Shown here: positions 1 through 64,000 of the stretch, in pieces | How the letters are laid out: every line of letters begins with the position of its first letter | Position numbering within the stretch: the stretch's first letter is position 1 | Assembly: GCF_029537735.1 (NCBI RefSeq) | Contig: NZ_JARPUQ010000002.1 | Coordinates: 74,608-138,607, forward strand | Direction: 5' to 3' | Origin: Robiginitalea aestuariiviva | Lineage (GTDB): Bacteria > Bacteroidota > Bacteroidia > Flavobacteriales > Flavobacteriaceae | Length of the DNA: 64,000 nt | Position numbers and translations under genes: made by a program | The notes under the pieces: model-generated | Told to the model about the DNA's origin: nothing | What the model saw: the letters and a program-made list of their open reading frames with translations, nothing else | Databases searched by the model: none

Positions 1-367
1 TGCAGGAGTGGGTTTGTTCTGGATCACGCGCGAAGCGCGTAATCCGGTATAAAAGGGCTACCGGGTCTCCGGGCAGATGTGCGGCCGGGATCACGCGCAA
101 GGCGCGTAATCCGGCATGAGGGGGCTGCGGGTTTTCGCAGGAAATGAAAAAACCATCGATTCGCGAGTGCGAATCGGGGTTTTGTATTTGCAGGAGTGGG
201 TTTGTTCTGGATCACGCGCGAAGCGCGTAATCCGGTATAAAAGGGCTACCGGGTCTCCGGGCAGACGTGCGGCCGGGATCACGCGCAAGGCGCGTAATCC
301 GGCATGAGGGGGCTGCGGGATCTATAGCGAGGCGCTTGGCCGGGATCACGCGCAAGGCGCGTGATAC
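1..367. repeat. 188-bp tandem repeat with five 25-base palindromes
   Basis: Positions 1-131 recur at 189-319 with a period of 188 bases and one visible difference (T78 versus C266). Inside lie five copies of an imperfect palindrome of the form GGATCACGCGC-nnn-GCGCGTAATCC, at 21-45, 88-112, 209-233, 276-300 and 343-367. Two loop versions alternate (gaa at 21 and 209; aag at 88, 276 and 343), and the last copy has decayed at its right end. Each copy can form a stem of about 11 bp. The array begins at the window edge, so its true extent is unknown. It looks like a REP/BIME-type extragenic repeat. No convincing gene lies in 1-375. Confidence 0.85.
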
Positions 368-375
368 AGCCGTTC

Positions 376-840
376 CTATGGTATCCGCTTCAGGTAAGCC
401 GTAAAGGGGCGGCAGCAGTGGCGCAGGTGTGCTGCCAGGCGCGAACCGGGGCCCTGGCGGATTTGCATGAGTACCAGGGTAAGGGCTGGCATCAGCCGTA
501 GCATCAACCGGATTTCGGGGTACGCCCGCTGGCTTAGGGTAAAATTGCGTTTGCAGCCACCGCAGCGCAGCACCAACAGGTGCCTGTCGTGCTCCCAGAA
601 TTCGGGTTCTGCAGTACCGCAATGGGGACAGGGCTCTACCCGTTCTCTAAGTCGCCCGGCCAGGTGGGCCAGCACCATCAGGCTGCGCATGGTGGTACGG
701 TTGGCCTTCAGCCAGCGTTTCCGCTGCCGGTTTTCCAGGAAAGGTTCCAGTACCAGGTAAAAGAGCAAAACGCCGGCCAGTGGGATCCCAGTGGTAAACA
801 GCAGTAAGGGCCCCACCTCGGAAAGAAAGGTGAGGGGCAT
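376..840 (-). CDS. small membrane protein with zinc ribbon, unknown function
   Basis: Function not recognised. From the ATG at 840 the product is 154 aa, with one or two hydrophobic segments in the first 35 residues, a basic stretch (NRQRKRW), then a likely zinc ribbon made of CPHCG and CGGC about 20 residues apart, and another hydrophobic stretch near the C-terminus. The frame stays open upstream to a TTG at 924. However, a TAnnTTTG-like element (reverse complement at 908-915) falls inside that extension, so the ATG at 840 is preferred. It lies downstream of murF on the same strand and could be co-transcribed with it. The 3' end abuts the palindromic repeat array. Confidence 0.6.
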   Translation of the reverse strand: MPLTFLSEVGPLLLFTTGIPLAGVLLFYLVLEPFLENRQRKRWLKANRTTMRSLMVLAHLAGRLRERVEPCPHCGTAEPEFWEHDRHLLVLRCGGCKRNFTLSQRAYPEIRLMLRLMPALTLVLMQIRQGPGSRLAAHLRHCCRPFTAYLKRIP

Positions 841-982
841 TGCCAGGAGGGCGGTCAGTGGTAGCGGGGGTACTGCCAAAGGGTATTCCGGGGGATTTTT
901 AAAGCCTAAAAGGTACGCAACCAACCGGAATTGACAAGGCCTTCAGGGCAGGAAGCTTCAGCAAGCTAAGTGGGGGCGCCCG

Positions 983-2260
983 TTACAGTTGCTCCAGCAG
1001 TCGTTCCAGCGCCATGCCGCGGGAGGCTTTGATCAAAACGCTGCCTGGTCCGGAGAGTGGCTCTACCTTCAGGGCTTCCGCCAGAGACTCGAAATCGGGA
1101 TATCGCCGGGCGGGCAGGCCGGTGGCGTCAAAGTGTGTCCCCACCAGGTAAACGGCATCCAGCCCCATCTCCAGGGCCTTTTTTCCTATGGCAAGGTGTT
1201 CGGCCGGGGCGTCTTCCCCCAGTTCGAACATGTCCCCAAGGATAGCTGTTTTACGCGGAGCATCCAGCCGGCCGAATTGATCAAGAGCCGCCTCCATACT
1301 GCTGGGGTTGGCGTTGTAGGCATCCAATATAATCTCAAGGGTGCCCCGCTGCAATACCTGTGATCGGTTGTTGGCCGCCCGGTATCCTTCCAGGGCCGTT
1401 CTGATCTTTTCCAGGGGGACGTTGAAATAATGCCCTATCAGGGCAGCCACGGCGCAGTTGGTAAAATTGTAGGCGCCCATCAGGTGGGTGCGGATTTCCA
1501 CCCCTTCCAATTCCAGGTGCACGTGGGGGTCCGCCCCCAGGAACCGAATGGGAAAATAGGTGGTGTCTGTGGTGCTGAAGCCCACCTTTCGCGCATATCC
1601 CTGGAGTTTTTCGCGCTGAATGGGATCGTCGGCGTTCAGGAAGAGTGTTTTCTGGTCTGCCATTAAACGCCGGTACATCTCGCTCTTTCCCTTAATGACC
1701 CCTTCAACCCCCCCGAAACCTTCCAGGTGGGCTTTGCCAAAGTTGGTGATGTAACCAAAATCCGGGAGGGCAATGCGGCAGAGAAAATCAATTTCGCCCT
1801 GGTGGTTGGCGCCCATTTCCACCACGGCCAATTCCGTTTCGGGTTGCAGCCGCAGCAGGGTAAGGGGTACCCCGATATGGTTGTTGAGGTTGCCCCGGGT
1901 AGCAATAATCCGGTATTCCTGCTCCAGGACCGCGGCAATGAGTTCCTTGGTGGTAGTTTTGCCATTACTCCCGGTGAGGGCAATGATACGCGTGCCGCAA
2001 TACTGGCGATGGTAGGTGGCCAGCTGTTGCAGGCTCGCCAGGGCGTCTTCCACCAGAATGGCCCTGGGGTGCCCGGAGTACCCGGGTTCATCCACGACTG
2101 CCCAGGCAGCGCCTTCTTCCAAGGCCTGCAGGGCAAAGGTGTTGCCATTAAAACGCTCGCCCTTCAGGGCAAAAAAGATACAGCCCTGGGGAATGTTGCG
2201 GCTGTCTGTACTGACCTGGCCGGATTCCAGGAACCGTTGGTGCAATGCAGCTATTTCCAT
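983..2260 (-). CDS. murF: UDP-N-acetylmuramoyl-tripeptide--D-alanyl-D-alanine ligase
   Basis: MurF is the cytoplasmic ATP-dependent ligase that adds D-Ala-D-Ala to UDP-MurNAc-tripeptide, the last soluble step of peptidoglycan precursor synthesis. The 425-aa product has the Mur ligase layout: an N-terminal UDP-substrate domain with STDSR near residue 20, the ATP loop GSNGKTTTK at about 97-105, the central motif VEMGANHQGE, and the C-terminal motif LDAYNANPSS. Length is normal for the family. It is not next to other mur genes. It sits downstream of gldJ on the same strand but behind a strong terminator, and a TATCTTTA element (2266-2273, minus) 5 bases before the ATG suggests its own promoter. 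Confidence 0.95.
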   Translation of the reverse strand: MEIAALHQRFLESGQVSTDSRNIPQGCIFFALKGERFNGNTFALQALEEGAAWAVVDEPGYSGHPRAILVEDALASLQQLATYHRQYCGTRIIALTGSNGKTTTKELIAAVLEQEYRIIATRGNLNNHIGVPLTLLRLQPETELAVVEMGANHQGEIDFLCRIALPDFGYITNFGKAHLEGFGGVEGVIKGKSEMYRRLMADQKTLFLNADDPIQREKLQGYARKVGFSTTDTTYFPIRFLGADPHVHLELEGVEIRTHLMGAYNFTNCAVAALIGHYFNVPLEKIRTALEGYRAANNRSQVLQRGTLEIILDAYNANPSSMEAALDQFGRLDAPRKTAILGDMFELGEDAPAEHLAIGKKALEMGLDAVYLVGTHFDATGLPARRYPDFESLAEALKVEPLSGPGSVLIKASRGMALERLLEQL

Positions 2261-2265
2261 GCCCG

Positions 2266-2273
2266 TAAAGATA
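2266..2273 (-). promoter_or_regulatory. murF -7 promoter element (TATCTTTA)
   Basis: On the minus strand TATCTTTA matches the Bacteroidota -7 consensus TAnnTTTG except for the last base. It ends 5 bases before the murF ATG, so transcription would start at or next to the start codon. It touches the gldJ terminator, whose T-run forms its upstream edge. Confidence 0.5.
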
Positions 2274-2303
2274 AAAAGCCCCGGCGGATGCCGGGGCTTT
2301 TTT
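2273..2303 (-). terminator. rho-independent terminator after gldJ
   Basis: A perfect GC-rich stem, GCCCCGGC / GCCGGGGC with loop ggat (2278-2297), is flanked by A5 on the left and T6 on the right, so it can act in either direction. It lies 19 bases past the gldJ stop and separates gldJ from murF. Confidence 0.9.
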
Positions 2304-2321
2304 ATGGGATTTACTCAGTTC

Positions 2322-3992
2322 TTATTTGCGAACCTTCTGGCCGCGAACCGTCTTGTTTTTCAACTTGGACTTGGAGCCAACGCGAGACATGGCGCAGCGG
2401 AAACCGATGTAGTCTGTGGCCATGTACTGAGGCAGGTAACGGCGCTGGGCCGGGTCAAGCCAGTAGGCACGATCCCTCCAGGACCCTCCTTTAAACACCC
2501 GAACTTCGTCGTTAATAAGGCTGGTACGGGAGTTGCTCTCGTCGTACTGGCGAATCAGTTGGCCCGCAGAATCGCGCTCCACTTCGTGCTTGGGTGCATT
2601 ATACATGGGCGGGGTTTTTTCCTCTTCGTCGGCATAGAAGCTGGCAAAGCGGGAAGAGCTGGCGTCGCCGTCCCGGTACCCCCGGTTGTCGCTTTTGGAG
2701 AAATTGGTACGCAGGTACGTTTCCTGTTCATCCACAGGTACCATTTTCACTTCGCCCGGAAGGTTTACAGCTACGATCTTCCCGGTAGGCAGGGTATCGT
2801 ACACAATGCTGTCGCGCAGCACCCGTACTTTTCCGTCTTCCCCTATGGCCGTCTTCATGTAGACGTTCCCGCGGAAGTAGTTGAAGTCGCTCATTTCGTC
2901 ATCCACAATGGGGCGGTAAACATCCGCTACCCACTCGGCAACGTTCCCGGCCATGTCGTAGAGACCATGGTCGTTGGGCTTGTAAGATTTTACAGGGGCG
3001 GTGATGTCTGCTCCGTCGTCGGACCATCCGGCAATCCCGCCGTAATCACCCTTGCCTTGCTTGAAGTTGGCCAGCTGGTCGCCCCGGCCAACGCGTTGGC
3101 CATTCCGGGTGTAATCCCCTTCCCAGGGGTATTTCTTACGCCCGCGGTAGTTGTTGTACTCCCGGGACCCTACCAGGGCCTGTGCGGCGTATTCCCATTC
3201 GGTTTCAGTCGGGAGGCGGTATTCCGGCATAATGATCCCGGTGCTGCGGTCTGCAAATACAGCTACGGAATCTTTCTGGGCTTTCCCAACCAGGGAGTCG
3301 ATCTGCCCGCCGTACACGGATTCGGGCCGGTTCAGGTAGGTCTCTGTACTGAAGGTTCCCCCGATTTCGCCATTCATGGCCCGGTATTTTACATCTTCGG
3401 CCAGGTAGCCTTCGCGCTCCAGCATATATTCGTTAACCCGGTCCGTACGCCATTCGGCATATTGCACGGCCTGCACCCAGTTTACGCCTACCACCGGATA
3501 TTCGGCATAGGCAGGGTGGCGCAGGTAGTTATTGGTCATAGTTTCGTTAAAGCCCAGTCGGTTCCTCCATACCAGGGTATCCGGCAGGGCGCCCACATAG
3601 ATATTGGTATACATGGGGTTCTCCGGCGGATATACGCTTTTGAGGTAGTCCAGGTACTCCAGGTACATCACGTTGGTCACCTCCGTTTCGTCCATATAAA
3701 AGGACTGTACGTGCTGGGTAGAGGCGGTGTTGTTCCAGTCGTGCATGACATCGTCCTGCAATTTCCCCTTGGTGAAGGTTCCCCCTTCCACGAATACCAG
3801 GCCTGGGGCTGTTTCCTGCTCTTTAAAATCGGTGTTGTACTGAAACCCGCCTTCCTTGGCATTGATCTTCCATCCTGTTCCCCGGGAGATGTTTTTGGAA
3901 CCACCCGAACTGTTTTTGCTGCAGCTCTGCAGGCTCAGGGAACCGGCAATAACCGCTGCCGAAAGGAATGCACTGATACGTGTGTGTTTCAT
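2322..3992 (-). CDS. gldJ: gliding motility / type IX secretion lipoprotein GldJ
   Basis: GldJ is an envelope lipoprotein needed for gliding and for stability of the type IX secretion machinery in flavobacteria. The 556-aa product begins with a lipoprotein signal ending at Cys24 (LSLQSC). Its body is a formylglycine-generating-enzyme-like (SUMF1-type) fold: early EGGTF, MDETEVTN, LPTETEWEYAA, NDHGLYDMAGNVAEWV, and FKGGSWRDRAYWL with GFRCAMS near the end. Length and domain content match known GldJ. The tail is short and very basic (KNKTVRGQKVRK). A terminator follows directly. It is divergent from porV across 376 bases. In Flavobacterium johnsoniae porU lies between these two genes; here it does not. 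Confidence 0.92.
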   Translation of the reverse strand: MKHTRISAFLSAAVIAGSLSLQSCSKNSSGGSKNISRGTGWKINAKEGGFQYNTDFKEQETAPGLVFVEGGTFTKGKLQDDVMHDWNNTASTQHVQSFYMDETEVTNVMYLEYLDYLKSVYPPENPMYTNIYVGALPDTLVWRNRLGFNETMTNNYLRHPAYAEYPVVGVNWVQAVQYAEWRTDRVNEYMLEREGYLAEDVKYRAMNGEIGGTFSTETYLNRPESVYGGQIDSLVGKAQKDSVAVFADRSTGIIMPEYRLPTETEWEYAAQALVGSREYNNYRGRKKYPWEGDYTRNGQRVGRGDQLANFKQGKGDYGGIAGWSDDGADITAPVKSYKPNDHGLYDMAGNVAEWVADVYRPIVDDEMSDFNYFRGNVYMKTAIGEDGKVRVLRDSIVYDTLPTGKIVAVNLPGEVKMVPVDEQETYLRTNFSKSDNRGYRDGDASSSRFASFYADEEEKTPPMYNAPKHEVERDSAGQLIRQYDESNSRTSLINDEVRVFKGGSWRDRAYWLDPAQRRYLPQYMATDYIGFRCAMSRVGSKSKLKNKTVRGQKVRK

Positions 3993-4368
3993 GGGTATGT
4001 AGGACTTAGGTTGACATCCGGGTATAACCCCGGGATTGCTGACTAAATTTTATGGCTTTACGGCTTATACAACGGGCAATTGCCCATTATATTTTACAGG
4101 CTTCCCAAAAAAAAGCCGCTGGTGCAGCGCATTTTGAAAATACCGCCTGTCTCCATGATAACGGGGAAAAACCCGATCTAGTATAGGTTGCCCCGGGACT
4201 TTTTGGCGGGGTACGCCCCCCAATCCGGGTTTCAAACGAATACGGGAGGGGATTTGGTCGAAATCCCACCCGGGTCGGGCAAGATTTTGGTGAAAATGAC
4301 GTTTGCACACAATACACCGCGCGTATTTTTGTTTATCTTCTGTACGCAAACTAAACGACAGAGCACAC
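3993..4368. other. gldJ-porV divergent intergenic region
   Basis: This 376-base gap carries the porV promoter (4302-4331) and presumably the gldJ promoter, for which no clean TAnnTTTG match was found. It also holds a perfect small hairpin, GGGATTT-ggtcg-AAATCCC, near 4252-4270, just upstream of the porV promoter, which could be a regulator site. No reading frame here looks like a gene, and there is no remnant of porU. Confidence 0.5.
4302..4331 (+). promoter_or_regulatory. porV promoter (TTTG-N18-TATTTTTG)
   Basis: TTTG at 4302-4305 and TATTTTTG at 4324-4331 are separated by 18 bases, a close match to the Bacteroidota -33/-7 consensus. The expected transcription start is near 4337, giving a leader of about 30 bases before the porV ATG at 4369. 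Confidence 0.75.
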
Positions 4369-5514
4369 ATGAAGAAGTTGTGGATCCTTGCAATTCTGGC
4401 CCTGGCCGGCAAGGTTACTGCCCAGCAGGGGGAACGCGTGATCACCACGGCCGTCCCTTTCCTGACCATTGCCTCGGACGCCCGGGCCTCCTCTATGGGG
4501 GATATCGGGGTCGCTACCGGGGCGGATGCCTTTTCCCAACAATGGAACCCGGCCAAGTTTGCCTTTGCCGAACGCAAAATGGGGGTAGGGATCAGCTATA
4601 CCCCCTACCTGGAAAGCATCATTACGGATATTGCCCTGCTGAATGGCAGCTACTATAATAAGATTAATGAACGCAGCGCCTTTGCGGTGTCCATCCGGTA
4701 TTTTACCCTGGGGGAGATCGAATTGCGAAATACCTTTCAGGAAGATGGCACCCTGGTGAAACCCAATGAGTTGTCCCTGGACGGGTCCTACGCCCTGAAA
4801 CTGAGCGATCAGTTTTCCATGGCGGTGGCCGGGCGGTTCATCAGCTCCAACCTGGAGATTCCCCAGTTGGGGAACGCCGTGCAATCCGGCAATACCTTTG
4901 CTGTGGACGTGGCCGGGTATTACCGCGGGCCTGAAAAGGCATTTGAAAAATTTGACGGCCGCTGGCGGGCCGGTTTCAACCTCTCCAACCTGGGCGGGAA
5001 GATCCGCTACGACGACGGCGGACAGGAAAACTTCCTGCCCACCAACCTGGCCCTGGGCGCCGGGTTCGACATGATTTTCGATGCGGACAACGTACTCGGG
5101 TTTACGGGGGAAATCAACAAACTGATGGTGCCTACCCCCCAGGATTACAACGGGGACGGCCAGTTGGACGACCAGGATTACCAGGAGTACCAGAGTATCG
5201 GCTTTTTCGAAGGGGTCTTTAAATCCCTGGGCGATGCCCCGGACGGGTTCTCAGAGGAGCTGAAGGAGATGACCTGGGCGCTGGGGGCGGAATACAGCTA
5301 CCGGGAACAGTTTATGTTGCGGGCCGGGTATTTTAACGAATCCGAGGAAAAGGGCTTCCGGAAATTCTTCAGCCTGGGTGCCGGCTTCCGTTACAACAAT
5401 GTACAGATTGACCTGTCCTACCTGTTTTCGACGGCCCAGGTGCGCAATCCCCTGGAAAACACCCTGCGTTTCTCCCTGAGTTTCAATCTGGGGGAACCTT
5501 TCTACAACGACTAA
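4369..5514 (+). CDS. porV: type IX secretion outer-membrane protein PorV (LptO)
   Basis: PorV is an outer-membrane beta-barrel of the FadL-like class that shuttles type IX secretion cargo from the translocon to the attachment complex. The 381-aa product has a signal peptide ending near residue 18 (KVTAQQ). The family-typical opening follows: ITTAVPFLTIASDARASSMG, then GDIGVATGADAFSQQWNPAK. Repeated amphipathic strands end in FSLSFNLGEP. The open frame extends 22 codons further upstream, but that stretch overlaps the promoter, so the ATG at 4369 is chosen. An insert rich in Asp/Gly (YNGDGQLDDQDYQEYQ) may bind calcium. The partner porU is not in this window. Confidence 0.93.
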   Translation: MKKLWILAILALAGKVTAQQGERVITTAVPFLTIASDARASSMGDIGVATGADAFSQQWNPAKFAFAERKMGVGISYTPYLESIITDIALLNGSYYNKINERSAFAVSIRYFTLGEIELRNTFQEDGTLVKPNELSLDGSYALKLSDQFSMAVAGRFISSNLEIPQLGNAVQSGNTFAVDVAGYYRGPEKAFEKFDGRWRAGFNLSNLGGKIRYDDGGQENFLPTNLALGAGFDMIFDADNVLGFTGEINKLMVPTPQDYNGDGQLDDQDYQEYQSIGFFEGVFKSLGDAPDGFSEELKEMTWALGAEYSYREQFMLRAGYFNESEEKGFRKFFSLGAGFRYNNVQIDLSYLFSTAQVRNPLENTLRFSLSFNLGEPFYND

Positions 5515-5588
5515 TACCCAGCACCTGACTTAAGGGTCGGGTTCCCGGAGCCGCAGGCCTCCCGGGAAAGCTTTCGTATCTTGTACCT

Positions 5589-6074
5589 ATGGAAAAGCGG
5601 CACATCGGCTTTGAATTGCTCATCTACCCCGGGGCAGACGCCCTGGAAGCTGCAGACCGGGAACTGCTGGGGGCAGCCCAGCAGGCTATGGCCGGTGCTT
5701 ATGCCCCGTACAGCGGGTACCGCGTTGGGGCGGCTCTTCGCCTGGAAAACGGAACTTTGGTGCTGGGGAGCAACCAGGAGAATGCCTCCTATCCTTCAGG
5801 TCTTTGTGCCGAACGCGTAGCCGTGTTCCAGGCTGGCGCCCGTTTTCCCGGACAGGCCATACAGACCATTGCCATTTGCGTGGAGGCGCCGGAAGAAAAG
5901 CAGACCAACCCGGCTGCACCCTGCGGGAATTGCCGGCAGTCCATCCTGGAGTACGAACACCGGCAGGGCAACCCCATTCGCTTTTTATTGCAGGCAGGCA
6001 ACGGGCCGGTTTATGAATGCCCTTCAACCCGGGCATTACTCCCCCTTGGGTTTACCCCGGATTTTCTGGATTAA
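5589..6074 (+). CDS. cdd: cytidine deaminase
   Basis: This enzyme of pyrimidine salvage deaminates cytidine and deoxycytidine to the uridines using a catalytic zinc. The 161-aa protein shows CAE (Cys73, Glu75) and PCGNC (Cys112, Cys115), the zinc ligands and proton shuttle of the homotetrameric class, and the substrate motif PYSGYRVGAAL near residue 41. Length is slightly above the roughly 130-140 aa norm because of a short N-terminal extension. It follows porV by 74 bases and precedes pdhA on the same strand. A degenerate -7 element (TATCTTG, 5577-5583) lies 5 bases before the ATG. Confidence 0.93.
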   Translation: MEKRHIGFELLIYPGADALEAADRELLGAAQQAMAGAYAPYSGYRVGAALRLENGTLVLGSNQENASYPSGLCAERVAVFQAGARFPGQAIQTIAICVEAPEEKQTNPAAPCGNCRQSILEYEHRQGNPIRFLLQAGNGPVYECPSTRALLPLGFTPDFLD

Positions 6075-6136
6075 GCCGGTTTTGGCAGCCGGTTTTACAA
6101 TCCCGCCGCCTATTTTTTCCTGAATGATTTAATATG

Positions 6137-6144
6137 TATTTTTG
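6137..6144 (+). promoter_or_regulatory. pdhA operon -7 element (TATTTTTG)
   Basis: TATTTTTG is an exact TAnnTTTG match 67 bases before the pdhA ATG. No clear TTTG was found at -33; the expected place is T-rich. Its position inside the upstream extension of the pdhA frame argues that translation starts at 6212. Confidence 0.6.
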
Positions 6145-6211
6145 CTCCTCACCCGGAGATACGCAGGGACCGTATGGCGGCGCTTCCGGGCTAACGTCTA
6201 AACACCGATTG

Positions 6212-7210
6212 ATGAAAAAGATCACCAAGGAAACCTATCTGAAATGGTATGAGGATATGCTGTTTTGGAGAAAGTTCGAGGATAAGCTGGCTGCTGTGTA
6301 TATCCAGCAGAAGGTGCGCGGGTTCCTGCACCTCTATAACGGTCAGGAGGCTGTGCTGGCCGGATCCCTTCACGCCATGGACCTGGAAAAGGACCGGATG
6401 ATTACGGCCTACCGCAACCACGTACAGCCCATAGGGTTGGGGGTAGACCCCCGCAAGGTAATGGCCGAGCTCTACGGTAAGGTTACCGGGACCTCCAAAG
6501 GAATGGGTGGTTCCATGCACATCTTTTCTAAAGAACACCGCTTCTATGGCGGGCACGGGATTGTAGGCGGGCAGATTCCGTTGGGTGCCGGTCTGGCCTT
6601 CGCGGATAAATACTTCAAGCGGGATGCGGTTACCCTGACCTATATGGGAGATGGCGCTGTGCGGCAGGGAAGCCTGCATGAAGCCTTTAACCTGGCCATG
6701 CTCTGGCAGCTGCCGGTGGTCTTTATCTGTGAAAATAACGGATACGCCATGGGAACCTCTGTAGCCCGGACGGCGCACACCACCGATATCTGGAAACTGG
6801 GGCTGGGCTATGAAATGCCCTGCGGCCCGGTGGACGGGATGGATCCAGCCGCGGTGGCCGAAGAAGTATCCAAGGCTGTGGAACGCGCCCGTAGCGGTGG
6901 CGGCCCCACCTTCCTGGAAATGAAGACATACCGCTACCGCGGGCACTCCATGTCCGACGCCCAGCACTACCGGACCAAGGACGAAGTGGAGGAATACAAG
7001 AAAATTGACCCCATCACCCAGGTGCTGGACGTGATCAAGGCCAAGAAATATGCCACAGAGGCAGAAATTGCCGAGATTGACGCCCGCGTAAAGGATCTGG
7101 TCAAGGAATGTGAGAAATTCGCCGAAGAATCGGATTACCCGCCCGTGTCACAGCTTTACGATGTGGTTTACGAGCAGGAAGACTATCCTTTCCTGGCACA
7201 CAAATTATAA
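6212..7210 (+). CDS. pdhA: pyruvate dehydrogenase E1 component, alpha subunit
   Basis: This is the thiamine-diphosphate half of the alpha2beta2 E1 that decarboxylates pyruvate and passes acetyl groups to the lipoyl arms of E2. The 332-aa product has the ThDP motif GDG (146-148) through NN (175-176), with GDGAVRQGSLHEAFNLA between. It also has the C-terminal phosphorylation-loop-like YRYRGHSMSDAQHYR typical of E1 alpha chains. The start MKKITKETYLKWYEDM is chosen because 26 upstream codons overlap the promoter. It lies 11 bases before pdhC. No E1 beta gene is present here, so beta must be encoded elsewhere. Confidence 0.95.
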   Translation: MKKITKETYLKWYEDMLFWRKFEDKLAAVYIQQKVRGFLHLYNGQEAVLAGSLHAMDLEKDRMITAYRNHVQPIGLGVDPRKVMAELYGKVTGTSKGMGGSMHIFSKEHRFYGGHGIVGGQIPLGAGLAFADKYFKRDAVTLTYMGDGAVRQGSLHEAFNLAMLWQLPVVFICENNGYAMGTSVARTAHTTDIWKLGLGYEMPCGPVDGMDPAAVAEEVSKAVERARSGGGPTFLEMKTYRYRGHSMSDAQHYRTKDEVEEYKKIDPITQVLDVIKAKKYATEAEIAEIDARVKDLVKECEKFAEESDYPPVSQLYDVVYEQEDYPFLAHKL

Positions 7211-7221
7211 GATACAGGCAG

Positions 7222-8844
7222 ATGGCTGAAATCATAAAAATGCCCCGGCTAAGCGATACCATGGAAGAAGGTACCGTGGCCAAGTGGCTTAAGAAGGTCG
7301 GCGACCCGGTTTCCGAAGGGGACATCCTGGCCGAAATCGAAACCGACAAGGCAACCATGGAATTCGAGTCCTTTTACGAAGGGACACTGCTGCATATCGG
7401 CATCCCCGAAGGCGAAGGCGCCCCGGTGGATGCCCTGCTGGCCATTGTCGGAGAGAAAGGGGAGGATATTTCGGCCCTGCTTAACGGAGGTGCAGCCCCT
7501 GCAACGGATACTAAGGCTGAAGCCCCGGCGGCAGAGACTTCCGCACCGGCTTCATCTCCTGCTGCTCCGGCAGAAGTGCCGGCCGGCGTGGAGATCGTGA
7601 AAATGCCCCGCCTTTCCGACACCATGGAGGAGGGTACCGTAGCTGCCTGGATTAAAAAGGTCGGTGATAGTGTGGAGGAAGGAGACATCCTGGCCGAGAT
7701 TGAGACCGACAAGGCTACCATGGAGTTTGAATCCTTCTATTCCGGCACCCTGCTGCATATTGGGATAGGGGAGGGCGAAACCGCCCCGGTTGATGCCATT
7801 CTGGCCATTATTGGCCCTGAAGGCACCGACGTACAGGCTGTTTTGAATGCCGGCAGTGCCCCTGCACCGGCCGCCCCATCCGAGGAGGCTGCCCCCGCGC
7901 CTGCGGAGCAGCAACCCGAAGCCGGTTCCCAGCCCCAGACCACACAGGCGGACGGCGGCCGTATCCTGGCTTCGCCCCTGGCGCGCCGGATGGCCGAGGA
8001 CCGCGGTATTGACCTGGCACAGGTGAGCGGTTCCGGCGATAACGGACGCATTGTGAAGCGGGACATTGAAAACTTCCAGCCCGCCGCCCAGCCTGCAGCC
8101 CCTGCCGCGGCCCAAGCCGCAGCAGCTGCTTCAGCCCCGGCTCTGGCCGCTCCTGTAGGGGAGGAAAGCGTGGAAGAGGTGAAGAATTCCCAGATGCGGA
8201 AGGTCATCGCCAAGCGCCTGGCAGAATCGAAATTTACTGCTCCCCACTATTACCTGACTATCGAGGTGGATATGGACCAGGCCATGGCGTCCCGCGGGCA
8301 GATCAACAACCTGCCGGATACCAAGGTTTCTTTCAACGACATGGTGGTGAAAGCCTGTGCGATGGCCCTTAAAAAGCACCCGCAGGTCAATACGAGCTGG
8401 AATGGAGATACCACCCGCTACAACGCACATGTGCACATTGGTGTTGCCGTGGCGGTAGAAGACGGCCTGGTGGTCCCGGTATTGAAGTTTACGGACCAGA
8501 TGAGTCTGACTCAGATCGGGGCAGCGGTAAAAGATCTGGCCGGTCGGGCCCGGAACAAAAAAATACAGCCCGCCGAAATGGAGGGCAGCACCTTCACGGT
8601 TTCTAACCTGGGGATGTTTGGAATTCAGGAGTTTACCTCTATCATCAACCAACCCAATTCCGCTATCCTCTCCGTAGGGGCCATTGTGGAAAAGCCCGTG
8701 GTTAAAAACGGGGAAATTGTAGTGGGCCATACCATGACCATTACCCTGGCCTGCGACCACCGTACAGTCGACGGAGCCACCGGGGCGCAATTCCTGCAGA
8801 CCCTCAGGGCCTTCCTGGAGCACCCGGTAACCATGCTGGCGTAA
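7222..8844 (+). CDS. pdhC: dihydrolipoamide acetyltransferase (pyruvate dehydrogenase E2)
   Basis: This is the E2 core, which transfers acetyl groups from lipoyl lysines to CoA. Domains in order: lipoyl domain 1 (about 1-80, Lys43 in ETDKATMEFES), an Ala/Pro/Glu linker, lipoyl domain 2 (about 124-205, Lys164 in the same motif), a second Ala/Pro linker, the peripheral subunit-binding domain (about 247-284), a third Ala-rich linker, and the catalytic domain ending in CDHRTVDGA with His513. Total length is 540 aa. The two lipoyl domains are near copies at protein and DNA level, a tandem intragenic duplication. The stop overlaps the next ATG by one base (TAATG), so it is coupled to the M28 gene. 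Confidence 0.95.
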   Translation: MAEIIKMPRLSDTMEEGTVAKWLKKVGDPVSEGDILAEIETDKATMEFESFYEGTLLHIGIPEGEGAPVDALLAIVGEKGEDISALLNGGAAPATDTKAEAPAAETSAPASSPAAPAEVPAGVEIVKMPRLSDTMEEGTVAAWIKKVGDSVEEGDILAEIETDKATMEFESFYSGTLLHIGIGEGETAPVDAILAIIGPEGTDVQAVLNAGSAPAPAAPSEEAAPAPAEQQPEAGSQPQTTQADGGRILASPLARRMAEDRGIDLAQVSGSGDNGRIVKRDIENFQPAAQPAAPAAAQAAAAASAPALAAPVGEESVEEVKNSQMRKVIAKRLAESKFTAPHYYLTIEVDMDQAMASRGQINNLPDTKVSFNDMVVKACAMALKKHPQVNTSWNGDTTRYNAHVHIGVAVAVEDGLVVPVLKFTDQMSLTQIGAAVKDLAGRARNKKIQPAEMEGSTFTVSNLGMFGIQEFTSIINQPNSAILSVGAIVEKPVVKNGEIVVGHTMTITLACDHRTVDGATGAQFLQTLRAFLEHPVTMLA

Positions 8845-9827
8845 TGCGCGCCTGGGGACTCTCCCGCCTGCGTATCGGGGCCCTTGCTTTGGGCCTTACA
8901 GCCCTGCTGTATGCCTGCGGGGGCGCATCGGTAAAAACCCGGTCCCAGGCCCCGGTCTGGACGGGTTCGGACTCTCTTCGGGTAGCCGGAATCATGGAAT
9001 TCCTCGCCTCCGATGCCCTGAAGGGTAGGGATACCGGATCCCCCGGCCTGGATTCGGCAGCGGCCTTCCTCGAAAACCAGCTGAGGACCTTCGGTTTCCA
9101 GCCCTACTTCAACACCTTTAAGGATACCCTGTCCAATTCCAAGGACCTGGCCTATAACATTGTGGGGTACCTGCCCGGCGCCCACCCGGTTCTCAAAAAC
9201 CAGGTTGTGCTGCTTGGGGCCCATTACGACCATATCGGCATTGTGCCCCTGCAGCAGGGGGACGGGATTGCCAACGGGGCCAACGACAACGCCTCGGGCA
9301 CCACCACTGTGGTGGAACTGGCGCGTTACCTGGGCAGCCGCCCAGCCCCGGCGCGTACCGTTGTGGTGGCTTTTTTCAGTGCGGAAGAACGCGGCCTGCT
9401 GGGGTCCAAGCACCTGGCAGCCCGAATGAAATCCATGGGAGTACCCCTTTATGCCGTGCTCAATTTTGAAATGACCGGGGTGCCCATGGCAGGGAAATCT
9501 TACGCAACCTACCTGACCGGGTTCGATAAATCCAACCTGGCCGAAGTGAGCAACCGGTACGCGGGGGATAACCTGGTGGGATACCTGCCCCAGGCCAGTG
9601 AGTACAATCTCTTTCAGCGCTCGGACAATTATCCTTTCTTCCGGGAATTCGGGATTCCTGCCCATACCTATTCCACCTTCGATTTTACCAACTATGCCTT
9701 TTATCACCAACCCGGTGACGAGGCAGATCAGATGGATTTCGGGCATATGGCGCGGCTGGTTAACCGCTTAACCCCTGTAGTGGAAGGGATCGTCAACGGA
9801 CCCGAAGGCGAACTTAAAACCCAATAA
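8844..9827 (+). CDS. M28-family metallopeptidase lipoprotein
   Basis: This is a secreted, membrane-anchored aminopeptidase-type enzyme of family M28. The 327-aa protein has a lipoprotein signal with lipid-attachment Cys25 (LLYACGG). It shows the zinc motifs GAHYDHIG (about 126-132), NGANDNASGTT (144-154) and SAEERGLLGS (179-188), with later ligands plausible in QRSDNYPFF and the final HQPGDEAD. These agree with a co-catalytic di-zinc site. The substrate cannot be told. It is translationally coupled to pdhC by a one-base overlap and lies 2 bases before the SDR gene, so it shares the pdh transcript although its role is extracytoplasmic. Confidence 0.88.
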   Translation: MRAWGLSRLRIGALALGLTALLYACGGASVKTRSQAPVWTGSDSLRVAGIMEFLASDALKGRDTGSPGLDSAAAFLENQLRTFGFQPYFNTFKDTLSNSKDLAYNIVGYLPGAHPVLKNQVVLLGAHYDHIGIVPLQQGDGIANGANDNASGTTTVVELARYLGSRPAPARTVVVAFFSAEERGLLGSKHLAARMKSMGVPLYAVLNFEMTGVPMAGKSYATYLTGFDKSNLAEVSNRYAGDNLVGYLPQASEYNLFQRSDNYPFFREFGIPAHTYSTFDFTNYAFYHQPGDEADQMDFGHMARLVNRLTPVVEGIVNGPEGELKTQ

Positions 9828-9829
9828 AA

Positions 9830-10510
9830 ATGGCATCTGTTGTAGTGACCGGCACCAGCCGGGGCATCGGACTGGAACTGGTTAAAACCCTGGCTGCCCA
9901 GGGGCATCGCGTCCTGGCCCTGTCGCGCAACCCCGGCCCGTGCCGGGACCTGGGCCTGGAAGCCGTGCACGCCATGCCATTTGACCTGGATTCGGATACC
10001 GCTTTTAATGAAGCCGCCCGCTGGGTGGAAACCTCCTGGGGGAAGGCGGATGTACTGATCCACAACGCGGGCAGCCTGGTCCTGAAACCATTTGTGGAAA
10101 CCACCCCGGAAGATTTTTTGCAGGTCTACCAGGTGAATGTCTTTGGGGTCGCCCGGCTCACCCAGGCCCTGTTGCCGCTACTGCACCCCAAAGGGCATGT
10201 GGTGGCCATCAGTTCCATGGGGGGTATTCAAGGCAGCGCCAAGTTCCCGGGCCTTGCGGCGTACAGTTCCAGTAAGGGGGCGGTTATCACGCTTATGGAA
10301 CTCCTGGCCGAGGAGTTCAAGGAAACGGGCCCCTCTTTCAATACCCTGGCCTTGGGGGCGGTACAAACGGAGATGCTGGAGGCGGCCTTTCCGGGGTACC
10401 AGGCCCCGGTTACTGCGGCCGAAATGGCCGAGTACATTGCCCGGTTTGCCTTAACCGGCCACCGGTACTACAATGGGAAGGTGTTGCAAGTGAGCAATTC
10501 TACTCCCTGA
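9830..10510 (+). CDS. short-chain dehydrogenase/reductase
   Basis: This 226-aa NAD(P)-dependent oxidoreductase has the classical SDR layout: TGTSRGIG at 7-14, HNAG at 78-81, the catalytic serine pair in AISSM (128-129) and YSSSK with Tyr145 and Lys149. The substrate is unknown, and the fold is FabG-like. It is the last gene of the pdhA-pdhC-M28 run, 2 bases after the peptidase. Its 3' end overlaps the convergent lipoprotein gene by 11 bases. Confidence 0.87.
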   Translation: MASVVVTGTSRGIGLELVKTLAAQGHRVLALSRNPGPCRDLGLEAVHAMPFDLDSDTAFNEAARWVETSWGKADVLIHNAGSLVLKPFVETTPEDFLQVYQVNVFGVARLTQALLPLLHPKGHVVAISSMGGIQGSAKFPGLAAYSSSKGAVITLMELLAEEFKETGPSFNTLALGAVQTEMLEAAFPGYQAPVTAAEMAEYIARFALTGHRYYNGKVLQVSNSTP

Positions 10511-10916
10511 GTTCCGCGATTTTCCGGAATCGGTATACGCAGGGCTCGTCACAGGGATAGTACAGCAGCAAAAAGCCATTTTCCAGGCGTCCCTGGACGC
10601 TGTTCACCAGGGACCCGTCGCAGGGGATCAGCAGTTCGGATTCCCCTATCCGTGAATATTCCCCGCTCAGGAGCTTTCCTTCCTCAATCCCGCGACAGAC
10701 ATCGTAGTTGGCATCAAAGCGGTTTTCCGATTTCAGCAGCAGGGTATATCCGGCATCGCTGGGGCGAAATTCCCCGCTCCCGTCCCCCGGGTCAAACAGG
10801 ACTTCGGTGAGCAGCCAGGTGCCTTCCAGCAGGTAGGGGTTTACGCGATCGTCCCAATCGCTTTGGCACCCCAGCAGCATCCCTGCAGCCATACATAGAA
10901 TTACAAGGCTTCGCAT
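10500..10916 (-). CDS. small lipoprotein, lipocalin-like, unknown function
   Basis: No specific family was recognised. From the ATG at 10916 the product is 138 aa, with a lipoprotein signal whose lipobox is LLGC (Cys17). After it come LLEGTWLLTEVLFDP, a run of short strands (YTLLLKSENRFDANYDVC, SGEYSRIG, SELLIPC) and a Cys-rich end (YYPCDEPCVYRF). This resembles the META/lipocalin-like lipoproteins common in Bacteroidota. The frame is open to a second ATG at 10940, eight codons upstream. The chosen start gives the tighter signal peptide. It overlaps the convergent SDR by 11 bases. Confidence 0.65.
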   Translation of the reverse strand: MRSLVILCMAAGMLLGCQSDWDDRVNPYLLEGTWLLTEVLFDPGDGSGEFRPSDAGYTLLLKSENRFDANYDVCRGIEEGKLLSGEYSRIGESELLIPCDGSLVNSVQGRLENGFLLLYYPCDEPCVYRFRKIAELRE

Positions 10917-10988
10917 CTGTCCAAGATACACTATTTTCACCCAATTTGATTTTCAGGCAGCAGCCTTCCCGTCCTTGGGCGAAATAGC

Positions 10989-10996
10989 TACTTTTG
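10989..10996 (+). promoter_or_regulatory. sprT-like gene -7 element (TACTTTTG)
   Basis: TACTTTTG matches TAnnTTTG exactly and ends 5 bases before the ATG at 11002, so a transcript from it would be leaderless or nearly so. It also supports rejecting the upstream in-frame start at 10975. Confidence 0.55.
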
Positions 10997-11001
10997 CCGG
11001 T

Positions 11002-11604
11002 ATGGAAGCCGCCCTTGAACCCTATGTGCCTGCCCGCGCCCTGGCCCCCTGTATGGACCTGATCCGGGCCCACGGGGTGCATCTGAAAATTGTGCGCAGC
11101 CGGCAAACCCGCCACGGGGATTACCGCCGCTTGCCTGGTGGGGGGCACCAGATCACCGTCAATGCCATGGGCAACCCCTACCGGTTTTTGATGACCCTGG
11201 TCCATGAAATTGCCCATCTGGTGGCCTTTGAACGCTACGGGCACGGTATCAAACCGCATGGGCGGGAGTGGAAACACACCTTCCAGCACCTGATGCTGCC
11301 CTTTTTGCGACCCGATATTTTCCCTGACCGGCTGCTGCCGCTGTTGGCGGCCCATTTCCGAAATCCCAGGGCCAGCAGCAGTACGGACAGCGCCCTGGCC
11401 GTGGCCTTAAAGGTGTACGACCCGGGAGACCGGCCGCCCCTGGTCTATGAATTGCCTGAGGGCTGCCTCTTTCGCCTCGGGAACGGACAGGTATTCCGCA
11501 AGGGCCCGCGCCAGATAAAACGGTACCGGTGTATGGAAGTTGCCACCGGAAAATTGTATCTTTTTCAACCCCATGCAGAAGTTGAACTGCTAAGTGAAAC
11601 CTAA
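11002..11604 (+). CDS. SprT-like zinc metallopeptidase domain protein
   Basis: The 200-aa cytoplasmic protein carries a zincin motif HEIAH (68-72) followed by KPHGREWKHTF, whose His86 is the likely third ligand, as in SprT/Spartan-type proteins. The C-terminal part (CLFRLGNGQVFRKGPRQIKRYRCMEVATGKLYLF) is a small basic beta-ribbon with only two cysteines, so a full zinc ribbon is doubtful. Function in bacteria is unsettled; the eukaryotic relatives repair DNA-protein crosslinks. The stop lies one base before the manC ATG, so the two are probably co-transcribed. Confidence 0.8.
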   Translation: MEAALEPYVPARALAPCMDLIRAHGVHLKIVRSRQTRHGDYRRLPGGGHQITVNAMGNPYRFLMTLVHEIAHLVAFERYGHGIKPHGREWKHTFQHLMLPFLRPDIFPDRLLPLLAAHFRNPRASSSTDSALAVALKVYDPGDRPPLVYELPEGCLFRLGNGQVFRKGPRQIKRYRCMEVATGKLYLFQPHAEVELLSET

Positions 11605-11605
11605 T

Positions 11606-12694
11606 ATGAAATCATCCCAATACTACGCCGTACTCATGGCCGGGGGGGTGGGTTCCCGGTTCTGGCCGGTCAGTACCCGCAACTTCCCGAAACAATTCCA
11701 CGACATGCTGGGCACCGGAGAATCCCTGCTGCAGAAAACCTTTGGCCGCCTGGCCCGTTTTATCCCGGAAGACCAGATCTATATCCTTACCAACGCCCGG
11801 TATACGGACCTGGTACTGGAACAATTGCCCGGAATCCAACCGGAGCAGGTGGTCCCGGAGCCTGCCATGCGCAATACGGCCCCCTGCATCCTCTATGCAG
11901 CCCTTAAGATTCGCAAAAAGAACCCGGACGCCCTGATGCTGGTAGCTCCCAGCGACCACTGGATTGAAGATGAGGCCGCTTTTGAGAAAGACGTCCTGGA
12001 GTGTTTTGAACGCTCCAATACTTCCGATGCCCTCTGTACCCTGGGGATACAGCCCACCTTTCCGAACACCGGGTTCGGGTATATCGAATTTGATCCGGCC
12101 CAGCGGGAGGCCGCCGGCCTGAAGAAGGTCCTGCAATTCCGGGAAAAACCGGATTACGAAACGGCCCGTGGGTTTTTGAAACAAGGGAATTTCCTTTGGA
12201 ATGCCGGAATTTTCGCCTGGAGTGCCCGGGCCATCGCGGAGGCCTTTCAGCAATACCAGCCGGAGCAATACGCCCTGCTGTCTGCGGGGGAAGCTGTTCT
12301 GAATACCCCGGAAGAGGCGGATTTTATCGTTTCGGAATACCCCAAAGCCGAAAACATCTCCATCGACTACGCCATTATGGAGCGTTCGGACCAGGTTTTC
12401 GTACTGCCGGCGCGTTTTGACTGGAACGACCTGGGCACCTGGGGTTCCCTCTACGACAAGATGGACAAACGGCAAGATGCCAATGCTATAGTGCAGGGGC
12501 GGGTCCTGACCCAGGACAGCTCCGGAAACATGATCCGCCTGCCGGAAGGCAAGATAGGGGTGGTAGAAGGCCTTACGGACTATATAGTCGTGGACCAGGG
12601 CGATGTCCTGTTGATCATGCCCCGGGAGAAGGAACAGGAAATCAAGCAATGGGTGGCCCGGGTGGGCGATACCTTTGGAGACCAGCACATCTGA
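11606..12694 (+). CDS. manC: mannose-1-phosphate guanylyltransferase
   Basis: The enzyme makes GDP-mannose from mannose-1-phosphate and GTP for surface polysaccharides and glycosylation. The 362-aa protein starts with the nucleotidyltransferase signature LMAGGVGSRFWPVSTRNFPK (10-29), then VVPEPAMRNTAP and APSDHWI. The sugar-binding segment FREKPDYETA and GNFLWNAGIFAW follow, then SIDYAIMERSD and FDWNDLGTWGSLY. It has the single-domain length of Bacteroidota ManC, without a C-terminal isomerase domain. A GTG at 11594 is in frame, but the ATG at 11606, just after the upstream stop, is preferred. Confidence 0.92.
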   Translation: MKSSQYYAVLMAGGVGSRFWPVSTRNFPKQFHDMLGTGESLLQKTFGRLARFIPEDQIYILTNARYTDLVLEQLPGIQPEQVVPEPAMRNTAPCILYAALKIRKKNPDALMLVAPSDHWIEDEAAFEKDVLECFERSNTSDALCTLGIQPTFPNTGFGYIEFDPAQREAAGLKKVLQFREKPDYETARGFLKQGNFLWNAGIFAWSARAIAEAFQQYQPEQYALLSAGEAVLNTPEEADFIVSEYPKAENISIDYAIMERSDQVFVLPARFDWNDLGTWGSLYDKMDKRQDANAIVQGRVLTQDSSGNMIRLPEGKIGVVEGLTDYIVVDQGDVLLIMPREKEQEIKQWVARVGDTFGDQHI

Positions 12695-12695
12695 T

Positions 12696-14162
12696 ATGGA
12701 ACAACCGATAAAAGGCAGCCAGGTGCCGCCTTCACACCCGGAACAGGAGACCGGGGAGGAAGTCAAAAAGGACTTTAAAGGCCTGCTGGGCAGTGTCCGG
12801 AAATTCCTGGGTGAACTCCTGGACATCCGCAGCAATACGGACCAGGAAGCAGCCAAGGAAGCCATCATTGCGGACATCCCCTTTAAGGGGCACACCGCCT
12901 GGATCCTGATCTGTTCGATCTTTATCGCCTCCGTGGGCCTGAACGCCAACAGTACGGCTGTGGTGATCGGCGCCATGTTGATTTCCCCCCTCATGGGTCC
13001 TATCCTGGGGATTGGGATGTCCATAGCCATTAACGACATCGATACCCTGCGCCGCTCCCTGAAGAACTTTACGGTGATGGTGGTGCTGAGCGTGCTAACG
13101 GCCTACCTCTTTTTTGAGTTGTTTCCGCTGCGGGACGAAAGTTCCGAGTTACTTGCGCGTACGGCCCCGGATATCCGGGATGTGCTGATCGCCTTTTTTG
13201 GCGGCCTGGCCCTGGTCATTGCCCGGGCCAAAAAGGGCACCATTGCCAGCGTGATTTTTGGGGTGGCCATTGCCACTGCCCTGATGCCGCCACTGTGTAC
13301 TGTGGGGTTTGGGTTGGCCATCAGCAACTGGGAGTACGCCTGGGGCGCCCTGTACCTCTTTACCATCAACACTATTTTTATCGCCCTGGCAACCTTCCTG
13401 GTGCTGAAGCTGCTGCGCTTCCCCATGGTGCGCTATGTGAACTCCCGCCGCCGCCGGCTGATAGCCCGTATCGCTTCCCTGGTTGCCATCGGGGTGATGG
13501 TCCCTGCGGGGTATACCTTCTACCAGGTATTCCAGGAATCCCGTTTTCGCAGTCAGGCCCAGGAATTCATTTCCGAGACGATTGGGGTGTACCACTTCCC
13601 CGGCAACGGCCGCTTTATGCCCAACCTCTCCCAAATCCTGTATACGGACGAGGAAAACTCCTCTATTGAACTGGTGTGTATGGGGGACGACGTTATCCCG
13701 GAAAACGTAATCCAGTCCTGGAGGGCGCGCAAAGACCAGTATTCCAAACTCGGGCAGACCGACCTGAAGATTGTGCAGGGCGGGCAGGACGATTCCGAGC
13801 AGAAGTTCCGGTATGTAAACGAATTGTACGAGGCCAAGAAAGCCGAATTGCTGAACAAGGACGAGCGCATCCGCCTGCTGGAAGAGGAGCTTTCCCAGAT
13901 GCAGAGCTTTTCCTCGGCCCTATTGCCCTTTAGCGATATAACGGCAGAAGCCCGGGCCAACTACGAAGACCTGGCGGGGCTGGGCTTTGCCTATACCCTG
14001 CAGACGGATTTTACCAAAACGGACACCATTCCGGTCTTTGAGGTGCGCTGGAAGGAAAATGTTCCCCCGGCACGGCAGGAGGAAAACCTCAAAAAAATGG
14101 CCGGCTGGCTGCAGGTACGGCTAAAGAACCCGAAGATACAGGTGCGGGAGGCCGGGGGTTAG
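12696..14162 (+). CDS. DUF389 family membrane protein
   Basis: The 488-aa protein has a charged N-terminus (about 60 aa), then the DUF389 hydrophobic core. That core starts near KGHTAWILICSIFIASVGLNANS and includes AVVIGAMLISPLMGPILGIG, a family hallmark, and ATALMPPLCTVGFGLA. About six or seven membrane segments are visible up to residue 290. A soluble C-terminal region of some 190 residues follows, with a coiled-coil-like stretch (NKDERIRLLEEELSQMQS). The biochemical role of the family is unknown. It is one base after the manC stop, and its own stop overlaps the convergent ABC ATPase gene by 4 bases (TTAG). Confidence 0.85.
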   Translation: MEQPIKGSQVPPSHPEQETGEEVKKDFKGLLGSVRKFLGELLDIRSNTDQEAAKEAIIADIPFKGHTAWILICSIFIASVGLNANSTAVVIGAMLISPLMGPILGIGMSIAINDIDTLRRSLKNFTVMVVLSVLTAYLFFELFPLRDESSELLARTAPDIRDVLIAFFGGLALVIARAKKGTIASVIFGVAIATALMPPLCTVGFGLAISNWEYAWGALYLFTINTIFIALATFLVLKLLRFPMVRYVNSRRRRLIARIASLVAIGVMVPAGYTFYQVFQESRFRSQAQEFISETIGVYHFPGNGRFMPNLSQILYTDEENSSIELVCMGDDVIPENVIQSWRARKDQYSKLGQTDLKIVQGGQDDSEQKFRYVNELYEAKKAELLNKDERIRLLEEELSQMQSFSSALLPFSDITAEARANYEDLAGLGFAYTLQTDFTKTDTIPVFEVRWKENVPPARQEENLKKMAGWLQVRLKNPKIQVREAGG

Positions 14163-14926
14163 TTCCGTTCCTCAATATACATCTGCCGGACCTTCTTAAA
14201 GAGCTCGGAGGAATAGACAAAGTTGGTTACCGCTTCGTTATCGGTACGGAAGATATCTTTATTGGAGCCTTCCCAGGCTTTCCATCCGTCCTTTAGAAAG
14301 ACGATTTTCTCCCCGATCTCCATTACGGAATTCATGTCGTGGGTATTGATTACCGTGGTGATGTTGTATTCCCGGGTAATCTCCTGGATCAGGTTGTCGA
14401 TCAGGATGGCGGTTTTGGGGTCCAGCCCGGAATTGGGCTCGTCACAGAACAGGTATTTGGGGTTCATCACAATGGCGCGCGCAATGGCGACCCGTTTCTG
14501 CATCCCCCCGGAAATTTCGGCCGGGTACTTCTTGTGGGCGTCCACCAGGTTTACGCGTTTCAGCACAAAATCCACCCGGTCCTGCATCTCCGAGCGGGAC
14601 TGCTGGGTGAACATATCCAGGGGGAACATCACATTGCCCTCCACGGTCATGGAGTCGAACAGGGCGCTGCCCTGAAAGACCATCCCCATCTCCTGCCGGA
14701 GGTTGCGTTTCTCCTTCAGGGTCATCTCCGAATAGTCCTGCCCCTCGTAGCAGATATGGCCCTCGTCCGGGGTAATGAGCCCCAGCATACACTTCATGAA
14801 TACGGTTTTCCCGGATCCGCTTTGCCCGATAATCAGGTTGGTCTTGCCTTTTTCAAAGGTGGTGGAAATCCCTTTGAGGACTTCCGATTTTCCGAAGGAT
14901 TTATGCAAATCGCGTACTTCTATCAT
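14159..14926 (-). CDS. ABC transporter ATPase, MlaF-like
   Basis: This is the ATP-binding subunit of a predicted lipid/organic-solvent (Mla/MCE-type) ABC transporter acting at the inner membrane. The 255-aa protein has Walker A GQSGSGKT (34-41), the Q-loop in GMVFQGSALFDSMTV, the signature SGGMQKR (139-145), Walker B YLFCDEP (158-164) and the H-loop in INTHDM. The FDSMTV and PNSGLDP patterns are typical of MlaF/Mkl proteins. The start codon overlaps the permease stop by one base (TGATG), indicating coupling. No MCE-domain protein follows here. It runs convergent to the DUF389 gene. Confidence 0.9.
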   Translation of the reverse strand: MIEVRDLHKSFGKSEVLKGISTTFEKGKTNLIIGQSGSGKTVFMKCMLGLITPDEGHICYEGQDYSEMTLKEKRNLRQEMGMVFQGSALFDSMTVEGNVMFPLDMFTQQSRSEMQDRVDFVLKRVNLVDAHKKYPAEISGGMQKRVAIARAIVMNPKYLFCDEPNSGLDPKTAILIDNLIQEITREYNITTVINTHDMNSVMEIGEKIVFLKDGWKAWEGSNKDIFRTDNEAVTNFVYSSELFKKVRQMYIEERN

Positions 14927-15663
14927 CAGCCGAGCAGTAATTGGGTGAGCAGGTAATTCATGACGATCAGCACCACACTGGTCCATACGAAGGAAACCGT
15001 GGCGGCCTTGCCTACCTCCAGCGCTCCTCCTTTCATATAATACCCATGGTAGGAAGGTACCGTGGCAATGATAAAGGCAAACACCACCGACTTTATAAAA
15101 GAATAGGTCACATGGAAGGGGATAAAATCCAGTTGCAGCCCCTGTACAAAGTCTGCGCTGGAGGTAAACCCGCCAAAGACCCCGGCAATCCACCCGCCCA
15201 GGATCCCGATATACATGGCGATGGCCACCACAAAGGGGTAGAGGAACATGGCCACGATCTTAGGAAAAACAAGGTAGTTCAGGGAATTCACACCCATAAC
15301 CTCCAGGGCGTCGATCTGTTCGGTTACCCGCATGGTGCCAATGCTCGAAGTGATGTAGGACCCAACCTTCCCGGCCATGATGATGGAGGTAAAGGTGGGG
15401 GCGAACTCCAGGATTACGGACTGCCGCGTGGCAAACCCGATCAGGTTTTTGGGGATAAGCGGGTTGCTGATGTTCAGGGCCGTCTGAATGGCGACCACCC
15501 CGCCCATAAAGAAGGAAATAAAGATGATGATGCCCAGGGAACCATAGATCAGTTCGTCAATCTCCTTAAGGATCAGGGAGCGCATTACATGCCATTTGGT
15601 GGGTTTTCGGAACAAATCCACCACCATAATCGCATAACTCCCGATGGAGGTCATATAACTCAT
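14926..15663 (-). CDS. ABC transporter permease, MlaE family
   Basis: This is the integral membrane permease of an Mla-type phospholipid transport system. The 245-aa protein has the MlaE core: GGVVAIQTALN, SVILEFAPTFTSIIMAGKVG, SYITSSIGTMRVTEQIDALEVMG (the conserved coupling region) and PKIVAMFLYPFV, with about five membrane segments. It is first in a two-gene operon with the ATPase. The MCE substrate-binding partner must be encoded elsewhere. It is divergent from the phosphatase gene across 113 bases. Confidence 0.9.
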   Translation of the reverse strand: MSYMTSIGSYAIMVVDLFRKPTKWHVMRSLILKEIDELIYGSLGIIIFISFFMGGVVAIQTALNISNPLIPKNLIGFATRQSVILEFAPTFTSIIMAGKVGSYITSSIGTMRVTEQIDALEVMGVNSLNYLVFPKIVAMFLYPFVVAIAMYIGILGGWIAGVFGGFTSSADFVQGLQLDFIPFHVTYSFIKSVVFAFIIATVPSYHGYYMKGGALEVGKAATVSFVWTSVVLIVMNYLLTQLLLG

Positions 15664-15776
15664 AGGTTCCGTATGGGGTTGAGGCCCTAAAAATAAGAAA
15701 CTTCATGTTCATTTAACCCCAAGGAATGGGTGGAATTGGTCCGATTCCGTAATTTTAGGGACCAAATGATCCTTCT

Positions 15777-17456
15777 ATGAAGACCCCCCTCTCCCGCCTT
15801 GTATGGGCTTTTATCTTTATGGCGGCCGGCTTGTCCGTGCAGGCCCAGGTCAGTATCCGCCAACGCGCTCCCGAAGCGCCTGCCGAGGTTTTCGGGGATC
15901 CGCCCAGGCTGGTGGTAGGTATTGTGGTAGACCAGATGCGGTACGATTACCTGTCCCGGTTTTGGGCCCATTTTGGGGAGGACGGATTTAAACGCATGAT
16001 CGGAAGCGGTTTCCTGAGCCGAAACCACCATTTCAACTACGCCCCCACCAGTACAGGGCCCGGGCATGCCTCGGTATATACGGGGGCCCCGCCTGCGGTT
16101 CACGGGGTTATCGGGAATAACTGGTTCGATAAGGCCAGCGGGCAGGATGTATATTGTGCGGGCGACAGTACCACCACTTCCGTAGGGACTTCCTCCGACG
16201 CCGGGCAGCATTCGCCTCACCGGATGATGGTCACCACAGTAACCGACCAGTTGCGCCTGCACCACCAGATGCGCAGCAAGGTTATTGCCGTTTCCCTTAA
16301 GGATCGCGGTGCAGTATTGCCCGGGGGCCATACGGCCAATGCGGCTTACTGGTTTGAAGGGGGCGAAAAGGGACACTGGATCAGCAGCAGTTTTTATATG
16401 GAACAGCTCCCGGCCTGGGTTCAGAAATTCAACGCTTCCGATGCGGCCGAAAAATACCGTCGGAATTGGGAGCCGGCCGAAGATATCAATACCTATCTGG
16501 AAAGCGGTCCGGACAATACGCCTTACGAGGGGATCATAGATGGGGAAGTTGCCCCGGTATTCCCACACAAGCTCCCCGATCTGTGGGAAGCCAATGGTCG
16601 TTTTGGCCTGCTGCGGATTACCCCTTACGGCAACAGCCTGACTACGGATTTTGCCCTGGAGGCACTTAAGGAAGAAGCCCTTGGGAAGGATGAAATAACA
16701 GATTTCCTGGCGGTGAGCTATTCCAGCACAGACTATGTGGGACACTGGTACGGGGTCAATTCCAAGGAAGTTCAGGATACGTATATCCGGCTGGACCAGG
16801 ATCTGGCCCGTTTGCTCAAAGAACTGGACCGGCGGGTGGGCAAGGACGCTTATACCGTATTTCTGACGGCAGACCACGGAGCCGGGGAAGTACCCGCTTA
16901 CCTGGCAGACCAGGGTGTTCCTGCCGGCTACCTGGACGGGGCTGCCTTCCGCGAGCAACTTACGGAATACCTGCAATACGCTTTTGGCACCCCCGAATTG
17001 CTGCGGAATATCTCCAACAACCAGGTGTTCCTGGACCATGACCTGATGCGTAACCTGGAACTGGACCCCGAAATTGTGGAGCGCCGGATTGCCGAGGAAA
17101 TTCTGGGCTATGACCATATTGTGGAGGTGTATACCGCCCACCAAATGCGATCCACAGATTATGTGGAAGGCCTGGCAGCCACGCTGCAGAATGGTTATAA
17201 CCAAAGGCGTTCCGGAGACATCCTCTTTGTAACCGATCCCCAGTATGCCAATTATTCCCGTACAGGGTCCACCCATGGCACTCCCCACATCTATGATACC
17301 CAGGTGCCCCTGATCCTCTACGGCCAGGGCATCCGCCCGGGCAGTACTACCCGACGGACGGATATCACGGATATAGCCCCTACCATGGCTACCTTACTGG
17401 GTATTGCCTGGCCTACGGGTACCACCGGGCAACCCATTGGGGAAGCACTAAGATAA
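15777..17456 (+). CDS. PafA-like alkaline phosphatase (AlkP superfamily)
   Basis: This is a periplasmic phosphomonoesterase-type enzyme of the alkaline phosphatase superfamily. The 559-aa protein has a signal peptide ending near VQAQ (about 24). Metal ligands include Asp52 in VVDQMRYDYL, and the nucleophile region PTSTGPGHASVYTG (90-103) has Thr93 as the expected catalytic residue. Downstream are SYSSTDYVGHWYG and FLTADHGAGEVP with conserved Asp/His ligands, and the final GSTHGTPHIYDTQVPLILYG. This resembles Elizabethkingia PafA, a calcium-independent phosphatase of marine Bacteroidota. Such genes are often phosphate-regulated, but no Pho box was identified. It overlaps the convergent glycosyltransferase by 9 bases. 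Confidence 0.9.
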   Translation: MKTPLSRLVWAFIFMAAGLSVQAQVSIRQRAPEAPAEVFGDPPRLVVGIVVDQMRYDYLSRFWAHFGEDGFKRMIGSGFLSRNHHFNYAPTSTGPGHASVYTGAPPAVHGVIGNNWFDKASGQDVYCAGDSTTTSVGTSSDAGQHSPHRMMVTTVTDQLRLHHQMRSKVIAVSLKDRGAVLPGGHTANAAYWFEGGEKGHWISSSFYMEQLPAWVQKFNASDAAEKYRRNWEPAEDINTYLESGPDNTPYEGIIDGEVAPVFPHKLPDLWEANGRFGLLRITPYGNSLTTDFALEALKEEALGKDEITDFLAVSYSSTDYVGHWYGVNSKEVQDTYIRLDQDLARLLKELDRRVGKDAYTVFLTADHGAGEVPAYLADQGVPAGYLDGAAFREQLTEYLQYAFGTPELLRNISNNQVFLDHDLMRNLELDPEIVERRIAEEILGYDHIVEVYTAHQMRSTDYVEGLAATLQNGYNQRRSGDILFVTDPQYANYSRTGSTHGTPHIYDTQVPLILYGQGIRPGSTTRRTDITDIAPTMATLLGIAWPTGTTGQPIGEALR

Positions 17457-18311
17457 ACGGGAACGCACGCCCCGCCAGCGCCACTGGCGGGCAAACCGCC
17501 CCTCCTTGCGGGAAAGCAGGCGCTCTCCCCCACGGAACATGGCTTTCAGAAAGCCGGAAAGGTGGTGGAGTATCAGCAGGGGGTTCCGACGCTGCCAGGC
17601 CATTTTGGCCGAGGCCAGCAGGGCCAGCAGCAGGTCGTACCGCAACTGGTAAAAAGCTTCGCCCTGGCGGCGTGCATGACTTTTGGAATAGGCCCCTCCC
17701 GTTGGCCTCAGGTGGTGCACCCGGAGTTCGGGTAACGTTCGGGTCCGGAACCCGTAAAACCGGGCCAGGATCACATCGGCCGTATCCCAACCCATAAAAG
17801 GACGCAGCCCCCCGATCGCTTCAAAACAAGACGCCCGGTAACATTTTACAGGCCCGCGGATGTGGTCGCGGCTGGCGATGGCCTCGTATACCCAACCCGA
17901 TGCCGAGGGGATATAGAGTTGCCCGGCACACATGCCCAGCTCCGGCTCTTCGGCAAAGGCTTTAAGGACGTTCTCAAAATAGTCCGGGGGCAGTACGATG
18001 TCTGCGTCAAATTTTCCGATGAAGTCAAAGGGCTCTTTTATTTGCTGCATCCCATGCCGGAAGCTGCGTACCACCTTGGCCCCGGGTTGGTGCTCCGGGG
18101 AAGAAGTGTTCCGGGTTACCTCGGCCCAGGGATGGGTTTCTGCAAAAGCCTGCGCAATGGCCCCGGTCCGGTCACTGCTGTGGTCGTCTACCACCACCAA
18201 TTGGTCGGGCTGGCGGGATTGGCGGGCGAAGGATTCCAGGCAGGCGCTAAGGGTCTCGGCCTCATTGTGTGCCGGGATAATCACTACCAACCGGGTTTCT
18301 TTTGCAGCCAT
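17448..18311 (-). CDS. family 2 glycosyltransferase
   Basis: The 287-aa protein has a GT-A fold of family GT2. It opens with VVIIPAHNEAET, has VVVDDHSSD (DD at 42-43), and the metal-binding DAD (102-104) in KFDADIVLPPDYF. The C-terminal part carries MGWDTADV and a basic tail with one possible hydrophobic stretch but no clear membrane helix. Donor and acceptor are unknown; an envelope glycan or glycolipid is likely. It is the last gene of gcvP-methyltransferase-GT2, three bases after the methyltransferase, and overlaps the convergent phosphatase gene. Confidence 0.87.
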   Translation of the reverse strand: MAAKETRLVVIIPAHNEAETLSACLESFARQSRQPDQLVVVDDHSSDRTGAIAQAFAETHPWAEVTRNTSSPEHQPGAKVVRSFRHGMQQIKEPFDFIGKFDADIVLPPDYFENVLKAFAEEPELGMCAGQLYIPSASGWVYEAIASRDHIRGPVKCYRASCFEAIGGLRPFMGWDTADVILARFYGFRTRTLPELRVHHLRPTGGAYSKSHARRQGEAFYQLRYDLLLALLASAKMAWQRRNPLLILHHLSGFLKAMFRGGERLLSRKEGRFARQWRWRGVRSRLS

Positions 18312-18314
18312 GGC

Positions 18315-18845
18315 TTAGGTGCTAGAGGGGCTGCGCCGGGCCTTAACCAGGTAGTAGCGGGGCGTAAAACGGCGCAACAGGGGCCGCAGGCCCACTTTGC
18401 CTACCGGGTGGGCCCACTGGATGGAGTCTTCAATGGTCCAGCCGCTTTTTTCCAGCAGCCAGTCGAATTGCCAGGGTTCAAATTCGTGGAAATGCCGGTC
18501 CCAGGGGTCCGTTTTGGACCGGTAGGCCGGGGCAAACCACAACCGCAGGGGAACACTGGCCAGCAGGGTATGGGCAGGAAGCGCCTGCAGCACATTAAAG
18601 GGGGATACCAGGTGTTCCAGGATTTCGAAGGCCGTAACCACCCCGGCATCGCTGGTGCGGATGCCTTCCAGGTCCAGGTCCAGGTCTTCGCCTCCGGTAT
18701 TGGTAACGCTATACCCCTCCTGCTGCATGATCTCCGAGAAGGGGTTGGGCACGCCCAGGTCCAGAATCTGCTGGTCTGTCCCCACGTGTTTCCGCAGAAA
18801 CTCCAGGGTCAGGCGATAGCGTTTTTCGGGATAATGGGCGTACAT
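18315..18845 (-). CDS. class I SAM-dependent methyltransferase-like protein
   Basis: The 176-aa protein has a shortened Rossmann methyltransferase layout. ILDLGVPNPFSEIMQQ stands in place of the usual GxGxG motif I, followed by LDLDLEGIR, VVTAFEILEHLVSP (the post-II motif with EILEH) and LLASVPLRLW. Motif I lacks its glycine-rich loop, so cofactor binding is not assured. The substrate is unknown. It lies 4 bases after gcvP and 3 bases before GT2, so the three genes are probably one transcript. The pairing with GT2 suggests a role in decorating a surface glycan or lipid. Confidence 0.7.
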   Translation of the reverse strand: MYAHYPEKRYRLTLEFLRKHVGTDQQILDLGVPNPFSEIMQQEGYSVTNTGGEDLDLDLEGIRTSDAGVVTAFEILEHLVSPFNVLQALPAHTLLASVPLRLWFAPAYRSKTDPWDRHFHEFEPWQFDWLLEKSGWTIEDSIQWAHPVGKVGLRPLLRRFTPRYYLVKARRSPSST

Positions 18846-18849
18846 AGGC

Positions 18850-21699
18850 TTATTCCGCAGTTTCGATGTAGGCCTCCAGGGGCGTACAGGTACAGATCAG
18901 GTTCCGGTCTCCGTAGGCATCGTCTACCCGGCGTACACTGGGCCAGAATTTGTTCTCCCGTATGTAGGGGAGGGGGAAGGCCGCATCCGAACGGGTGTAG
19001 GGGTATTCCCAGGTATCTGCGCAGACCATCTCCGCCGTGTGCGGGGCATTTTTGAGCAGCAGGTTGGGGCTTTCCTCCGAAGAGGAATCGATTTCTGCCC
19101 GGATGGCCAACAGGGCGTCGCAGAAGCGGTCCAGTTCTTCCAAAGATTCGCTTTCGGTGGGCTCGATCATCATGGTGCCTGCCACCGGGAAGGACACTGT
19201 GGGGGCGTGGAAGCCGTAATCCATCAGTCGCTTGGCGATATCGGTTACCTCTATGCCCAGTTTTTTAAAGGGCCTGCAGTCGATAATCATTTCGTGGGCC
19301 GCCCGGCCTTTCTCGCCGGTGTACAGGATGGGGTAGGCCTCCTGCAGGCGTTCCTTCAGGTAATTGGCATTCAGGATGGCGATCTCTGTGGCCTGCCGGA
19401 GCCCGCGGGCACCCAGCATCCTGATGTACCCGTAAGAGATCAGGCAAACCAGGGCGCTGCCCCAGGGCGCAGCCGAGATGGCCGGAATACCGTTGGCCCC
19501 TCCGGTTTCCCGGATTGGGTTGCCCGGCAGAAATTCCGCCAGCTGGGGGGCCACGCATACCGGCCCTACCCCGGGTCCGCCACCTCCGTGGGGAATGGCA
19601 AAGGTCTTGTGCAGGTTCAGGTGGCAGACGTCTGCCCCAATGGTGGCCGGGTTGGTAAGCCCTACCTGGGCATTCATGTTAGCTCCGTCCATGTAGACCT
19701 GCCCGCCGTGGCGGTGGATCAGTTCGGTTACCTGCCGTATGGTGGACTCAAATACCCCGTGGGTAGAAGGGTAGGTCACCATCAATGCGGCCAGGGTATC
19801 GCTGTGGGCCTCCACTTTTTCCTCCAGGTCCTCCAGGTCAATATTGCCTTTCTCGTCGGTCTTCGTAACCACCACCTGCATACCGGCCATTACGGCCGAG
19901 GCCGGGTTGGTCCCGTGGGCCGAAGCTGGGATAATACAGATATTCCGGTGGCCTTCGCCCCGGGATTCATGGTATTTGCGGATCAGCATCAGCCCTGCGT
20001 ATTCACCCTGGGCCCCGGAATTGGGTTGCAGGCTGGTGGCGGCAAAACCGGTAATCTCGGACAGGGCATCTTCCAGCTTGCGCAGCATTTCCTGGTATCC
20101 TGCCGCTTGCTCCACAGGTACAAAGGGGTGCAGGTCTGCCCACTCCGGCATGCTAAGCGGGAGCATTTCGGAAGCCGCGTTCAATTTCATGGTGCAGGAC
20201 CCCAGGGATATCATGGAGTGGTTCAGGGCCAGGTCTTTGCGCTCCAGCATTTTCAGGTAGCGCATCATTTCGGTTTCGCTGTGGTAGCGGTTAAAAACCT
20301 TCTGGTCCATATACCCCGAGGTGCGTTGCAGGGCCTCCGGGATACGTGAAGCGCTTTCCCCGCCTGCAGGAACCTGTGCGCCTGTGGCCTGTGCAAAAAC
20401 CCCGGCAATTGCAGCTACGTCTGCCTCTGTGGTGGTTTCGTTCAGGGAGATATAGATGGCCTCGGTCCCGGCATAGTGGAAGTTCATGCCAGCCGCTTCC
20501 GCCAGGGGGCGGATGGCCGCTGCCGGTTGGGCCACGCAGAGGGTATCAAAAAATGCCTGGTGATTCAGGGAAATCCCCATCGCCTCCAGTTTACCTGCCA
20601 GGGTGGCGGCATGCCCGTGGATGCGGGCAGCTATCCTCCTGAGGCCTTCCGGCCCGTGATATACCCCGTAGGCCCCGGCCATAACAGCCAGCAGTACCTG
20701 GGCGGTACAGATGTTAGAGGTCGCTTTATCCCGCTTAATGTGTTGCTCCCGGGTTTGCAGGGCCATGCGCAGGGCGGGCTTGCCGTCCCGGTCCTGGCTA
20801 ACCCCGATGATGCGGCCCGGGATACTCCGTTTGTAGTCTTCCCTGGTGGCAAAGTACGCGGCATGGGGCCCGCCATATCCCATGGGGATGCCAAACCGCT
20901 GGGTGGTCCCCACCACCACATCTGCACCTTGCTCTCCAGGGGGTGTTAACAGGCACAGGCTAAGCAGGTCTGCGGCCACGGCAACTTTCATTTCCAGGGC
21001 GTGGGCCCGCGAAATAAATGCAGCGGGGTCGTGTACGCCCCCGTCAGCTCCCGGATATTGTAGGATGGCACCAAAAAAGGAGGTGTCCAGGTCGGTCGAT
21101 TCCGGATCTCCCAGGACCAATTCAATGCCCAGGGGTTCTGAACGGGTTTCCAACAGGGCCAGCGTCTGCGGTAGTACGGCCCGGGAAACGAAGAATTTCT
21201 GGCAGCCGTCTTTTTTCTGTTGCCGGCTGCGCAGGTCAAACATCATGGTCATAGCCTCTGCAGCGGCGGTGCCTTCATCCAGCAGGGAAGCATTGGCCAG
21301 TTCCATCCCGGTAAGCTCGCAGACCATGGTCTGGAAATTCAACAGGGCTTCCAGGCGCCCCTGGGCGATTTCTGCCTGGTAGGGGGTGTAGGCCGTATAC
21401 CATCCCGGATTCTCCAGGATATTCCGCTTGATTACCGAGGGGGTAATACAGGGATGGTACCCCATCCCGATAAAGCTTCGCAGGGAGGTGTTCTTCCGGG
21501 CCAGCTCCTGGATGTGCTGCAGGAATTCGTGTTCGGTCATCGGGTCTTCCAGCTGCAGCTCCTGCTGCAGGCGGATGTCGTCCGGGACGGTTTCCACTAT
21601 GAGTTGTTCCAGCGAGTCCACGCCCACCTTGGCGAGCATTTCGGACAAATCCCCGGGTCGGATCCCCAGGTGACGCGATGCGAATTGATCGATATTCAT
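18850..21699 (-). CDS. gcvP: glycine dehydrogenase (decarboxylating), P-protein
   Basis: The pyridoxal-phosphate subunit of the glycine cleavage system decarboxylates glycine and loads the aminomethyl group on the H-protein. At 949 aa it is the fused alpha-beta single-chain form. It opens with FASRHLGIRPGDLSEML, has the glycine-rich segment MGYGGPHAAYFATRE, and the cofactor lysine Lys698 in NLHKTFAIPHGGGGPGVGP. The C-terminal half contains TSLQPNSGAQGEYAG. No gcvT or gcvH is adjacent, which is usual in this phylum. A -7 element (TAATTTTG, reverse complement at 21728-21735) precedes the start by 28 bases. Confidence 0.96.
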   Translation of the reverse strand: MNIDQFASRHLGIRPGDLSEMLAKVGVDSLEQLIVETVPDDIRLQQELQLEDPMTEHEFLQHIQELARKNTSLRSFIGMGYHPCITPSVIKRNILENPGWYTAYTPYQAEIAQGRLEALLNFQTMVCELTGMELANASLLDEGTAAAEAMTMMFDLRSRQQKKDGCQKFFVSRAVLPQTLALLETRSEPLGIELVLGDPESTDLDTSFFGAILQYPGADGGVHDPAAFISRAHALEMKVAVAADLLSLCLLTPPGEQGADVVVGTTQRFGIPMGYGGPHAAYFATREDYKRSIPGRIIGVSQDRDGKPALRMALQTREQHIKRDKATSNICTAQVLLAVMAGAYGVYHGPEGLRRIAARIHGHAATLAGKLEAMGISLNHQAFFDTLCVAQPAAAIRPLAEAAGMNFHYAGTEAIYISLNETTTEADVAAIAGVFAQATGAQVPAGGESASRIPEALQRTSGYMDQKVFNRYHSETEMMRYLKMLERKDLALNHSMISLGSCTMKLNAASEMLPLSMPEWADLHPFVPVEQAAGYQEMLRKLEDALSEITGFAATSLQPNSGAQGEYAGLMLIRKYHESRGEGHRNICIIPASAHGTNPASAVMAGMQVVVTKTDEKGNIDLEDLEEKVEAHSDTLAALMVTYPSTHGVFESTIRQVTELIHRHGGQVYMDGANMNAQVGLTNPATIGADVCHLNLHKTFAIPHGGGGPGVGPVCVAPQLAEFLPGNPIRETGGANGIPAISAAPWGSALVCLISYGYIRMLGARGLRQATEIAILNANYLKERLQEAYPILYTGEKGRAAHEMIIDCRPFKKLGIEVTDIAKRLMDYGFHAPTVSFPVAGTMMIEPTESESLEELDRFCDALLAIRAEIDSSSEESPNLLLKNAPHTAEMVCADTWEYPYTRSDAAFPLPYIRENKFWPSVRRVDDAYGDRNLICTCTPLEAYIETAE

Positions 21700-21727
21700 A
21701 GCCGTTTCGTTCAGCGTTTTAGGTGCA

Positions 21728-21735
21728 CAAAATTA
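21728..21735 (-). promoter_or_regulatory. gcvP -7 element (TAATTTTG)
   Basis: The minus-strand sequence TAATTTTG fits TAnnTTTG exactly, 28 bases before the gcvP ATG. No clean -33 TTTG was seen, so the promoter call rests on the -7 element and its position. Confidence 0.5.
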
Positions 21736-21825
21736 GGTATAAAAATTCGGGTTTCCCACCTGGTTTCATCCATGGGTTATGCAAAGTTTTTAACGGGTGT
21801 GAAAGATGCCTTCGGGGGTTTGGAT

Positions 21826-21833
21826 TACCTTTG
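21826..21833 (+). promoter_or_regulatory. -7 element (TACCTTTG) abutting the UbiA-like start
   Basis: TACCTTTG matches TAnnTTTG and ends 4 bases before the ATG at 21838. It predicts a leaderless transcript and supports that ATG over the in-frame ATG at 21772. Confidence 0.5.
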
Positions 21834-21837
21834 GAAT

Positions 21838-22662
21838 ATGCGCCTGTTTCCGGCCCTTTTTGCCTTCTATGTTCGGGGGAGCCTCCATGTCTCCCTGGCG
21901 CTGGTTGCCTTGCTGGCTTTTTCCGAGGCTGTGGTGGGGGCACCGGTGCCGCCTGCGTATTACTGGGCCGTATTTTTGGCCGGGGTTGCCGGGTATAACG
22001 CGATCAAGGCGGTGGCCTGGCCCGATTCCCGCCTTCCCGGGAGCCACCCCTGGCATGCTTTTATCCCCTGGCTGAGCCTGCCCAGTGCCGGGCTCTCCCT
22101 GTATTTTCTTATCCAATTACCCCTTTACTATATCGTCCTTACAGGGGTTGGTGCCTTGCTGGCCTTGCTGTATGCGTTGCCCTTGTTGCCGGGGATGCGC
22201 AACCTCCGCAGCTTTGGGCTGCTCAAGGTATTTTGGGTGGCCCTGGTCTGGACCCTGCTCACGTTGTGGATCCCGTACTGGGAATTCAGCCCCTGGAAAG
22301 GAGGCCTGGCCCTGGAAGGTTTGCAACGGTTATTGCTGGTCTGCCTGCTGATGCTCCCTTTTGAGGTCCGGGATATGGCCATAGACCCTCCTTCCCTGAT
22401 CACCCTCCCGAGAAAACTGGGGATGGCAGGCACCCATGCCCTGGGATGGATTGGGGTGGGTGTATATCTGCTCTTACTCTGGTGGGAGCAGGAAGCCTTT
22501 GGGGCGGAAAAAGCCGGGGAGGTTTTTATGGCCCTGGCCACCGGCCTGGCCATCCAATGCAGCCACCCGCAACGCGGGCGTTACTTTGCCGGATTCTGGG
22601 TAGAGGCTATTCCCATAGGGGGGTATGTGGTACTGCGGGCCTGGGAGCTCCTTCTCGGTTAA
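21838..22662 (+). CDS. UbiA-like polytopic membrane protein
   Basis: The 274-aa product is almost wholly hydrophobic, with about eight membrane segments. LPFEVRDMAIDP contains a D-x3-D like the second prenyl-diphosphate motif of UbiA transferases, while the first motif is unclear (GYNAIKAVAWPD). This matches a flavobacterial group usually labelled UbiA-like or hypothetical. Catalytic activity is uncertain. The start MRLFPALFAFYVRGSLHV is chosen because a -7 element sits just upstream; an ATG at 21772 would add 22 residues. It overlaps the convergent small gene by 4 bases (TTAA). Confidence 0.7.
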   Translation: MRLFPALFAFYVRGSLHVSLALVALLAFSEAVVGAPVPPAYYWAVFLAGVAGYNAIKAVAWPDSRLPGSHPWHAFIPWLSLPSAGLSLYFLIQLPLYYIVLTGVGALLALLYALPLLPGMRNLRSFGLLKVFWVALVWTLLTLWIPYWEFSPWKGGLALEGLQRLLLVCLLMLPFEVRDMAIDPPSLITLPRKLGMAGTHALGWIGVGVYLLLLWWEQEAFGAEKAGEVFMALATGLAIQCSHPQRGRYFAGFWVEAIPIGGYVVLRAWELLLG

Positions 22663-22895
22663 GGGTTGCCATGGGTGCGCAACCGGCGTTTCATCTCCGC
22701 CTTGTCGGCCTCACTCAATTGTTGCAGGTGGGCGTGCTCGCAAAGCTGCGTCAGGCGGTCGTTGCGACGGGTAAACCCCGCACAGGCCTTGCAGATCAAA
22801 AGGTGGAAACGCAGCTTCCACCGCTGTTTGCGGCTGGCTTCTCCATACTGGCACATATGGCTGATCGCTACGGCTTCTTTACAAAAACGAGACAT
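22659..22895 (-). CDS. small ZAS-like Cys/His protein, putative anti-sigma partner
   Basis: The 78-aa basic protein has H-x3-C-x2-C in RFHLLICKACAGF, preceded by a further His and Cys (SHMCQYG), the spacing seen in zinc-associated anti-sigma domains. It lacks any membrane segment. It begins 2 bases after the ECF sigma factor stop, so it is the second gene of a two-gene operon and a likely cytoplasmic regulator of that sigma factor. Similar short downstream partners are frequent in flavobacteria. The role is inferred from motif and position only. The upstream in-frame extension overlaps the sigma gene and is not used. Confidence 0.72.
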   Translation of the reverse strand: MSRFCKEAVAISHMCQYGEASRKQRWKLRFHLLICKACAGFTRRNDRLTQLCEHAHLQQLSEADKAEMKRRLRTHGNP

Positions 22896-22897
22896 AA

Positions 22898-23455
22898 CTA
22901 CGAGAACCAGGTGGCATTCAGGCATCCCATCAGGGCGGTGCGCGCCCTGTGGATAATCACCCAAAGGTTAGACGGTTTTATATTCAATTCATTACAGATA
23001 TCTTCCGTACTCATCCCCCGGATGGTTTTCATGGAGAATACCCGGGCCTGTTGTTCCGGTAATTTTTCCAGGCATTCCTGGATGGCCAGCCCCAGCTCCC
23101 CGGTTTCCAGGGCATCGTTTTCCCGTACGCTTTCCGGATCTGCAGCGGTCTGTTCCAGCCAGTTGCCTTCCAGGTCCGAATCCGGAGAATAGGAGATCCG
23201 AACCTCTGCCCGCCCCTTGCGGGTGTTCGATTTGCGGTAATGGTCAATGACCTTGCGTTTCAGGATGGCCACCAGCCAGGTGCGCTCTGCGGCCTGCCCT
23301 TTGAAATTCGGGGCGGATTGCAACCCGGCCATAAAGGTTTCCTGCACCAGATCCCGCGCCAGTTCCCCATCGCTTACGCGGGTAACAGCATACTGGAAAA
23401 GGTAGTCCGCATATCGGTCCACCCAGGTTTCGGGATGTAATTCAGGTGTACTCAT
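22898..23455 (-). CDS. ECF-type RNA polymerase sigma factor
   Basis: The 185-aa protein has sigma-70 region 2 (about 12-80: LFQYAVTRVSDGELARDLVQETFMAG, then AERTWLVAILKRKVIDHYRK). A linker of about 45 residues follows, then region 4 (about 125-180: LEKLPEQQARVFSMKTIRGM, then STEDICNELNIKPSNLWVIIHRARTALM). Regions 1 and 3 are missing, as expected of extracytoplasmic-function sigma factors. Its target genes are unknown. The next gene is a ZAS-like small protein. A -7 element (TATTTTTG, reverse complement at 23475-23482) lies 19 bases upstream in the short region shared with the divergent rhodanese gene. Confidence 0.9.
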   Translation of the reverse strand: MSTPELHPETWVDRYADYLFQYAVTRVSDGELARDLVQETFMAGLQSAPNFKGQAAERTWLVAILKRKVIDHYRKSNTRKGRAEVRISYSPDSDLEGNWLEQTAADPESVRENDALETGELGLAIQECLEKLPEQQARVFSMKTIRGMSTEDICNELNIKPSNLWVIIHRARTALMGCLNATWFS

Positions 23456-23474
23456 ACCATTGGCCGAAGCCCCT

Positions 23475-23482
23475 CAAAAATA
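23475..23482 (-). promoter_or_regulatory. ECF sigma operon -7 element (TATTTTTG)
   Basis: The minus-strand TATTTTTG is an exact TAnnTTTG match 19 bases before the sigma factor ATG. The divergent rhodanese gene has a near match, TACCTTTA, about 20 bases away on the plus strand, so the two promoters lie back to back. Confidence 0.5.
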
Positions 23483-23529
23483 AAGCAATTTCGCAGAATA
23501 GTACTACCTTTATTCCAAACACCAAAGCC

Positions 23530-23889
23530 ATGAAGAAACTATGGATGGTATGGCTCGCCCTGGGTATGGCGGTAGCCTGTTCCCAACCCCCTTCCGGAAA
23601 AATGCCCATTACCGAATTCGACCCCCAGGCCATGCCGGAAAACGCGGTGCTGGTAGATGTGCGTACCCCCGAGGAGTTTGGGGAAGGGCATCTGGATGGG
23701 GCGCAAAACATCAACTGGATGTCCCCGGAATTTGCGAATCAGTGGCAGGACATCTCCAAAGACCGCACCGTATACGTATACTGCAAGGTTGGCGGTCGCA
23801 GTGCCAAGGCCGCCCATTTCCTGGATTCCCTGGGGTACAATGTAGTCGATCTCACCGGGGGGTGGGACGCGTACAAGGCCGCCCAGTAA
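23530..23889 (+). CDS. rhodanese-domain lipoprotein
   Basis: The 119-aa product has a lipoprotein signal with lipid-attachment Cys17 (AVACSQ). A single rhodanese domain follows: VLVDVRTPEEFGEGHLDGA, NINW, then the active-site loop starting at Cys85 (VYCKVGGRS), ending with LTGGWDAYK. This suggests a periplasmic sulfurtransferase or persulfide-handling protein. The start is chosen at the ATG that gives a compact signal peptide. It is convergent with the M3 peptidase gene, 12 bases apart. Confidence 0.88.
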   Translation: MKKLWMVWLALGMAVACSQPPSGKMPITEFDPQAMPENAVLVDVRTPEEFGEGHLDGAQNINWMSPEFANQWQDISKDRTVYVYCKVGGRSAKAAHFLDSLGYNVVDLTGGWDAYKAAQ

Positions 23890-23901
23890 GCGTACTGCGA
23901 T

Positions 23902-25932
23902 TTATTCGGATGGGGTGAGCAAGCCCGCCCTTTCCAGCAGGGCCTCCAACTGGGGCTCCCGCCCGCGAAAACGGGTATAGAGTTCCATCGGGTCTTCCGT
24001 GCCGCCCCGCGAAAGGACGTTTTCCCGGAACCGGTCCGCCACGCCCCGGTTAAAGATTCCCTCTTCCTTAAAGTAGGCAAAGGCATCTGCATCCAGGACT
24101 TCCGCCCATTTATAACTATAGTATCCGGAGGCATACCCGCCCTGGAAAATGTGGGAAAAGGAAGTGCTCATGCACGTTTCCTGCTGTTCCGGAAAGAGGC
24201 GTGTGGGAGCAAAGGCTTTACTTTCATAGGCCTTTACGTCCGTTACGGCACTGGAGTCCGCCCCGTGCCAGGCCATGTCCAGGAAGCCAAAACTCAGCTG
24301 GCGTACCGTAGCCATGCCTTCCAGGAAGTTGGCGCTTTCCCGGATGCGCTCCACCCATTCCTGAGGCAGGATTTCCCCCGTCTGGTAATGCCGCGCAAAC
24401 AAGGCCAGGGCCTCGGGCTGGTAGCACCAGTTTTCCATGATCTGACTGGGCAATTCCACAAAATCCCAGAATACGGAGGTGCCGGAAAGCCCGGGGTAGG
24501 TGGTGTCTGCCAGCATCCCGTGCAGGGCGTGCCCGAATTCGTGGAACAGGGTGGTAACCTCATTAAAGGTGAGCAGGGAAGGCAGGTCTCCCTGAGCCCG
24601 GGTGAAGTTGCAGACAATGCTGATATGCGGGCGCTCGTTCCGGCCATTTCTCCGGTACTGTGGCTTGTAGGAGGTCATCCAGGCCCCGCCGCGTTTACCG
24701 GGGCGCGGGTGGAAATCCGCATAGAATATGGACGTGAGATCCCCCTTGCCGTCGAGTACCCGGTAGGCCCTTACTTCCTCGTGGTATACGGGAATGTCCG
24801 CCGCGGCCTCAAAACGCAGGCCGTACAGCTTGCCGGCAATGTCAAAGGCCCCTGCCAGGACCGCATTCAGCTCAAAATAGGGTTTTAACTTTTCGTCGTC
24901 CAGGTTAAACTTCCGCTGCCGTAGTTTTTCGGAATAAAAGGCATTGTCCCACCCCTCCAGGGTGGTGATGCCGTCCCGCTCCCGGGCAAAGGCCTCCAGT
25001 TCGTCCTTCTCCCGGCGGGCAGCCGGCATGGCCTTTTCCAGCAAGGCTTCCAGAAAGTCCTTTACGGCTGCGGGGCTCTCTGCCATGCGCTCCTCCAGTA
25101 CAAAATGGGCGTGGCTTTCATACCCCAGCAGTTGTGCGCGTTCATAGCGCAGGCGGGCAATCTGCAGGACGGTTTGCTGGTTGTCTAGCGCATTGCCGTG
25201 AAACCCTTTACTGCCAAAGGCCAGGGCCATGGTTTTTCGCAACTCCCGGTTTTCGGCATATTTCATAAAGGGGAGGTAGGAGGGGTAATCCAGGGTAAAC
25301 ACCCAGCCGTCCTTATCGCGGGTTTCCGCAACTTGCTTTGCCGCCTGGCATACCGCCTTGGGCAGGCCTTCCAGGTCTTCCTCCCGGGTCAGGTGCAATT
25401 CGTACGTATTGGTTTCCTCCAGCACGTGTTCCCCAAAGGTCAGTTTCAGGCGCGAGAGTTCCGAATCGATCTCCCGCAGGCGTTTTTGCCCCGGGGCATC
25501 CAGGTTGGCCCCGTTCCGGCTGAAGTGGCGGTATTTCCGTTCCAGCAGGGTGTGTTGTTCCGGGGTGAGTTCCAGGGTATCCCGTTGTTCGTAGACCGCT
25601 TTTACCCGCAGGAAAAGCGCCCGGTTCAGGGTGATGTCGTTGGCGAATTCCGAGAGTTTCGGGGAGATTTCCTGGGCCAGGGCTTGTATTTCCTTGTTGG
25701 TTTCGGCCGCATTCAGGTTAAAAAAGGCACTGCTGATCCGGTCCAGGCGGTATCCGGCAAAATCCAGGGCGGCAATGGTGTTTTCAAAACCGGCGGGTTC
25801 CGGGTTCCCGGCTATGGCATCGATTTCCGCCCGGGCTTCCTCCAGGGCGGCTGCAAAGGCAGGCCCGAAGTGTTCCGTTTGCAAGGCGTCGAAAGGGGTC
25901 AGGTCGAAATCCTGCAGCAAGGGGTTTTGCAT
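23902..25932 (-). CDS. M3-family oligopeptidase / peptidyl-dipeptidase
   Basis: This zinc metallopeptidase of the Dcp/OpdA type degrades short peptides. The 676-aa product has HEFGHALHGML (HExxH at 464-468) with the downstream glutamate plausible in WDFVELPSQIMENW, the strongly conserved M3 stretch. It has the long helical N-terminal region of the family (NPLLQDFDLTPFDAL) and no obvious signal peptide, so it is probably cytoplasmic, although some Bacteroidota Dcp proteins are exported. It follows purE by 12 bases and may share the purKE transcript. Confidence 0.92.
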   Translation of the reverse strand: MQNPLLQDFDLTPFDALQTEHFGPAFAAALEEARAEIDAIAGNPEPAGFENTIAALDFAGYRLDRISSAFFNLNAAETNKEIQALAQEISPKLSEFANDITLNRALFLRVKAVYEQRDTLELTPEQHTLLERKYRHFSRNGANLDAPGQKRLREIDSELSRLKLTFGEHVLEETNTYELHLTREEDLEGLPKAVCQAAKQVAETRDKDGWVFTLDYPSYLPFMKYAENRELRKTMALAFGSKGFHGNALDNQQTVLQIARLRYERAQLLGYESHAHFVLEERMAESPAAVKDFLEALLEKAMPAARREKDELEAFARERDGITTLEGWDNAFYSEKLRQRKFNLDDEKLKPYFELNAVLAGAFDIAGKLYGLRFEAAADIPVYHEEVRAYRVLDGKGDLTSIFYADFHPRPGKRGGAWMTSYKPQYRRNGRNERPHISIVCNFTRAQGDLPSLLTFNEVTTLFHEFGHALHGMLADTTYPGLSGTSVFWDFVELPSQIMENWCYQPEALALFARHYQTGEILPQEWVERIRESANFLEGMATVRQLSFGFLDMAWHGADSSAVTDVKAYESKAFAPTRLFPEQQETCMSTSFSHIFQGGYASGYYSYKWAEVLDADAFAYFKEEGIFNRGVADRFRENVLSRGGTEDPMELYTRFRGREPQLEALLERAGLLTPSE

Positions 25933-25944
25933 TGGGGGTAGGGT

Positions 25945-26445
25945 TTAAGAGTTGCCGAAGGCCTTGCGGACCTCCGCTGCTCCCTGTTCTACTTTGGTTT
26001 TCAGGCCATTTTTGTAATCGAGGATACGTTTCAGTACAGCAGGGTCTGCACTCCCGACAATTTGCGCGGCCAGGATACCGGCATTCTTGGCGCCGTTCAG
26101 GGCAACGGTTGCCACGGGGACACCCCCGGGCATCTGCAGGATGCTCAGCACGGAGTCCCACCCGTCTATGGAATTGCTGCTTTTGACCGGCACGCCAATC
26201 ACGGGCAGGGGGGTGTAGGAGGCTACCATCCCGGGCAGGTGGGCGGCCCCGCCGGCTCCGGCTATGATTGCGGCAATTCCCCGGGTATGGGCCGCTCTGG
26301 CAAAGGCCGCCATTTTTTCGGGGGTGCGGTGGGCCGAAACAATATCCACTTCGGTTTCGATCTGCAGTTCCTTGAGGATGTCTATGGCATCCTGCATTAC
26401 GGGAAGGTCACTCGTGCTTCCCATGATCACGGCTACTTTGCTCAT
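25945..26445 (-). CDS. purE: N5-carboxyaminoimidazole ribonucleotide mutase
   Basis: PurE converts N5-CAIR to CAIR in purine synthesis. The 166-aa protein has the class I signature: IMGSTSDLPVM near the start, VSAHRTPEKM (His40 region), AGAGGAAHLPGMVAS and GVPVKSS. Its ATG overlaps the purK stop by 4 bases (ATGA), so the two steps are translationally coupled. The partner PurK supplies its substrate. Confidence 0.96.
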   Translation of the reverse strand: MSKVAVIMGSTSDLPVMQDAIDILKELQIETEVDIVSAHRTPEKMAAFARAAHTRGIAAIIAGAGGAAHLPGMVASYTPLPVIGVPVKSSNSIDGWDSVLSILQMPGGVPVATVALNGAKNAGILAAQIVGSADPAVLKRILDYKNGLKTKVEQGAAEVRKAFGNS

Positions 26446-27620
26446 GCTTTTTTGGTTTTGGAACGGACCTCTATGGTCTGTTTAACTTGGGCGGCGGTTT
26501 CCCGCGCTTTTTCAAGGGAGGCATCGGCAATGGTTACGTGGCCCATTTTGCGAAAAGGGCGGGTGTCACGCTTGCCGTAGATGTGCGGGGTTACCCCCGG
26601 CATCCCCAGGATTTCCGAGATCCCCTGGTACTGCACCTGGCCCTGGTATCCTTCGGCCCCCACCAGGTTTACCATCACCGTGGCCACCTTGTTTTCGGTT
26701 TCCCCCAGCGGCAGCCCCAGGATGGCCCGCAGGTGCTGTTCAAACTGGTTGGTAAAACTGCCCTCAATGCTGAAGTGCCCGCTGTTGTGCGGCCGGGGGG
26801 CTACCTCATTCACCAGGATTTGGTCTTCCCGGGTGCGGAACATCTCTACGGCCAGCAGGCCTACATGCCCCAGGCTCCGGCTCACTTTCAGGGCCACTTC
26901 CCGCGCTTCCCGGGCCACGGCTTCGGGAATGCGCGCCGGGCAGAGCACATACTCCACCTGGTTGGCCTCCGGGTGGAATTCCATTTCCACTACGGGGTAG
27001 GTGCGCACCTCGCCCTGGGGGTTGCGTGCCACAATCACGGCCAGTTCGTTTTGGAAAGGAACCAGGGTTTCGGCAATGCACTCCACGTTGGGGAGGCCTT
27101 CCAGGTCCTTACGGTTGCGGATGATTTTTACGCCCTGCCCGTCATACCCGAAGCGCGCGCTTTTCCAAACAAAGGGAAAGGAAATACCCCCGTTGTTCAG
27201 GCTGTCTTCAATTTCGCTGGTATAGGCAAACCGGCTAAAAGGGGCCGTGGGGATGCCGTGGTCGGTGTAAAAAAGTTTTTGGGTGGCTTTGTTCTGGATG
27301 GTCCGCAGGGTTTTGGGCTGGGGATAGACCGTTACCCCGGCAGCGGCCAGGTCTTCCAGGGCCTGTACGTTTACATTTTCAATTTCGATGGTGAGCACAT
27401 CTACGTCCTTACCAAAATCCATGACGGTCTGGTAGTCCATCAGGTCGCCCTGCTCAAAAGTATTGCAGGCCAGCTGGGCCGGGGCGGCTGCGGAGGGGTC
27501 TACCACCTTGGTGCGTACATCCCATTTGCGGGTTTCGTACAGCAGCATTTTACCCAGTTGCCCCCCGCCGAGGATACCCAGGGTGAAATCGGAAGAAAAG
27601 TAGTCCTGAGATGCGCCCAT
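26442..27620 (-). CDS. purK: N5-carboxyaminoimidazole ribonucleotide synthase
   Basis: PurK is an ATP-grasp enzyme forming N5-CAIR from AIR, bicarbonate and ATP. The 392-aa product has LGILGGGQLGKMLLYE near the N-terminus, ATP-grasp motifs including FPFVWKSARFGYDGQGV and LAVEMF, and VNEVAPRPHNSGHFSIEG near residue 280. The ATG at 27620 is chosen because the upstream extension runs into the promoter element (TATTTTTG, reverse complement at 27648-27655). It is the first gene of purK-purE, possibly with the M3 peptidase. Confidence 0.95.
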   Translation of the reverse strand: MGASQDYFSSDFTLGILGGGQLGKMLLYETRKWDVRTKVVDPSAAAPAQLACNTFEQGDLMDYQTVMDFGKDVDVLTIEIENVNVQALEDLAAAGVTVYPQPKTLRTIQNKATQKLFYTDHGIPTAPFSRFAYTSEIEDSLNNGGISFPFVWKSARFGYDGQGVKIIRNRKDLEGLPNVECIAETLVPFQNELAVIVARNPQGEVRTYPVVEMEFHPEANQVEYVLCPARIPEAVAREAREVALKVSRSLGHVGLLAVEMFRTREDQILVNEVAPRPHNSGHFSIEGSFTNQFEQHLRAILGLPLGETENKVATVMVNLVGAEGYQGQVQYQGISEILGMPGVTPHIYGKRDTRPFRKMGHVTIADASLEKARETAAQVKQTIEVRSKTKKA

Positions 27621-27647
27621 AATCCTGATGTCTGTACGTTGTTCACG

Positions 27648-27655
27648 CAAAAATA
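27648..27655 (-). promoter_or_regulatory. purKE -7 element (TATTTTTG)
   Basis: The minus-strand TATTTTTG is an exact TAnnTTTG match 27 bases before the purK ATG. No obvious purine operator was recognised. Confidence 0.55.
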
Positions 27656-27730
27656 CGGCGATTTCTGAGAAAGGCCCCAGGGCGCCGGAAAAAGAAAAAT
27701 CAAAACACTATATTCGCGGTTGTGGCTGGA

Positions 27731-28846
27731 ATGAAAGATACCGTAACCCTGCACGGCCGGCGCTTTGAGGCGGCCATCCCCGAGGCGGACATCCTGGCCG
27801 CCGTGCGGCGGGTGGCAGATGCGATTGCGCGCGATTACAAGGACCGGGTTCCCGTATTTGTGGGAGTGCTGAACGGCGCCTTTATGTTCGTTTCGGACTT
27901 CATGAAAAACTATCCCCACCCCTGCGAACTCACCTTTGTGAAACTGAGTTCCTACCGGGGGCTGACGTCCACGGGAATTGTGGAAACCCTGCTGGATTTG
28001 CCCGAGGAGGTAGAGGGACGGGATGTAATCATCCTGGAGGATATTGTGGATACGGGCCGCACCCTGCAGGAGCTGGTCCATATGTTTTCGAACAAAAACA
28101 TCAAGGATTTCAAGATTGCCACGCTCTTTTACAAAGCCGATTTATATAACGGGGAGTATGCCATCGATTATGTGGGCATGGACATCCCCGACCAGTTTAT
28201 AGTAGGCTATGGCCTGGATTACAAGGAACAGGGCCGTAACCTGCGGGATATTTACCAACTAAACCAACAACCCATGATCAATATTGTCCTGTTTGGAAAG
28301 CCGGGGGCCGGAAAGGGTACCCAGGCGGCTTTCCTCAAAGAACGATACAACCTGCAACACATTTCAACCGGAGACGTTTTCCGCCGGAACATCAAAGGCG
28401 GCACCGAGCTGGGCAACCTGGCCAAATCCTATATCGATAAGGGAGAGCTGGTGCCGGACGAAGTCACCATCAACATGCTTCGGGAAGAAGTGGAAGCACA
28501 CCCGGAAGCTGCAGGGTTTATTTTTGACGGCTTTCCCCGGACCACGGCCCAGGCCGAGGCCCTGGACCACTTCCTGGAGAGCAAGGATATGGGCATCCAC
28601 GCCACCATTGCCCTGGAGGCCGACGACGAGGTGTTGGTGGCCCGCCTGCTGGAGCGCGGCAAGGTAAGCGGTCGCAGCGACGACCAGGATGAAAGCAAAA
28701 TCCGCAACCGTTTTGAGGAATACAACGCCAAAACGGCACCCCTGAAGGATTACTATCAGCAGCAGGGGAAATTCCACAGCGTGAACGGCATTGGTGAAAT
28801 CCAGGAGATCACCCGGCGGCTGTCAGCCGTAATTGACCAGCTCTGA
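27731..28846 (+). CDS. fused hypoxanthine phosphoribosyltransferase-adenylate kinase
   Basis: One 371-aa frame encodes two enzymes of purine nucleotide metabolism. Residues 1 to about 177 form a hypoxanthine(-guanine) phosphoribosyltransferase, with the PRPP loop ILEDIVDTGRTL (101-112) and FVGVLNGAFMF. From about 182 starts a complete adenylate kinase, with P-loop GKPGAGKGT (189-197), STGDVFRRNI, DGFPRT and ERGKVSGRSDD. The adenylate kinase lacks the long LID insert with zinc cysteines, the short form. The join NQQPMINIVLFG keeps a Met that could be the ancestral adk start. A GTG at 27722 is an alternative start. It is divergent from purK, linking purine salvage and synthesis. Confidence 0.93.
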   Translation: MKDTVTLHGRRFEAAIPEADILAAVRRVADAIARDYKDRVPVFVGVLNGAFMFVSDFMKNYPHPCELTFVKLSSYRGLTSTGIVETLLDLPEEVEGRDVIILEDIVDTGRTLQELVHMFSNKNIKDFKIATLFYKADLYNGEYAIDYVGMDIPDQFIVGYGLDYKEQGRNLRDIYQLNQQPMINIVLFGKPGAGKGTQAAFLKERYNLQHISTGDVFRRNIKGGTELGNLAKSYIDKGELVPDEVTINMLREEVEAHPEAAGFIFDGFPRTTAQAEALDHFLESKDMGIHATIALEADDEVLVARLLERGKVSGRSDDQDESKIRNRFEEYNAKTAPLKDYYQQQGKFHSVNGIGEIQEITRRLSAVIDQL

Positions 28847-28882
28847 TCGGGCGATGCCCCGAACACACCCAAACCCCATCCC

Positions 28883-29884
28883 ATGACCGAGGGCAATTTT
28901 GTCGACTATGTAAAAATCCACCTGCGTTCCGGTAACGGCGGGCAGGGCTCTGCCCACCTGAGGCGGGAAAAGTATATCCCCAAGGGCGGCCCGGACGGCG
29001 GGGACGGCGGTCGAGGAGGCCACGTTATTGCCCGGGGCAACAAAAACCTCTGGACCCTGCTCAGCTTTAAGTTCAAACGGCATTTCCAGGCCGGGCACGG
29101 GGAGCATGGGGGCAAACAGCGCAGTACCGGGGCGGACGGGGCCGATGTAGTCCTGGAGGTGCCCCTGGGTACCGTAGCCCGGGATACCGAAACGGGGGAA
29201 CTCCTCTTCGAAATCACGGAAGAAGGGCAGGAGGAAGTCCTGGCCCGCGGCGGCCTGGGGGGGCGGGGCAACTGGCATTTCAAAAGCGCCACCAACCAAA
29301 CCCCGCGCTATGCCCAGCCCGGTACCCCGGGAATGGAGCGGAACGTAACCCTGGAACTCAAGGTGCTGGCCGATGTAGGCCTGGTGGGTTTTCCCAACGC
29401 CGGAAAGTCTACCCTCCTGGCCGCCCTTACCTCGGCCAAACCCAAGATTGCCGACTACGAATTCACCACCCTGAAACCCAACCTGGGGATTGTACAATAC
29501 CGCGATTTCCGCAGTTTTGTGATGGCGGATATCCCCGGGATTATTGAAGGCGCTTCCGAGGGAAAAGGGCTGGGCCATTATTTCCTGAGGCATATTGAGC
29601 GCAATGCCACCCTCTTGTTCCTGGTTCCGGCGGACAGCCCGGATATATCCCGGGAGTATGAAATCCTGCTCAGCGAGTTGCAGAAATACAACCCTGAATT
29701 GCTGGACAAGCGCCGGTTGCTGGCCATTTCCAAATGCGATATGCTGGATGAGGAACTTATTGGGGAAATGCGGGCCCAGTTGGAGGAAGAACTCCCGGGG
29801 GTGGAAACCTGCTTTATTTCCTCGGTTTCCGGCCTGGGCATCGCTCCCCTTAAAGATCGGCTCTGGAAGCTGTTGAACGATTAA
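28883..29884 (+). CDS. obgE: Obg-family GTPase
   Basis: This ribosome-associated GTPase is involved in 50S maturation and growth control. The 333-aa protein has the glycine-rich Obg fold (1 to about 160; [25 protein letters not shown]). The G domain follows with G1 GFPNAGKST (169-177), G2 in [11 protein letters not shown]3 DIPG, G4 SKCD and G5 SSVSG. It lacks the C-terminal OCT extension found in longer homologues. It lies 36 bases after the HPRT-adenylate kinase gene and is probably co-transcribed; adk-obg linkage is common in Bacteroidota. Confidence 0.95.
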
Positions 29885-29931
29885 GTGCACCCCGGTTTCC
29901 CCAAGCCCCTCGAATTCCGTAAATTAGGGTT

Positions 29932-30462
29932 ATGAAGCTCTTGCTGCAACGGCTCCTGGCATTGTGGCTGCTCCTGCTGGCAGCCTGTGCCCCTGTACGG
30001 GTGCATTTTGACTATGAACCCCTTCCGGACTGGAGCGGGTACCAGGCCTATGCCATGTACCCCAGCCTGCATACGGGCCTGAGCGAACTGGACGAGGGCC
30101 GGCTGCTGGACCGGCTGGACGAAGTCCTGGGCGAGCGGGGTTTCCGCCAATCCGAAGACCCCGATTTCTTGATTGACATCACCTCCGAAGCCTATGAGGC
30201 AGCCCCGGGAAGCAGCGTGGGCCTGGGTATGGGGGGTACCGGCGGGCGCGTTGGGGGAGGGATTTCTGTAGGGATCCCCGTTGCCTCCAATAAAATCCGG
30301 CGCAAAATCACATTTAACATTATAGATGCAGCTACGCAGCGACTCGTATGGCAGGCGGTGGCAACCGATACCTTTCGGGAAAACGCCACGCCCCTGGAGC
30401 GGGAACAGCGCCTGCTGCAAGTTGTATTGCGGGTTTTCTCGGGATTCCCACCTCAAAAATAA
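29932..30462 (+). CDS. DUF4136 lipoprotein
   Basis: The 176-aa predicted lipoprotein has lipobox LLAAC (about Cys20). The body follows the DUF4136 pattern: VHFDYEPLPDWSGYQAYAMYP, DRLDEVLGERGF, DFLIDITSEAY, a glycine-rich loop (GLGMGGTGGRVGGGIS) and ITFNIIDAATQRLVWQAVA. Function is unknown; such proteins are outer-membrane or periplasmic. A near -7 element (TAAATTAG, 29920-29927) lies 4 bases before the ATG, and a strong terminator follows. Confidence 0.85.
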   Translation: MKLLLQRLLALWLLLLAACAPVRVHFDYEPLPDWSGYQAYAMYPSLHTGLSELDEGRLLDRLDEVLGERGFRQSEDPDFLIDITSEAYEAAPGSSVGLGMGGTGGRVGGGISVGIPVASNKIRRKITFNIIDAATQRLVWQAVATDTFRENATPLEREQRLLQVVLRVFSGFPPQK

Positions 30463-30494
30463 GGCCTGAAGGCCCTATGCGGTCCCGCCGCCAC

Positions 30495-30521
30495 GGAGCC
30501 CCTTTCCGGGGCTCCTTTTTT
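30495..30521 (+). terminator. rho-independent terminator after the DUF4136 gene
   Basis: The stem GGAGCCCC / GGGGCTCC (30495-30502 with 30508-30515) has a five-base loop and is followed by T6. It ends the plus-strand unit before the convergent SDR gene. Confidence 0.9.
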
Positions 30522-30535
30522 ATAGGTAACAGGGA

Positions 30536-31321
30536 TCAGTACGATCGGAGCAGCCCCCCGTCCAGCGGGATTACCGCCCCGGTCAGGTAAGCTGCCAGGT
30601 CTGAGGCCAGAAAGGCAACCAGGTGGCCGTATTCCTCGGGCCGCCCCAACCTGCCCAGGGGCACCTGGGCCTTGAGCCGGTCTGTGACCTCTTCCGGAGT
30701 GATTCCCATAACTTCGGCCTTTTTGGTGTTCAGGGATGCCAGGCGTTCGGTATCGAAATACCCCGTAAGTACAGAATTTACGGTAATCCCATAGGGCCCG
30801 GCATCCGACGCCAGGGTCTTGCCCAGGCTAACCACCGCCGCCCGCATGGTATTGGAGAGCGCCAGGTAGCCCAGGGGTTCCCGCACCGATACGGAGGCGA
30901 CATTTACAATGCGTCCCCAGCCCTTTTTCTGCATATGGGGCAGGGCTGCCTGGGTATTGGCAACCACGGATTGAAACAGCAGGTCAAATGCCTGCTGGTA
31001 GGATTCCGGGGTTTGCTCCAGGCTGGTGCCGGCTGGCGGCCCCTGGGTGTTGTTCACCAGGATGTCTGCCGGGTCTTTTTCCAGGTATTCCCGTATCTGG
31101 TTGCGGTATGCGCTGGCCTGGGTGTAGTCCACACAGAGGTAATGGTGGCCGGCCGGGAAACGGGATTCCAGGTCGTTAACTGCCGCTTTTAACAGGTCTT
31201 CGGACCGGGCGGCCAGGGTAACGCGGGCCCCGCAGGCCGCCAGTTGTTCGGCTATGGCCCGCCCGATGCCTTTGCTGCTGCCCCCCACCAGGGCGTGTTT
31301 GTTTTTAAGGGAGATTTCCAT
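30536..31321 (-). CDS. SDR-family protein with altered catalytic motif
   Basis: The 261-aa protein has the SDR fold of FabG-like proteins: GGSSKGIGRAIAEQL for cofactor binding, LVNNTQGP, and the catalytic-serine region VNVASVSV. The usual Tyr-x3-Lys is replaced: by alignment of the downstream KTLA and GITVN motifs, the segment reads SNTMR, so Ser and Arg occupy the Tyr and Lys positions. A divergent SDR subgroup with this pattern exists, so it may not be a normal dehydrogenase. It is transcribed after the cupin gene, 11 bases apart. Confidence 0.82.
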   Translation of the reverse strand: MEISLKNKHALVGGSSKGIGRAIAEQLAACGARVTLAARSEDLLKAAVNDLESRFPAGHHYLCVDYTQASAYRNQIREYLEKDPADILVNNTQGPPAGTSLEQTPESYQQAFDLLFQSVVANTQAALPHMQKKGWGRIVNVASVSVREPLGYLALSNTMRAAVVSLGKTLASDAGPYGITVNSVLTGYFDTERLASLNTKKAEVMGITPEEVTDRLKAQVPLGRLGRPEEYGHLVAFLASDLAAYLTGAVIPLDGGLLRSY

Positions 31322-31332
31322 CGCTTACAGGT

Positions 31333-31650
31333 TTAACGGTATTCTTCCCGTGCCGGGCTAAATACGTCCATCAGGCGGCAGGCCGTCAGGGCCTTTCCGC
31401 CATGCGGGGCATTGGACGGGATCACGGCCAATTCTCCGGGTTGGTACACCCGGGTGACGCCGTTTACCGTAAACTCAAATTCCCCTTCAAGCACGTGCAT
31501 GATCTGTTCGTGCGGGTGGTGGTGCTCGGGCACTTCGGCCCCGGCTTCCACATCCCAGAAGGCCAGGCTCATTTGCTCGCCGTGCACCATCCGGCCGTGG
31601 AATCCCGGGAGCAGTTCCCGGGGTGTGATGGCATCAATTCGGTAATCCAT
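31333..31650 (-). CDS. cupin-domain protein
   Basis: The 105-aa single-domain cupin has cupin motif 1 as PEHHHPHEQIMHVLEGEFEF (His cluster plus Glu) and motif 2 as PGELAVIPSNAPHGG, giving a normal mononuclear metal site. The small beta-barrel shape is typical of sugar isomerase-like or regulatory cupins; the substrate is unknown. It heads a two-gene unit with the altered SDR. Confidence 0.86.
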   Translation of the reverse strand: MDYRIDAITPRELLPGFHGRMVHGEQMSLAFWDVEAGAEVPEHHHPHEQIMHVLEGEFEFTVNGVTRVYQPGELAVIPSNAPHGGKALTACRLMDVFSPAREEYR

Positions 31651-31734
31651 AGAGGTGTGTTATTTTCAGATAGTGGTCCCTAAAGGTACGGCTTTTGACG
31701 TTGGCGATGGGCGGGTAAACCGCGGGCCAATGTG

Positions 31735-31742
31735 TATCTTTG
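31735..31742 (+). promoter_or_regulatory. mpl -7 element (TATCTTTG)
   Basis: TATCTTTG matches TAnnTTTG 18 bases before the mpl ATG at 31761. The TTG at 31740, which would lengthen the protein by 7 residues, lies inside this element and is rejected as the start. Confidence 0.55.
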
Positions 31743-31760
31743 AAGCATCAATTCGTATGT

Positions 31761-33116
31761 ATGCGCATCCATTTTATCGCCATAGGGGGCAGTACCATGC
31801 ACAACCTGGCCCTGGCCCTGCACGACAAAGGATATTCCATTTCGGGCAGCGACGACGTCATTTTTGAGCCCTCCCGCAGCCGCCTGCAGGCGGCAGGCCT
31901 GCTTCCGGAGGCATTTGGCTGGTTCCCTGAGAAAATTACAGGAGACCTGGATGCCATCATCCTGGGCATGCATGCCAAACCGGATAACCCGGAACTGGCA
32001 CGGGCTCAGGAACTGGGCCTGCAGGTGTATTCCTACCCCGAATTTCTGCTGGAGCAGTCCCGGGATAAAACCCGGGTAGTGATCGGGGGCAGCCATGGCA
32101 AAACCACCATCACCTCCATGGTACTGCACGTGATGCAGTACTGGGACCGGGAAACGGATTATATGGTAGGGGCGCAGCTGGAAGGTTTTGACCGCATGGT
32201 TCGCCTGACGGATACGGCCGAATTTATGGTGCTGGAAGGGGACGAATACCTGTCTTCCCCAATAGACCGGCGTCCGAAATTTCATTTGTACCAACCCAAT
32301 ATTGCCCTGATCAGCGGGATTGCCTGGGACCACATCAATGTTTTTCCCACCTATGAGGGATATAAGGAACAATTCCGGCTGTTTCTGGAGACCATTGTGG
32401 CCGGGGGGAGTATCACCTACAATGCAGAGGACCCGGAAGTGAAGGCCCTGGTGGAAGATTTCCAGGCACCTATCCGTAAATTTCCCTATACCACCCCGGA
32501 TTTCCGGAACGAAGGCGGGCGCACTTTCCTGGAAACCCCGGAAGGGGATATGCCCCTGGAGGTGTTTGGGCGCCACAACCTGAACAACCTGGCGGGAGCC
32601 CGTTGGATTTGCCAGCAGATGGGCGTGGATGCCGAGGAGTTTTACGAGGCCATTGCCAGCTTTAAGGGCGCCTCCAAACGCCTGGAACGCCTGGCCGAAG
32701 GGCAGGGGGGCATCCTCTTCAAGGATTTTGCCCATGCGCCCAGCAAGGCCCTGGCGACCACCTCTGCCGTGCGGGAACAATACCCGGACCACATCCTGGT
32801 GGCCTGTCTGGAATTACACACCTACAGCAGCCTGAACGCGGCGTTTCTGGAGGCCTACCGGGGAAGCCTGGATGCTGCCGATACCGCTATGGTCTTTTAT
32901 ACCCCGGAGGCCCTCGAGATCAAAGGCCTGGACCCGATCAGCCCCGCCGACATCGAAGCGGCTTTCGGAAGAAACGGATTACAGGTCTATACGGATACGG
33001 CCAGCCTGCAGCAAGCCCTGCAGGCCTGCCCGCTGGAAGGGTCGGTTGTACTGCTAATGAGCAGCGGCAATTACGGGGGGATGGATCTCGATGCCCTTAA
33101 AGCGCGTTTCAGGTAG
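31761..33116 (+). CDS. mpl: UDP-N-acetylmuramate:L-Ala-gamma-D-Glu-meso-DAP ligase
   Basis: Mpl recycles murein tripeptide by ligating it to UDP-MurNAc in the cytoplasm. The 451-aa protein is a Mur ligase related to MurC. It opens with MRIHFIAIGGSTMHNLAL, has the ATP loop GGSHGKTT (109-116), then VLEGDEYLSSPIDRRPKF, typical of Mpl rather than MurC, and GRHNLNNLAGA. The C-terminal domain contains FKDFAHAPSK. Its stop is 2 bases from the stop of the convergent DUF1569 gene. Confidence 0.9.
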   Translation: MRIHFIAIGGSTMHNLALALHDKGYSISGSDDVIFEPSRSRLQAAGLLPEAFGWFPEKITGDLDAIILGMHAKPDNPELARAQELGLQVYSYPEFLLEQSRDKTRVVIGGSHGKTTITSMVLHVMQYWDRETDYMVGAQLEGFDRMVRLTDTAEFMVLEGDEYLSSPIDRRPKFHLYQPNIALISGIAWDHINVFPTYEGYKEQFRLFLETIVAGGSITYNAEDPEVKALVEDFQAPIRKFPYTTPDFRNEGGRTFLETPEGDMPLEVFGRHNLNNLAGARWICQQMGVDAEEFYEAIASFKGASKRLERLAEGQGGILFKDFAHAPSKALATTSAVREQYPDHILVACLELHTYSSLNAAFLEAYRGSLDAADTAMVFYTPEALEIKGLDPISPADIEAAFGRNGLQVYTDTASLQQALQACPLEGSVVLLMSSGNYGGMDLDALKARFR

Positions 33117-33118
33117 GT

Positions 33119-33562
33119 TTACACCCCAAATTGTTTCAGGTGGTGGTCCAGGTGTTTGTACTCCAATTGACCCCATTGCTGGTGCGTGAAAGCGCCGAAT
33201 AGAGGGTGGGGGTTCCAGTGGCTGCGATCCGACAGGGCATGGAATTGCTGTACAAGTTCCAGGAGTTTCGGGGCTTCCGTTTCAAAATCTTTGGGCTCCA
33301 CGGCCTTGGCCGCCGGTGCCGTCGGGAGGTTTTTCCTCCAGGGCCGGTCATTGTAAAGACTTTTCTTGAACAGCCATCGGATAAGCGGGTTGGAGCGCAC
33401 GTCCTTGTCCCGGTTCTCTATGGCTACTTTAAGCGGGATCTGGCAATGCCAGACCATCTGCCCGGCCGTCATCCGGCCCCATAGCGGCTTACTACCGGCC
33501 TCCAGGCGGGAGAGCCGGTCGCAGATTTCGGAATAGGCTTGTGGTTCAAAAAGTGATTTCAT
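33119..33562 (-). CDS. DUF1569 (DinB-like) family protein
   Basis: The 147-aa cytoplasmic protein has the DUF1569 pattern: WGRMTAGQMVWHCQIPL near residue 40, and HPLFGAFTHQQWGQLEYKHLDHHLKQFG at the end. The conserved histidines (WHC and the HLDHH cluster) could bind a metal, as in DinB-like four-helix bundles. Function is unknown. The start at 33562 is preferred over an in-frame start ten codons upstream. It is divergent from radC. Confidence 0.8.
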   Translation of the reverse strand: MKSLFEPQAYSEICDRLSRLEAGSKPLWGRMTAGQMVWHCQIPLKVAIENRDKDVRSNPLIRWLFKKSLYNDRPWRKNLPTAPAAKAVEPKDFETEAPKLLELVQQFHALSDRSHWNPHPLFGAFTHQQWGQLEYKHLDHHLKQFGV

Positions 33563-33634
33563 AACCCGTGGTTTGACGTTAAGGTACAACAATCTTTTCC
33601 GCCTGCTTTGGGATTACAGTTTCAAATTGTTCTC

Positions 33635-33642
33635 TATTTTTG
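33635..33642 (+). promoter_or_regulatory. radC -7 element (TATTTTTG), 2 bases from the ATG
   Basis: TATTTTTG is an exact TAnnTTTG match; TTTG at 33607-33610 could be the -33 element with 24-base spacing. The ATG at 33645 begins 2 bases after the element, so a transcript from it would start within or at the start codon. Confidence 0.5.
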
Positions 33643-33644
33643 AG

Positions 33645-34343
33645 ATGAAGCATAAGGAAACCAAGCTGGCGGAATGCCTGCCCATGGCAGCAGACCGCCC
33701 CCGGGAACGGCTGCTGGCCATGGGCCCCGGGGCCCTGACGGATGCCGAATTACTGGCGTTGATTATAGGTTCCGGAACCGTAGGGGCCACCGCCCTGGAC
33801 CTGGCCCGGGCCCTTTTAAAGGACAATGGATCCCATTTTCGCGGGGTGGCGGCCCTGCAACCGGAAGGGTTGCAGCGCTATCGGGGGATCGGGACAGCCA
33901 GGGCGGTCAATATCCTGGCCGCCCTTGAAATCGGCAAGCGCTATGCCCTGGTGCCGGAGGACCGAAAGGGCCCGATACGGGAAAGCGGAGACGCCTACCG
34001 CTTGCTGAAACCGGCCCTGGCCCTGCTGGAGCATGAAGAGTTTTGGGTGATGTACCTGAACAATGCCAACCGGGTGCTGTATAGTGGCCAGCTGAGCAAG
34101 GGTGGCCTTACGGGTACTCTGGTGGATGTCCGGCTGATCCTGAAGCGGGCCCTGGAGTTGGGTGCAGTGGGCCTGATCCTGGCGCATAACCACCCTTCAG
34201 GGAAGCTCCGCCCCAGCAAGGCGGACCAAAACCTGACCCGCAAGGTGTTTAAGGCGGCGGCCACCATGGACATCCGGGTCCTGGACCACCTGATATGCAG
34301 CGACGCTGGCTATTTCAGCTTCGCAGACGAACAAATGTTATAA
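33645..34343 (+). CDS. radC: RadC family JAB/MPN-domain protein
   Basis: The 232-aa protein has the RadC arrangement: DRPRERLLAMGPGALTDAELLALIIGSG, a helix-hairpin-helix stretch (GLQRYRGIGTARAVNILAALEIGKR) and a C-terminal JAB metalloprotein domain. The latter has the motif HNHPSGKLRPSKAD (His181, His183, Asp194). Despite the name, its role in DNA repair is not established. The start MKHKETKLAE is chosen from family alignment. The next gene begins 2 bases after the stop. Confidence 0.93.
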   Translation: MKHKETKLAECLPMAADRPRERLLAMGPGALTDAELLALIIGSGTVGATALDLARALLKDNGSHFRGVAALQPEGLQRYRGIGTARAVNILAALEIGKRYALVPEDRKGPIRESGDAYRLLKPALALLEHEEFWVMYLNNANRVLYSGQLSKGGLTGTLVDVRLILKRALELGAVGLILAHNHPSGKLRPSKADQNLTRKVFKAAATMDIRVLDHLICSDAGYFSFADEQML

Positions 34344-34345
34344 AC

Positions 34346-35647
34346 TTGGCAGTACTGCTCATTTTCACCCACCAGATTACCCCAAGGGTTACCTATATAA
34401 CCCGGCAGCTCTTTACGCGGATGTTGGGCATTGAACTGCAGCTCACCACTAAGGTGGAGGACTTTATCGCCCACAAGGGGCCCAAGATCACCTACACCCG
34501 CCAGCCGTTGCAAAATGAGTTTTTTATCCGCAGCCACGAATTGCTTTTCCAGCATGGGGTGGATGAGGTTGAGGTGCAGATCGGGCAATGGGACCACCTG
34601 CCCTGTTTTTTCCGGGCCGGGGAACGCTCCAATATCCCTTATGACATCCTTGCCGCGTCCTTTTACCTGATTACCCGATACGAGGAGTATTTACCCCACG
34701 TAAAGGACGTGCACGGCCGCTATCCGCCAGGGGAAAGCATTGCGGCCCAGGCAGGCTGCCTCAGGCAGCCTTTGGTAGATCAATGGGTTTATAAACTGCT
34801 GGCTGCTCTGCAAGAGCGGTTCCCGGACCTGAAGGCCCGCCCGGAACCCTACCGGTTTGTGCCTGTGGTAGACGTGACCACCTCCCATTGCTATGCCCTG
34901 AGGGGCGGGTTGCGCAGCCTGGGGGGGATGCTCTATGACCTTTCGCGTTTCCGGATGCGCCGGGTTTGGGAACGCATCCGCGTCTGGTTCCGGCCTTCCC
35001 TGGACCCATACGACAATTACGACCGTCTGATTGCCCTGCACAAGGAGGTGCCCGTAGAGGCCATGTATTTCTTTCAATTTGCGGAGTATTCCACCTACGA
35101 CAAAAACGTATCCACCAACAACAACAAGTTCCGGCACCTGATCAAGTCGGTGGCGGATTATTCGGTGGTTTCCCTTTCGGTGTCCTATACGGGCGCCCGG
35201 GATACCCGGGTGATGAAAGAGGAAAAAAAGCGCCTGGCCGAGGTGCTCAACCGCCCGGTCAGTTATTCCCGCCTGCGCTACAACCGGGTGGAAATCCCCC
35301 AGACCTACAGGGACCTGGTGGAAGCCGAGTTCAAGGAAGACTACACCATGGGATACAGTTATGATCTTGGGTTCCGCGCCGGTACCTGCACCCCGTATTT
35401 CTTTTACGACCTGGCTTTGGAGTCCCAGCAGCCTATCCGCATTGTCCCCTTTGCCCTGCACGATTATGCCCTGTTGCGCCTGGAGTCTCCCCGGGCGCGT
35501 TGGGAAGCCATGGACCAGCTTTACCGCAGTGTAAAGGAAGTCAATGGTACCCTGGTCTGTATCTTCTCCAATGAACTGCTGGGCGGGCACCAAACGGAAG
35601 ATTGGATGGCCCTCTATGCCGAAGTCCTGAAAAAATACCATGCTTAA
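34346..35647 (+). CDS. polysaccharide deacetylase-like protein (DUF7033 type), TTG start
   Basis: The 433-aa cytoplasmic-looking protein has no signal peptide. No ATG fits the conserved N-terminus (AVLLIFTHQITPRVTYITRQ), and a TTG at 34346, 2 bases after the radC stop, is the best start. The C-terminal half resembles the NodB-like domain of flavobacterial deacetylase-family proteins (YDKNVSTNNNKFRHLIKSVADYS, EDYTMGYSYDLGFRAGTCTP). However, the place where such enzymes carry an Asp-x-Asp metal motif reads VVDVTTSHCY, so the second Asp is missing. It may be inactive or have another function. It overlaps the HAD gene by 8 bases. Confidence 0.72.
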   Translation: MAVLLIFTHQITPRVTYITRQLFTRMLGIELQLTTKVEDFIAHKGPKITYTRQPLQNEFFIRSHELLFQHGVDEVEVQIGQWDHLPCFFRAGERSNIPYDILAASFYLITRYEEYLPHVKDVHGRYPPGESIAAQAGCLRQPLVDQWVYKLLAALQERFPDLKARPEPYRFVPVVDVTTSHCYALRGGLRSLGGMLYDLSRFRMRRVWERIRVWFRPSLDPYDNYDRLIALHKEVPVEAMYFFQFAEYSTYDKNVSTNNNKFRHLIKSVADYSVVSLSVSYTGARDTRVMKEEKKRLAEVLNRPVSYSRLRYNRVEIPQTYRDLVEAEFKEDYTMGYSYDLGFRAGTCTPYFFYDLALESQQPIRIVPFALHDYALLRLESPRARWEAMDQLYRSVKEVNGTLVCIFSNELLGGHQTEDWMALYAEVLKKYHA

Positions 35648-36329
35648 GCACCCCATCACCGACATTTTCTTCGACCTGGACCATACGCTCTGGGATTTTG
35701 AGCGGAATTCCGCCCTCACCTATGCGAGCATTTTCGAGATCCATGGGGTAGGGGTTAACCTGGAGGCCTTCCTGGAAGCATATATCCCCCTGAACCTGGC
35801 ATTCTGGAAACGTTACCGGGATGGCGAAATTACAGCAGAGGACTTGCGCTATCAGCGGCTGAAGACTGTTTTTGATCGCCTGGGCTACACGGCAGGGGAT
35901 GAATTGATCCATCTGCTTTCCGAGGCGTATATCGACCAGCTTTCCACCCATACCCATCTGCTGCCGGATGCCCTGGATATCCTGGAATACCTTCAGGGTT
36001 CCTACAGGCTCCATATCATTACCAATGGTTTTGAACAGGTACAGTTGCGAAAATTGCGCAACAGCCAAATTGCCGGGTTTTTTCAGGAGGTCATCCATTC
36101 CGAAACGGCAGGGGTTAAAAAGCCTCATCCCAGGATTTTTGAACTGGCCCTGGACCGCTCAGGGGCACAGGCCGCGTGTTCGGTGATGATCGGGGATAAC
36201 CTGGAAGCAGATATTCTGGGCGCCAGGCAAGTGGGGATGCAGGCCCTGCACCTGCACGTTCACGGGGAGGCCGGGTACGGGGTTTGCCCGGTAATCCGGG
36301 AATTGCGTGAAATAAAAAACTATTTGTAG
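35640..36329 (+). CDS. HAD-family hydrolase, YjjG-type nucleotidase
   Basis: The 229-aa haloacid dehalogenase-like phosphatase has motif I FFDLDHTLWDF (Asp12, Asp14), motif II IITNG, a motif III lysine in AGVKKPHPRIF and motif IV MIGDNLEADILGA. The helical cap and ENSALTY-like start (ERNSALTYASIF) agree with YjjG-type pyrimidine nucleotidases, which clean up non-canonical nucleotides. The start overlaps the upstream gene by 8 bases. A short intergenic stretch separates it from the envelope cluster. Confidence 0.87.
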   Translation: MLKHPITDIFFDLDHTLWDFERNSALTYASIFEIHGVGVNLEAFLEAYIPLNLAFWKRYRDGEITAEDLRYQRLKTVFDRLGYTAGDELIHLLSEAYIDQLSTHTHLLPDALDILEYLQGSYRLHIITNGFEQVQLRKLRNSQIAGFFQEVIHSETAGVKKPHPRIFELALDRSGAQAACSVMIGDNLEADILGARQVGMQALHLHVHGEAGYGVCPVIRELREIKNYL

Positions 36330-36403
36330 AGTTATTAAATACAGAACACGATATACGCCTGGCCTTAGCGGGGGGAATCCCGCTCCCGGGCCAGCCCATT
36401 GCT

Positions 36404-36949
36404 ATGAAAAGAAATGTTCTGATCCTCCTGACAGCTCTGCTGCTAACCGGCTTCCCTTCCTGTGTGGAACGCCAGGACTTTGACCAGTACGACGCCCTTG
36501 CCGTGACCCCTACCGTAGAAGCCAGCCTTCTGTATATCGAAGCGCCGGAACGCGTGATTAACCAGATCTCGGGGACTGATTTTGTCCAGCAAATCTTCAA
36601 CTTCGATGCTTTTGCAGAGGATTTTGTTTCCGAAAACCTCCTGGACGGAGTGGTCCGGTATCAGGTAGAAAATACCACCAGTAAGCCCCTGGAGCTCACC
36701 TTTGAACTCCTGGATGAAGGGGGGAATACCCTGGATACGGAAGCCTTTTCCATTGATGCGGCGCCCACGCCCTTACTGGTCCGCGAAATCGCTTACGGCC
36801 CCGGAGGTCGTAGTATAGACATCATTCGCAACACCTCTTCCATTCGCGTAACCGCCCGAAACCTGGGCGACAATACCAGCACCTCCAGCCTGCCCGACCC
36901 TATGGTGGTACTCCGGTCCAGTGCACAATTCAGGATCCGATTGAAATGA
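36404..36949 (+). CDS. lipoprotein of unknown function
   Basis: The 181-aa product has a lipoprotein signal with lipobox GFPSC (Cys20). The rest is predicted beta-rich (VVRYQVENTTSKPLELTFELLDEGG), ending in the short motif RSSAQFRIRLK. It resembles the small lipoproteins paired with DUF5723 barrels in flavobacteria. The stop overlaps the next ATG by 4 bases (ATGA), so the two are coupled. It is the first gene of a three-gene envelope cluster. Confidence 0.7.
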   Translation: MKRNVLILLTALLLTGFPSCVERQDFDQYDALAVTPTVEASLLYIEAPERVINQISGTDFVQQIFNFDAFAEDFVSENLLDGVVRYQVENTTSKPLELTFELLDEGGNTLDTEAFSIDAAPTPLLVREIAYGPGGRSIDIIRNTSSIRVTARNLGDNTSTSSLPDPMVVLRSSAQFRIRLK

Positions 36950-38400
36950 GACAGGGCAGCTGTTTGATTCTTCTGGCATGCCTGTGCCTGTACCCTTTGC
37001 GGGGGCAGAATAAGGCCCTCCTCTACGATTTTACGGAAATCCCACAGTCCCTGCTGATTAACCCGGGTGCCCAGACCTCCCTGAACTGGTATGCCGGGGT
37101 ACCTCTGCTTTCAGGGTTTTCCTTCCAGGCCGGCAGTAGCGGGATTACAGTAGATGACATTTTTGCCGCAGACGGCCTGGATATCAACGACAAGGTTCGC
37201 CAGCGTGCCGTATATGGGATGACCCGACGGGACGAATTAAGCGGGGCCGTGCAACTGGAAATCCTGAGCGGGGGGTTCCGCTCCGGCAGAAGGCCTTCGG
37301 ATTTCTATTCCTTTGGCACCTACCTGGAAGGCGATGCCATTGGTTACTGGCCGCAGGACCTGGCCATCCTGGCCTGGGAGGGCAATGCCAACCAGTACGG
37401 CCGCAAGTTCGACCTTGGCCACCTGAAGACCCGGGGCGAGCTGACACAGGTTTTCCATTTCGGAATCAACCGGCAGGTATCATCGGGCTTTACAATAGGG
37501 GCCAGAGCCAAGATCTACTCGGGCATCCTGCATTTCAACAGCAGCCGCAACCAGGGGTATTTCCTCACACAGGAAGGGCAGAACAACCTGGTGGCCAATA
37601 CCCTTTCTGCACAAATGGCCTTGAGGACTTCCGGCCTGGATGCCCTGTACGACATCGTAAGGGACGAAACCCTGGACCGCACCTCGGCTACGGTACAATA
37701 CCTGCGCAAACGCGCCCTTTTTGGGGGGGACCTGGGGCTGGGTATAGACCTGGGTTTCAGCCGGCAGATAGGCGAGCAGTGGTGGCTTACGGCCAGCCTG
37801 CTGGACCTTGGGTTTATGATGCATACCAGCCCACGGAATTTTTACCTGGAGGGTACGGCTACCGTAGAGGGGGTGGAGGTGATCCTTCCTGATGCCCTGG
37901 CCGACCCCAACCGGGATTTCTGGCAGGACCTGGTAGATGAGGTAGAAGCCCTGGTCCCCTTTACGGAGGATAACAGGAATTACGTCAGTTTCCGCCCGAC
38001 CAAATTTTACAGTTCGCTGCGCTATGATTTCGGGGAACCGGTTTCCGGAGGTTCCGGGGCGGCTTGCGACTGCGATATAACCCCGGGGGGACGGCAGGAT
38101 GTGTTGTCTTACCGCAATGCCCTGGGCGCTCAGCTTTACGCCATAAACCGGCCCCGTGGACCCCAGGGAGCCCTTTCCGTGTTCTACCTGAGGCGTGTGG
38201 GGCGGTGGCTGGCCGTTAAGGCAGCGTATACAGCCGACAAATTCACCATGACCAACCTGGGGCTGGGGGTGCAATTCCGCGCGGGCCCTGTACAGCTCTA
38301 CCTGATGGGTGACAACCTGCTGGGGTACCGGAATGTGGCAGACAGCCACTATGCATCTTTCCAGTTCGGATTAAATATTCTATCTTCGGAAGCCAACTGA
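36946..38400 (+). CDS. DUF5723-type outer-membrane beta-barrel protein
   Basis: The 484-aa protein has a signal peptide ending near PLRGQ (about 21). The region after it (ALLYDFTEIPQSLLINPGAQ, then WYAGVPLLSGFSFQAG) and regular amphipathic strands ending FQFGLNILSSEAN agree with a barrel of the PorV/FadL-like DUF5723 class. Function is unknown; relatives may be involved in motility or secretion-related surface structures. It is coupled to the upstream lipoprotein and lies 12 bases before the next gene. Confidence 0.8.
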   Translation: MRQGSCLILLACLCLYPLRGQNKALLYDFTEIPQSLLINPGAQTSLNWYAGVPLLSGFSFQAGSSGITVDDIFAADGLDINDKVRQRAVYGMTRRDELSGAVQLEILSGGFRSGRRPSDFYSFGTYLEGDAIGYWPQDLAILAWEGNANQYGRKFDLGHLKTRGELTQVFHFGINRQVSSGFTIGARAKIYSGILHFNSSRNQGYFLTQEGQNNLVANTLSAQMALRTSGLDALYDIVRDETLDRTSATVQYLRKRALFGGDLGLGIDLGFSRQIGEQWWLTASLLDLGFMMHTSPRNFYLEGTATVEGVEVILPDALADPNRDFWQDLVDEVEALVPFTEDNRNYVSFRPTKFYSSLRYDFGEPVSGGSGAACDCDITPGGRQDVLSYRNALGAQLYAINRPRGPQGALSVFYLRRVGRWLAVKAAYTADKFTMTNLGLGVQFRAGPVQLYLMGDNLLGYRNVADSHYASFQFGLNILSSEAN

Positions 38401-38412
38401 TTCCGAAGTTCC

Positions 38413-39219
38413 ATGCGCCAAAGTTTCCTTTTTTTCACTTTTGCATTGCTGCTGCATACGGGCCTGCAGGCCCAGCTCAATGCCTATAAATACGTGGTGG
38501 TACCCTTGCAGTTTGAGGCTTTTAACCAAATGAACCTGCACCAGACCAGTACTACCGTCAAGTATTACCTGGAACAATACGGCCTGCCGGTGATCTACGA
38601 TAATGCCAAACCCCGTGAAATTGTAGAAAACCCCTGCCACGCGGCCTATGTAAAGCTGCAGGACAATTCCGGTTTGTTTGCTACGCGGGTGATCCTCTCC
38701 ATTGTGGATTGCGAGGGCAAGGTCCTGATGACCTCCTCAGAAGGCCGCAGCAAGGAAAAGGATTTTAAGGAGTCCTTCCGACAGGCTATAGAGCAGGCTT
38801 CCCTGGATTTTGCCAACGTGAATTACCGCTATACGCCTCCTGCCGAACCTGCTGTTACGGCAGTGGAAACTCAGGCAGAGGCCCCTGAGCCACAGGCTCC
38901 CCCAATGCCGGAAGTTATTGCCGAGGTTGCACGGGAACCGGAGCCGGCAGCTGAAACCGAAGCTGAAGCCCTAGCCCAGCCGGAAGCGCCGGCAGAAGCT
39001 GACCTCTGGTATGCGCAAAAAACGGCAGACGGTTACCAGTTGGTAGACCGTACGCCCCAAATCCGGATGCAGTTGGTAGCTACCGCCCAGGAAGATACCT
39101 ATATGGCCCTGGTAGATGGCAATCCCATGGGGATTGTCTATAAGGCGGACGGGCAGTGGGTACACCAGTACTATCAGGATGGCAGCGCGCAGAAAAAAGT
39201 GCTGCACCTGAAGTTTTAA
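38413..39219 (+). CDS. exported protein with Pro/Glu/Ala-rich linker, unknown function
   Basis: The 268-aa product has a signal peptide (LLLHTGLQAQ, cleavage near 20). The N-terminal domain (about 20-135) begins LNAYKYVVVPLQFEAF and contains NCPCHAAYVKLQ-like and STTVKYYLEQYGLPVIYD segments, common in Bacteroidota proteins of unknown function. A low-complexity linker rich in Pro, Glu and Ala spans about 138-195. A short C-terminal strand-rich domain follows (TADGYQLVDRTPQIRMQL). The linker suggests it spans the periplasm or tethers to the outer membrane. It overlaps the convergent rarA by 4 bases. Confidence 0.75.
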   Translation: MRQSFLFFTFALLLHTGLQAQLNAYKYVVVPLQFEAFNQMNLHQTSTTVKYYLEQYGLPVIYDNAKPREIVENPCHAAYVKLQDNSGLFATRVILSIVDCEGKVLMTSSEGRSKEKDFKESFRQAIEQASLDFANVNYRYTPPAEPAVTAVETQAEAPEPQAPPMPEVIAEVAREPEPAAETEAEALAQPEAPAEADLWYAQKTADGYQLVDRTPQIRMQLVATAQEDTYMALVDGNPMGIVYKADGQWVHQYYQDGSAQKKVLHLKF

Positions 39220-40493
39220 TTCCCGTATTTCCCTTTCCAACGGGCTTTGAGAAAAGCCTTCAGTTGTTGTTCCCGGGTATTGTCCCCGCTTTCGTAAAAC
39301 GAGGTGCCGGACAGGGCCTCCGGGAGGAATTCCATTTCCACAAAATTGCCCGGGGCATCGTGGGCATACTGGTATTGCTGCCCATATCCCAGGTCCTTCA
39401 TGAGCTTGGTTGGGGCGTTGCGCAAGGGGAGGGGTACGGGTAAATCCCCGGTTTTTCGCACCGTGTCCTGGGCCTGTTTAATGGCGGCATAACTGCTGTT
39501 GCTCTTGGGGGAGGTGGCCAGATAGAGGGTACACTGGCTCAGGATGATCCGGGATTCCGGATAACCGATAGCCTGTACCGCCTGGAAGGTGGTGTTGGCC
39601 ATCACCAGGGCGGTTGGGTTGGCCAGGCCAATATCTTCGGAAGCCAAAATCAGCAGGCGGCGGGCGATGAACTTCACATCCTCGCCCCCTTCGATCATTC
39701 GGGCCAGCCAGTATACAGCGGCGTGGGGATCGCTGCCGCGGATCGATTTAATAAAGGCCGAAATGATATCGTAATGCTGTTCCCCGGTTTTGTCGTACCG
39801 GGCCGGACTTTGTTGTACCAGTTCCTGTACCCCCTTATCCGTAATCCGCACCGGGTCGGCAGCCGAGGCCCCAACCACCAGCTCGAAGATGTTCAGGAGT
39901 TTGCGGCCATCCCCCCCGGAGAGGCGCAACAGGGCAGTGGTTTCTTCCAGGCGGATATCCCGCTGGGAGAGCTGGGTATCGGTGGTCATGGCGCGCTCCA
40001 GCAAACGCAGGAGATCTTCTTTTCCGAAAGATTCCAGGGTGTAGACCTGGCAGCGCGACAAGAGGGCGGGAATCACCTCAAAACTGGGGTTTTCGGTGGT
40101 GGCGCCTATCAGGGTCACCCAGCCTTTTTCCACGGCCCCGAGCAGGGAGTCCTGCTGGCTTTTGCTGAAACGGTGGATTTCGTCTATAAACAGGATGGGG
40201 TTTTTGGCGGTGAACAGGCCCCCGCTTTGCTTGGCTTTATCAATCACCTCCCGGACCTCCTTTACCCCGCTGTTGATAGCGGAAAGCGTATAGAAGGGGC
40301 GGCCGCTTTCCTCGGCCAGGATCTGGGCCAGGGTGGTCTTGCCCGTACCCGGCGGCCCCCAGAGGATCATGGAAGAGATGGCCCCGCCTCGCAATTGCAG
40401 GGTAAGGGCGCCCTTGGGCCCTACCAGGTGGGGCTGGCTGATATAGTCCGAAAGCGTTTTGGGCCTAACCCGTTCTGCAAGGGGTTCATTCAT
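39216..40493 (-). CDS. rarA: replication-associated recombination protein A (RarA/MgsA)
   Basis: This AAA+ clamp-loader-like ATPase acts at stalled replication forks. The 425-aa protein has Walker [10 protein letters not shown] (46-54), Walker [17 protein letters not shown], sensor 1 GATTENPSF and sensor 2 [14 protein letters not shown]. The C-terminal tetramerisation region contains [20 protein letters not shown]. Length is typical. A TATTTTTA element (reverse complement at 40498-40505) lies 4 bases before the ATG. It is divergent from the rhomboid gene. Confidence 0.95.
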
Positions 40494-40497
40494 AAGG

Positions 40498-40505
40498 TAA
40501 AAATA
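40498..40505 (-). promoter_or_regulatory. rarA -7 element (TATTTTTA)
   Basis: The minus-strand TATTTTTA matches TAnnTTTG except for the last base and ends 4 bases before the rarA ATG, another close-to-start promoter. Confidence 0.4.
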
Positions 40506-40588
40506 CCATAAATCCGCAGAAGAACAGAGGGCATCTCCCCGGCAATAGCCCCCCGGTATTCCGCGTTAATTATACTAAATTGCCTTTC

Positions 40589-41329
40589 ATGAAATCCGGC
40601 CACGCCCCCTTTCGGTTTACCTATGCGGTCCTGCTGGTCCCCATGGCCTATATGTTGCTGATCTGGACGGTTTACCTGCTGGAGTTGCGGCTGGGGGTAA
40701 ACCTGAACCGCTGGGGCATCTATCCCAGGACCCTGGAAGGGCTGCGGGGCATCCTTACAGGCCCTTTTATTCACGGTTCTTTGGAACACCTGTACCAGAA
40801 TACCATCCCCCTGGTGGTACTTTCGGCCTCCCTCTTTTATTTCTACCGATCCATTGCCTGGAAGACGTTGCTATATGGGATGCTCCTTACCGGGGCCCTC
40901 ACCTGGATTATCGGTCGCCCGGCCTTCCATATTGGCGCCAGCGGGGTGATCTACCTGCTGGCCTCCTTTATCTTTTTCAAAGGCGTATTCTCCAGGCACT
41001 ACCGGCTGGTGGCCCTTTCCCTGGCCGTCGTTTTCCTGTATGGGAGCATGCTCTGGTATGTATTTCCGATTAAGGAGGGTATCTCGTGGGAAGGTCACCT
41101 TGGGGGCGCCATTACCGGGTTTCTGCTGGCGGCTGGGCTAAAGGCACCCCTGCCCAAACCCCCTAAGTACGCCTGGGAGCATCCGGATTACAAAGAGGAG
41201 GAAGACCCGTTTATGCGGCATTTTGACGCCGACGGAAATTTTATAGAACAACCGGAAGCAGAACCCGGGGAAACTTCAGGGGTGCAGATCCGGTATGAAT
41301 ACCGCGAAGGCCCCAAGGCGGATCAGTAA
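40589..41329 (+). CDS. rhomboid-family intramembrane serine protease
   Basis: The 246-aa protein has about six membrane segments and the rhomboid catalytic pair: Ser118 in HIGASGVIYLL and His170 in WEGHLGGAITGFLLA. The loop HGSLEHLYQNTIPL supplies the conserved His and Asn. A hydrophilic tail of about 60 residues follows (PKPPKYAWEHPDYKEEED). The substrate is unknown. An ATG start is used rather than the TTG three codons upstream. It overlaps the convergent rlmB by 7 bases. Confidence 0.9.
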   Translation: MKSGHAPFRFTYAVLLVPMAYMLLIWTVYLLELRLGVNLNRWGIYPRTLEGLRGILTGPFIHGSLEHLYQNTIPLVVLSASLFYFYRSIAWKTLLYGMLLTGALTWIIGRPAFHIGASGVIYLLASFIFFKGVFSRHYRLVALSLAVVFLYGSMLWYVFPIKEGISWEGHLGGAITGFLLAAGLKAPLPKPPKYAWEHPDYKEEEDPFMRHFDADGNFIEQPEAEPGETSGVQIRYEYREGPKADQ

Positions 41330-42060
41330 CCCCGCTGCCGGACCATTTCGTAGAGGATTACCCCGCAGGCTACCGAGACGTTCAGGGAAGCGATATCGCC
41401 CCGCATGGGCAGGCGCAATTGACCGTCTGTCAGTTTCAGCAAGGCCGGGGAGACCCCTTTGCCTTCAGACCCCATAATCAGGGCAAATCCCGAAGTAAAA
41501 TTCGCATCATAAACGGAATGCTCCGCTTTTTCCGAAGCGGCCCATAGAGGGATGCCCAGGGCCTGCAGGTAATATACTGCGTCCTTCAGGTGGGGGACTC
41601 GGGCAATAGGGAGGTGGAATACAGCCCCTGCGGAAGTTTTTACGGTATCTGCATTTACCGGGGCGCTGCCGCTGGCCGGCAGGATCAGGGCATCTACGCC
41701 GGTGCAGGCTGCCGTGCGGATAATGGCGCCCAGGTTGCGCACATCCGAGACCCCATCCAGCAAAAGGAAAACGGCGTCTTTTTTACTTTCGGTAACCCGG
41801 TCAATCAGCGCCTGGTAATCTTCGTAGCGGATGGGCGCTACCGCAGCAACTACGCCCTGGTGGTTTTCGGTGGGGAAACGGTTTAGCCGCTCTTTGGGTA
41901 CATACTGGATCTTCAGCTTATGGGTGCGGGCCTCGTGTTCCAATTCCCGAAATAAGGTGCCCTTAAGGCCGTGTTGCATATAGATGCGTTCCAGTCCTTT
42001 CCCCGCGCGAAGGGCTTCGAGTACGGCCCGGATGCCGTAAATGTATTCCGTGTCTTGCAT
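41323..42060 (-). CDS. rlmB: 23S rRNA (guanosine-2'-O-)-methyltransferase, TrmH/SpoU family
   Basis: This knotted (SPOUT) methyltransferase is predicted to methylate G2251 of 23S rRNA. The 245-aa protein has the N-terminal RNA-binding domain (IYGIRAVLEALRAGKGLERI), motif 1 DGVSDVRNLGAIIRTA, motif 2 IMGSEGKGVSPALL and motif 3 LRLPMRGDIASLNVSVACGV. This set favours RlmB, although other TrmH-family assignments cannot be excluded. The -7 element TACCTTTG lies 5 bases before the ATG. Confidence 0.9.
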   Translation of the reverse strand: MQDTEYIYGIRAVLEALRAGKGLERIYMQHGLKGTLFRELEHEARTHKLKIQYVPKERLNRFPTENHQGVVAAVAPIRYEDYQALIDRVTESKKDAVFLLLDGVSDVRNLGAIIRTAACTGVDALILPASGSAPVNADTVKTSAGAVFHLPIARVPHLKDAVYYLQALGIPLWAASEKAEHSVYDANFTSGFALIMGSEGKGVSPALLKLTDGQLRLPMRGDIASLNVSVACGVILYEMVRQRGY

Positions 42061-42065
42061 GGGGG

Positions 42066-42073
42066 CAAAGGTA
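42066..42073 (-). promoter_or_regulatory. rlmB -7 element (TACCTTTG), 5 bases from the ATG
   Basis: The minus-strand TACCTTTG is an exact TAnnTTTG match. It is separated from the rlmB ATG only by CCCCC, so the transcript is predicted to be leaderless. Confidence 0.5.
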
Positions 42074-42145
42074 CGCTAATTTCACCGCCGTTGGTTAGCG
42101 TACACGGGGGGATTTGAAGCGTAAATCAGGGCAAAAGCCGAAGCT

Positions 42146-43504
42146 TTAGAGGTTGGGAACCTCTATGCCCAGGGCTTCAATTTCCGGGGCATCCCTGTTG
42201 TGATGGTAGCCCCGCCAGAAGAAGCCGGTAGCGTTAAATTTCCATACCACTTCCTTGTCGCGGGTCACTTCCCAGTATCCGAAATCCCCTTCGGTAATCA
42301 GGATATTGCCATTGGGGAGGGGTACTGCCCCGGAAACCTTTCCGGAATACAGGTCAGGGTCTGTAAAACTCCAGAGCACCTGGGGCTCATTGTCTGCCCC
42401 TGCCTCCAGGGCGTATGTTGCCGGCAGCTCCAGTTCGTAAACCGTAGATTGATTAATGTCATTCCCGTTGGAGAAGATCAGTAATTTGCCCTGGTCCTCC
42501 CCGCGGAGTAAGTTCGGGTAATGGTTGTTGTGGAACAGGCGGGTTCCAGCCTGGTTTCTGTACGCTTCCGGATTACCAAAGCGGTAAATCAGGTCACCTC
42601 CTTTGCCATAGGCCCCGCCCGTAGAGCCGGCAGCTTCTGCCGTGGTGGTACTGTGGTCAATAACCCATACCTCGGAAAAGAAGTTGGCACTTATAAAAAT
42701 GGCGTCATTGACCGGGTCGTAGGCAATGGCGTTGGCATGCATGATATCCCCGTTGGGTTGCTCCCAGGTATCGGCCTCGGCCACATAGTTCAGGTCAATG
42801 CGCCCGGGATTTTCTGCAATACTTCCGTAATTGGCTTTTTCAGGATCGTGTTCCTGTATTAAGTGGTCCCAGGCGTGCCATTCCCAAACGATAGTATTGG
42901 TGTTCGGATCCACCTCAATAACCGCCTCGGGATAAACATCTATGTCTACTGAACTTCCTGCATCCAGGGCTTGCTGGGCCGTCCTTTTTTCCCAAACCAG
43001 GGCAATAATATTGCCGTTGGGCAGTAATTCGATGTCGTGGTGGGTTTCGGCATCCGGAGAGGAGTACAGGAAGTCCCATTCCACCGTGCCATCGGGGGCT
43101 ACAAATTGCAAGCGGCCACCTTTTCCGCCAAAACGAATCTGGGGGTCATCGGACTCCAGTGAGGCCAGAAGCCGACCGTCGGGCAAAAGCACTACATCGT
43201 TGCCGATGTTGTTGGTCAGTTCCCACTCATAAAGAAGCCTGGCTTCCTTGTCCATCAGGTAGACCCGGTTGGCCCCTGCATCATTGACCAGGATAAGATT
43301 GTTGTCTACCCTGGCCGAATTCAGCATTTCCACAGTGCCCACAGGCGTGAAGTCCTGAGGGTTTTCCCCATCGGGGTCGTTCGGATTGGAAGGGTCCGGG
43401 TCCTGTTGGACTACTTCGGGCTCTTCCAGGGTATTGTCAGAACACGCGGTGGCCCATCCCCCCAGGAAGCAGAGCACCACAAAAGCTCTTATTGTGTTTT
43501 TCAT
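42146..43504 (-). CDS. arylsulfotransferase-like (ASST/quinoprotein-fold) lipoprotein
   Basis: The 452-aa predicted surface or periplasmic lipoprotein has lipobox GWATAC (Cys21), then a Pro/Asp/Asn linker (DPDPSNPNDPDGENPQ). A repeated propeller-like pattern follows: VLLPDGRLLASL, ETHHDIELLPNGNIIALVWE, DIMHANAIAYD, LFHNNHYPNLL and PLPNGNILITEGDFGYWEVT. This matches the bacterial arylsulfotransferase-type beta-propeller, whose characterised members move sulfate between phenols. A role as an enzyme here is unproven. It is the last gene of the run downstream of SusC/SusD. Confidence 0.8.
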   Translation of the reverse strand: MKNTIRAFVVLCFLGGWATACSDNTLEEPEVVQQDPDPSNPNDPDGENPQDFTPVGTVEMLNSARVDNNLILVNDAGANRVYLMDKEARLLYEWELTNNIGNDVVLLPDGRLLASLESDDPQIRFGGKGGRLQFVAPDGTVEWDFLYSSPDAETHHDIELLPNGNIIALVWEKRTAQQALDAGSSVDIDVYPEAVIEVDPNTNTIVWEWHAWDHLIQEHDPEKANYGSIAENPGRIDLNYVAEADTWEQPNGDIMHANAIAYDPVNDAIFISANFFSEVWVIDHSTTTAEAAGSTGGAYGKGGDLIYRFGNPEAYRNQAGTRLFHNNHYPNLLRGEDQGKLLIFSNGNDINQSTVYELELPATYALEAGADNEPQVLWSFTDPDLYSGKVSGAVPLPNGNILITEGDFGYWEVTRDKEVVWKFNATGFFWRGYHHNRDAPEIEALGIEVPNL

Positions 43505-43556
43505 AGCAGTACATAAAGGGAAGTGGTTTTGTTCCGGAATATTTCCGGTACGAGCC

Positions 43557-44300
43557 TTACTGGTTCAGAAACTGGATAATGCGAACCAGGTCTGCCTGAT
43601 CCTTAACATCCAGATTGTTTTCTTTGAGATAGGCTTTGATGGCATCCTTGCGGGCCGGGTCCAGGCGGTATATAGCGCCTTTTCGCTGGTCCAGTTCGTC
43701 AATGCGGTTTACGCCGGCTTTCTGCACGTAGTATTCTTCAAACTGCGCAAAGCGGCTGGGCGTAGCTTTAACAAAGGAGTTTGCAGCCGGGGCGCCTTCC
43801 GTGAATTTTACCCGGATCCGTTTGTAGAGCGTAAAGTTAGGCCCTTCCGCCAGCACACTCAGGTAGCCGTTCAGGGTATTGTTGTTGCGGTCGATAAAGG
43901 TTTTGAAACTCATCGGGTTCCCGTCTACCAGGATGGCGATATTTTTATCCCGGCCCAGGGCGCGAATGCCTTCTTCCAGCAGGGATTGTTTGATTTCAAT
44001 CTCTTCGTTCAGGGCATTGTAGCGGTAGAAAACGGTACCCATATCTTCCTCTTTGTACAGGAGCTGGGTAGGTTTAAAGGTATTACTGGTATAGGGAGAG
44101 CCCTGGAATTCCTCCAGGTTAAAAGAGCGTTTGGCATTCGCATCGGTTACCGGCCCGAGCAGGGTTGAGATCGCTCCGGCCGTAGCCCCCTGTGCGGCGC
44201 CACCGGAAGACATATTGGTGGCAATCTGCCCGGTAAATTGCGCCATGGCGCTACCTGTAATACATACGAAAGCGGTAAGAGTCAAGTGTTTCAAGTTCAT
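43557..44300 (-). CDS. exported protein of unknown function
   Basis: No family was recognised. The 247-aa product has a signal peptide ending near GSAMAQ (about 21). It continues with a Gly/Ala/Ser-rich segment (NMSSGGAAQGATAGAI) and a mixed domain: SFNLEEFQGSPYTSNTFKP, GTVFYRYNALNEEIEI and LDPARKDAIKAYLKENNLDV. It lies between the FG-GAP and ASST-like genes with gaps of 29 and 52 bases, so co-transcription is likely. Confidence 0.7.
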   Translation of the reverse strand: MNLKHLTLTAFVCITGSAMAQFTGQIATNMSSGGAAQGATAGAISTLLGPVTDANAKRSFNLEEFQGSPYTSNTFKPTQLLYKEEDMGTVFYRYNALNEEIEIKQSLLEEGIRALGRDKNIAILVDGNPMSFKTFIDRNNNTLNGYLSVLAEGPNFTLYKRIRVKFTEGAPAANSFVKATPSRFAQFEEYYVQKAGVNRIDELDQRKGAIYRLDPARKDAIKAYLKENNLDVKDQADLVRIIQFLNQ

Positions 44301-44329
44301 GTGTACAATTTTTCCTAAAAATACAATAA

Positions 44330-47300
44330 TTAATGTTTTACGAGCTTTTGCTCCTTTTTATTTGGTTGAAATTTCCATAATTCCGGTCGATTGTTGTTGC
44401 GACCGCTCAGTAAATAGGTGTTCCCACCGGATCGAATGGTTTTCAGGGACTTAACATTGCCCTGCAGGTACAGCCCGGACTGGTTTTGGGGGATGGGGCG
44501 GTAGGTACCGTCCCCCTGGCTTTCCAGCACCCATCCGGAAAGGGCATCCAGCCTTGGGGTTTCTACTTCGGTTTCATAAATATTCCCGGCCAGGATCAGG
44601 TCTTCCAGGCCATCCCCGTTCAGGTCTGCCGGCACCACGGCCATAAGCGGAATAAACTGGGCCTCGACAGGGAGGGCAGCCGTCTGGAATTTTCCGCCCC
44701 CCTGGTTTAGGAGGAGGAGGGAGGCAAAGCCGGTGGCTTCCCGTTCGTAACTCTCCTCCAGGGCACTGCCGTATACGTCTTCCAGGCTGGCACTTGCAAA
44801 GGAACTGTAGCTGGGGAATTTTTCGGCAATAAAGGGCATTTGCTGGGAAGAGCATTCCCGGCCCCTGACGGGCACATATTCTCCGTGGTATTTCTTACTT
44901 AAAACGATGTCCAGGGTGCCGTTCTGGTCAAAGTCCGTGGCGAAGACCTTAAAGGGTTTGTCCGGGCTGGCGCTGAATTTCATATTCAGCCCCACATTCC
45001 CCAGAACGTAATCCGGCAGGCCGTCTGCATTGGCATCGGTTTCGGTTACGGAAAACCACCACCCCCGGTCGGCAACCCCCATTTGGCTGGGGTCCATTTG
45101 TTCGAATCCATTGTCGGTATTCCGGAAAAAGCCCACGGGGGTCCATTCCCCGGCGGCGATCAGATCCATGCGGCCGTCCCCGTCAAAATCGGTGGGCAAT
45201 AGGGTATTTATAATACCGAAGTCCCTAAGGGCCGGGGCTTGGGAATCGGTTACGTCGGTCAGGATGCCCTCCCGGTTTTCCAGCAATAGGGAAGGGGCAT
45301 GCCGGGGATAATTCCGGGCCAGGATGCGGTTGCCTACCACCAGGTCGGGGTCCCCGTCGGTATCAAAGTCGATTACGGCCACGGTCTTACCGCTGTCCGT
45401 GCCCAGCTGGTGTGCCTCCCGGGTGTCGCGGGTAAAACGGCCCTGCCCATCATTTAGGTAGATCCGGTCGCGATACAGGGAAGATTCGGTGGCAAAGGCA
45501 TTACCACCACTGACCACATACAGGTCCAGGTCTCCGTCCGAATCCAGGTCAAAAAAGGCGGCCTCCATATCCTCGTAAGTGCGGTCGTCCTCAAAGGCGC
45601 TGGCATCTCCCTTGCGGTACCCGGTGGCGGTTTTCAGGAGCAGGGTGCCCGGTTGCCCGGAGGCTCCTCCGTAGTAGAGGTCTTCCATGCCATCCCCGTT
45701 TACATCCCCGGAGGCGATATACGGGCCAAAGTTAGATTGTTTATAGGGCAGGAGGATTTCAGTGGCAAAATCGTCGTAGGGGTTTTCCGTGTGGGCGAGG
45801 TCAATGCCCAAGCCCGCCGGGTCTTCCTGTGTAAACATAGGTGAGGGAGCAGGGGAGGAGGGAGCCGTTTGCGCTTCCGCAGCCCGGAGTTCCAGGGTTT
45901 GGTTCGCAGCAACATCCTTTAAGAGGGTCACCCGCCCGTCCGGCCAGTCGGCCCGCAGGCTGTCCACACGGGTATCCGGGCCCAGGCCAAAGAGGGCGAT
46001 GGGTTCCTGGGCAGAACGGTACCCGCGTACCCGGCGCAGTTCTACCAACTGTACTTTCCCATTGTGGTAAGCTGTTACTTTGGGAAAGGTCTCTGAATGC
46101 GGCCCTTTAGCGGCAACCTTCAGGTAGTTGCCACGCCCTTGTTCCCGACTCTGGTTGCGATACACCAGGGCGGTTTCGTCCATATTGTTTACGATCAGGT
46201 CCGGGTCTCCGTCGTTGTCCAGGTCGCCCAGGGCGGCCCCGTTGCTGAAGGTCAGGTCTCCCAGGCCCCAGCTGGCCCCGTTTTCGGGGAAGGCAAAATT
46301 TCCCCGGTTCTCAAAGAGCAGGTTGGGGAGTTTCTCGGAAGGCATGCTGTTGTAGAGTTCCTGCTTTACGGACAGGGGTACGTTATCCCCGTATTGCTGG
46401 CGGGCCGCATATACCCGTTGTTGCAAATCGTTGTCCAGGGCATAGCGGCGATAACCGTTGGTGATATAGATGTCCTTATCCGCATCCAGGTCGTAGTCCG
46501 CCATGAGTACGGACCAGCTCCAGTCCGTACTGGCGGTGCCGGTAAGCTGGGCAATGTTGCTGTAGTGGTTGTTCCCCTGGTTCAGTTGCAAGGAATTGTA
46601 CATATACTGGTACTGGAACCCGGACTGGTTCACCAGGAAATCGAACCGCTGCGTATTCATGGAGGCCATAAGGGTCTTGGAGCGGTAATGGTCGCTGGAG
46701 GCCATATCCAGTACAAAGATGTCCTGCAGGGCATCGTTGTTTATGTCCGCCAAGTCGATTCCCATCCCGTAATAGGAAATTTGCTGGGTGTAGTCCTTGA
46801 TGTGGTCTTTAAAGGTGCCATCACCCTGGTTGATAAAGAGGGCATCGGGCAGGTAGTAATCGCTGGCAATGTAAATATCGTCCAGGCCGTCCGAATTCAT
46901 ATCCGCCACCAGCAGACCAAGCCCGAAGATGGGTCTTTGGATCCCGGCCTCCCGGCTTACCTCCGTAAAGCCGTCCCCATCGTTCCGATACAGGTGGGAA
47001 CTGTTAAAGTAAGGCGCTTCCGGGTTGCGTTTCAGCAATTCCTGCAATTGCACGGGGTCTACCCCGTAGTACTCGTTTTCGTTCATCACTATGGCATCCA
47101 GGTCGCCGTCCCGGTCGTAATCAAAAAAGGCCGTTTGGGTGCTTATGCCCATATCCGCCAGACCATAGGCTTCGGCCACTTCGGTGAAGGTGCCATCCTG
47201 CTGGTTCAGAAAAAGCAGGTTCTTGCGCCGTAGCCGCGGGTTGGGTCCGCCCTGGGAGACATAGATGTCCAGCCACCCGTCTCCGTTCAGGTCTGCGAAG

Positions 47301-47707
47301 GTTACCCCATTGGACCATTGTTTACCCTGATTGATGCCGGCAGTTTCCGAAACGTCTTCGAAGGTGAGGTTACCCTTATTAAAATACAGGCGATTGGGCA
47401 CCTGGTTCCCGCAGAAAAAAACGTCCAGCAAACCGTCATTGTTCAGGTCTGCCACACCCACCCCGGCACCATTATAGAAATAGTCGTAATTAAAAAGGTT
47501 TTCCAGGGTTCCTACATTCTCCTGGATGCGGTTTTCGAAGGTAATACCACTGCTTTCCGGGGCTACTTGTGTAAATACCGGCTCAGTATTAAGTGTTTCC
47601 GCTGTGGACTCGACACGTGAGGTATCCTGCTCGGAACATCCCAGGGATGCCAATAAAAAACATAAACTCCAAAAGAAGCTAATTCGTTTCAGGGCGCTTT
47701 TCGCCAT
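44330..47707 (-). CDS. giant FG-GAP/VCBS and ASPIC-UnbV repeat lipoprotein
   Basis: The 1125-aa predicted surface lipoprotein has lipobox LLASLGC (about Cys24). The body is a tandem beta-propeller array with at least 14 Asp/Asn/Gly calcium-type motifs, such as DLNNDGLLD, DYDRDGDLD, DINNDALQD and DLNGDGLED. In the middle, near residue 540-630, lies an ASPIC/UnbV domain (GNYLKVAAKGPHSE, LRADWPDGRVTLLKDV). Repeats resume after it. It has no enzymatic motif and resembles CRTAC1-type adhesion or binding proteins. An ATG at 47731 would add 8 residues. It follows a terminator, so it may have its own promoter. Confidence 0.85.
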   Translation of the reverse strand: MAKSALKRISFFWSLCFLLASLGCSEQDTSRVESTAETLNTEPVFTQVAPESSGITFENRIQENVGTLENLFNYDYFYNGAGVGVADLNNDGLLDVFFCGNQVPNRLYFNKGNLTFEDVSETAGINQGKQWSNGVTFADLNGDGWLDIYVSQGGPNPRLRRKNLLFLNQQDGTFTEVAEAYGLADMGISTQTAFFDYDRDGDLDAIVMNENEYYGVDPVQLQELLKRNPEAPYFNSSHLYRNDGDGFTEVSREAGIQRPIFGLGLLVADMNSDGLDDIYIASDYYLPDALFINQGDGTFKDHIKDYTQQISYYGMGIDLADINNDALQDIFVLDMASSDHYRSKTLMASMNTQRFDFLVNQSGFQYQYMYNSLQLNQGNNHYSNIAQLTGTASTDWSWSVLMADYDLDADKDIYITNGYRRYALDNDLQQRVYAARQQYGDNVPLSVKQELYNSMPSEKLPNLLFENRGNFAFPENGASWGLGDLTFSNGAALGDLDNDGDPDLIVNNMDETALVYRNQSREQGRGNYLKVAAKGPHSETFPKVTAYHNGKVQLVELRRVRGYRSAQEPIALFGLGPDTRVDSLRADWPDGRVTLLKDVAANQTLELRAAEAQTAPSSPAPSPMFTQEDPAGLGIDLAHTENPYDDFATEILLPYKQSNFGPYIASGDVNGDGMEDLYYGGASGQPGTLLLKTATGYRKGDASAFEDDRTYEDMEAAFFDLDSDGDLDLYVVSGGNAFATESSLYRDRIYLNDGQGRFTRDTREAHQLGTDSGKTVAVIDFDTDGDPDLVVGNRILARNYPRHAPSLLLENREGILTDVTDSQAPALRDFGIINTLLPTDFDGDGRMDLIAAGEWTPVGFFRNTDNGFEQMDPSQMGVADRGWWFSVTETDANADGLPDYVLGNVGLNMKFSASPDKPFKVFATDFDQNGTLDIVLSKKYHGEYVPVRGRECSSQQMPFIAEKFPSYSSFASASLEDVYGSALEESYEREATGFASLLLLNQGGGKFQTAALPVEAQFIPLMAVVPADLNGDGLEDLILAGNIYETEVETPRLDALSGWVLESQGDGTYRPIPQNQSGLYLQGNVKSLKTIRSGGNTYLLSGRNNNRPELWKFQPNKKEQKLVKH

Positions 47708-47808
47708 GGACGGATATGGTGATGACTGCATGTTATGCTGGGGGTTGCTTTGGGGCTCCTAATTTAAGCATAATGGCGGTATCGGGCACGGGCCAAAGCG
47801 TTAAAAAC

Positions 47809-47838
47809 AAAAAGCCACCTCTTGGGGAGGTGGCTTTT
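47809..47838 (-). terminator. rho-independent terminator after the SusCD-lipoprotein operon
   Basis: The perfect stem AGCCACCTC / GAGGTGGCT (47813-47821 with 47827-47835) has a five-base loop and an A-rich left flank that reads as a T-run on the minus strand. It lies 34 bases past the lipoprotein stop and separates it from the FG-GAP gene. Confidence 0.9.
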
Positions 47839-47868
47839 CTTTTATTCCGGGTTATCCCGGGTTGGAAA

Positions 47869-48813
47869 TTAATCCTTACAGAAATCGATGGTGATAGGGC
47901 CGGCAGAAACTCCGGTGTATCCACCTACTACATTTCCATTGGGAGTAATGATCTCAAATCCGATTTCACCGTAGAAATCTCCGGGGAAATACCAGTCGGC
48001 AGTCTGGGTGCCTACAGGAATAGTAATCGTTCCTGTTCCGCTGAAACCGTCGTTGGCGGTACAATCGGCGCTACCCAGGAAGGTGCCGGCAGCGCTTCCG
48101 TAAGGAGAGCACATACCTACTTCCAGTACGGTGCCGTCGTCCAGTGTAACGGTAATACCATCCCCTCCACCACCAGTGGTGGTCTGCCAACCATCTCCAT
48201 AGGAGTCGGTCATGTTGATAGTCCAAACGCCGGGTGTCGGAGCTTTGGGCGGACATACCACAGTGGCAGTGTACAGGAAGGGTGAACGGAAGAAGGAACC
48301 GGTCAGGGTTCCGGAGTTGTCATCGTTAGAGAAACGACGGCCGTCGGTCATTACCAGTTCGAAACGAATGGTAAACTGGTCGGAGCCATCTACATCTGCG
48401 TTGGAAATCGGCAGGGCTGCTACCAGTTCCGGCAGGGTGATCTCATAGGTAGTACGCGGCAACCCGAATTCACCAATGGTAAAGGTAGAGGCATCCAGGG
48501 TGGCAGCCAGTACTTCTCCGGTGTCCAGATCGGGTTCTCCGTCGGCAACGGTGTTGTCGCGGAAACCTACGAATACGTCAATGGCGGATACGAGGGCGCC
48601 GTTTTCCTGATCCTGTACCTCGAGAGTTACCCCGAAGTAGGATGAGTCATTCCCAATCGGAATTTCGTCGGAAAGTACGCTGATGGTACGCAGGATGGCG
48701 CCACGCTGTTCCTGAGAAATGATATCATCAAACACCGTTTCTCCGTCTTCACAGCCTGTCTGCAAAAAGAGCAGGCCTGAAAACAATCCTATTAAAAATT
48801 TATACTTCTTCAT
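47869..48813 (-). CDS. SusCD-linked lipoprotein with DSYGDGW domain
   Basis: The 314-aa predicted outer-membrane lipoprotein has lipobox FLQTGC (Cys21). Residues about 40-190 form a beta-rich domain (RTISVLSDEIPIGN, GVTLEVQDQENGA). From about 192 a second domain contains INMTDSYGDGWQTTTGGGGDG, ITVTLDDG, and cysteines at CSPYG, DC and FCKD that may pair. The DSYGDGW signature recurs in Bacteroidota surface proteins. It is the third gene after susC and susD, 17 bases after susD, and is probably a surface ligand-binding component. Confidence 0.78.
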   Translation of the reverse strand: MKKYKFLIGLFSGLLFLQTGCEDGETVFDDIISQEQRGAILRTISVLSDEIPIGNDSSYFGVTLEVQDQENGALVSAIDVFVGFRDNTVADGEPDLDTGEVLAATLDASTFTIGEFGLPRTTYEITLPELVAALPISNADVDGSDQFTIRFELVMTDGRRFSNDDNSGTLTGSFFRSPFLYTATVVCPPKAPTPGVWTINMTDSYGDGWQTTTGGGGDGITVTLDDGTVLEVGMCSPYGSAAGTFLGSADCTANDGFSGTGTITIPVGTQTADWYFPGDFYGEIGFEIITPNGNVVGGYTGVSAGPITIDFCKD

Positions 48814-48830
48814 TGATGTCTTTATTTTAA

Positions 48831-50636
48831 TTAGTTAGCAACAGGGAACGTCGGGCTGGCAGGGTTGGTATCCCAGAATACCTGCTCGGTCAGCGTTGCC
48901 TTTTGCGAGAGATTCGGATTGGTGATTACTTCGTTCTGCGGCAGCAGGAAGGTCCGCGGGAACGGCCCCGGGTTCGGTTCCCAGTTGGGTACCAGGGTGG
49001 TCGGATATCCGCTCAAACGGTAGAAGGTCCATGCTTCAGTAGATCCACCATACATGGTGGTGAAATACTGCTCGGCCAGGATATTCCATTTGGCAGTGTT
49101 ATCGCCGGCGTTGAAAGCTGCCTGTAAACCTGCAATGAAGTCATCTACGTCGGTGCTGGTCGGTACCAGGTCTCCGGCCACTTCCGGGTCGGTAACTACT
49201 CCAGTAGCGGAATCGAAGGTGCTAGAATCCAACAGGGCTCCAGCATTAAAGTTGGGATCCACAAAGGATTGCACTTTCTCGATGGACTTCCGAAGGCCTG
49301 CCTCCATAAAGGTAGCGGCATCTCCGGTGTTACCCGCATTCATGGCCATATAGGCGCGCCAGAAATCAACATAGGAGGAAAGGAAAATCGGCTCAATACC
49401 TGCGCCGCCGGCTCCCTGGCCAAGGCCTACGCCATCGTCGTTCTGATTGTATTCAAAATCGAAGGTCCCATCGGTTTGCTCCTGGATGGTACCGTTGCGG
49501 AACAGATCTGCATCGAATTTCCCACCTGCAGGGTATACACCAACTGCGGTACGCAGAAAGTTGTCGGGAGGGGTCCCTTCATCGTTTCCGTGGGTACGAC
49601 CCCAGTAACCTTCCGGTACGGCACAATAGGTGTAACCACCATCCTGGAAGTGCTGCGGGGGAACCACCAGGGAACACGCCAGCGTTTCTTCGTTAGGATC
49701 GGCATCCGCACCGGGCGTTTCGCCTACCTGACGGTAGAAGTAGTAACGAATCCGGGGATCGTTGTTGTTCAGCATGGTTTCCATCATCCAGTTGGACTGG
49801 TAGATATTCGCCCCGGAAGGGGTGTAATCTGCAGCGTAATCCGGGTGGCGGTCATCCGGCTGCAATTCGCTGGTACCGTAGGTGATCTGGAAATCATCTT
49901 CGATATCGGAAATGTAGTTACCGCCGGAAATCACGGAATTGAATGCGGAAACGTTCCCGGTAGTGTAGTACACTTTCAAGCGGATGGTGTTGATTAACTT
50001 CACCCACTTGTCGGTGTCACCGTTATAGAAGATGTCTGCTGCACCCTGAGCACTGGGACCGGCAGCAAGCAAAGCCTCTGCTTCGTTTAACAGACCCATG
50101 GCGCTGTTATATACATCTTGTCCGTTGTCCAAAAGAGGGGCAGGGAAGTCGGTCGGGTTTCCGGCCTGGCTAAAGGCTGCCGCACCGAGGAAGTCTACCA
50201 ATTGGATCAGGGAGTGGGCGTAAAGGGTTTTGGCTACACCCAGGTGGAAGGCGAAGCCAACTTCAGAGTTGGCATCAATGGCTTCCAGCGCCTGAAGGTT
50301 GGTCAGGATACCTACACTTACCCCATCCCCAACGCCGTTACCTCCACTGGAGTAAACGCGGGACCATACCCCGTTCAGGGTAGATCCGGGATAGTTGTTA
50401 AAGTAGTCCCGTCCGCCCATGTAGTCGATGCGCACCAGTTCGCCGGAGCGGTCGCTCAGCACCTGTTGGTTGGTTCCATAGGCCAGCTGAATGGACGTTA
50501 AAAGCAGATTGGGATCTGCCTGGTCGGGAGAGAGGTCGTTCGGACTTACGCGCAAGTCCAGCTCCGTCGTTTCGCAGGAATTAAGAAAGCCCCCTACGAG
50601 AACGAAAATCGCAATATATTTTAATACTCTTTTCAT
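48831..50636 (-). CDS. SusD/RagB-family outer-membrane lipoprotein
   Basis: This lid-type substrate-binding lipoprotein works with the SusC-type transporter. The 601-aa product has lipobox GGFLNSC (Cys19) followed by ELDLRVSPNDLSPDQADPNLLL, and the family-typical helices (LGVAKTLYAHSLIQLVDFLGA, IFYNGDTDKWVKLINTIRLK). The C-terminus has YFTTMYGGSTEAWTFYRLSGYP. This fits the SusD-like_2 branch. The substrate cannot be inferred. The frame is open to an ATG at 50657, but the ATG at 50636 gives the better lipoprotein signal. It is 27 bases after susC. Confidence 0.9.
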   Translation of the reverse strand: MKRVLKYIAIFVLVGGFLNSCETTELDLRVSPNDLSPDQADPNLLLTSIQLAYGTNQQVLSDRSGELVRIDYMGGRDYFNNYPGSTLNGVWSRVYSSGGNGVGDGVSVGILTNLQALEAIDANSEVGFAFHLGVAKTLYAHSLIQLVDFLGAAAFSQAGNPTDFPAPLLDNGQDVYNSAMGLLNEAEALLAAGPSAQGAADIFYNGDTDKWVKLINTIRLKVYYTTGNVSAFNSVISGGNYISDIEDDFQITYGTSELQPDDRHPDYAADYTPSGANIYQSNWMMETMLNNNDPRIRYYFYRQVGETPGADADPNEETLACSLVVPPQHFQDGGYTYCAVPEGYWGRTHGNDEGTPPDNFLRTAVGVYPAGGKFDADLFRNGTIQEQTDGTFDFEYNQNDDGVGLGQGAGGAGIEPIFLSSYVDFWRAYMAMNAGNTGDAATFMEAGLRKSIEKVQSFVDPNFNAGALLDSSTFDSATGVVTDPEVAGDLVPTSTDVDDFIAGLQAAFNAGDNTAKWNILAEQYFTTMYGGSTEAWTFYRLSGYPTTLVPNWEPNPGPFPRTFLLPQNEVITNPNLSQKATLTEQVFWDTNPASPTFPVAN

Positions 50637-50663
50637 AATTACTGTAGTCATTAACAATTTTTA

Positions 50664-53600
50664 TTAGAAGGAAGCTTTGATGCTGACACCATAGCGGCGG
50701 GAGCTCGGACCGTTGATAAAGTCAAAGCCACGTCCGTTACCGATACCAACCCCCTGTACGTTCGGGTCAAAGTTCGCTCCATCGGGCATGTTATAGGCAT
50801 CATACCAGAGGTTGAAGCCCTGTGCTGTGATGGACAGTGATCCGAGCGGGGTTTTATCCAGCCACTTCTTCGGGAAGGTGTACCCGAGGGATACCTCCTG
50901 CAGACGGACTACGGAAGCATCGTAGATACGGGCTTCGGTAGGACCGAACAGCAGGTTCGAGAAGAAATAGGTAGAGTTGTTCAGCTGAATGGTATTCACT
51001 TCACCGGTGCTTTGACGCACACCCGGCAGGATGTAAGTGTTCTCACGATCCTGGGTCTCTACGATCAAGCCCCGTCCTAAAAGTACACCTACAGTACTGG
51101 AGAGCATGTCTCCACCTTTCACGTGGCTGAATTGCCAGTTCAGGTTCCAGTTCTTATAACGAATGGTGTTGATGAAGTTCATGGTGTAATCCGGAATCGC
51201 GTCCCCGATGATCGGCACGTTGCCGTCTGCATCTTGTTCTACCACAACGTAGTTACCTGCATCGTTAATGAGATAGTTGCCGTCAGCATCGCGTCCAATC
51301 GCGGTACCTACAATGGTACCCAGGGATTCCCCTTCGATGGCGGCGTTAGACCCGCGGAACAATCCACCTCCTACAGCCAGGGAACCGGCGTAAGCGATGA
51401 AGTCCTGGTCTTGCTGGGTTACGGTCTCGTTGTTGGTGAAGAAGTTCACCCGGGAGTTCCAGGAGAAGTCATCTCCCCGGAAGAGGTCGATACCCAGGTC
51501 GGCTTCAAAACCTTCGTTCTGAATTTCCCCGATGTTGGACTGCGTAAAGCTAAATCCGGTAGAGGGAGACAGGGGCTCGGTTACGATCAGGTCGTTGGTG
51601 ATCCGCTGGAAGTAGGTTGCATCGAGGCTGATGCGGCTCTGCCACAGACGGGTCTCAACACCCACTTCATACTCTTCGAGCAGCTCAGGCTTCAGATCCG
51701 GGTTGGCGCGGAAGTTGTCCACCTGGTTGGTGGTCAGTACGCCGGCGCCGAAAGGATCAGTGTAACGAAGGGTGTTTTGTTCCACTACGTTAACCGTGGG
51801 GTATCCGGTCGGGAAGGTGGCAGAAGTACCGTAGCTGGCACGCAGCTTCAGGAAGTTCAGCCCATTCTCGGTGCTCAGGCCGCTGAAGGCGGCGGTGGGC
51901 AGGAAGGATACGCTAACCCCGGGGTAGGTCTTGCTGTTGTTAGCTGTAGCAAGGTTGGATACCCAGTCGGTACGGGCGGAGAGGTTTACGAACAGGTAGT
52001 TGTCGTAATCCAGGGTCGCCTGCCCGAGGATCCCCACAATGTTGCGTTTGCGGGAGAATTGGATCGGGGTTTGGTTTTCGTAGTTGAAGTGGCGTTTTAC
52101 GCCAAATACGATCTGGCCGGTGCTGGCTACCCCGCTTCTGTCATAGAAATCCTGACGGGAGGTGGCACCTACGGTAAAGGTCATGCCGAGTTTCTCGGAC
52201 AGGTCGTAGTTACCGTTCAGGGAAACAAAGTGTTCCCAGATGGTGTTGTTGTTGTCATAGGTGTTCAGGAACCCGAATACCGCCTGGGTGAATTCTACCC
52301 CGCCCTTGTTGGAACCGTTGATGTTCCGCTCGTTGTAGAAGTCCAGACCGGAACGCCATCCCAGGGACAGGTTCTCGCTGAGCTCGTAGTTCAACTGGGC
52401 ATTCCAGTAGAAACGGTTGGTCAGCTGACGGTAGGTTACGTTTTTAGCTGTCCAGCGCGGGTTGATGATGTCGTTACCGTTACGGTAGTAAACGGAAGAA
52501 CCATCGATCGGGTTTTCGAAAGGCAGCCCCATGAGGTCTACAGAACGCGGCGTAAAGAGCACGTTTCCGAAAACGGACAGACCGTCTGTACCGTTACCCC
52601 GGGAAGAGGCGATCGGAGGGGTGCGGTAATCCGTCCGCGCATAGTTCATGGTGGCGCTTACTGTGATTTTGTTGGTCAGCTGGCTACGACCCCCAACGGA
52701 GAAGTTTACCCGGTTCAGGGAGTTCCCAGGGGTAAAGCCTTCATCGTTCAGGTAACCCAGGTTGGCGTTAAAGTTGGTGCTGCCGTCCTGTGTTCCACCG
52801 GCTATGTTGATGTTGGTGTTGGTCACATAACCCGGCTTGAAGAACTCCTCAACGGAGTTGTAGGGCTGCCAGGGGTAACGGGCCCCTTGCAGTTCCGGGA
52901 ATGCAGCCCGGGTGGAGGCAACAGCGGTAGTGGAGTACGGGTGCTCCAGGGTACCGTTGTCGTCAATGGCGGACTGGTTGCCCCATCCGGATACGCCGTC
53001 GCGCTCAAAGCTGGGACCCCAGTTGGAGAAGAACCATCCAAACGCCTGGTCAAAACCGTTACCATATTTATCCTGGTAATCCGGGATGGAAGCCATTTCG
53101 TTGGTAAAGAAAGACTGGGCGATGGTAACTTCGGTCTTCTTGGCGCCCCCGGTGGCGGCACCAGCCTTGGTGGTGATCAGGATCACCCCGTTTTTACCCT
53201 GAGTACCATACAGGGTAGCGGCGGCCAGACCTTTCAGTACTTCTACGCTGGCGATGTTGTTCGGGTCCAGGTCCAGGAAACGGGAAGAACCGGTGTTACC
53301 ACCGATAAAGTTGCCCTGGGAGTTGGTATCGTTACTAAACGGAACCCCGTCCACGATGAACAGTGCCTGGTTGCTACCGCTAAAGGAGCTCAGACCCCGT
53401 ACAGTAACGTTGGTACCAGAACCGGACATACCACCCGCAGAGGTGATTTGCACCCCGGAGGCCTTACCGGTAAGTACCCGGGCTACGTCACCTTCGGCGC
53501 GCTGCTCGAGTTCGTCGGCACCTACGGAGGATACGGCGTACCCCAGTGCTTTCTTTTCACGCTTAATACCCTGGGCAGTTACTACAACTTCTTCCAGAGC

Positions 53601-53900
53601 CTGGGCGTCTTCCTGCATTTGGACATTTACAGTGTTACTGGCACCTACAGTCCGGCGCTCGGCACTCATCCCCAGGTAGGTGTAAACCAGGACCTGTCCA
53701 GGGCTTGCCTGCAGGGAGTAATTTCCGTCGAAATCGGACTGGGTACCGGTAGCGGTGCCCTCAACAACGATATTCACGCCAGGAAGGGGCAGACCATCTG
53801 CGTCCGTAACTGTACCTGAAATCGTCTTTTCTTGTGCAAAGGAAATCTGCACAACAAACGCCAGTAATAGCGTCAAGATTCCATTTAATTTCGTTCTCAT
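50664..53900 (-). CDS. SusC/RagA-family TonB-linked outer-membrane transporter
   Basis: The 1078-aa TonB-dependent receptor has a signal peptide ending at SFAQ (about 22) and a carboxypeptidase-regulatory-like domain (ISGTVTDADGLPLPGVNIVV to about residue 95). A TonB-box-like linker (EEVVVTAQG) and the plug follow (VTVRGLSSFSGSNQALFIVD, ASVEVLKGLAAATLYGTQGK). A 22-strand barrel ends in RRYGVSIKASF. It pairs with the next gene, SusD. The ligand is unknown, and no glycosidase, lyase or sulfatase is nearby. A -7 element (TAAGTTTG) lies 55 bases upstream. Confidence 0.94.
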   Translation of the reverse strand: MRTKLNGILTLLLAFVVQISFAQEKTISGTVTDADGLPLPGVNIVVEGTATGTQSDFDGNYSLQASPGQVLVYTYLGMSAERRTVGASNTVNVQMQEDAQALEEVVVTAQGIKREKKALGYAVSSVGADELEQRAEGDVARVLTGKASGVQITSAGGMSGSGTNVTVRGLSSFSGSNQALFIVDGVPFSNDTNSQGNFIGGNTGSSRFLDLDPNNIASVEVLKGLAAATLYGTQGKNGVILITTKAGAATGGAKKTEVTIAQSFFTNEMASIPDYQDKYGNGFDQAFGWFFSNWGPSFERDGVSGWGNQSAIDDNGTLEHPYSTTAVASTRAAFPELQGARYPWQPYNSVEEFFKPGYVTNTNINIAGGTQDGSTNFNANLGYLNDEGFTPGNSLNRVNFSVGGRSQLTNKITVSATMNYARTDYRTPPIASSRGNGTDGLSVFGNVLFTPRSVDLMGLPFENPIDGSSVYYRNGNDIINPRWTAKNVTYRQLTNRFYWNAQLNYELSENLSLGWRSGLDFYNERNINGSNKGGVEFTQAVFGFLNTYDNNNTIWEHFVSLNGNYDLSEKLGMTFTVGATSRQDFYDRSGVASTGQIVFGVKRHFNYENQTPIQFSRKRNIVGILGQATLDYDNYLFVNLSARTDWVSNLATANNSKTYPGVSVSFLPTAAFSGLSTENGLNFLKLRASYGTSATFPTGYPTVNVVEQNTLRYTDPFGAGVLTTNQVDNFRANPDLKPELLEEYEVGVETRLWQSRISLDATYFQRITNDLIVTEPLSPSTGFSFTQSNIGEIQNEGFEADLGIDLFRGDDFSWNSRVNFFTNNETVTQQDQDFIAYAGSLAVGGGLFRGSNAAIEGESLGTIVGTAIGRDADGNYLINDAGNYVVVEQDADGNVPIIGDAIPDYTMNFINTIRYKNWNLNWQFSHVKGGDMLSSTVGVLLGRGLIVETQDRENTYILPGVRQSTGEVNTIQLNNSTYFFSNLLFGPTEARIYDASVVRLQEVSLGYTFPKKWLDKTPLGSLSITAQGFNLWYDAYNMPDGANFDPNVQGVGIGNGRGFDFINGPSSRRYGVSIKASF

Positions 53901-53955
53901 TTTTTAATTATTTGAATTAGCTACCTGCGAAAATCTTAATTTACTGTTAATAATC

Positions 53956-53963
53956 CAAACTTA
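53956..53963 (-). promoter_or_regulatory. susC operon -7 element (TAAGTTTG)
   Basis: The minus-strand TAAGTTTG is an exact TAnnTTTG match in an AT-rich stretch 55 bases before the susC ATG. A clear -33 TTTG is absent, which would suit an activated promoter. The leader before the ATG is A-rich, as is common in Bacteroidota. Confidence 0.55.
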
Positions 53964-54430
53964 TTTTTATAAAACTTTAACGGCATCCCCTGTAATGACG
54001 GGTCCTGATTTTAAAGGGGGTATGATTAAAGGATGCGCATTTCAGGCGGGGGTTGCTTGGGAATCTCGCAAAAGTCAGGACGGTGGCCCGGGCGGGGGCA
54101 GGGAGGTTGTGCTAGGGTTATTTTTCAAAATTTCTCCAGGATTATAGCCGGTAGGCGGTAGGGGCTTGAACCCCAAATTTCACAACGCCGGCCCGAGGTT
54201 TGATGCGGGGATGTCAGCGGGTCGGGTGCAGGGTTCAGGTTTCTGCTTTGCTAGATAATTTCAGGGTATATATATTAAGGTATAAGTGGGTTTTTGATAA
54301 ACGTCGGGAACGCTTTTTCCGGACTGGCCCAACGCGAGCTGCCGGGGGCTTCACGGCGGGGTGGCAGCGCCCCCGCCAGGGAACCGTTACACCGCCTGGC
54401 AAGTTTTGCTATAAAATAACGCCCGGGGGA

Positions 54431-54461
54431 TTTGAATTAAAGGGAATAATTGCTACATTTG
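54431..54461 (+). promoter_or_regulatory. str operon promoter (TTTG-N19-TACATTTG)
   Basis: TTTG at 54431-54434 and TACATTTG at 54454-54461 are separated by 19 bases, the textbook Bacteroidota promoter layout and the best match in the window. The predicted start is near 54467, leaving a leader of about 35 bases before rpsL. Confidence 0.8.
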
Positions 54462-54501
54462 CCAGCCCTTAAATGAGGGTAGACTGAATTTTAAGAATTA
54501 T

Positions 54502-54876
54502 ATGCCAACAATTTCACAATTAGTACGAAAAGGAAGGGCCACAATTACCAAGAAGAGTAAATCGGCTGCTTTGGATTCGTGCCCCCAACGCCGGGGCGTG
54601 TGTACGCGGGTATATACCACCACCCCGAAGAAACCGAATTCCGCCATGCGGAAGGTCGCTCGGGTTCGTCTTACCAATGGTAAGGAGGTGAACGCGTACA
54701 TCCCGGGAGAGGGTCACAACCTCCAGGAGCACTCGATAGTATTGGTTAGAGGCGGACGGGTGAAGGATTTGCCAGGAGTTAGATACCACATTGTGCGCGG
54801 TGCACTGGATACGGCCGGAGTGGCCGGACGCACCCAGCGCAGGTCTAAGTACGGTGCCAAACGCCCCAAAAAGTAA
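54502..54876 (+). CDS. rpsL: 30S ribosomal protein S12
   Basis: The 124-aa decoding-centre protein opens [12 protein letters not shown]. It contains the streptomycin-site segments [19 protein letters not shown] and [18 protein letters not shown], with the usual lysines present, so no resistance change is visible. It is the first gene of the str operon, 13 bases before rpsG. Confidence 0.98.
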
Positions 54877-54889
54877 TTAGACGTAAGCA

Positions 54890-55366
54890 ATGAGAAAAAG
54901 ACAGGCTAAAAAAAGGCCGTTGCTGCCGGACCCCCGGTATAACGATCAGTTGGTAACGCGCTTTGTGAACATGATGATGTGGGACGGTAAAAAGTCCCTG
55001 GCATTCAAGATCTTCTACGACGCCATGGATATCGTGGAGCAGAAGAAGACCGACGAGGAAAAATCCGCCGTTGAAATCTGGAAAGATGCCCTTTCCAATA
55101 TTATGCCTCACGTAGAGGTGCGCAGCCGCCGTGTAGGGGGTGCCACCTTCCAGATCCCCATGCAGATCCGTCCGGATCGCAAGATCTCCACAGCTATGAA
55201 ATGGCTGATCAGCTACTCCCGCAAGCGGAACGAAAAATCCATGGCCCAGAAGCTGGCCGGCGAGGTGCTGGCAGCTGCCAAGGAGGAAGGTGCCGCTGTG
55301 AAAAAACGCGTGGATACCCATAAGATGGCTGAGGCGAACCGAGCATTTTCTCACTACAGATTCTAA
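54890..55366 (+). CDS. rpsG: 30S ribosomal protein S7
   Basis: The 158-aa protein organises the 16S rRNA 3' domain. It opens [20 protein letters not shown], with family motifs [20 protein letters not shown] and RSKRKNE-like [10 protein letters not shown], and ends [11 protein letters not shown]. It is the second gene of the str operon, 5 bases before fusA. Confidence 0.98.
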
Positions 55367-55371
55367 GCGAA

Positions 55372-57501
<2,130 letters not shown>

Positions 57502-57511
57502 TAACGCAGAG

Positions 57512-57817
57512 ATGAGTCAGAAAATCAGAATCAAGCTGAAATCATACGATCACAACCTGGTGGATAAATCTGCCGAGAAGATTGTCAAGACGGTCAAAAC
57601 GACCGGAGCGGTGGTTACCGGGCCCATCCCGCTGCCAACGCACAAGAAGATCTTTACGGTACTGCGTTCACCCCACGTGAACAAGAAGTCACGGGAGCAG
57701 TTCGAGCTGAGCTCGTACAAGCGCCTGCTGGATATTTACAGCTCTTCCTCCAAAACCATCGATGCGCTGATGAAGCTCGAGCTTCCCAGCGGGGTTGAGG
57801 TGGAGATCAAGGTGTGA
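57512..57817 (+). CDS. rpsJ: 30S ribosomal protein S10
   Basis: The 101-aa protein opens [20 protein letters not shown] and contains the conserved [20 protein letters not shown] loop and [18 protein letters not shown]. It is contiguous with fusA (10 bases) but separated from rplC by 321 bases, so here it closes the str transcript rather than opening S10-spc. Confidence 0.98.
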
Positions 57818-58138
57818 TAACCCCCTGGCGTTATCAAATCCCGGACCTTCAGGCCCGGGGTCTGGCCAGGTAAGGTAAAGGCCTTTTATTGAAAAGGAGT
57901 TACGGCTCCAACGACATGTCCTTTCGCTGCGTGCTGAGGAAAAACGGTAACAAAAATACATTCGGGGTCGAATTTATTTTTGACCCCTTTTTTCTGACCG
58001 CCTGCCAGGCGGGAGGAAGTCAGAACAAGTAGAACCGAGTCCGAGGGTCCGGTTCGGGCGGAAGGCCGCAAGGCGCCGCCGGAATCCAAGGCCCGGAGGC
58101 TCACTGAGATAAAGTGTATAAATTTTAATTCATTAAGT
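57818..58138 (+). promoter_or_regulatory. long structured gap before rplC: terminator/attenuator, promoter and leader
   Basis: Visible elements in order are as follows. A hairpin with one mismatch, CCCGGACC-ttca-GGCCCGGG, lies at 57840-57859. A terminator-like stem GGGGTC/GACCCC (57964-57969 with 57982-57987) is followed by T6. An exact -7 match TATTTTTG (57975-57982) lies in the loop of that stem. A nested stem starts CTGACCGCCT and closes AGGCGG and GTCAG (57994-58023), then a GGCGG/CCGCC stem (58057-58080). The arrangement suggests transcription ends after rpsJ and restarts with a structured leader for rplC. Autogenous control by a ribosomal protein is possible but not shown. Confidence 0.55.
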
Positions 58139-58756
58139 ATGTCTGGGTTAATCGGAAGAAAAATCGGCATGACCAGCATCTTTGACGAGAACGGGAAGAA
58201 TATTCCCTGCACCGTGATCGAGGCCGGACCCTGTGTCGTTACCCAAGTCAGAACCGAAGAGGTAGACGGGTACAATGCCCTTCAACTCGGTTTCGATGAC
58301 AAGGCAGAAAAGCGCGCCAACAAAGCCGAAATCGGCCATTTCAAGAAGGCGGGCACTGCACCCAAGAAGCGGGTTGTCGAATTCCGGGATTTTGAAGGAG
58401 AACACAAACTGGGGGACACCATTGGGGTGGACCTCTTCCGCGAAGGCGAATTCGTCGATATCAGCGGGATTTCCAAAGGAAAAGGTTTCCAGGGGGTAGT
58501 GAAACGCCACGGCTTCGGCGGGGTGGGGCAGAGCACCCACGGCCAGCACAACCGCCTGCGTGCCCCCGGTTCCATCGGGGCCGCTTCTTACCCGGCACGG
58601 GTATTCAAAGGTATCCGCATGGCCGGCCAAATGGGTAACGAGCGCGTTACAGTTCAAAACCTGCGCGTCCTGAAAGTGGTGCCGGAAAAAAACCTGATCG
58701 TAGTGAAAGGGGCTGTTCCGGGTCATAAGAACGCATTTATAACCATCTATAAGTAA
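58139..58756 (+). CDS. rplC: 50S ribosomal protein L3
   Basis: The 205-aa protein has the L3 signature: [30 protein letters not shown], and [20 protein letters not shown]. It is the first gene after the long gap. Its stop overlaps the rplD ATG by one base (TAATG). Confidence 0.98.
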
Positions 58757-59385
58757 TGAAGGTAGCTGTTTTAGATATCAAGGGAAAAGAGACCGGACGC
58801 AAAGCGGAGCTTTCCGATGCGGTCTTCAAGATTGAGCCGAACGAGCACGCCATTTACCTGGATGTAAAGCAATACCTGGCCCACCAGCGTCAGGGAACGC
58901 ATAAGGCCAAGGAGCGCAGCGAGATTGCCGGGAGTACCCGTAAGCTGAAAAAGCAAAAAGGTACCGGTACCGCACGTGCGGGTAGCATCAAGTCTCCCGT
59001 CTTCCGCGGTGGGGGTCGCATCTTCGGACCGCGCCCCAAGGATTACACCCAGAAGCTGAACAAAAACGTGAAGCGCCTGGCCCGTAAATCCGCCCTGAGT
59101 ATGAAGTCCCAGGAGAACGCCATTATGGTGTTGGAGGATTTCAACCTGGAGCAACCCCGTACCAAAGACTTCGTAGCCGTGCTCAAGGCCCTGGGCCTCG
59201 AGGACAAAAAGTCCCTGATCGTGTTGGGTGATACAAATAATAACGTATATTTGTCGTCGCGCAATTTGAAAGGGTCTGAAGTTATAACTCACTCTGAATT
59301 AAGCACTTACAAGATTCTCAATGCGAACAACGTAGTGCTGCTGGAGGGGGCTCTGGAAGGAATCGAGACCAATCTTAATAAATAA
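58756..59385 (+). CDS. rplD: 50S ribosomal protein L4
   Basis: The 209-aa protein has the conserved RNA-binding loop [19 protein letters not shown] and [13 protein letters not shown], followed by the Rossmann-like C-terminal part. Translation is coupled to rplC by a one-base overlap. L4 is the autogenous repressor of the S10 operon in enterobacteria; whether that holds here is unknown. Confidence 0.97.
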
Positions 59386-59391
59386 GAAATC

Positions 59392-59682
59392 ATGAGTGTG
59401 TTGATTAAACCGATCATTACCGAGAAAATGACTTCCGATAGTGAGTTGTACAACCGCTATGGTTTCATCGTGAACCCCACGGCCAACAAGCTCCAGATCA
59501 AGGAGGCTATCGAGGCCACTTACGGGGTGTCTGTAACCAAGGTGCGCACCATGAACTACGGTCCCTCCCGCCGGACCCGTTTTACCAAAACCGGGATCCA
59601 ACACGGAAAGACCAATGCGTTCAAGAAGGCCATCGTAGATGTGCAGGAAGGTGACGTGATTGATTTTTACAGTAATCTATAA
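59392..59682 (+). CDS. rplW: 50S ribosomal protein L23
   Basis: The 96-aa exit-tunnel protein opens MSVLIKPIITEKMTSDSEL and contains FIVNPTANKLQIKEAIEATYGV and VTKVRTMNYG. It lies 6 bases after rplD and 9 before rplB. Confidence 0.97.
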   Translation: MSVLIKPIITEKMTSDSELYNRYGFIVNPTANKLQIKEAIEATYGVSVTKVRTMNYGPSRRTRFTKTGIQHGKTNAFKKAIVDVQEGDVIDFYSNL

Positions 59683-59691
59683 AGACACGGC

Positions 59692-60516
59692 ATGTCAGTT
59701 AGAAAATTAAAACCCATTACTCCCGGGCAGCGTTTTAAAGTAGTAAACGGATTCGACGCGATTACTACTGATAAGCCGGAGAAGAGCCTGCTCGCTCCGT
59801 TAAAAAAGTCGGGAGGCCGTAACAGTCGAGGCAAAATGACCATGCGCTATAAAGGCGGGGGTCATAAACGGCGGTATCGTGTGATCGATTTCAAACGCGA
59901 CAAACAGGATGTTGTTGCGGAAGTGAAGTCTATCCAGTACGATCCCAACCGCTCTGCGTTCATCGCCCTGGTGGAGTACACCGATGGCGAAAAGCGTTAC
60001 ATCATTGCCCAGAACGGGATGCAGGTAGGTCAGCAATTACAGGCTGGACCCGGATCTGCCCCCGAAATTGGCAATGCGTTGCCGTTGTCCGATATCCCGC
60101 TGGGGACGATCATCTCCTGTATTGAGCTGCGTCCCGGCCAGGGTGCGGTAATGGCCCGCAGTGCGGGGACCTTTGCCCAGCTGATGGCACGGGACGGAAA
60201 GTACGCCACCATTAAGTTGCCTTCAGGCGAGACCCGGATGATCCTGGTGAATTGCCTGGCCACTGTAGGTGCCGTATCCAACTCCGACCACCAGCTGATC
60301 GTGTCCGGTAAGGCAGGCCGCAGCCGTTGGCTGGGCCGTCGTCCGCGGACCCGTCCGGTAGCTATGAACCCTGTCGATCACCCCATGGGTGGTGGTGAGG
60401 GCCGTGCCTCCGGAGGTCACCCACGTAGTCGTAACGGCGTACCTGCCAAAGGTTTCCGGACCCGTTCCCGGACCAAGGACAGCAACCGTTATATTGTTGA
60501 ACGCAGAAAGAAATAA
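59692..60516 (+). CDS. rplB: 50S ribosomal protein L2
   Basis: The 274-aa protein has [20 protein letters not shown] and [10 protein letters not shown]. The peptidyl-transferase-region histidine lies in the [20 protein letters not shown] stretch, which is normal. It ends in a basic tail. Confidence 0.98.
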
Positions 60517-60527
60517 AACAGTAAGAA

Positions 60528-60806
60528 ATGGCACGTTCCCTTAAAAAAGGACCTTACGTTCACTATAGTCTGGAGAAGAAAGTTCAGCAGAACGTCGAAT
60601 CCGGAAAGAAGACCGTTATCAAGACCTGGTCCCGCGCCTCTATGATCACCCCCGACTTTGTGGGGCAGACTATTGCGGTGCACAACGGGCGGCAGTTCGT
60701 ACCGGTATATGTCACCGAAAACATGGTAGGGCACAAGTTGGGTGAATTCTCCCCGACCCGTTCTTTCCGGGGGCATGCCGGAGCTAAAAACAAAGGTAAA
60801 AAGTAA
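60528..60806 (+). CDS. rpsS: 30S ribosomal protein S19
   Basis: The 92-aa protein opens [19 protein letters not shown] and contains [20 protein letters not shown] and [17 protein letters not shown]. Length and motifs are normal. Confidence 0.98.
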
Positions 60807-60811
60807 GCGCT

Positions 60812-61219
60812 ATGGGTGTTCGGAAAAAACAGATGGCCGAGAGGATTAAAGAAGAGAAGCAGCAATTGGCTTTTGCCAAGTTGAACAACTGCCCGACCTC
60901 TCCCCGTAAGATGCGACTGGTAGCCGATTTGGTACGCGGACAGGAAGTAGAGAAGGCCCTGGCCATCCTCCGGTTCAATACCAAGGAAGCCTCCCGCCGC
61001 CTGGAAAAACTCCTGCTTTCCGCCATTGCCAACTGGCAGGCGAAGAACGAGGAGGCTGACATTGAGGAAGCCGACCTGTTCGTAAAGGAGATCCGGGTAG
61101 ACGGAGGCCGCATGCTCAAGAGACTGCGCCCCGCCCCTCAGGGTCGCGCGCACCGAATCAGAAAGCGTTCCAACCATGTAACCCTGGTGTTGGGATCCAG
61201 AACTAACGCAGAAAGCTAG
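60812..61219 (+). CDS. rplV: 50S ribosomal protein L22
   Basis: The 135-aa protein has a short N-terminal extension ([16 protein letters not shown]) before the conserved [19 protein letters not shown]. The exit-tunnel hairpin ends [20 protein letters not shown]-like ([20 protein letters not shown]). It lies 5 bases after rpsS. Confidence 0.97.
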
Positions 61220-61228
61220 ACAAAGAAT

Positions 61229-61942
61229 ATGGGACAAAAGACGAATCCGATAGGTAATCGACTGGGAATCATCCGCGGTTGGGAATCCAACTGGTACGGA
61301 GGCAACGATTACGGAGACAAGCTTGCCGAAGACGACAAGATCCGCAAGTATATCCATGCCCGTCTGGCCAAAGCCAGCGTATCCCGGGTGATTATCGAGC
61401 GCACGCTGAAACTCATCACCGTTACCATCACCACGGCCCGTCCCGGGATCATCATCGGGAAAGGAGGTCAGGAGGTGGATAAGCTCAAGGAAGAGCTCAA
61501 GAAAATCACCGATAAGGAGGTACAGATCAACATCTTCGAGATCAAGCGCCCCGAGCTGGACGCCAACCTGGTTGCTGCCAGTATCGCCCGCCAGATCGAA
61601 AGCCGGATCTCTTACCGCCGCGCCATCAAAATGGCTATTGCGGCTGCCATGCGGATGAACGCAGAGGGCATCAAGATCATGATCTCCGGACGTCTGAACG
61701 GAGCCGAAATGGCGCGTTCCGAGACCTATAAGGATGGTCGTATTCCCCTGTCCACCTTCCGCGCGGACATCGATTACGCCCTCCACGAGGCGCATACCAC
61801 CTACGGTCGCCTGGGAGTGAAGGTGTGGATCATGAAAGGAGAGGTTTACGGCAAGCGCGAACTTTCCCCCCTTGTTGGCATGTCCAAAGGTAGCGGGAAG
61901 TCCGGTAAGCCCGACGGCCCCAAGAAAAGACGCAGAAAGTAA
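61229..61942 (+). CDS. rpsC: 30S ribosomal protein S3
   Basis: The 237-aa protein opens [20 protein letters not shown] and has the KH domain motif [18 protein letters not shown]. The C-terminal [20 protein letters not shown] and [10 protein letters not shown] follow, then a basic tail. Confidence 0.98.
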
Positions 61943-61962
61943 TTTAAAGAAGCCAGAAGAAA

Positions 61963-62388
61963 ATGTTACAGCCCAAAAGAACCAAGTTCCGGAAAGCGCA
62001 GAAAGGCCGTATGAAGGGTATTTCCCAGCGCGGTCACCAGCTCTCCAACGGAATGTTCGGCATCAAGTCACTGGATTCCGCCTTCATCACGTCACGCCAG
62101 ATCGAGGCAGCGCGTATTGCGGCAACCCGTTACATGAAACGCCAGGGACAACTTTGGATCAAGATCTTCCCGGACAAACCCATCACCAAGAAGCCGCTTG
62201 AGGTGCGGATGGGTAAGGGTAAAGGTGCCCCCGAATACTGGGTGGCCGTGGTTAAACCCGGCCGCGTGATGTTCGAGCTCGGCGGTGTTCCCATGGACAT
62301 TGCCCAGGAGGCCCTGCGCCTGGCCGCGCAAAAGCTGCCGGTTAAGACTAAGTTTATTGTAGCCCGGGATTACGATCCCACCAAATAA
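61963..62388 (+). CDS. rplP: 50S ribosomal protein L16
   Basis: The 141-aa protein opens [19 protein letters not shown] and has [40 protein letters not shown] and ARDYDPTK. Length is normal. It lies 20 bases after rpsC. Confidence 0.98.
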
Positions 62389-62397
62389 GTCAGGACC

Positions 62398-62589
62398 ATG
62401 AAACAATCAGAGATCAGGGAAATGTCCGTAGAGGAGCTCAAGGAGAAGCTGGCGGAGCTGCAACAGCAGTACGGCACGCTGAAGATGGCACATGCCGTTA
62501 CGCCCCTCGAAAACCCGCTGCAACTGCGCAGCGCCCGGAAGACCGTGGCCCGTCTGGCTACCGAATTAACAAAAAGGGAAAACCAATAA
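62398..62589 (+). CDS. rpmC: 50S ribosomal protein L29
   Basis: The 63-aa helical hairpin protein opens [20 protein letters not shown] and contains [19 protein letters not shown]. It lies 9 bases after rplP and 13 before rpsQ. Confidence 0.97.
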
Positions 62590-62602
62590 TTGGTGTTGCT
62601 TT

Positions 62603-62860
62603 ATGGAAAATAGAAATTTAAGAAAAGAGCGTATCGGCGTTGTGACCAGCAACAAGATGGAGAAATCCATCGTGGTTTCCGAGGTGAAGCGGGTGAAGCA
62701 CCCGATGTACGGTAAGTTCGTACTCCGCACCAAGAAATATGTGGCTCACGACGAAACCAACGATTGCAACATCGGGGATACCGTGCGGATCATGGAGACC
62801 CGTCCTTTGAGCAAGACCAAGTGTTGGAGATTGGTAGAAATCCTTGAAAGAGCCAAATAA
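62603..62860 (+). CDS. rpsQ: 30S ribosomal protein S17
   Basis: The 85-aa OB-fold protein has [30 protein letters not shown] and [20 protein letters not shown]. It lies 2 bases before rplN. Confidence 0.97.
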
Positions 62861-62862
62861 TT

Positions 62863-63231
62863 ATGTTACAGCAAGAATCCAGACTCAAAGTAGCCGACAA
62901 CACCGGGGCTAAGGAAGTACTTACCATCCGGGTGTTGGGAGGAACCAAAAGAAGGTATGCCTCTCTCGGGGATAAGATTGTAGTAACCGTAAAGGAGGCA
63001 ACCCCGAACGGTACCGTCAAAAAGGGTGCGGTTTCCACCGCTGTTGTGGTTCGTACCACCAAGGAAGTTCGCCGCCCCGACGGATCCTATATCCGTTTTG
63101 ACGACAACGCCTGCGTTTTGCTGAACCCGGCCGGAGAAATGCGCGGAACCCGTGTGTTTGGCCCGGTAGCGCGGGAACTGCGCGAAAAACAATTTATGAA
63201 AATCGTTTCCTTGGCTCCCGAGGTACTATAA
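62863..63231 (+). CDS. rplN: 50S ribosomal protein L14
   Basis: The 122-aa protein opens [20 protein letters not shown] and contains [18 protein letters not shown] and [20 protein letters not shown]. Length is the universal 122 residues. Confidence 0.98.
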
Positions 63232-63243
63232 AGAAGCAAGAAG

Positions 63244-63555
63244 ATGAAAACCAGAATCAAAACCGGAGATACGGTACGCGTCATTGCCGGCGACCATAAA
63301 GGGAGCGAAGGCAAGGTGGTTCAAGTGCTTCGCGACAAGAACAAGGCAATCGTGGAAGGGGTGAATACCGTTTCCAAGCACGAGAAGCCCAGTGCCCGGA
63401 ACCCCCAGGGGGGCATTGTGGAGAAGGAAGCTCCGATCCACATTTCCAACCTGTCGCTGATCGACCCCAAAAGCGGGGATGCTACCCGGGTAGGGTACGA
63501 GGTGCGCGACGGCAAGAAAGTGCGGTTTTCCAAAAAATCCAATGAAGTAATTTAG
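63244..63555 (+). CDS. rplX: 50S ribosomal protein L24
   Basis: The 103-aa KOW-domain protein has [20 protein letters not shown], then [20 protein letters not shown] and [12 protein letters not shown]. It lies 2 bases before rplE. Confidence 0.97.
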
Positions 63556-63557
63556 TT

Positions 63558-64000
63558 ATGGCCTACGTACCAAGATTAAAGAAAGAGTACAAGGAGCGCG
63601 TGATGAAGGCGCTTCAGGACGAGTTCGGGTACAAGAACGTCATGGAGGTGCCCAAGCTCCAGAAGATCGTTCTGAGCCGCGGGGTCGGGGCGGCGGTTGC
63701 CGACAAGAAACTGATCGACCACGCCGTGGACGAACTTACCCAGATCGCCGGGCAAAAGGCCGTGGCTACCATCTCCAAGAAGGACGTTTCCACCTTCAAA
63801 CTGCGTAAGGGAATGCCCATCGGGGCCAAGGTTACCCTGCGCGGGGAGCGCATGTACGAATTCCTGGATCGCCTGGTGACCACCGCGTTGCCTCGTGTAC
63901 GGGATTTCCAGGGCATCCGCGCTACCGGGTTTGACGGCCGTGGGAATTACAACCTCGGGGTAACCGAGCAGATCATCTTCCCGGAGATCAATATTGACCG
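63558..64000 (+). CDS. rplE: 50S ribosomal protein L5 (partial, cut by window end)
   Basis: The first 147 residues are present. It opens [20 protein letters not shown] and includes [38 protein letters not shown] and the final [20 protein letters not shown]. The C-terminal part lies beyond the window. Confidence 0.97.

Follow-up and report, generated by a model that had tools for sequence, protein, structure and literature searches.

The locus examined here lies in a 64,000-nucleotide stretch of the genome of Robiginitalea aestuariiviva, hereafter called the window, and comprises six genes on the minus strand at positions 42146-53900. All six code for exported proteins, as an earlier note made from the letters alone had claimed; a check of the open reading frames found each of them where it had been placed, and Pfam agrees for four. 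The first three genes, the core, encode a SusC/RagA-type TonB-dependent transporter of 1078 aa (50664..53900), a SusD-like lid lipoprotein of the SusD-like_2 type (48831..50657), and a lipoprotein in the SusE position that carries a DSYGDGW motif (47869..48813). An intrinsic terminator with a 13-bp stem and a T run (47809..47839, minus strand) marks the boundary with the tail, which consists of the genes for a giant FG-GAP/ASPIC (UnbV) lipoprotein (44330..47731), for an exported protein of 247 aa and no known family, here called H247 (43557..44300), and for a 452-aa lipoprotein of the ASST-like propeller family (42146..43504). The length of 1125 aa given earlier for the giant holds if it is counted from the next ATG; from the first ATG it is 1133 aa.

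On the left, the set is bordered by a gene for a SpoU-type rRNA methylase (41323..42060, minus strand; labelled rlmB in the annotation and found in the neighbour scan), on whose left side genes for a rhomboid protein and a rarA-like ATPase are also present. On the right, rpsL-rpsG-fusA (54502..57501, plus strand; open reading frames and annotation) run divergently from SusC. No glycosidase, lyase or sulfatase was found in a Pfam scan of the six genes and of five neighbours at 36946-42060, which agrees with the lack of degradative enzymes remarked upon earlier, and the linked enzyme by which a polysaccharide utilisation locus is recognised is thus missing from this set of genes. One M3 peptidase is encoded in the window, at 23902-25932.

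The core trio and its chromosomal slot

The window SusC scores 557 bits against TIGR04056 of NCBIfam (cut-off 368 bits) and carries the Pfam domains PF13715, PF07715 and PF00593, i.e. a CarbopepD_reg_2 extension, a plug and a barrel, on which it is classed as the SusC/RagA barrel of a SusCD importer. The predicted SusD lid is encoded directly beside it, as in such importers: the gene, with a match of 107.6 bits to PF12771 (SusD-like_2), starts 6 bp downstream of SusC, and its true start is, judged by eye, probably a few codons inside the listed TTG open reading frame. Lipoboxes were recognised by eye in SusD (...LNSC) and in the DSYGDGW protein (...QTGC). The latter matches no family in Pfam or NCBIfam, there is one weak Pfam match among the 84 members of its family, and a profile of this family run against PDB sequences gave a best E of 1.4. 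For its AlphaFold2 model (pLDDT 86) the best PDB match has Z about 9, over residues 37-189, with the C-terminal half barely covered; at Z about 8-9 the N-terminal half is similar to MG domains of complement, FnIII domains and Ig-like domains of GH3, a likeness that may reflect just a common arrangement.

The position between rpsL-rpsG-fusA and the SpoU-type methylase proved to be a fixed slot. From 249 genomes of the family, 100 stretches (L068-L167) were fetched by SusC similarity among the matches listed, and in 84 of them the best SusC is flanked by rpsL on its upstream side or by the methylase on its downstream side; two of the 16 off-slot loci (L096, L099) are second copies that were picked deliberately. 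A TamA-like gene of about 565 aa precedes SusC in 38 of the 100 loci. According to automatic annotation, many genera have the SusC-SusD pair at this position and in this orientation. With the S7 protein of PDB 7jil, which we take to be the F. johnsoniae ribosome, as query, 80 named loci were obtained, mostly from Flavobacterium. SusC lies beside rpsL in 59 of the 79 Flavobacterium loci with rpsL and is absent there in 20; 17 of the latter reach the methylase without any SusC, so that their slot contains no SusCD. The annotation of the S7-fetched loci, of which 53 reach the methylase inside the 10-kb flank, shows no tail family on the left of rpsL. In other lineages the slot was seen to hold second SusCD pairs, a lipoprotein of about 250 aa, and secreted proteins of 303-327 aa. 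As far as literature searches show, the wide conservation of the slot is new.

In a SusC tree, the window protein belongs to a clade of 101 tips with support 1.0, and 97 of these 101 SusC genes are followed by SusD and a DSYGDGW-type gene. Most Flavobacterium slot SusCs fall outside this clade and are accompanied by a shorter SusD, and both kinds of SusC occur in tandem in some genomes.

Known importers and the ligand

The SusCDE complex encoded by Fjoh_0403-0405 is, in the accessible part of PMC12611786, the most abundant SUS complex of F. johnsoniae, and was purified and called 'of unknown function'; Fjoh_0402 is a TamA homologue (PMC12045153, accessible part). In one fetched locus, L259, the slot holds rpsL, a TamA-like protein (566 aa), SusC (1083 aa), SusD (488 aa), a lipoprotein (272 aa) and the methylase, an order that matches Fjoh_0402-0405. 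The S7 protein of L259 is identical to the 7jil chain, which holds for three genomes in all, and there are strong grounds for taking this one as F. johnsoniae UW101. The adjective 'undescribed', which had been applied to the whole set, has to be withdrawn for the core: its slot is that of the complex purified in PMC12611786 (accessible part), though the SusC there is of another clade. The two complexes share the slot, between the rpsL side and the SpoU methylase side, as well as the order SusC-SusD-lipoprotein, and BT_2264 is the best solved relative of both SusC proteins. The F. johnsoniae slot differs in that FG-GAP, H247 and ASST genes are absent before the methylase. Judged from the sequences, the complexes would be positional counterparts and not orthologues, because the slot SusCs of L259 and CI04 fall outside the window's 101-tip clade (support 1.0) and no sequence similarity was detectable between the SusE of L259 and the DSYGDGW lipoprotein. 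We also considered the slot SusCD as the BAM surface canopy (BamG/BamH) and rejected this, as the accessible text of PMC12611786 names Fjoh_1412 and Fjoh_0823 in that role and has Fjoh_0403-0405 as a separate SUS complex.

Among solved structures, BT_2264 is the closest to the window SusC, with 303 bits (next 163), and also to the slot SusC of F. johnsoniae (L259), with 280 bits (next 124). It is part of the SusCD system BT2261-2264 of B. thetaiotaomicron (PDB 5fq6-5fq8), and both Bt2261-64 and RagAB contain oligopeptides in their structures (PMC7782687, accessible part). RagAB of Porphyromonas gingivalis, a SusCD-type peptide importer (PMC11817032, accessible part), differs in its lower similarity (108 bits) and in being a two-gene system. 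Since the best solved relative comes from a peptide-holding complex, peptides are, by analogy, the leading guess for the ligand of the window core; the sequence class of a SusC does not prove its ligand.

Import of some other ligand without local enzymes, for instance a glycan oligomer, a nucleic acid or a cofactor, is an alternative that we find unlikely. It draws on the same circumstance that sequence class does not fix the ligand, on the label 'of unknown function' for the F. johnsoniae complex in the accessible part of PMC12611786, and on proposals of both peptide and nucleic-acid transport for SusCD-like proteins (PMC8319329, accessible part), whereas the peptide-holding complex to which the best solved relative belongs argues against it.

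The tail genes and the terminator

In the giant lipoprotein, FG-GAP_3 (249 bits), FG-GAP (94 bits) and UnbV_ASPIC (57 bits) each score above the Pfam cut-off, and ten FG-GAP_3 stretches are combined with UnbV_ASPIC, which is the make-up of FG-GAP/UnbV_ASPIC proteins. Its description as calcium-rich is consistent with 12 DxDxDG-like motifs of the kind that would bind calcium, of which 19 aligned relatives have 9 to 13. A script placed the lipobox at Cys32, and this residue is invariant in 20 aligned sequences. The giant may serve as a surface scaffold, as had been proposed. H247, which had been described as an unknown exported protein, is indeed exported and, being without a lipobox, no lipoprotein; its signal ends by eye in ...AMA, before QF, so that it looks like a signal peptidase I substrate. 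No family in Pfam or NCBIfam matched H247. Its model has a confident fold (pLDDT 86), for which the fold search gave nothing useful (best Z 4.0, rmsd 6.5, 67 residues aligned), folds missed by Foldseek being invisible to it, and the family profile reached a best E of 0.0014 against PDB sequences, over a 45-residue stretch, with 3sy3. Tail genes without a label in other lineages were compared with H247 as well, and no convincing remote similarity emerged.

Whether the last three genes occur with this SusCD in relatives had been named as the point on which the proposal of a joint system could fail, and they do recur. Where SusC identity is at least 60%, at least one tail gene is present in 17 of the 21 fetched SusCDE slots (FG-GAP in 14, H247 in 10, ASST in 12, all three in 8), and one of the four tail-less slots (L072) ends at a contig edge. 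At 50-60% identity tail genes occur in 8 of 20 fetched SusCDE slots, and below 50% in 8 of 31. These rates were taken from L068-L167 only, among the matches listed. A further 20 stretches were collected from H247 or ASST matches in 80 related genomes and from paralogues in the own genome; those chosen by such a match, L048-L060, were left out of the rates. With all loci counted, at least one tail gene accompanies SusCDE in 44 of 84 slots, a set that includes the window and ten loci picked by H247 or ASST. The 55 SusCs that are not followed by SusD and a DSYGDGW-type gene have a tail in 1 of 44 cases in the slot and in 2 of 11 outside it. The tail families stand in one orientation after the SusE-position gene and in varying order, with ASST first or FG-GAP first, and are therefore a modular set. 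We know of no tail cassette beside the BT2261-2264 SusCD. The tail genes thus seem to be accessories of the importer and not neighbours by chance.

The terminator that had been said to split the set into three and three is present, and relatives have it as well. Its stem at 47839-47809 (13 pairs, then the T run) is the longest among 21 terminator-like sites listed for 41000-55000, and stands out in a region where 17.3 such sites are expected by chance. Over all loci, a strong terminator, counted as a hairpin with 10 or more pairs and a T run behind it, separates core from tail in 34 of 44 cases, but only 4 of 42 junctions between two tail genes have one; before the methylase it is present in 37 of 62. 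Sequences shuffled in two-base blocks gave 0.0 to 0.1 on average and at most one per round. The hairpin sequences vary between loci, so that it is the position rather than the sequence that is kept. The combination of a recurrent modular tail with a conserved terminator is new as far as literature searches show. Within their coverage, outside which subscription papers and preprints fell, these searches gave no report linking SusD with ASPIC/UnbV and none of a SusC/SusD/FG-GAP lipoprotein combination in Flavobacteri; an arylsulfotransferase together with SusD or a TonB-dependent transporter was not found among the matches listed.

Signals of expression are less pronounced. Codon adaptation to ribosomal genes in the window is 0.734 for SusC, 0.689 for SusD, 0.685 for the DSYGDGW protein, 0.675 for H247, 0.669 for FG-GAP and 0.635 for ASST, a gradient from core to tail that is modest given the value of 0.679 for rarA. 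A candidate -7 element TAAGTTTG, fitting what we take to be the Bacteroidota consensus, is located at 53956..53963 on the minus strand, 63 nt before the SusC start codon, and a -33 TTG at the right spacing from it was not found. Upstream of SusC the motif occurs in 22 of 98 SusCDE loci, where shuffled sequences gave 13.0, which makes it weak as a class; in core-tail gaps it is modestly enriched (10 of 37 against 3.3), and a motif scan found none in the core-tail gap of the window. The genes after the terminator could form a separate transcription unit.

A further indication of partnership can be sought in how the proteins diverge. Pairwise protein distances were compared with those of SusC by partial correlation, with fusA as background, over all slot loci including those chosen by their tail. 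Partial r with SusC is 0.90 for SusD and 0.68 for the DSYGDGW protein (56 loci each), and -0.10 for the flanking methylase (45 loci). For the tail families, with permutation p values that serve as a guide only, related loci not being independent, it is 0.80 for H247 (p 0.0005, 22 loci; 0.77 in 16 single-copy loci), 0.28 for FG-GAP (p about 0.01, 16 loci) and 0.23 for ASST (p 0.07, 19 loci), the least tied of the three. A looser choice of loci gave 0.90 for SusD, 0.70 for DSYGDGW, 0.81 for H247, 0.27 for FG-GAP, 0.29 for ASST and -0.05 for the methylase; with this choice FG-GAP distances correlate at r 0.71 with fusA versus r 0.61 with SusC, and the tie of FG-GAP to SusC may be shared ancestry. 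Thus, H247 appears to behave as a partner of the SusC transporter, and for FG-GAP and ASST such behaviour is not clearly evident. That a protein outside the known families co-diverges with SusC is new, as far as literature searches show.

These data bear on another explanation, which we consider decidedly unlikely, namely that the slot simply tolerates insertions next to ribosomal genes of high expression, with the three tail genes as unrelated passengers. Other lineages do carry other genes in the slot, some slots lack SusCD, and none of the three tail genes is found on the same strand in 39 of the 72 SusC-selected SusCDE slots (L072 being cut by the contig end); the poor co-divergence of ASST with SusC and the closer tracking of fusA by FG-GAP also fit. 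Passengers would not be expected, however, to recur as three families in one orientation in 44 of 84 SusCDE slots as against 1 of 44 slot SusCs lacking SusD and the DSYGDGW-type gene, nor would H247 follow the divergence of SusC far better than the flanking methylase does.

The ASST-like lipoprotein has a lipobox at Cys21 (script) and matches Pfam Arylsulfotrans with 69.9 bits, the family of E. coli AssT (PDB 3elq). The active site of AssT comprises His252, His356, Asn358, Arg374, Thr501 and the sulfated His436 (PMC13426309, accessible part). A profile of 29 ASST-like relatives matched 3elq weakly (E 9e-4), aligned at 353-375, and the places of His252 and Thr501 fall outside this direct alignment. 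His256 and Asn258 of the window protein fall on His356 and Asn358, which are invariant among the ASST-like proteins, and Asn274 falls on Arg374. At the likely place of His436 there is an invariant His328, judged via the long forms (QH or PH motif), the direct HMMER alignment being off by one. Asn occupies the Arg374 place in each of the 27 short forms, and Arg does so in both long forms aligned, so that the full AssT active-site set is not present in the window protein, a 452-aa lipoprotein unlike AssT, and canonical sulfuryl transfer by the short form is doubtful. One long form, in the slot of another genus (L067), keeps the Arg, ends in a T9SS sorting domain and has no lipid anchor. Modification of the ligand by sulfate transfer, as once suggested, is thus poorly compatible with the Asn in 27 of 27 short forms and with a partial r of only 0.23 (p 0.07). 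That a phenolic or aryl-sulfate compound is modified by the ASST-like protein and then imported by SusCD is highly improbable, in spite of the Arylsulfotrans score, the invariant AssT equivalents including the likely His436 place, and the Arg-keeping, T9SS-tailed form in L067, given the Asn at the Arg374 place, the weak profile match to solved AssT and the absence of ASST from 9 of the 21 nearest fetched slots.

A possible mode of action

The locus presents a recurrent SusC-SusD-SusE-position trio in a fixed slot, with a strong terminator and up to three accessory exported proteins. The explanation that we prefer, and to which we give a slightly better than even chance, is that it is a local version of a SusCDE importer widespread in flavobacteria, probably for peptides, to which a less expressed accessory cassette has been added. 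The core would be made at a high level and would operate as a 'pedal bin': SusD would bind short oligomers, oligopeptides being the likeliest, the lid would then shut, and TonB would pull on the plug of SusC. We propose that no depolymerase is linked because the ligand arrives pre-cut by secreted proteases coded elsewhere. The terminator would keep the tail at a lower level than the core. The giant FG-GAP protein and the propeller could act as surface capture or docking subunits, the latter having presumably lost canonical sulfuryl transfer. H247 would genuinely be a partner of SusC; its cleavable signal and the lack of a lipid anchor make a periplasmic location probable.

A more far-reaching version can be envisaged, tentatively and on balance rather doubtfully, in which a dominant importer slot of the Flavobacteriaceae encodes, in one lineage, an enzyme-free surface 'utilisome': SusCDE would be combined with two surface receptors, the giant with its calcium propeller and a sulfotransferase propeller that is a dead enzyme, H247 would be an unrecognised, co-evolved periplasmic subunit of SusC, and a leaky conserved terminator would set the ratio of core to accessory proteins. 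Whichever form is considered, the conserved slot, the relative from a peptide complex and the protein that tracks SusC lead to specific tests for the most abundant SUS complex of the model flavobacterium F. johnsoniae.

The own genome gives a further hint that SusCD and FG-GAP/ASPIC giants repeatedly go together. Each of the five UnbV_ASPIC proteins detected in it is encoded beside a SusCD pair: L061 has three in a row, L062 has one, and the fifth is that of the window locus. Pfam confirmed SusC and SusD at both L061 and L062. Among related genomes, ASPIC proteins are present in 23 of 40.

Variable occupants of the tail position

The slot, i.e. the chromosomal site between rpsL-rpsG-fusA and the SpoU-type methylase gene, does not always carry the accessory genes of the window behind its SusC, SusD and SusE-position genes. 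In some of the fetched loci, the tail position is occupied by secreted proteins of 303–327 aa (L108:8434-9369; L109:10739-11695; similar genes in L111, L112 and L113); the two that were checked, from L108 and L109, contain a T9SS type A sorting domain. The SusE that adjoins these secreted proteins is a shorter form of about 195 aa. In one lineage, the slot repeatedly holds a lipoprotein of about 250 aa (L081:10993-11751; L085:6650-7414; also L082 and L084), which is not related to H247, the 247-aa exported protein of the window, and for which the two members scanned matched no NCBIfam family.

Long ASST forms of about 550 aa occupy the same slot in other genomes (L084, L067, L098, L101 and L126). 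The one that was checked, from L067, has kept the equivalent of the active-site residue Arg374 of E. coli AssT and ends with a T9SS sorting domain.

Genes flanking the core

Between rpsL and the slot SusC, many genomes encode a TamA-like protein about 565 aa long (for example L067:14093-15781), which is the counterpart of Fjoh_0402 of Flavobacterium johnsoniae. It is present in 38 of the 100 SusC-selected loci and is absent from the window. Past rarA, the window encodes a DUF5723 protein and an exported 268-aa protein assigned to no family (36946-39219); proteins resembling the latter again adjoin rarA in relatives.

Related proteins in other settings

Distant relatives of H247 in L064 (9555-10244) and L065 (7544-9208) are encoded away from SusCD and close to a gene whose product carries a TsaD/TsaB-type domain (PF00814), which indicates that the H247 family has a second setting. 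Elsewhere in the same genome as the window, three consecutive FG-GAP/ASPIC giants and then a PAP2-domain protein come after a second SusCD pair (L061, C1:1280001-1300000). ASPIC triplets with a spacing of about 3.3 kb occur in eight of the nine other genomes of the genus that were searched (G001-G007 and G009).
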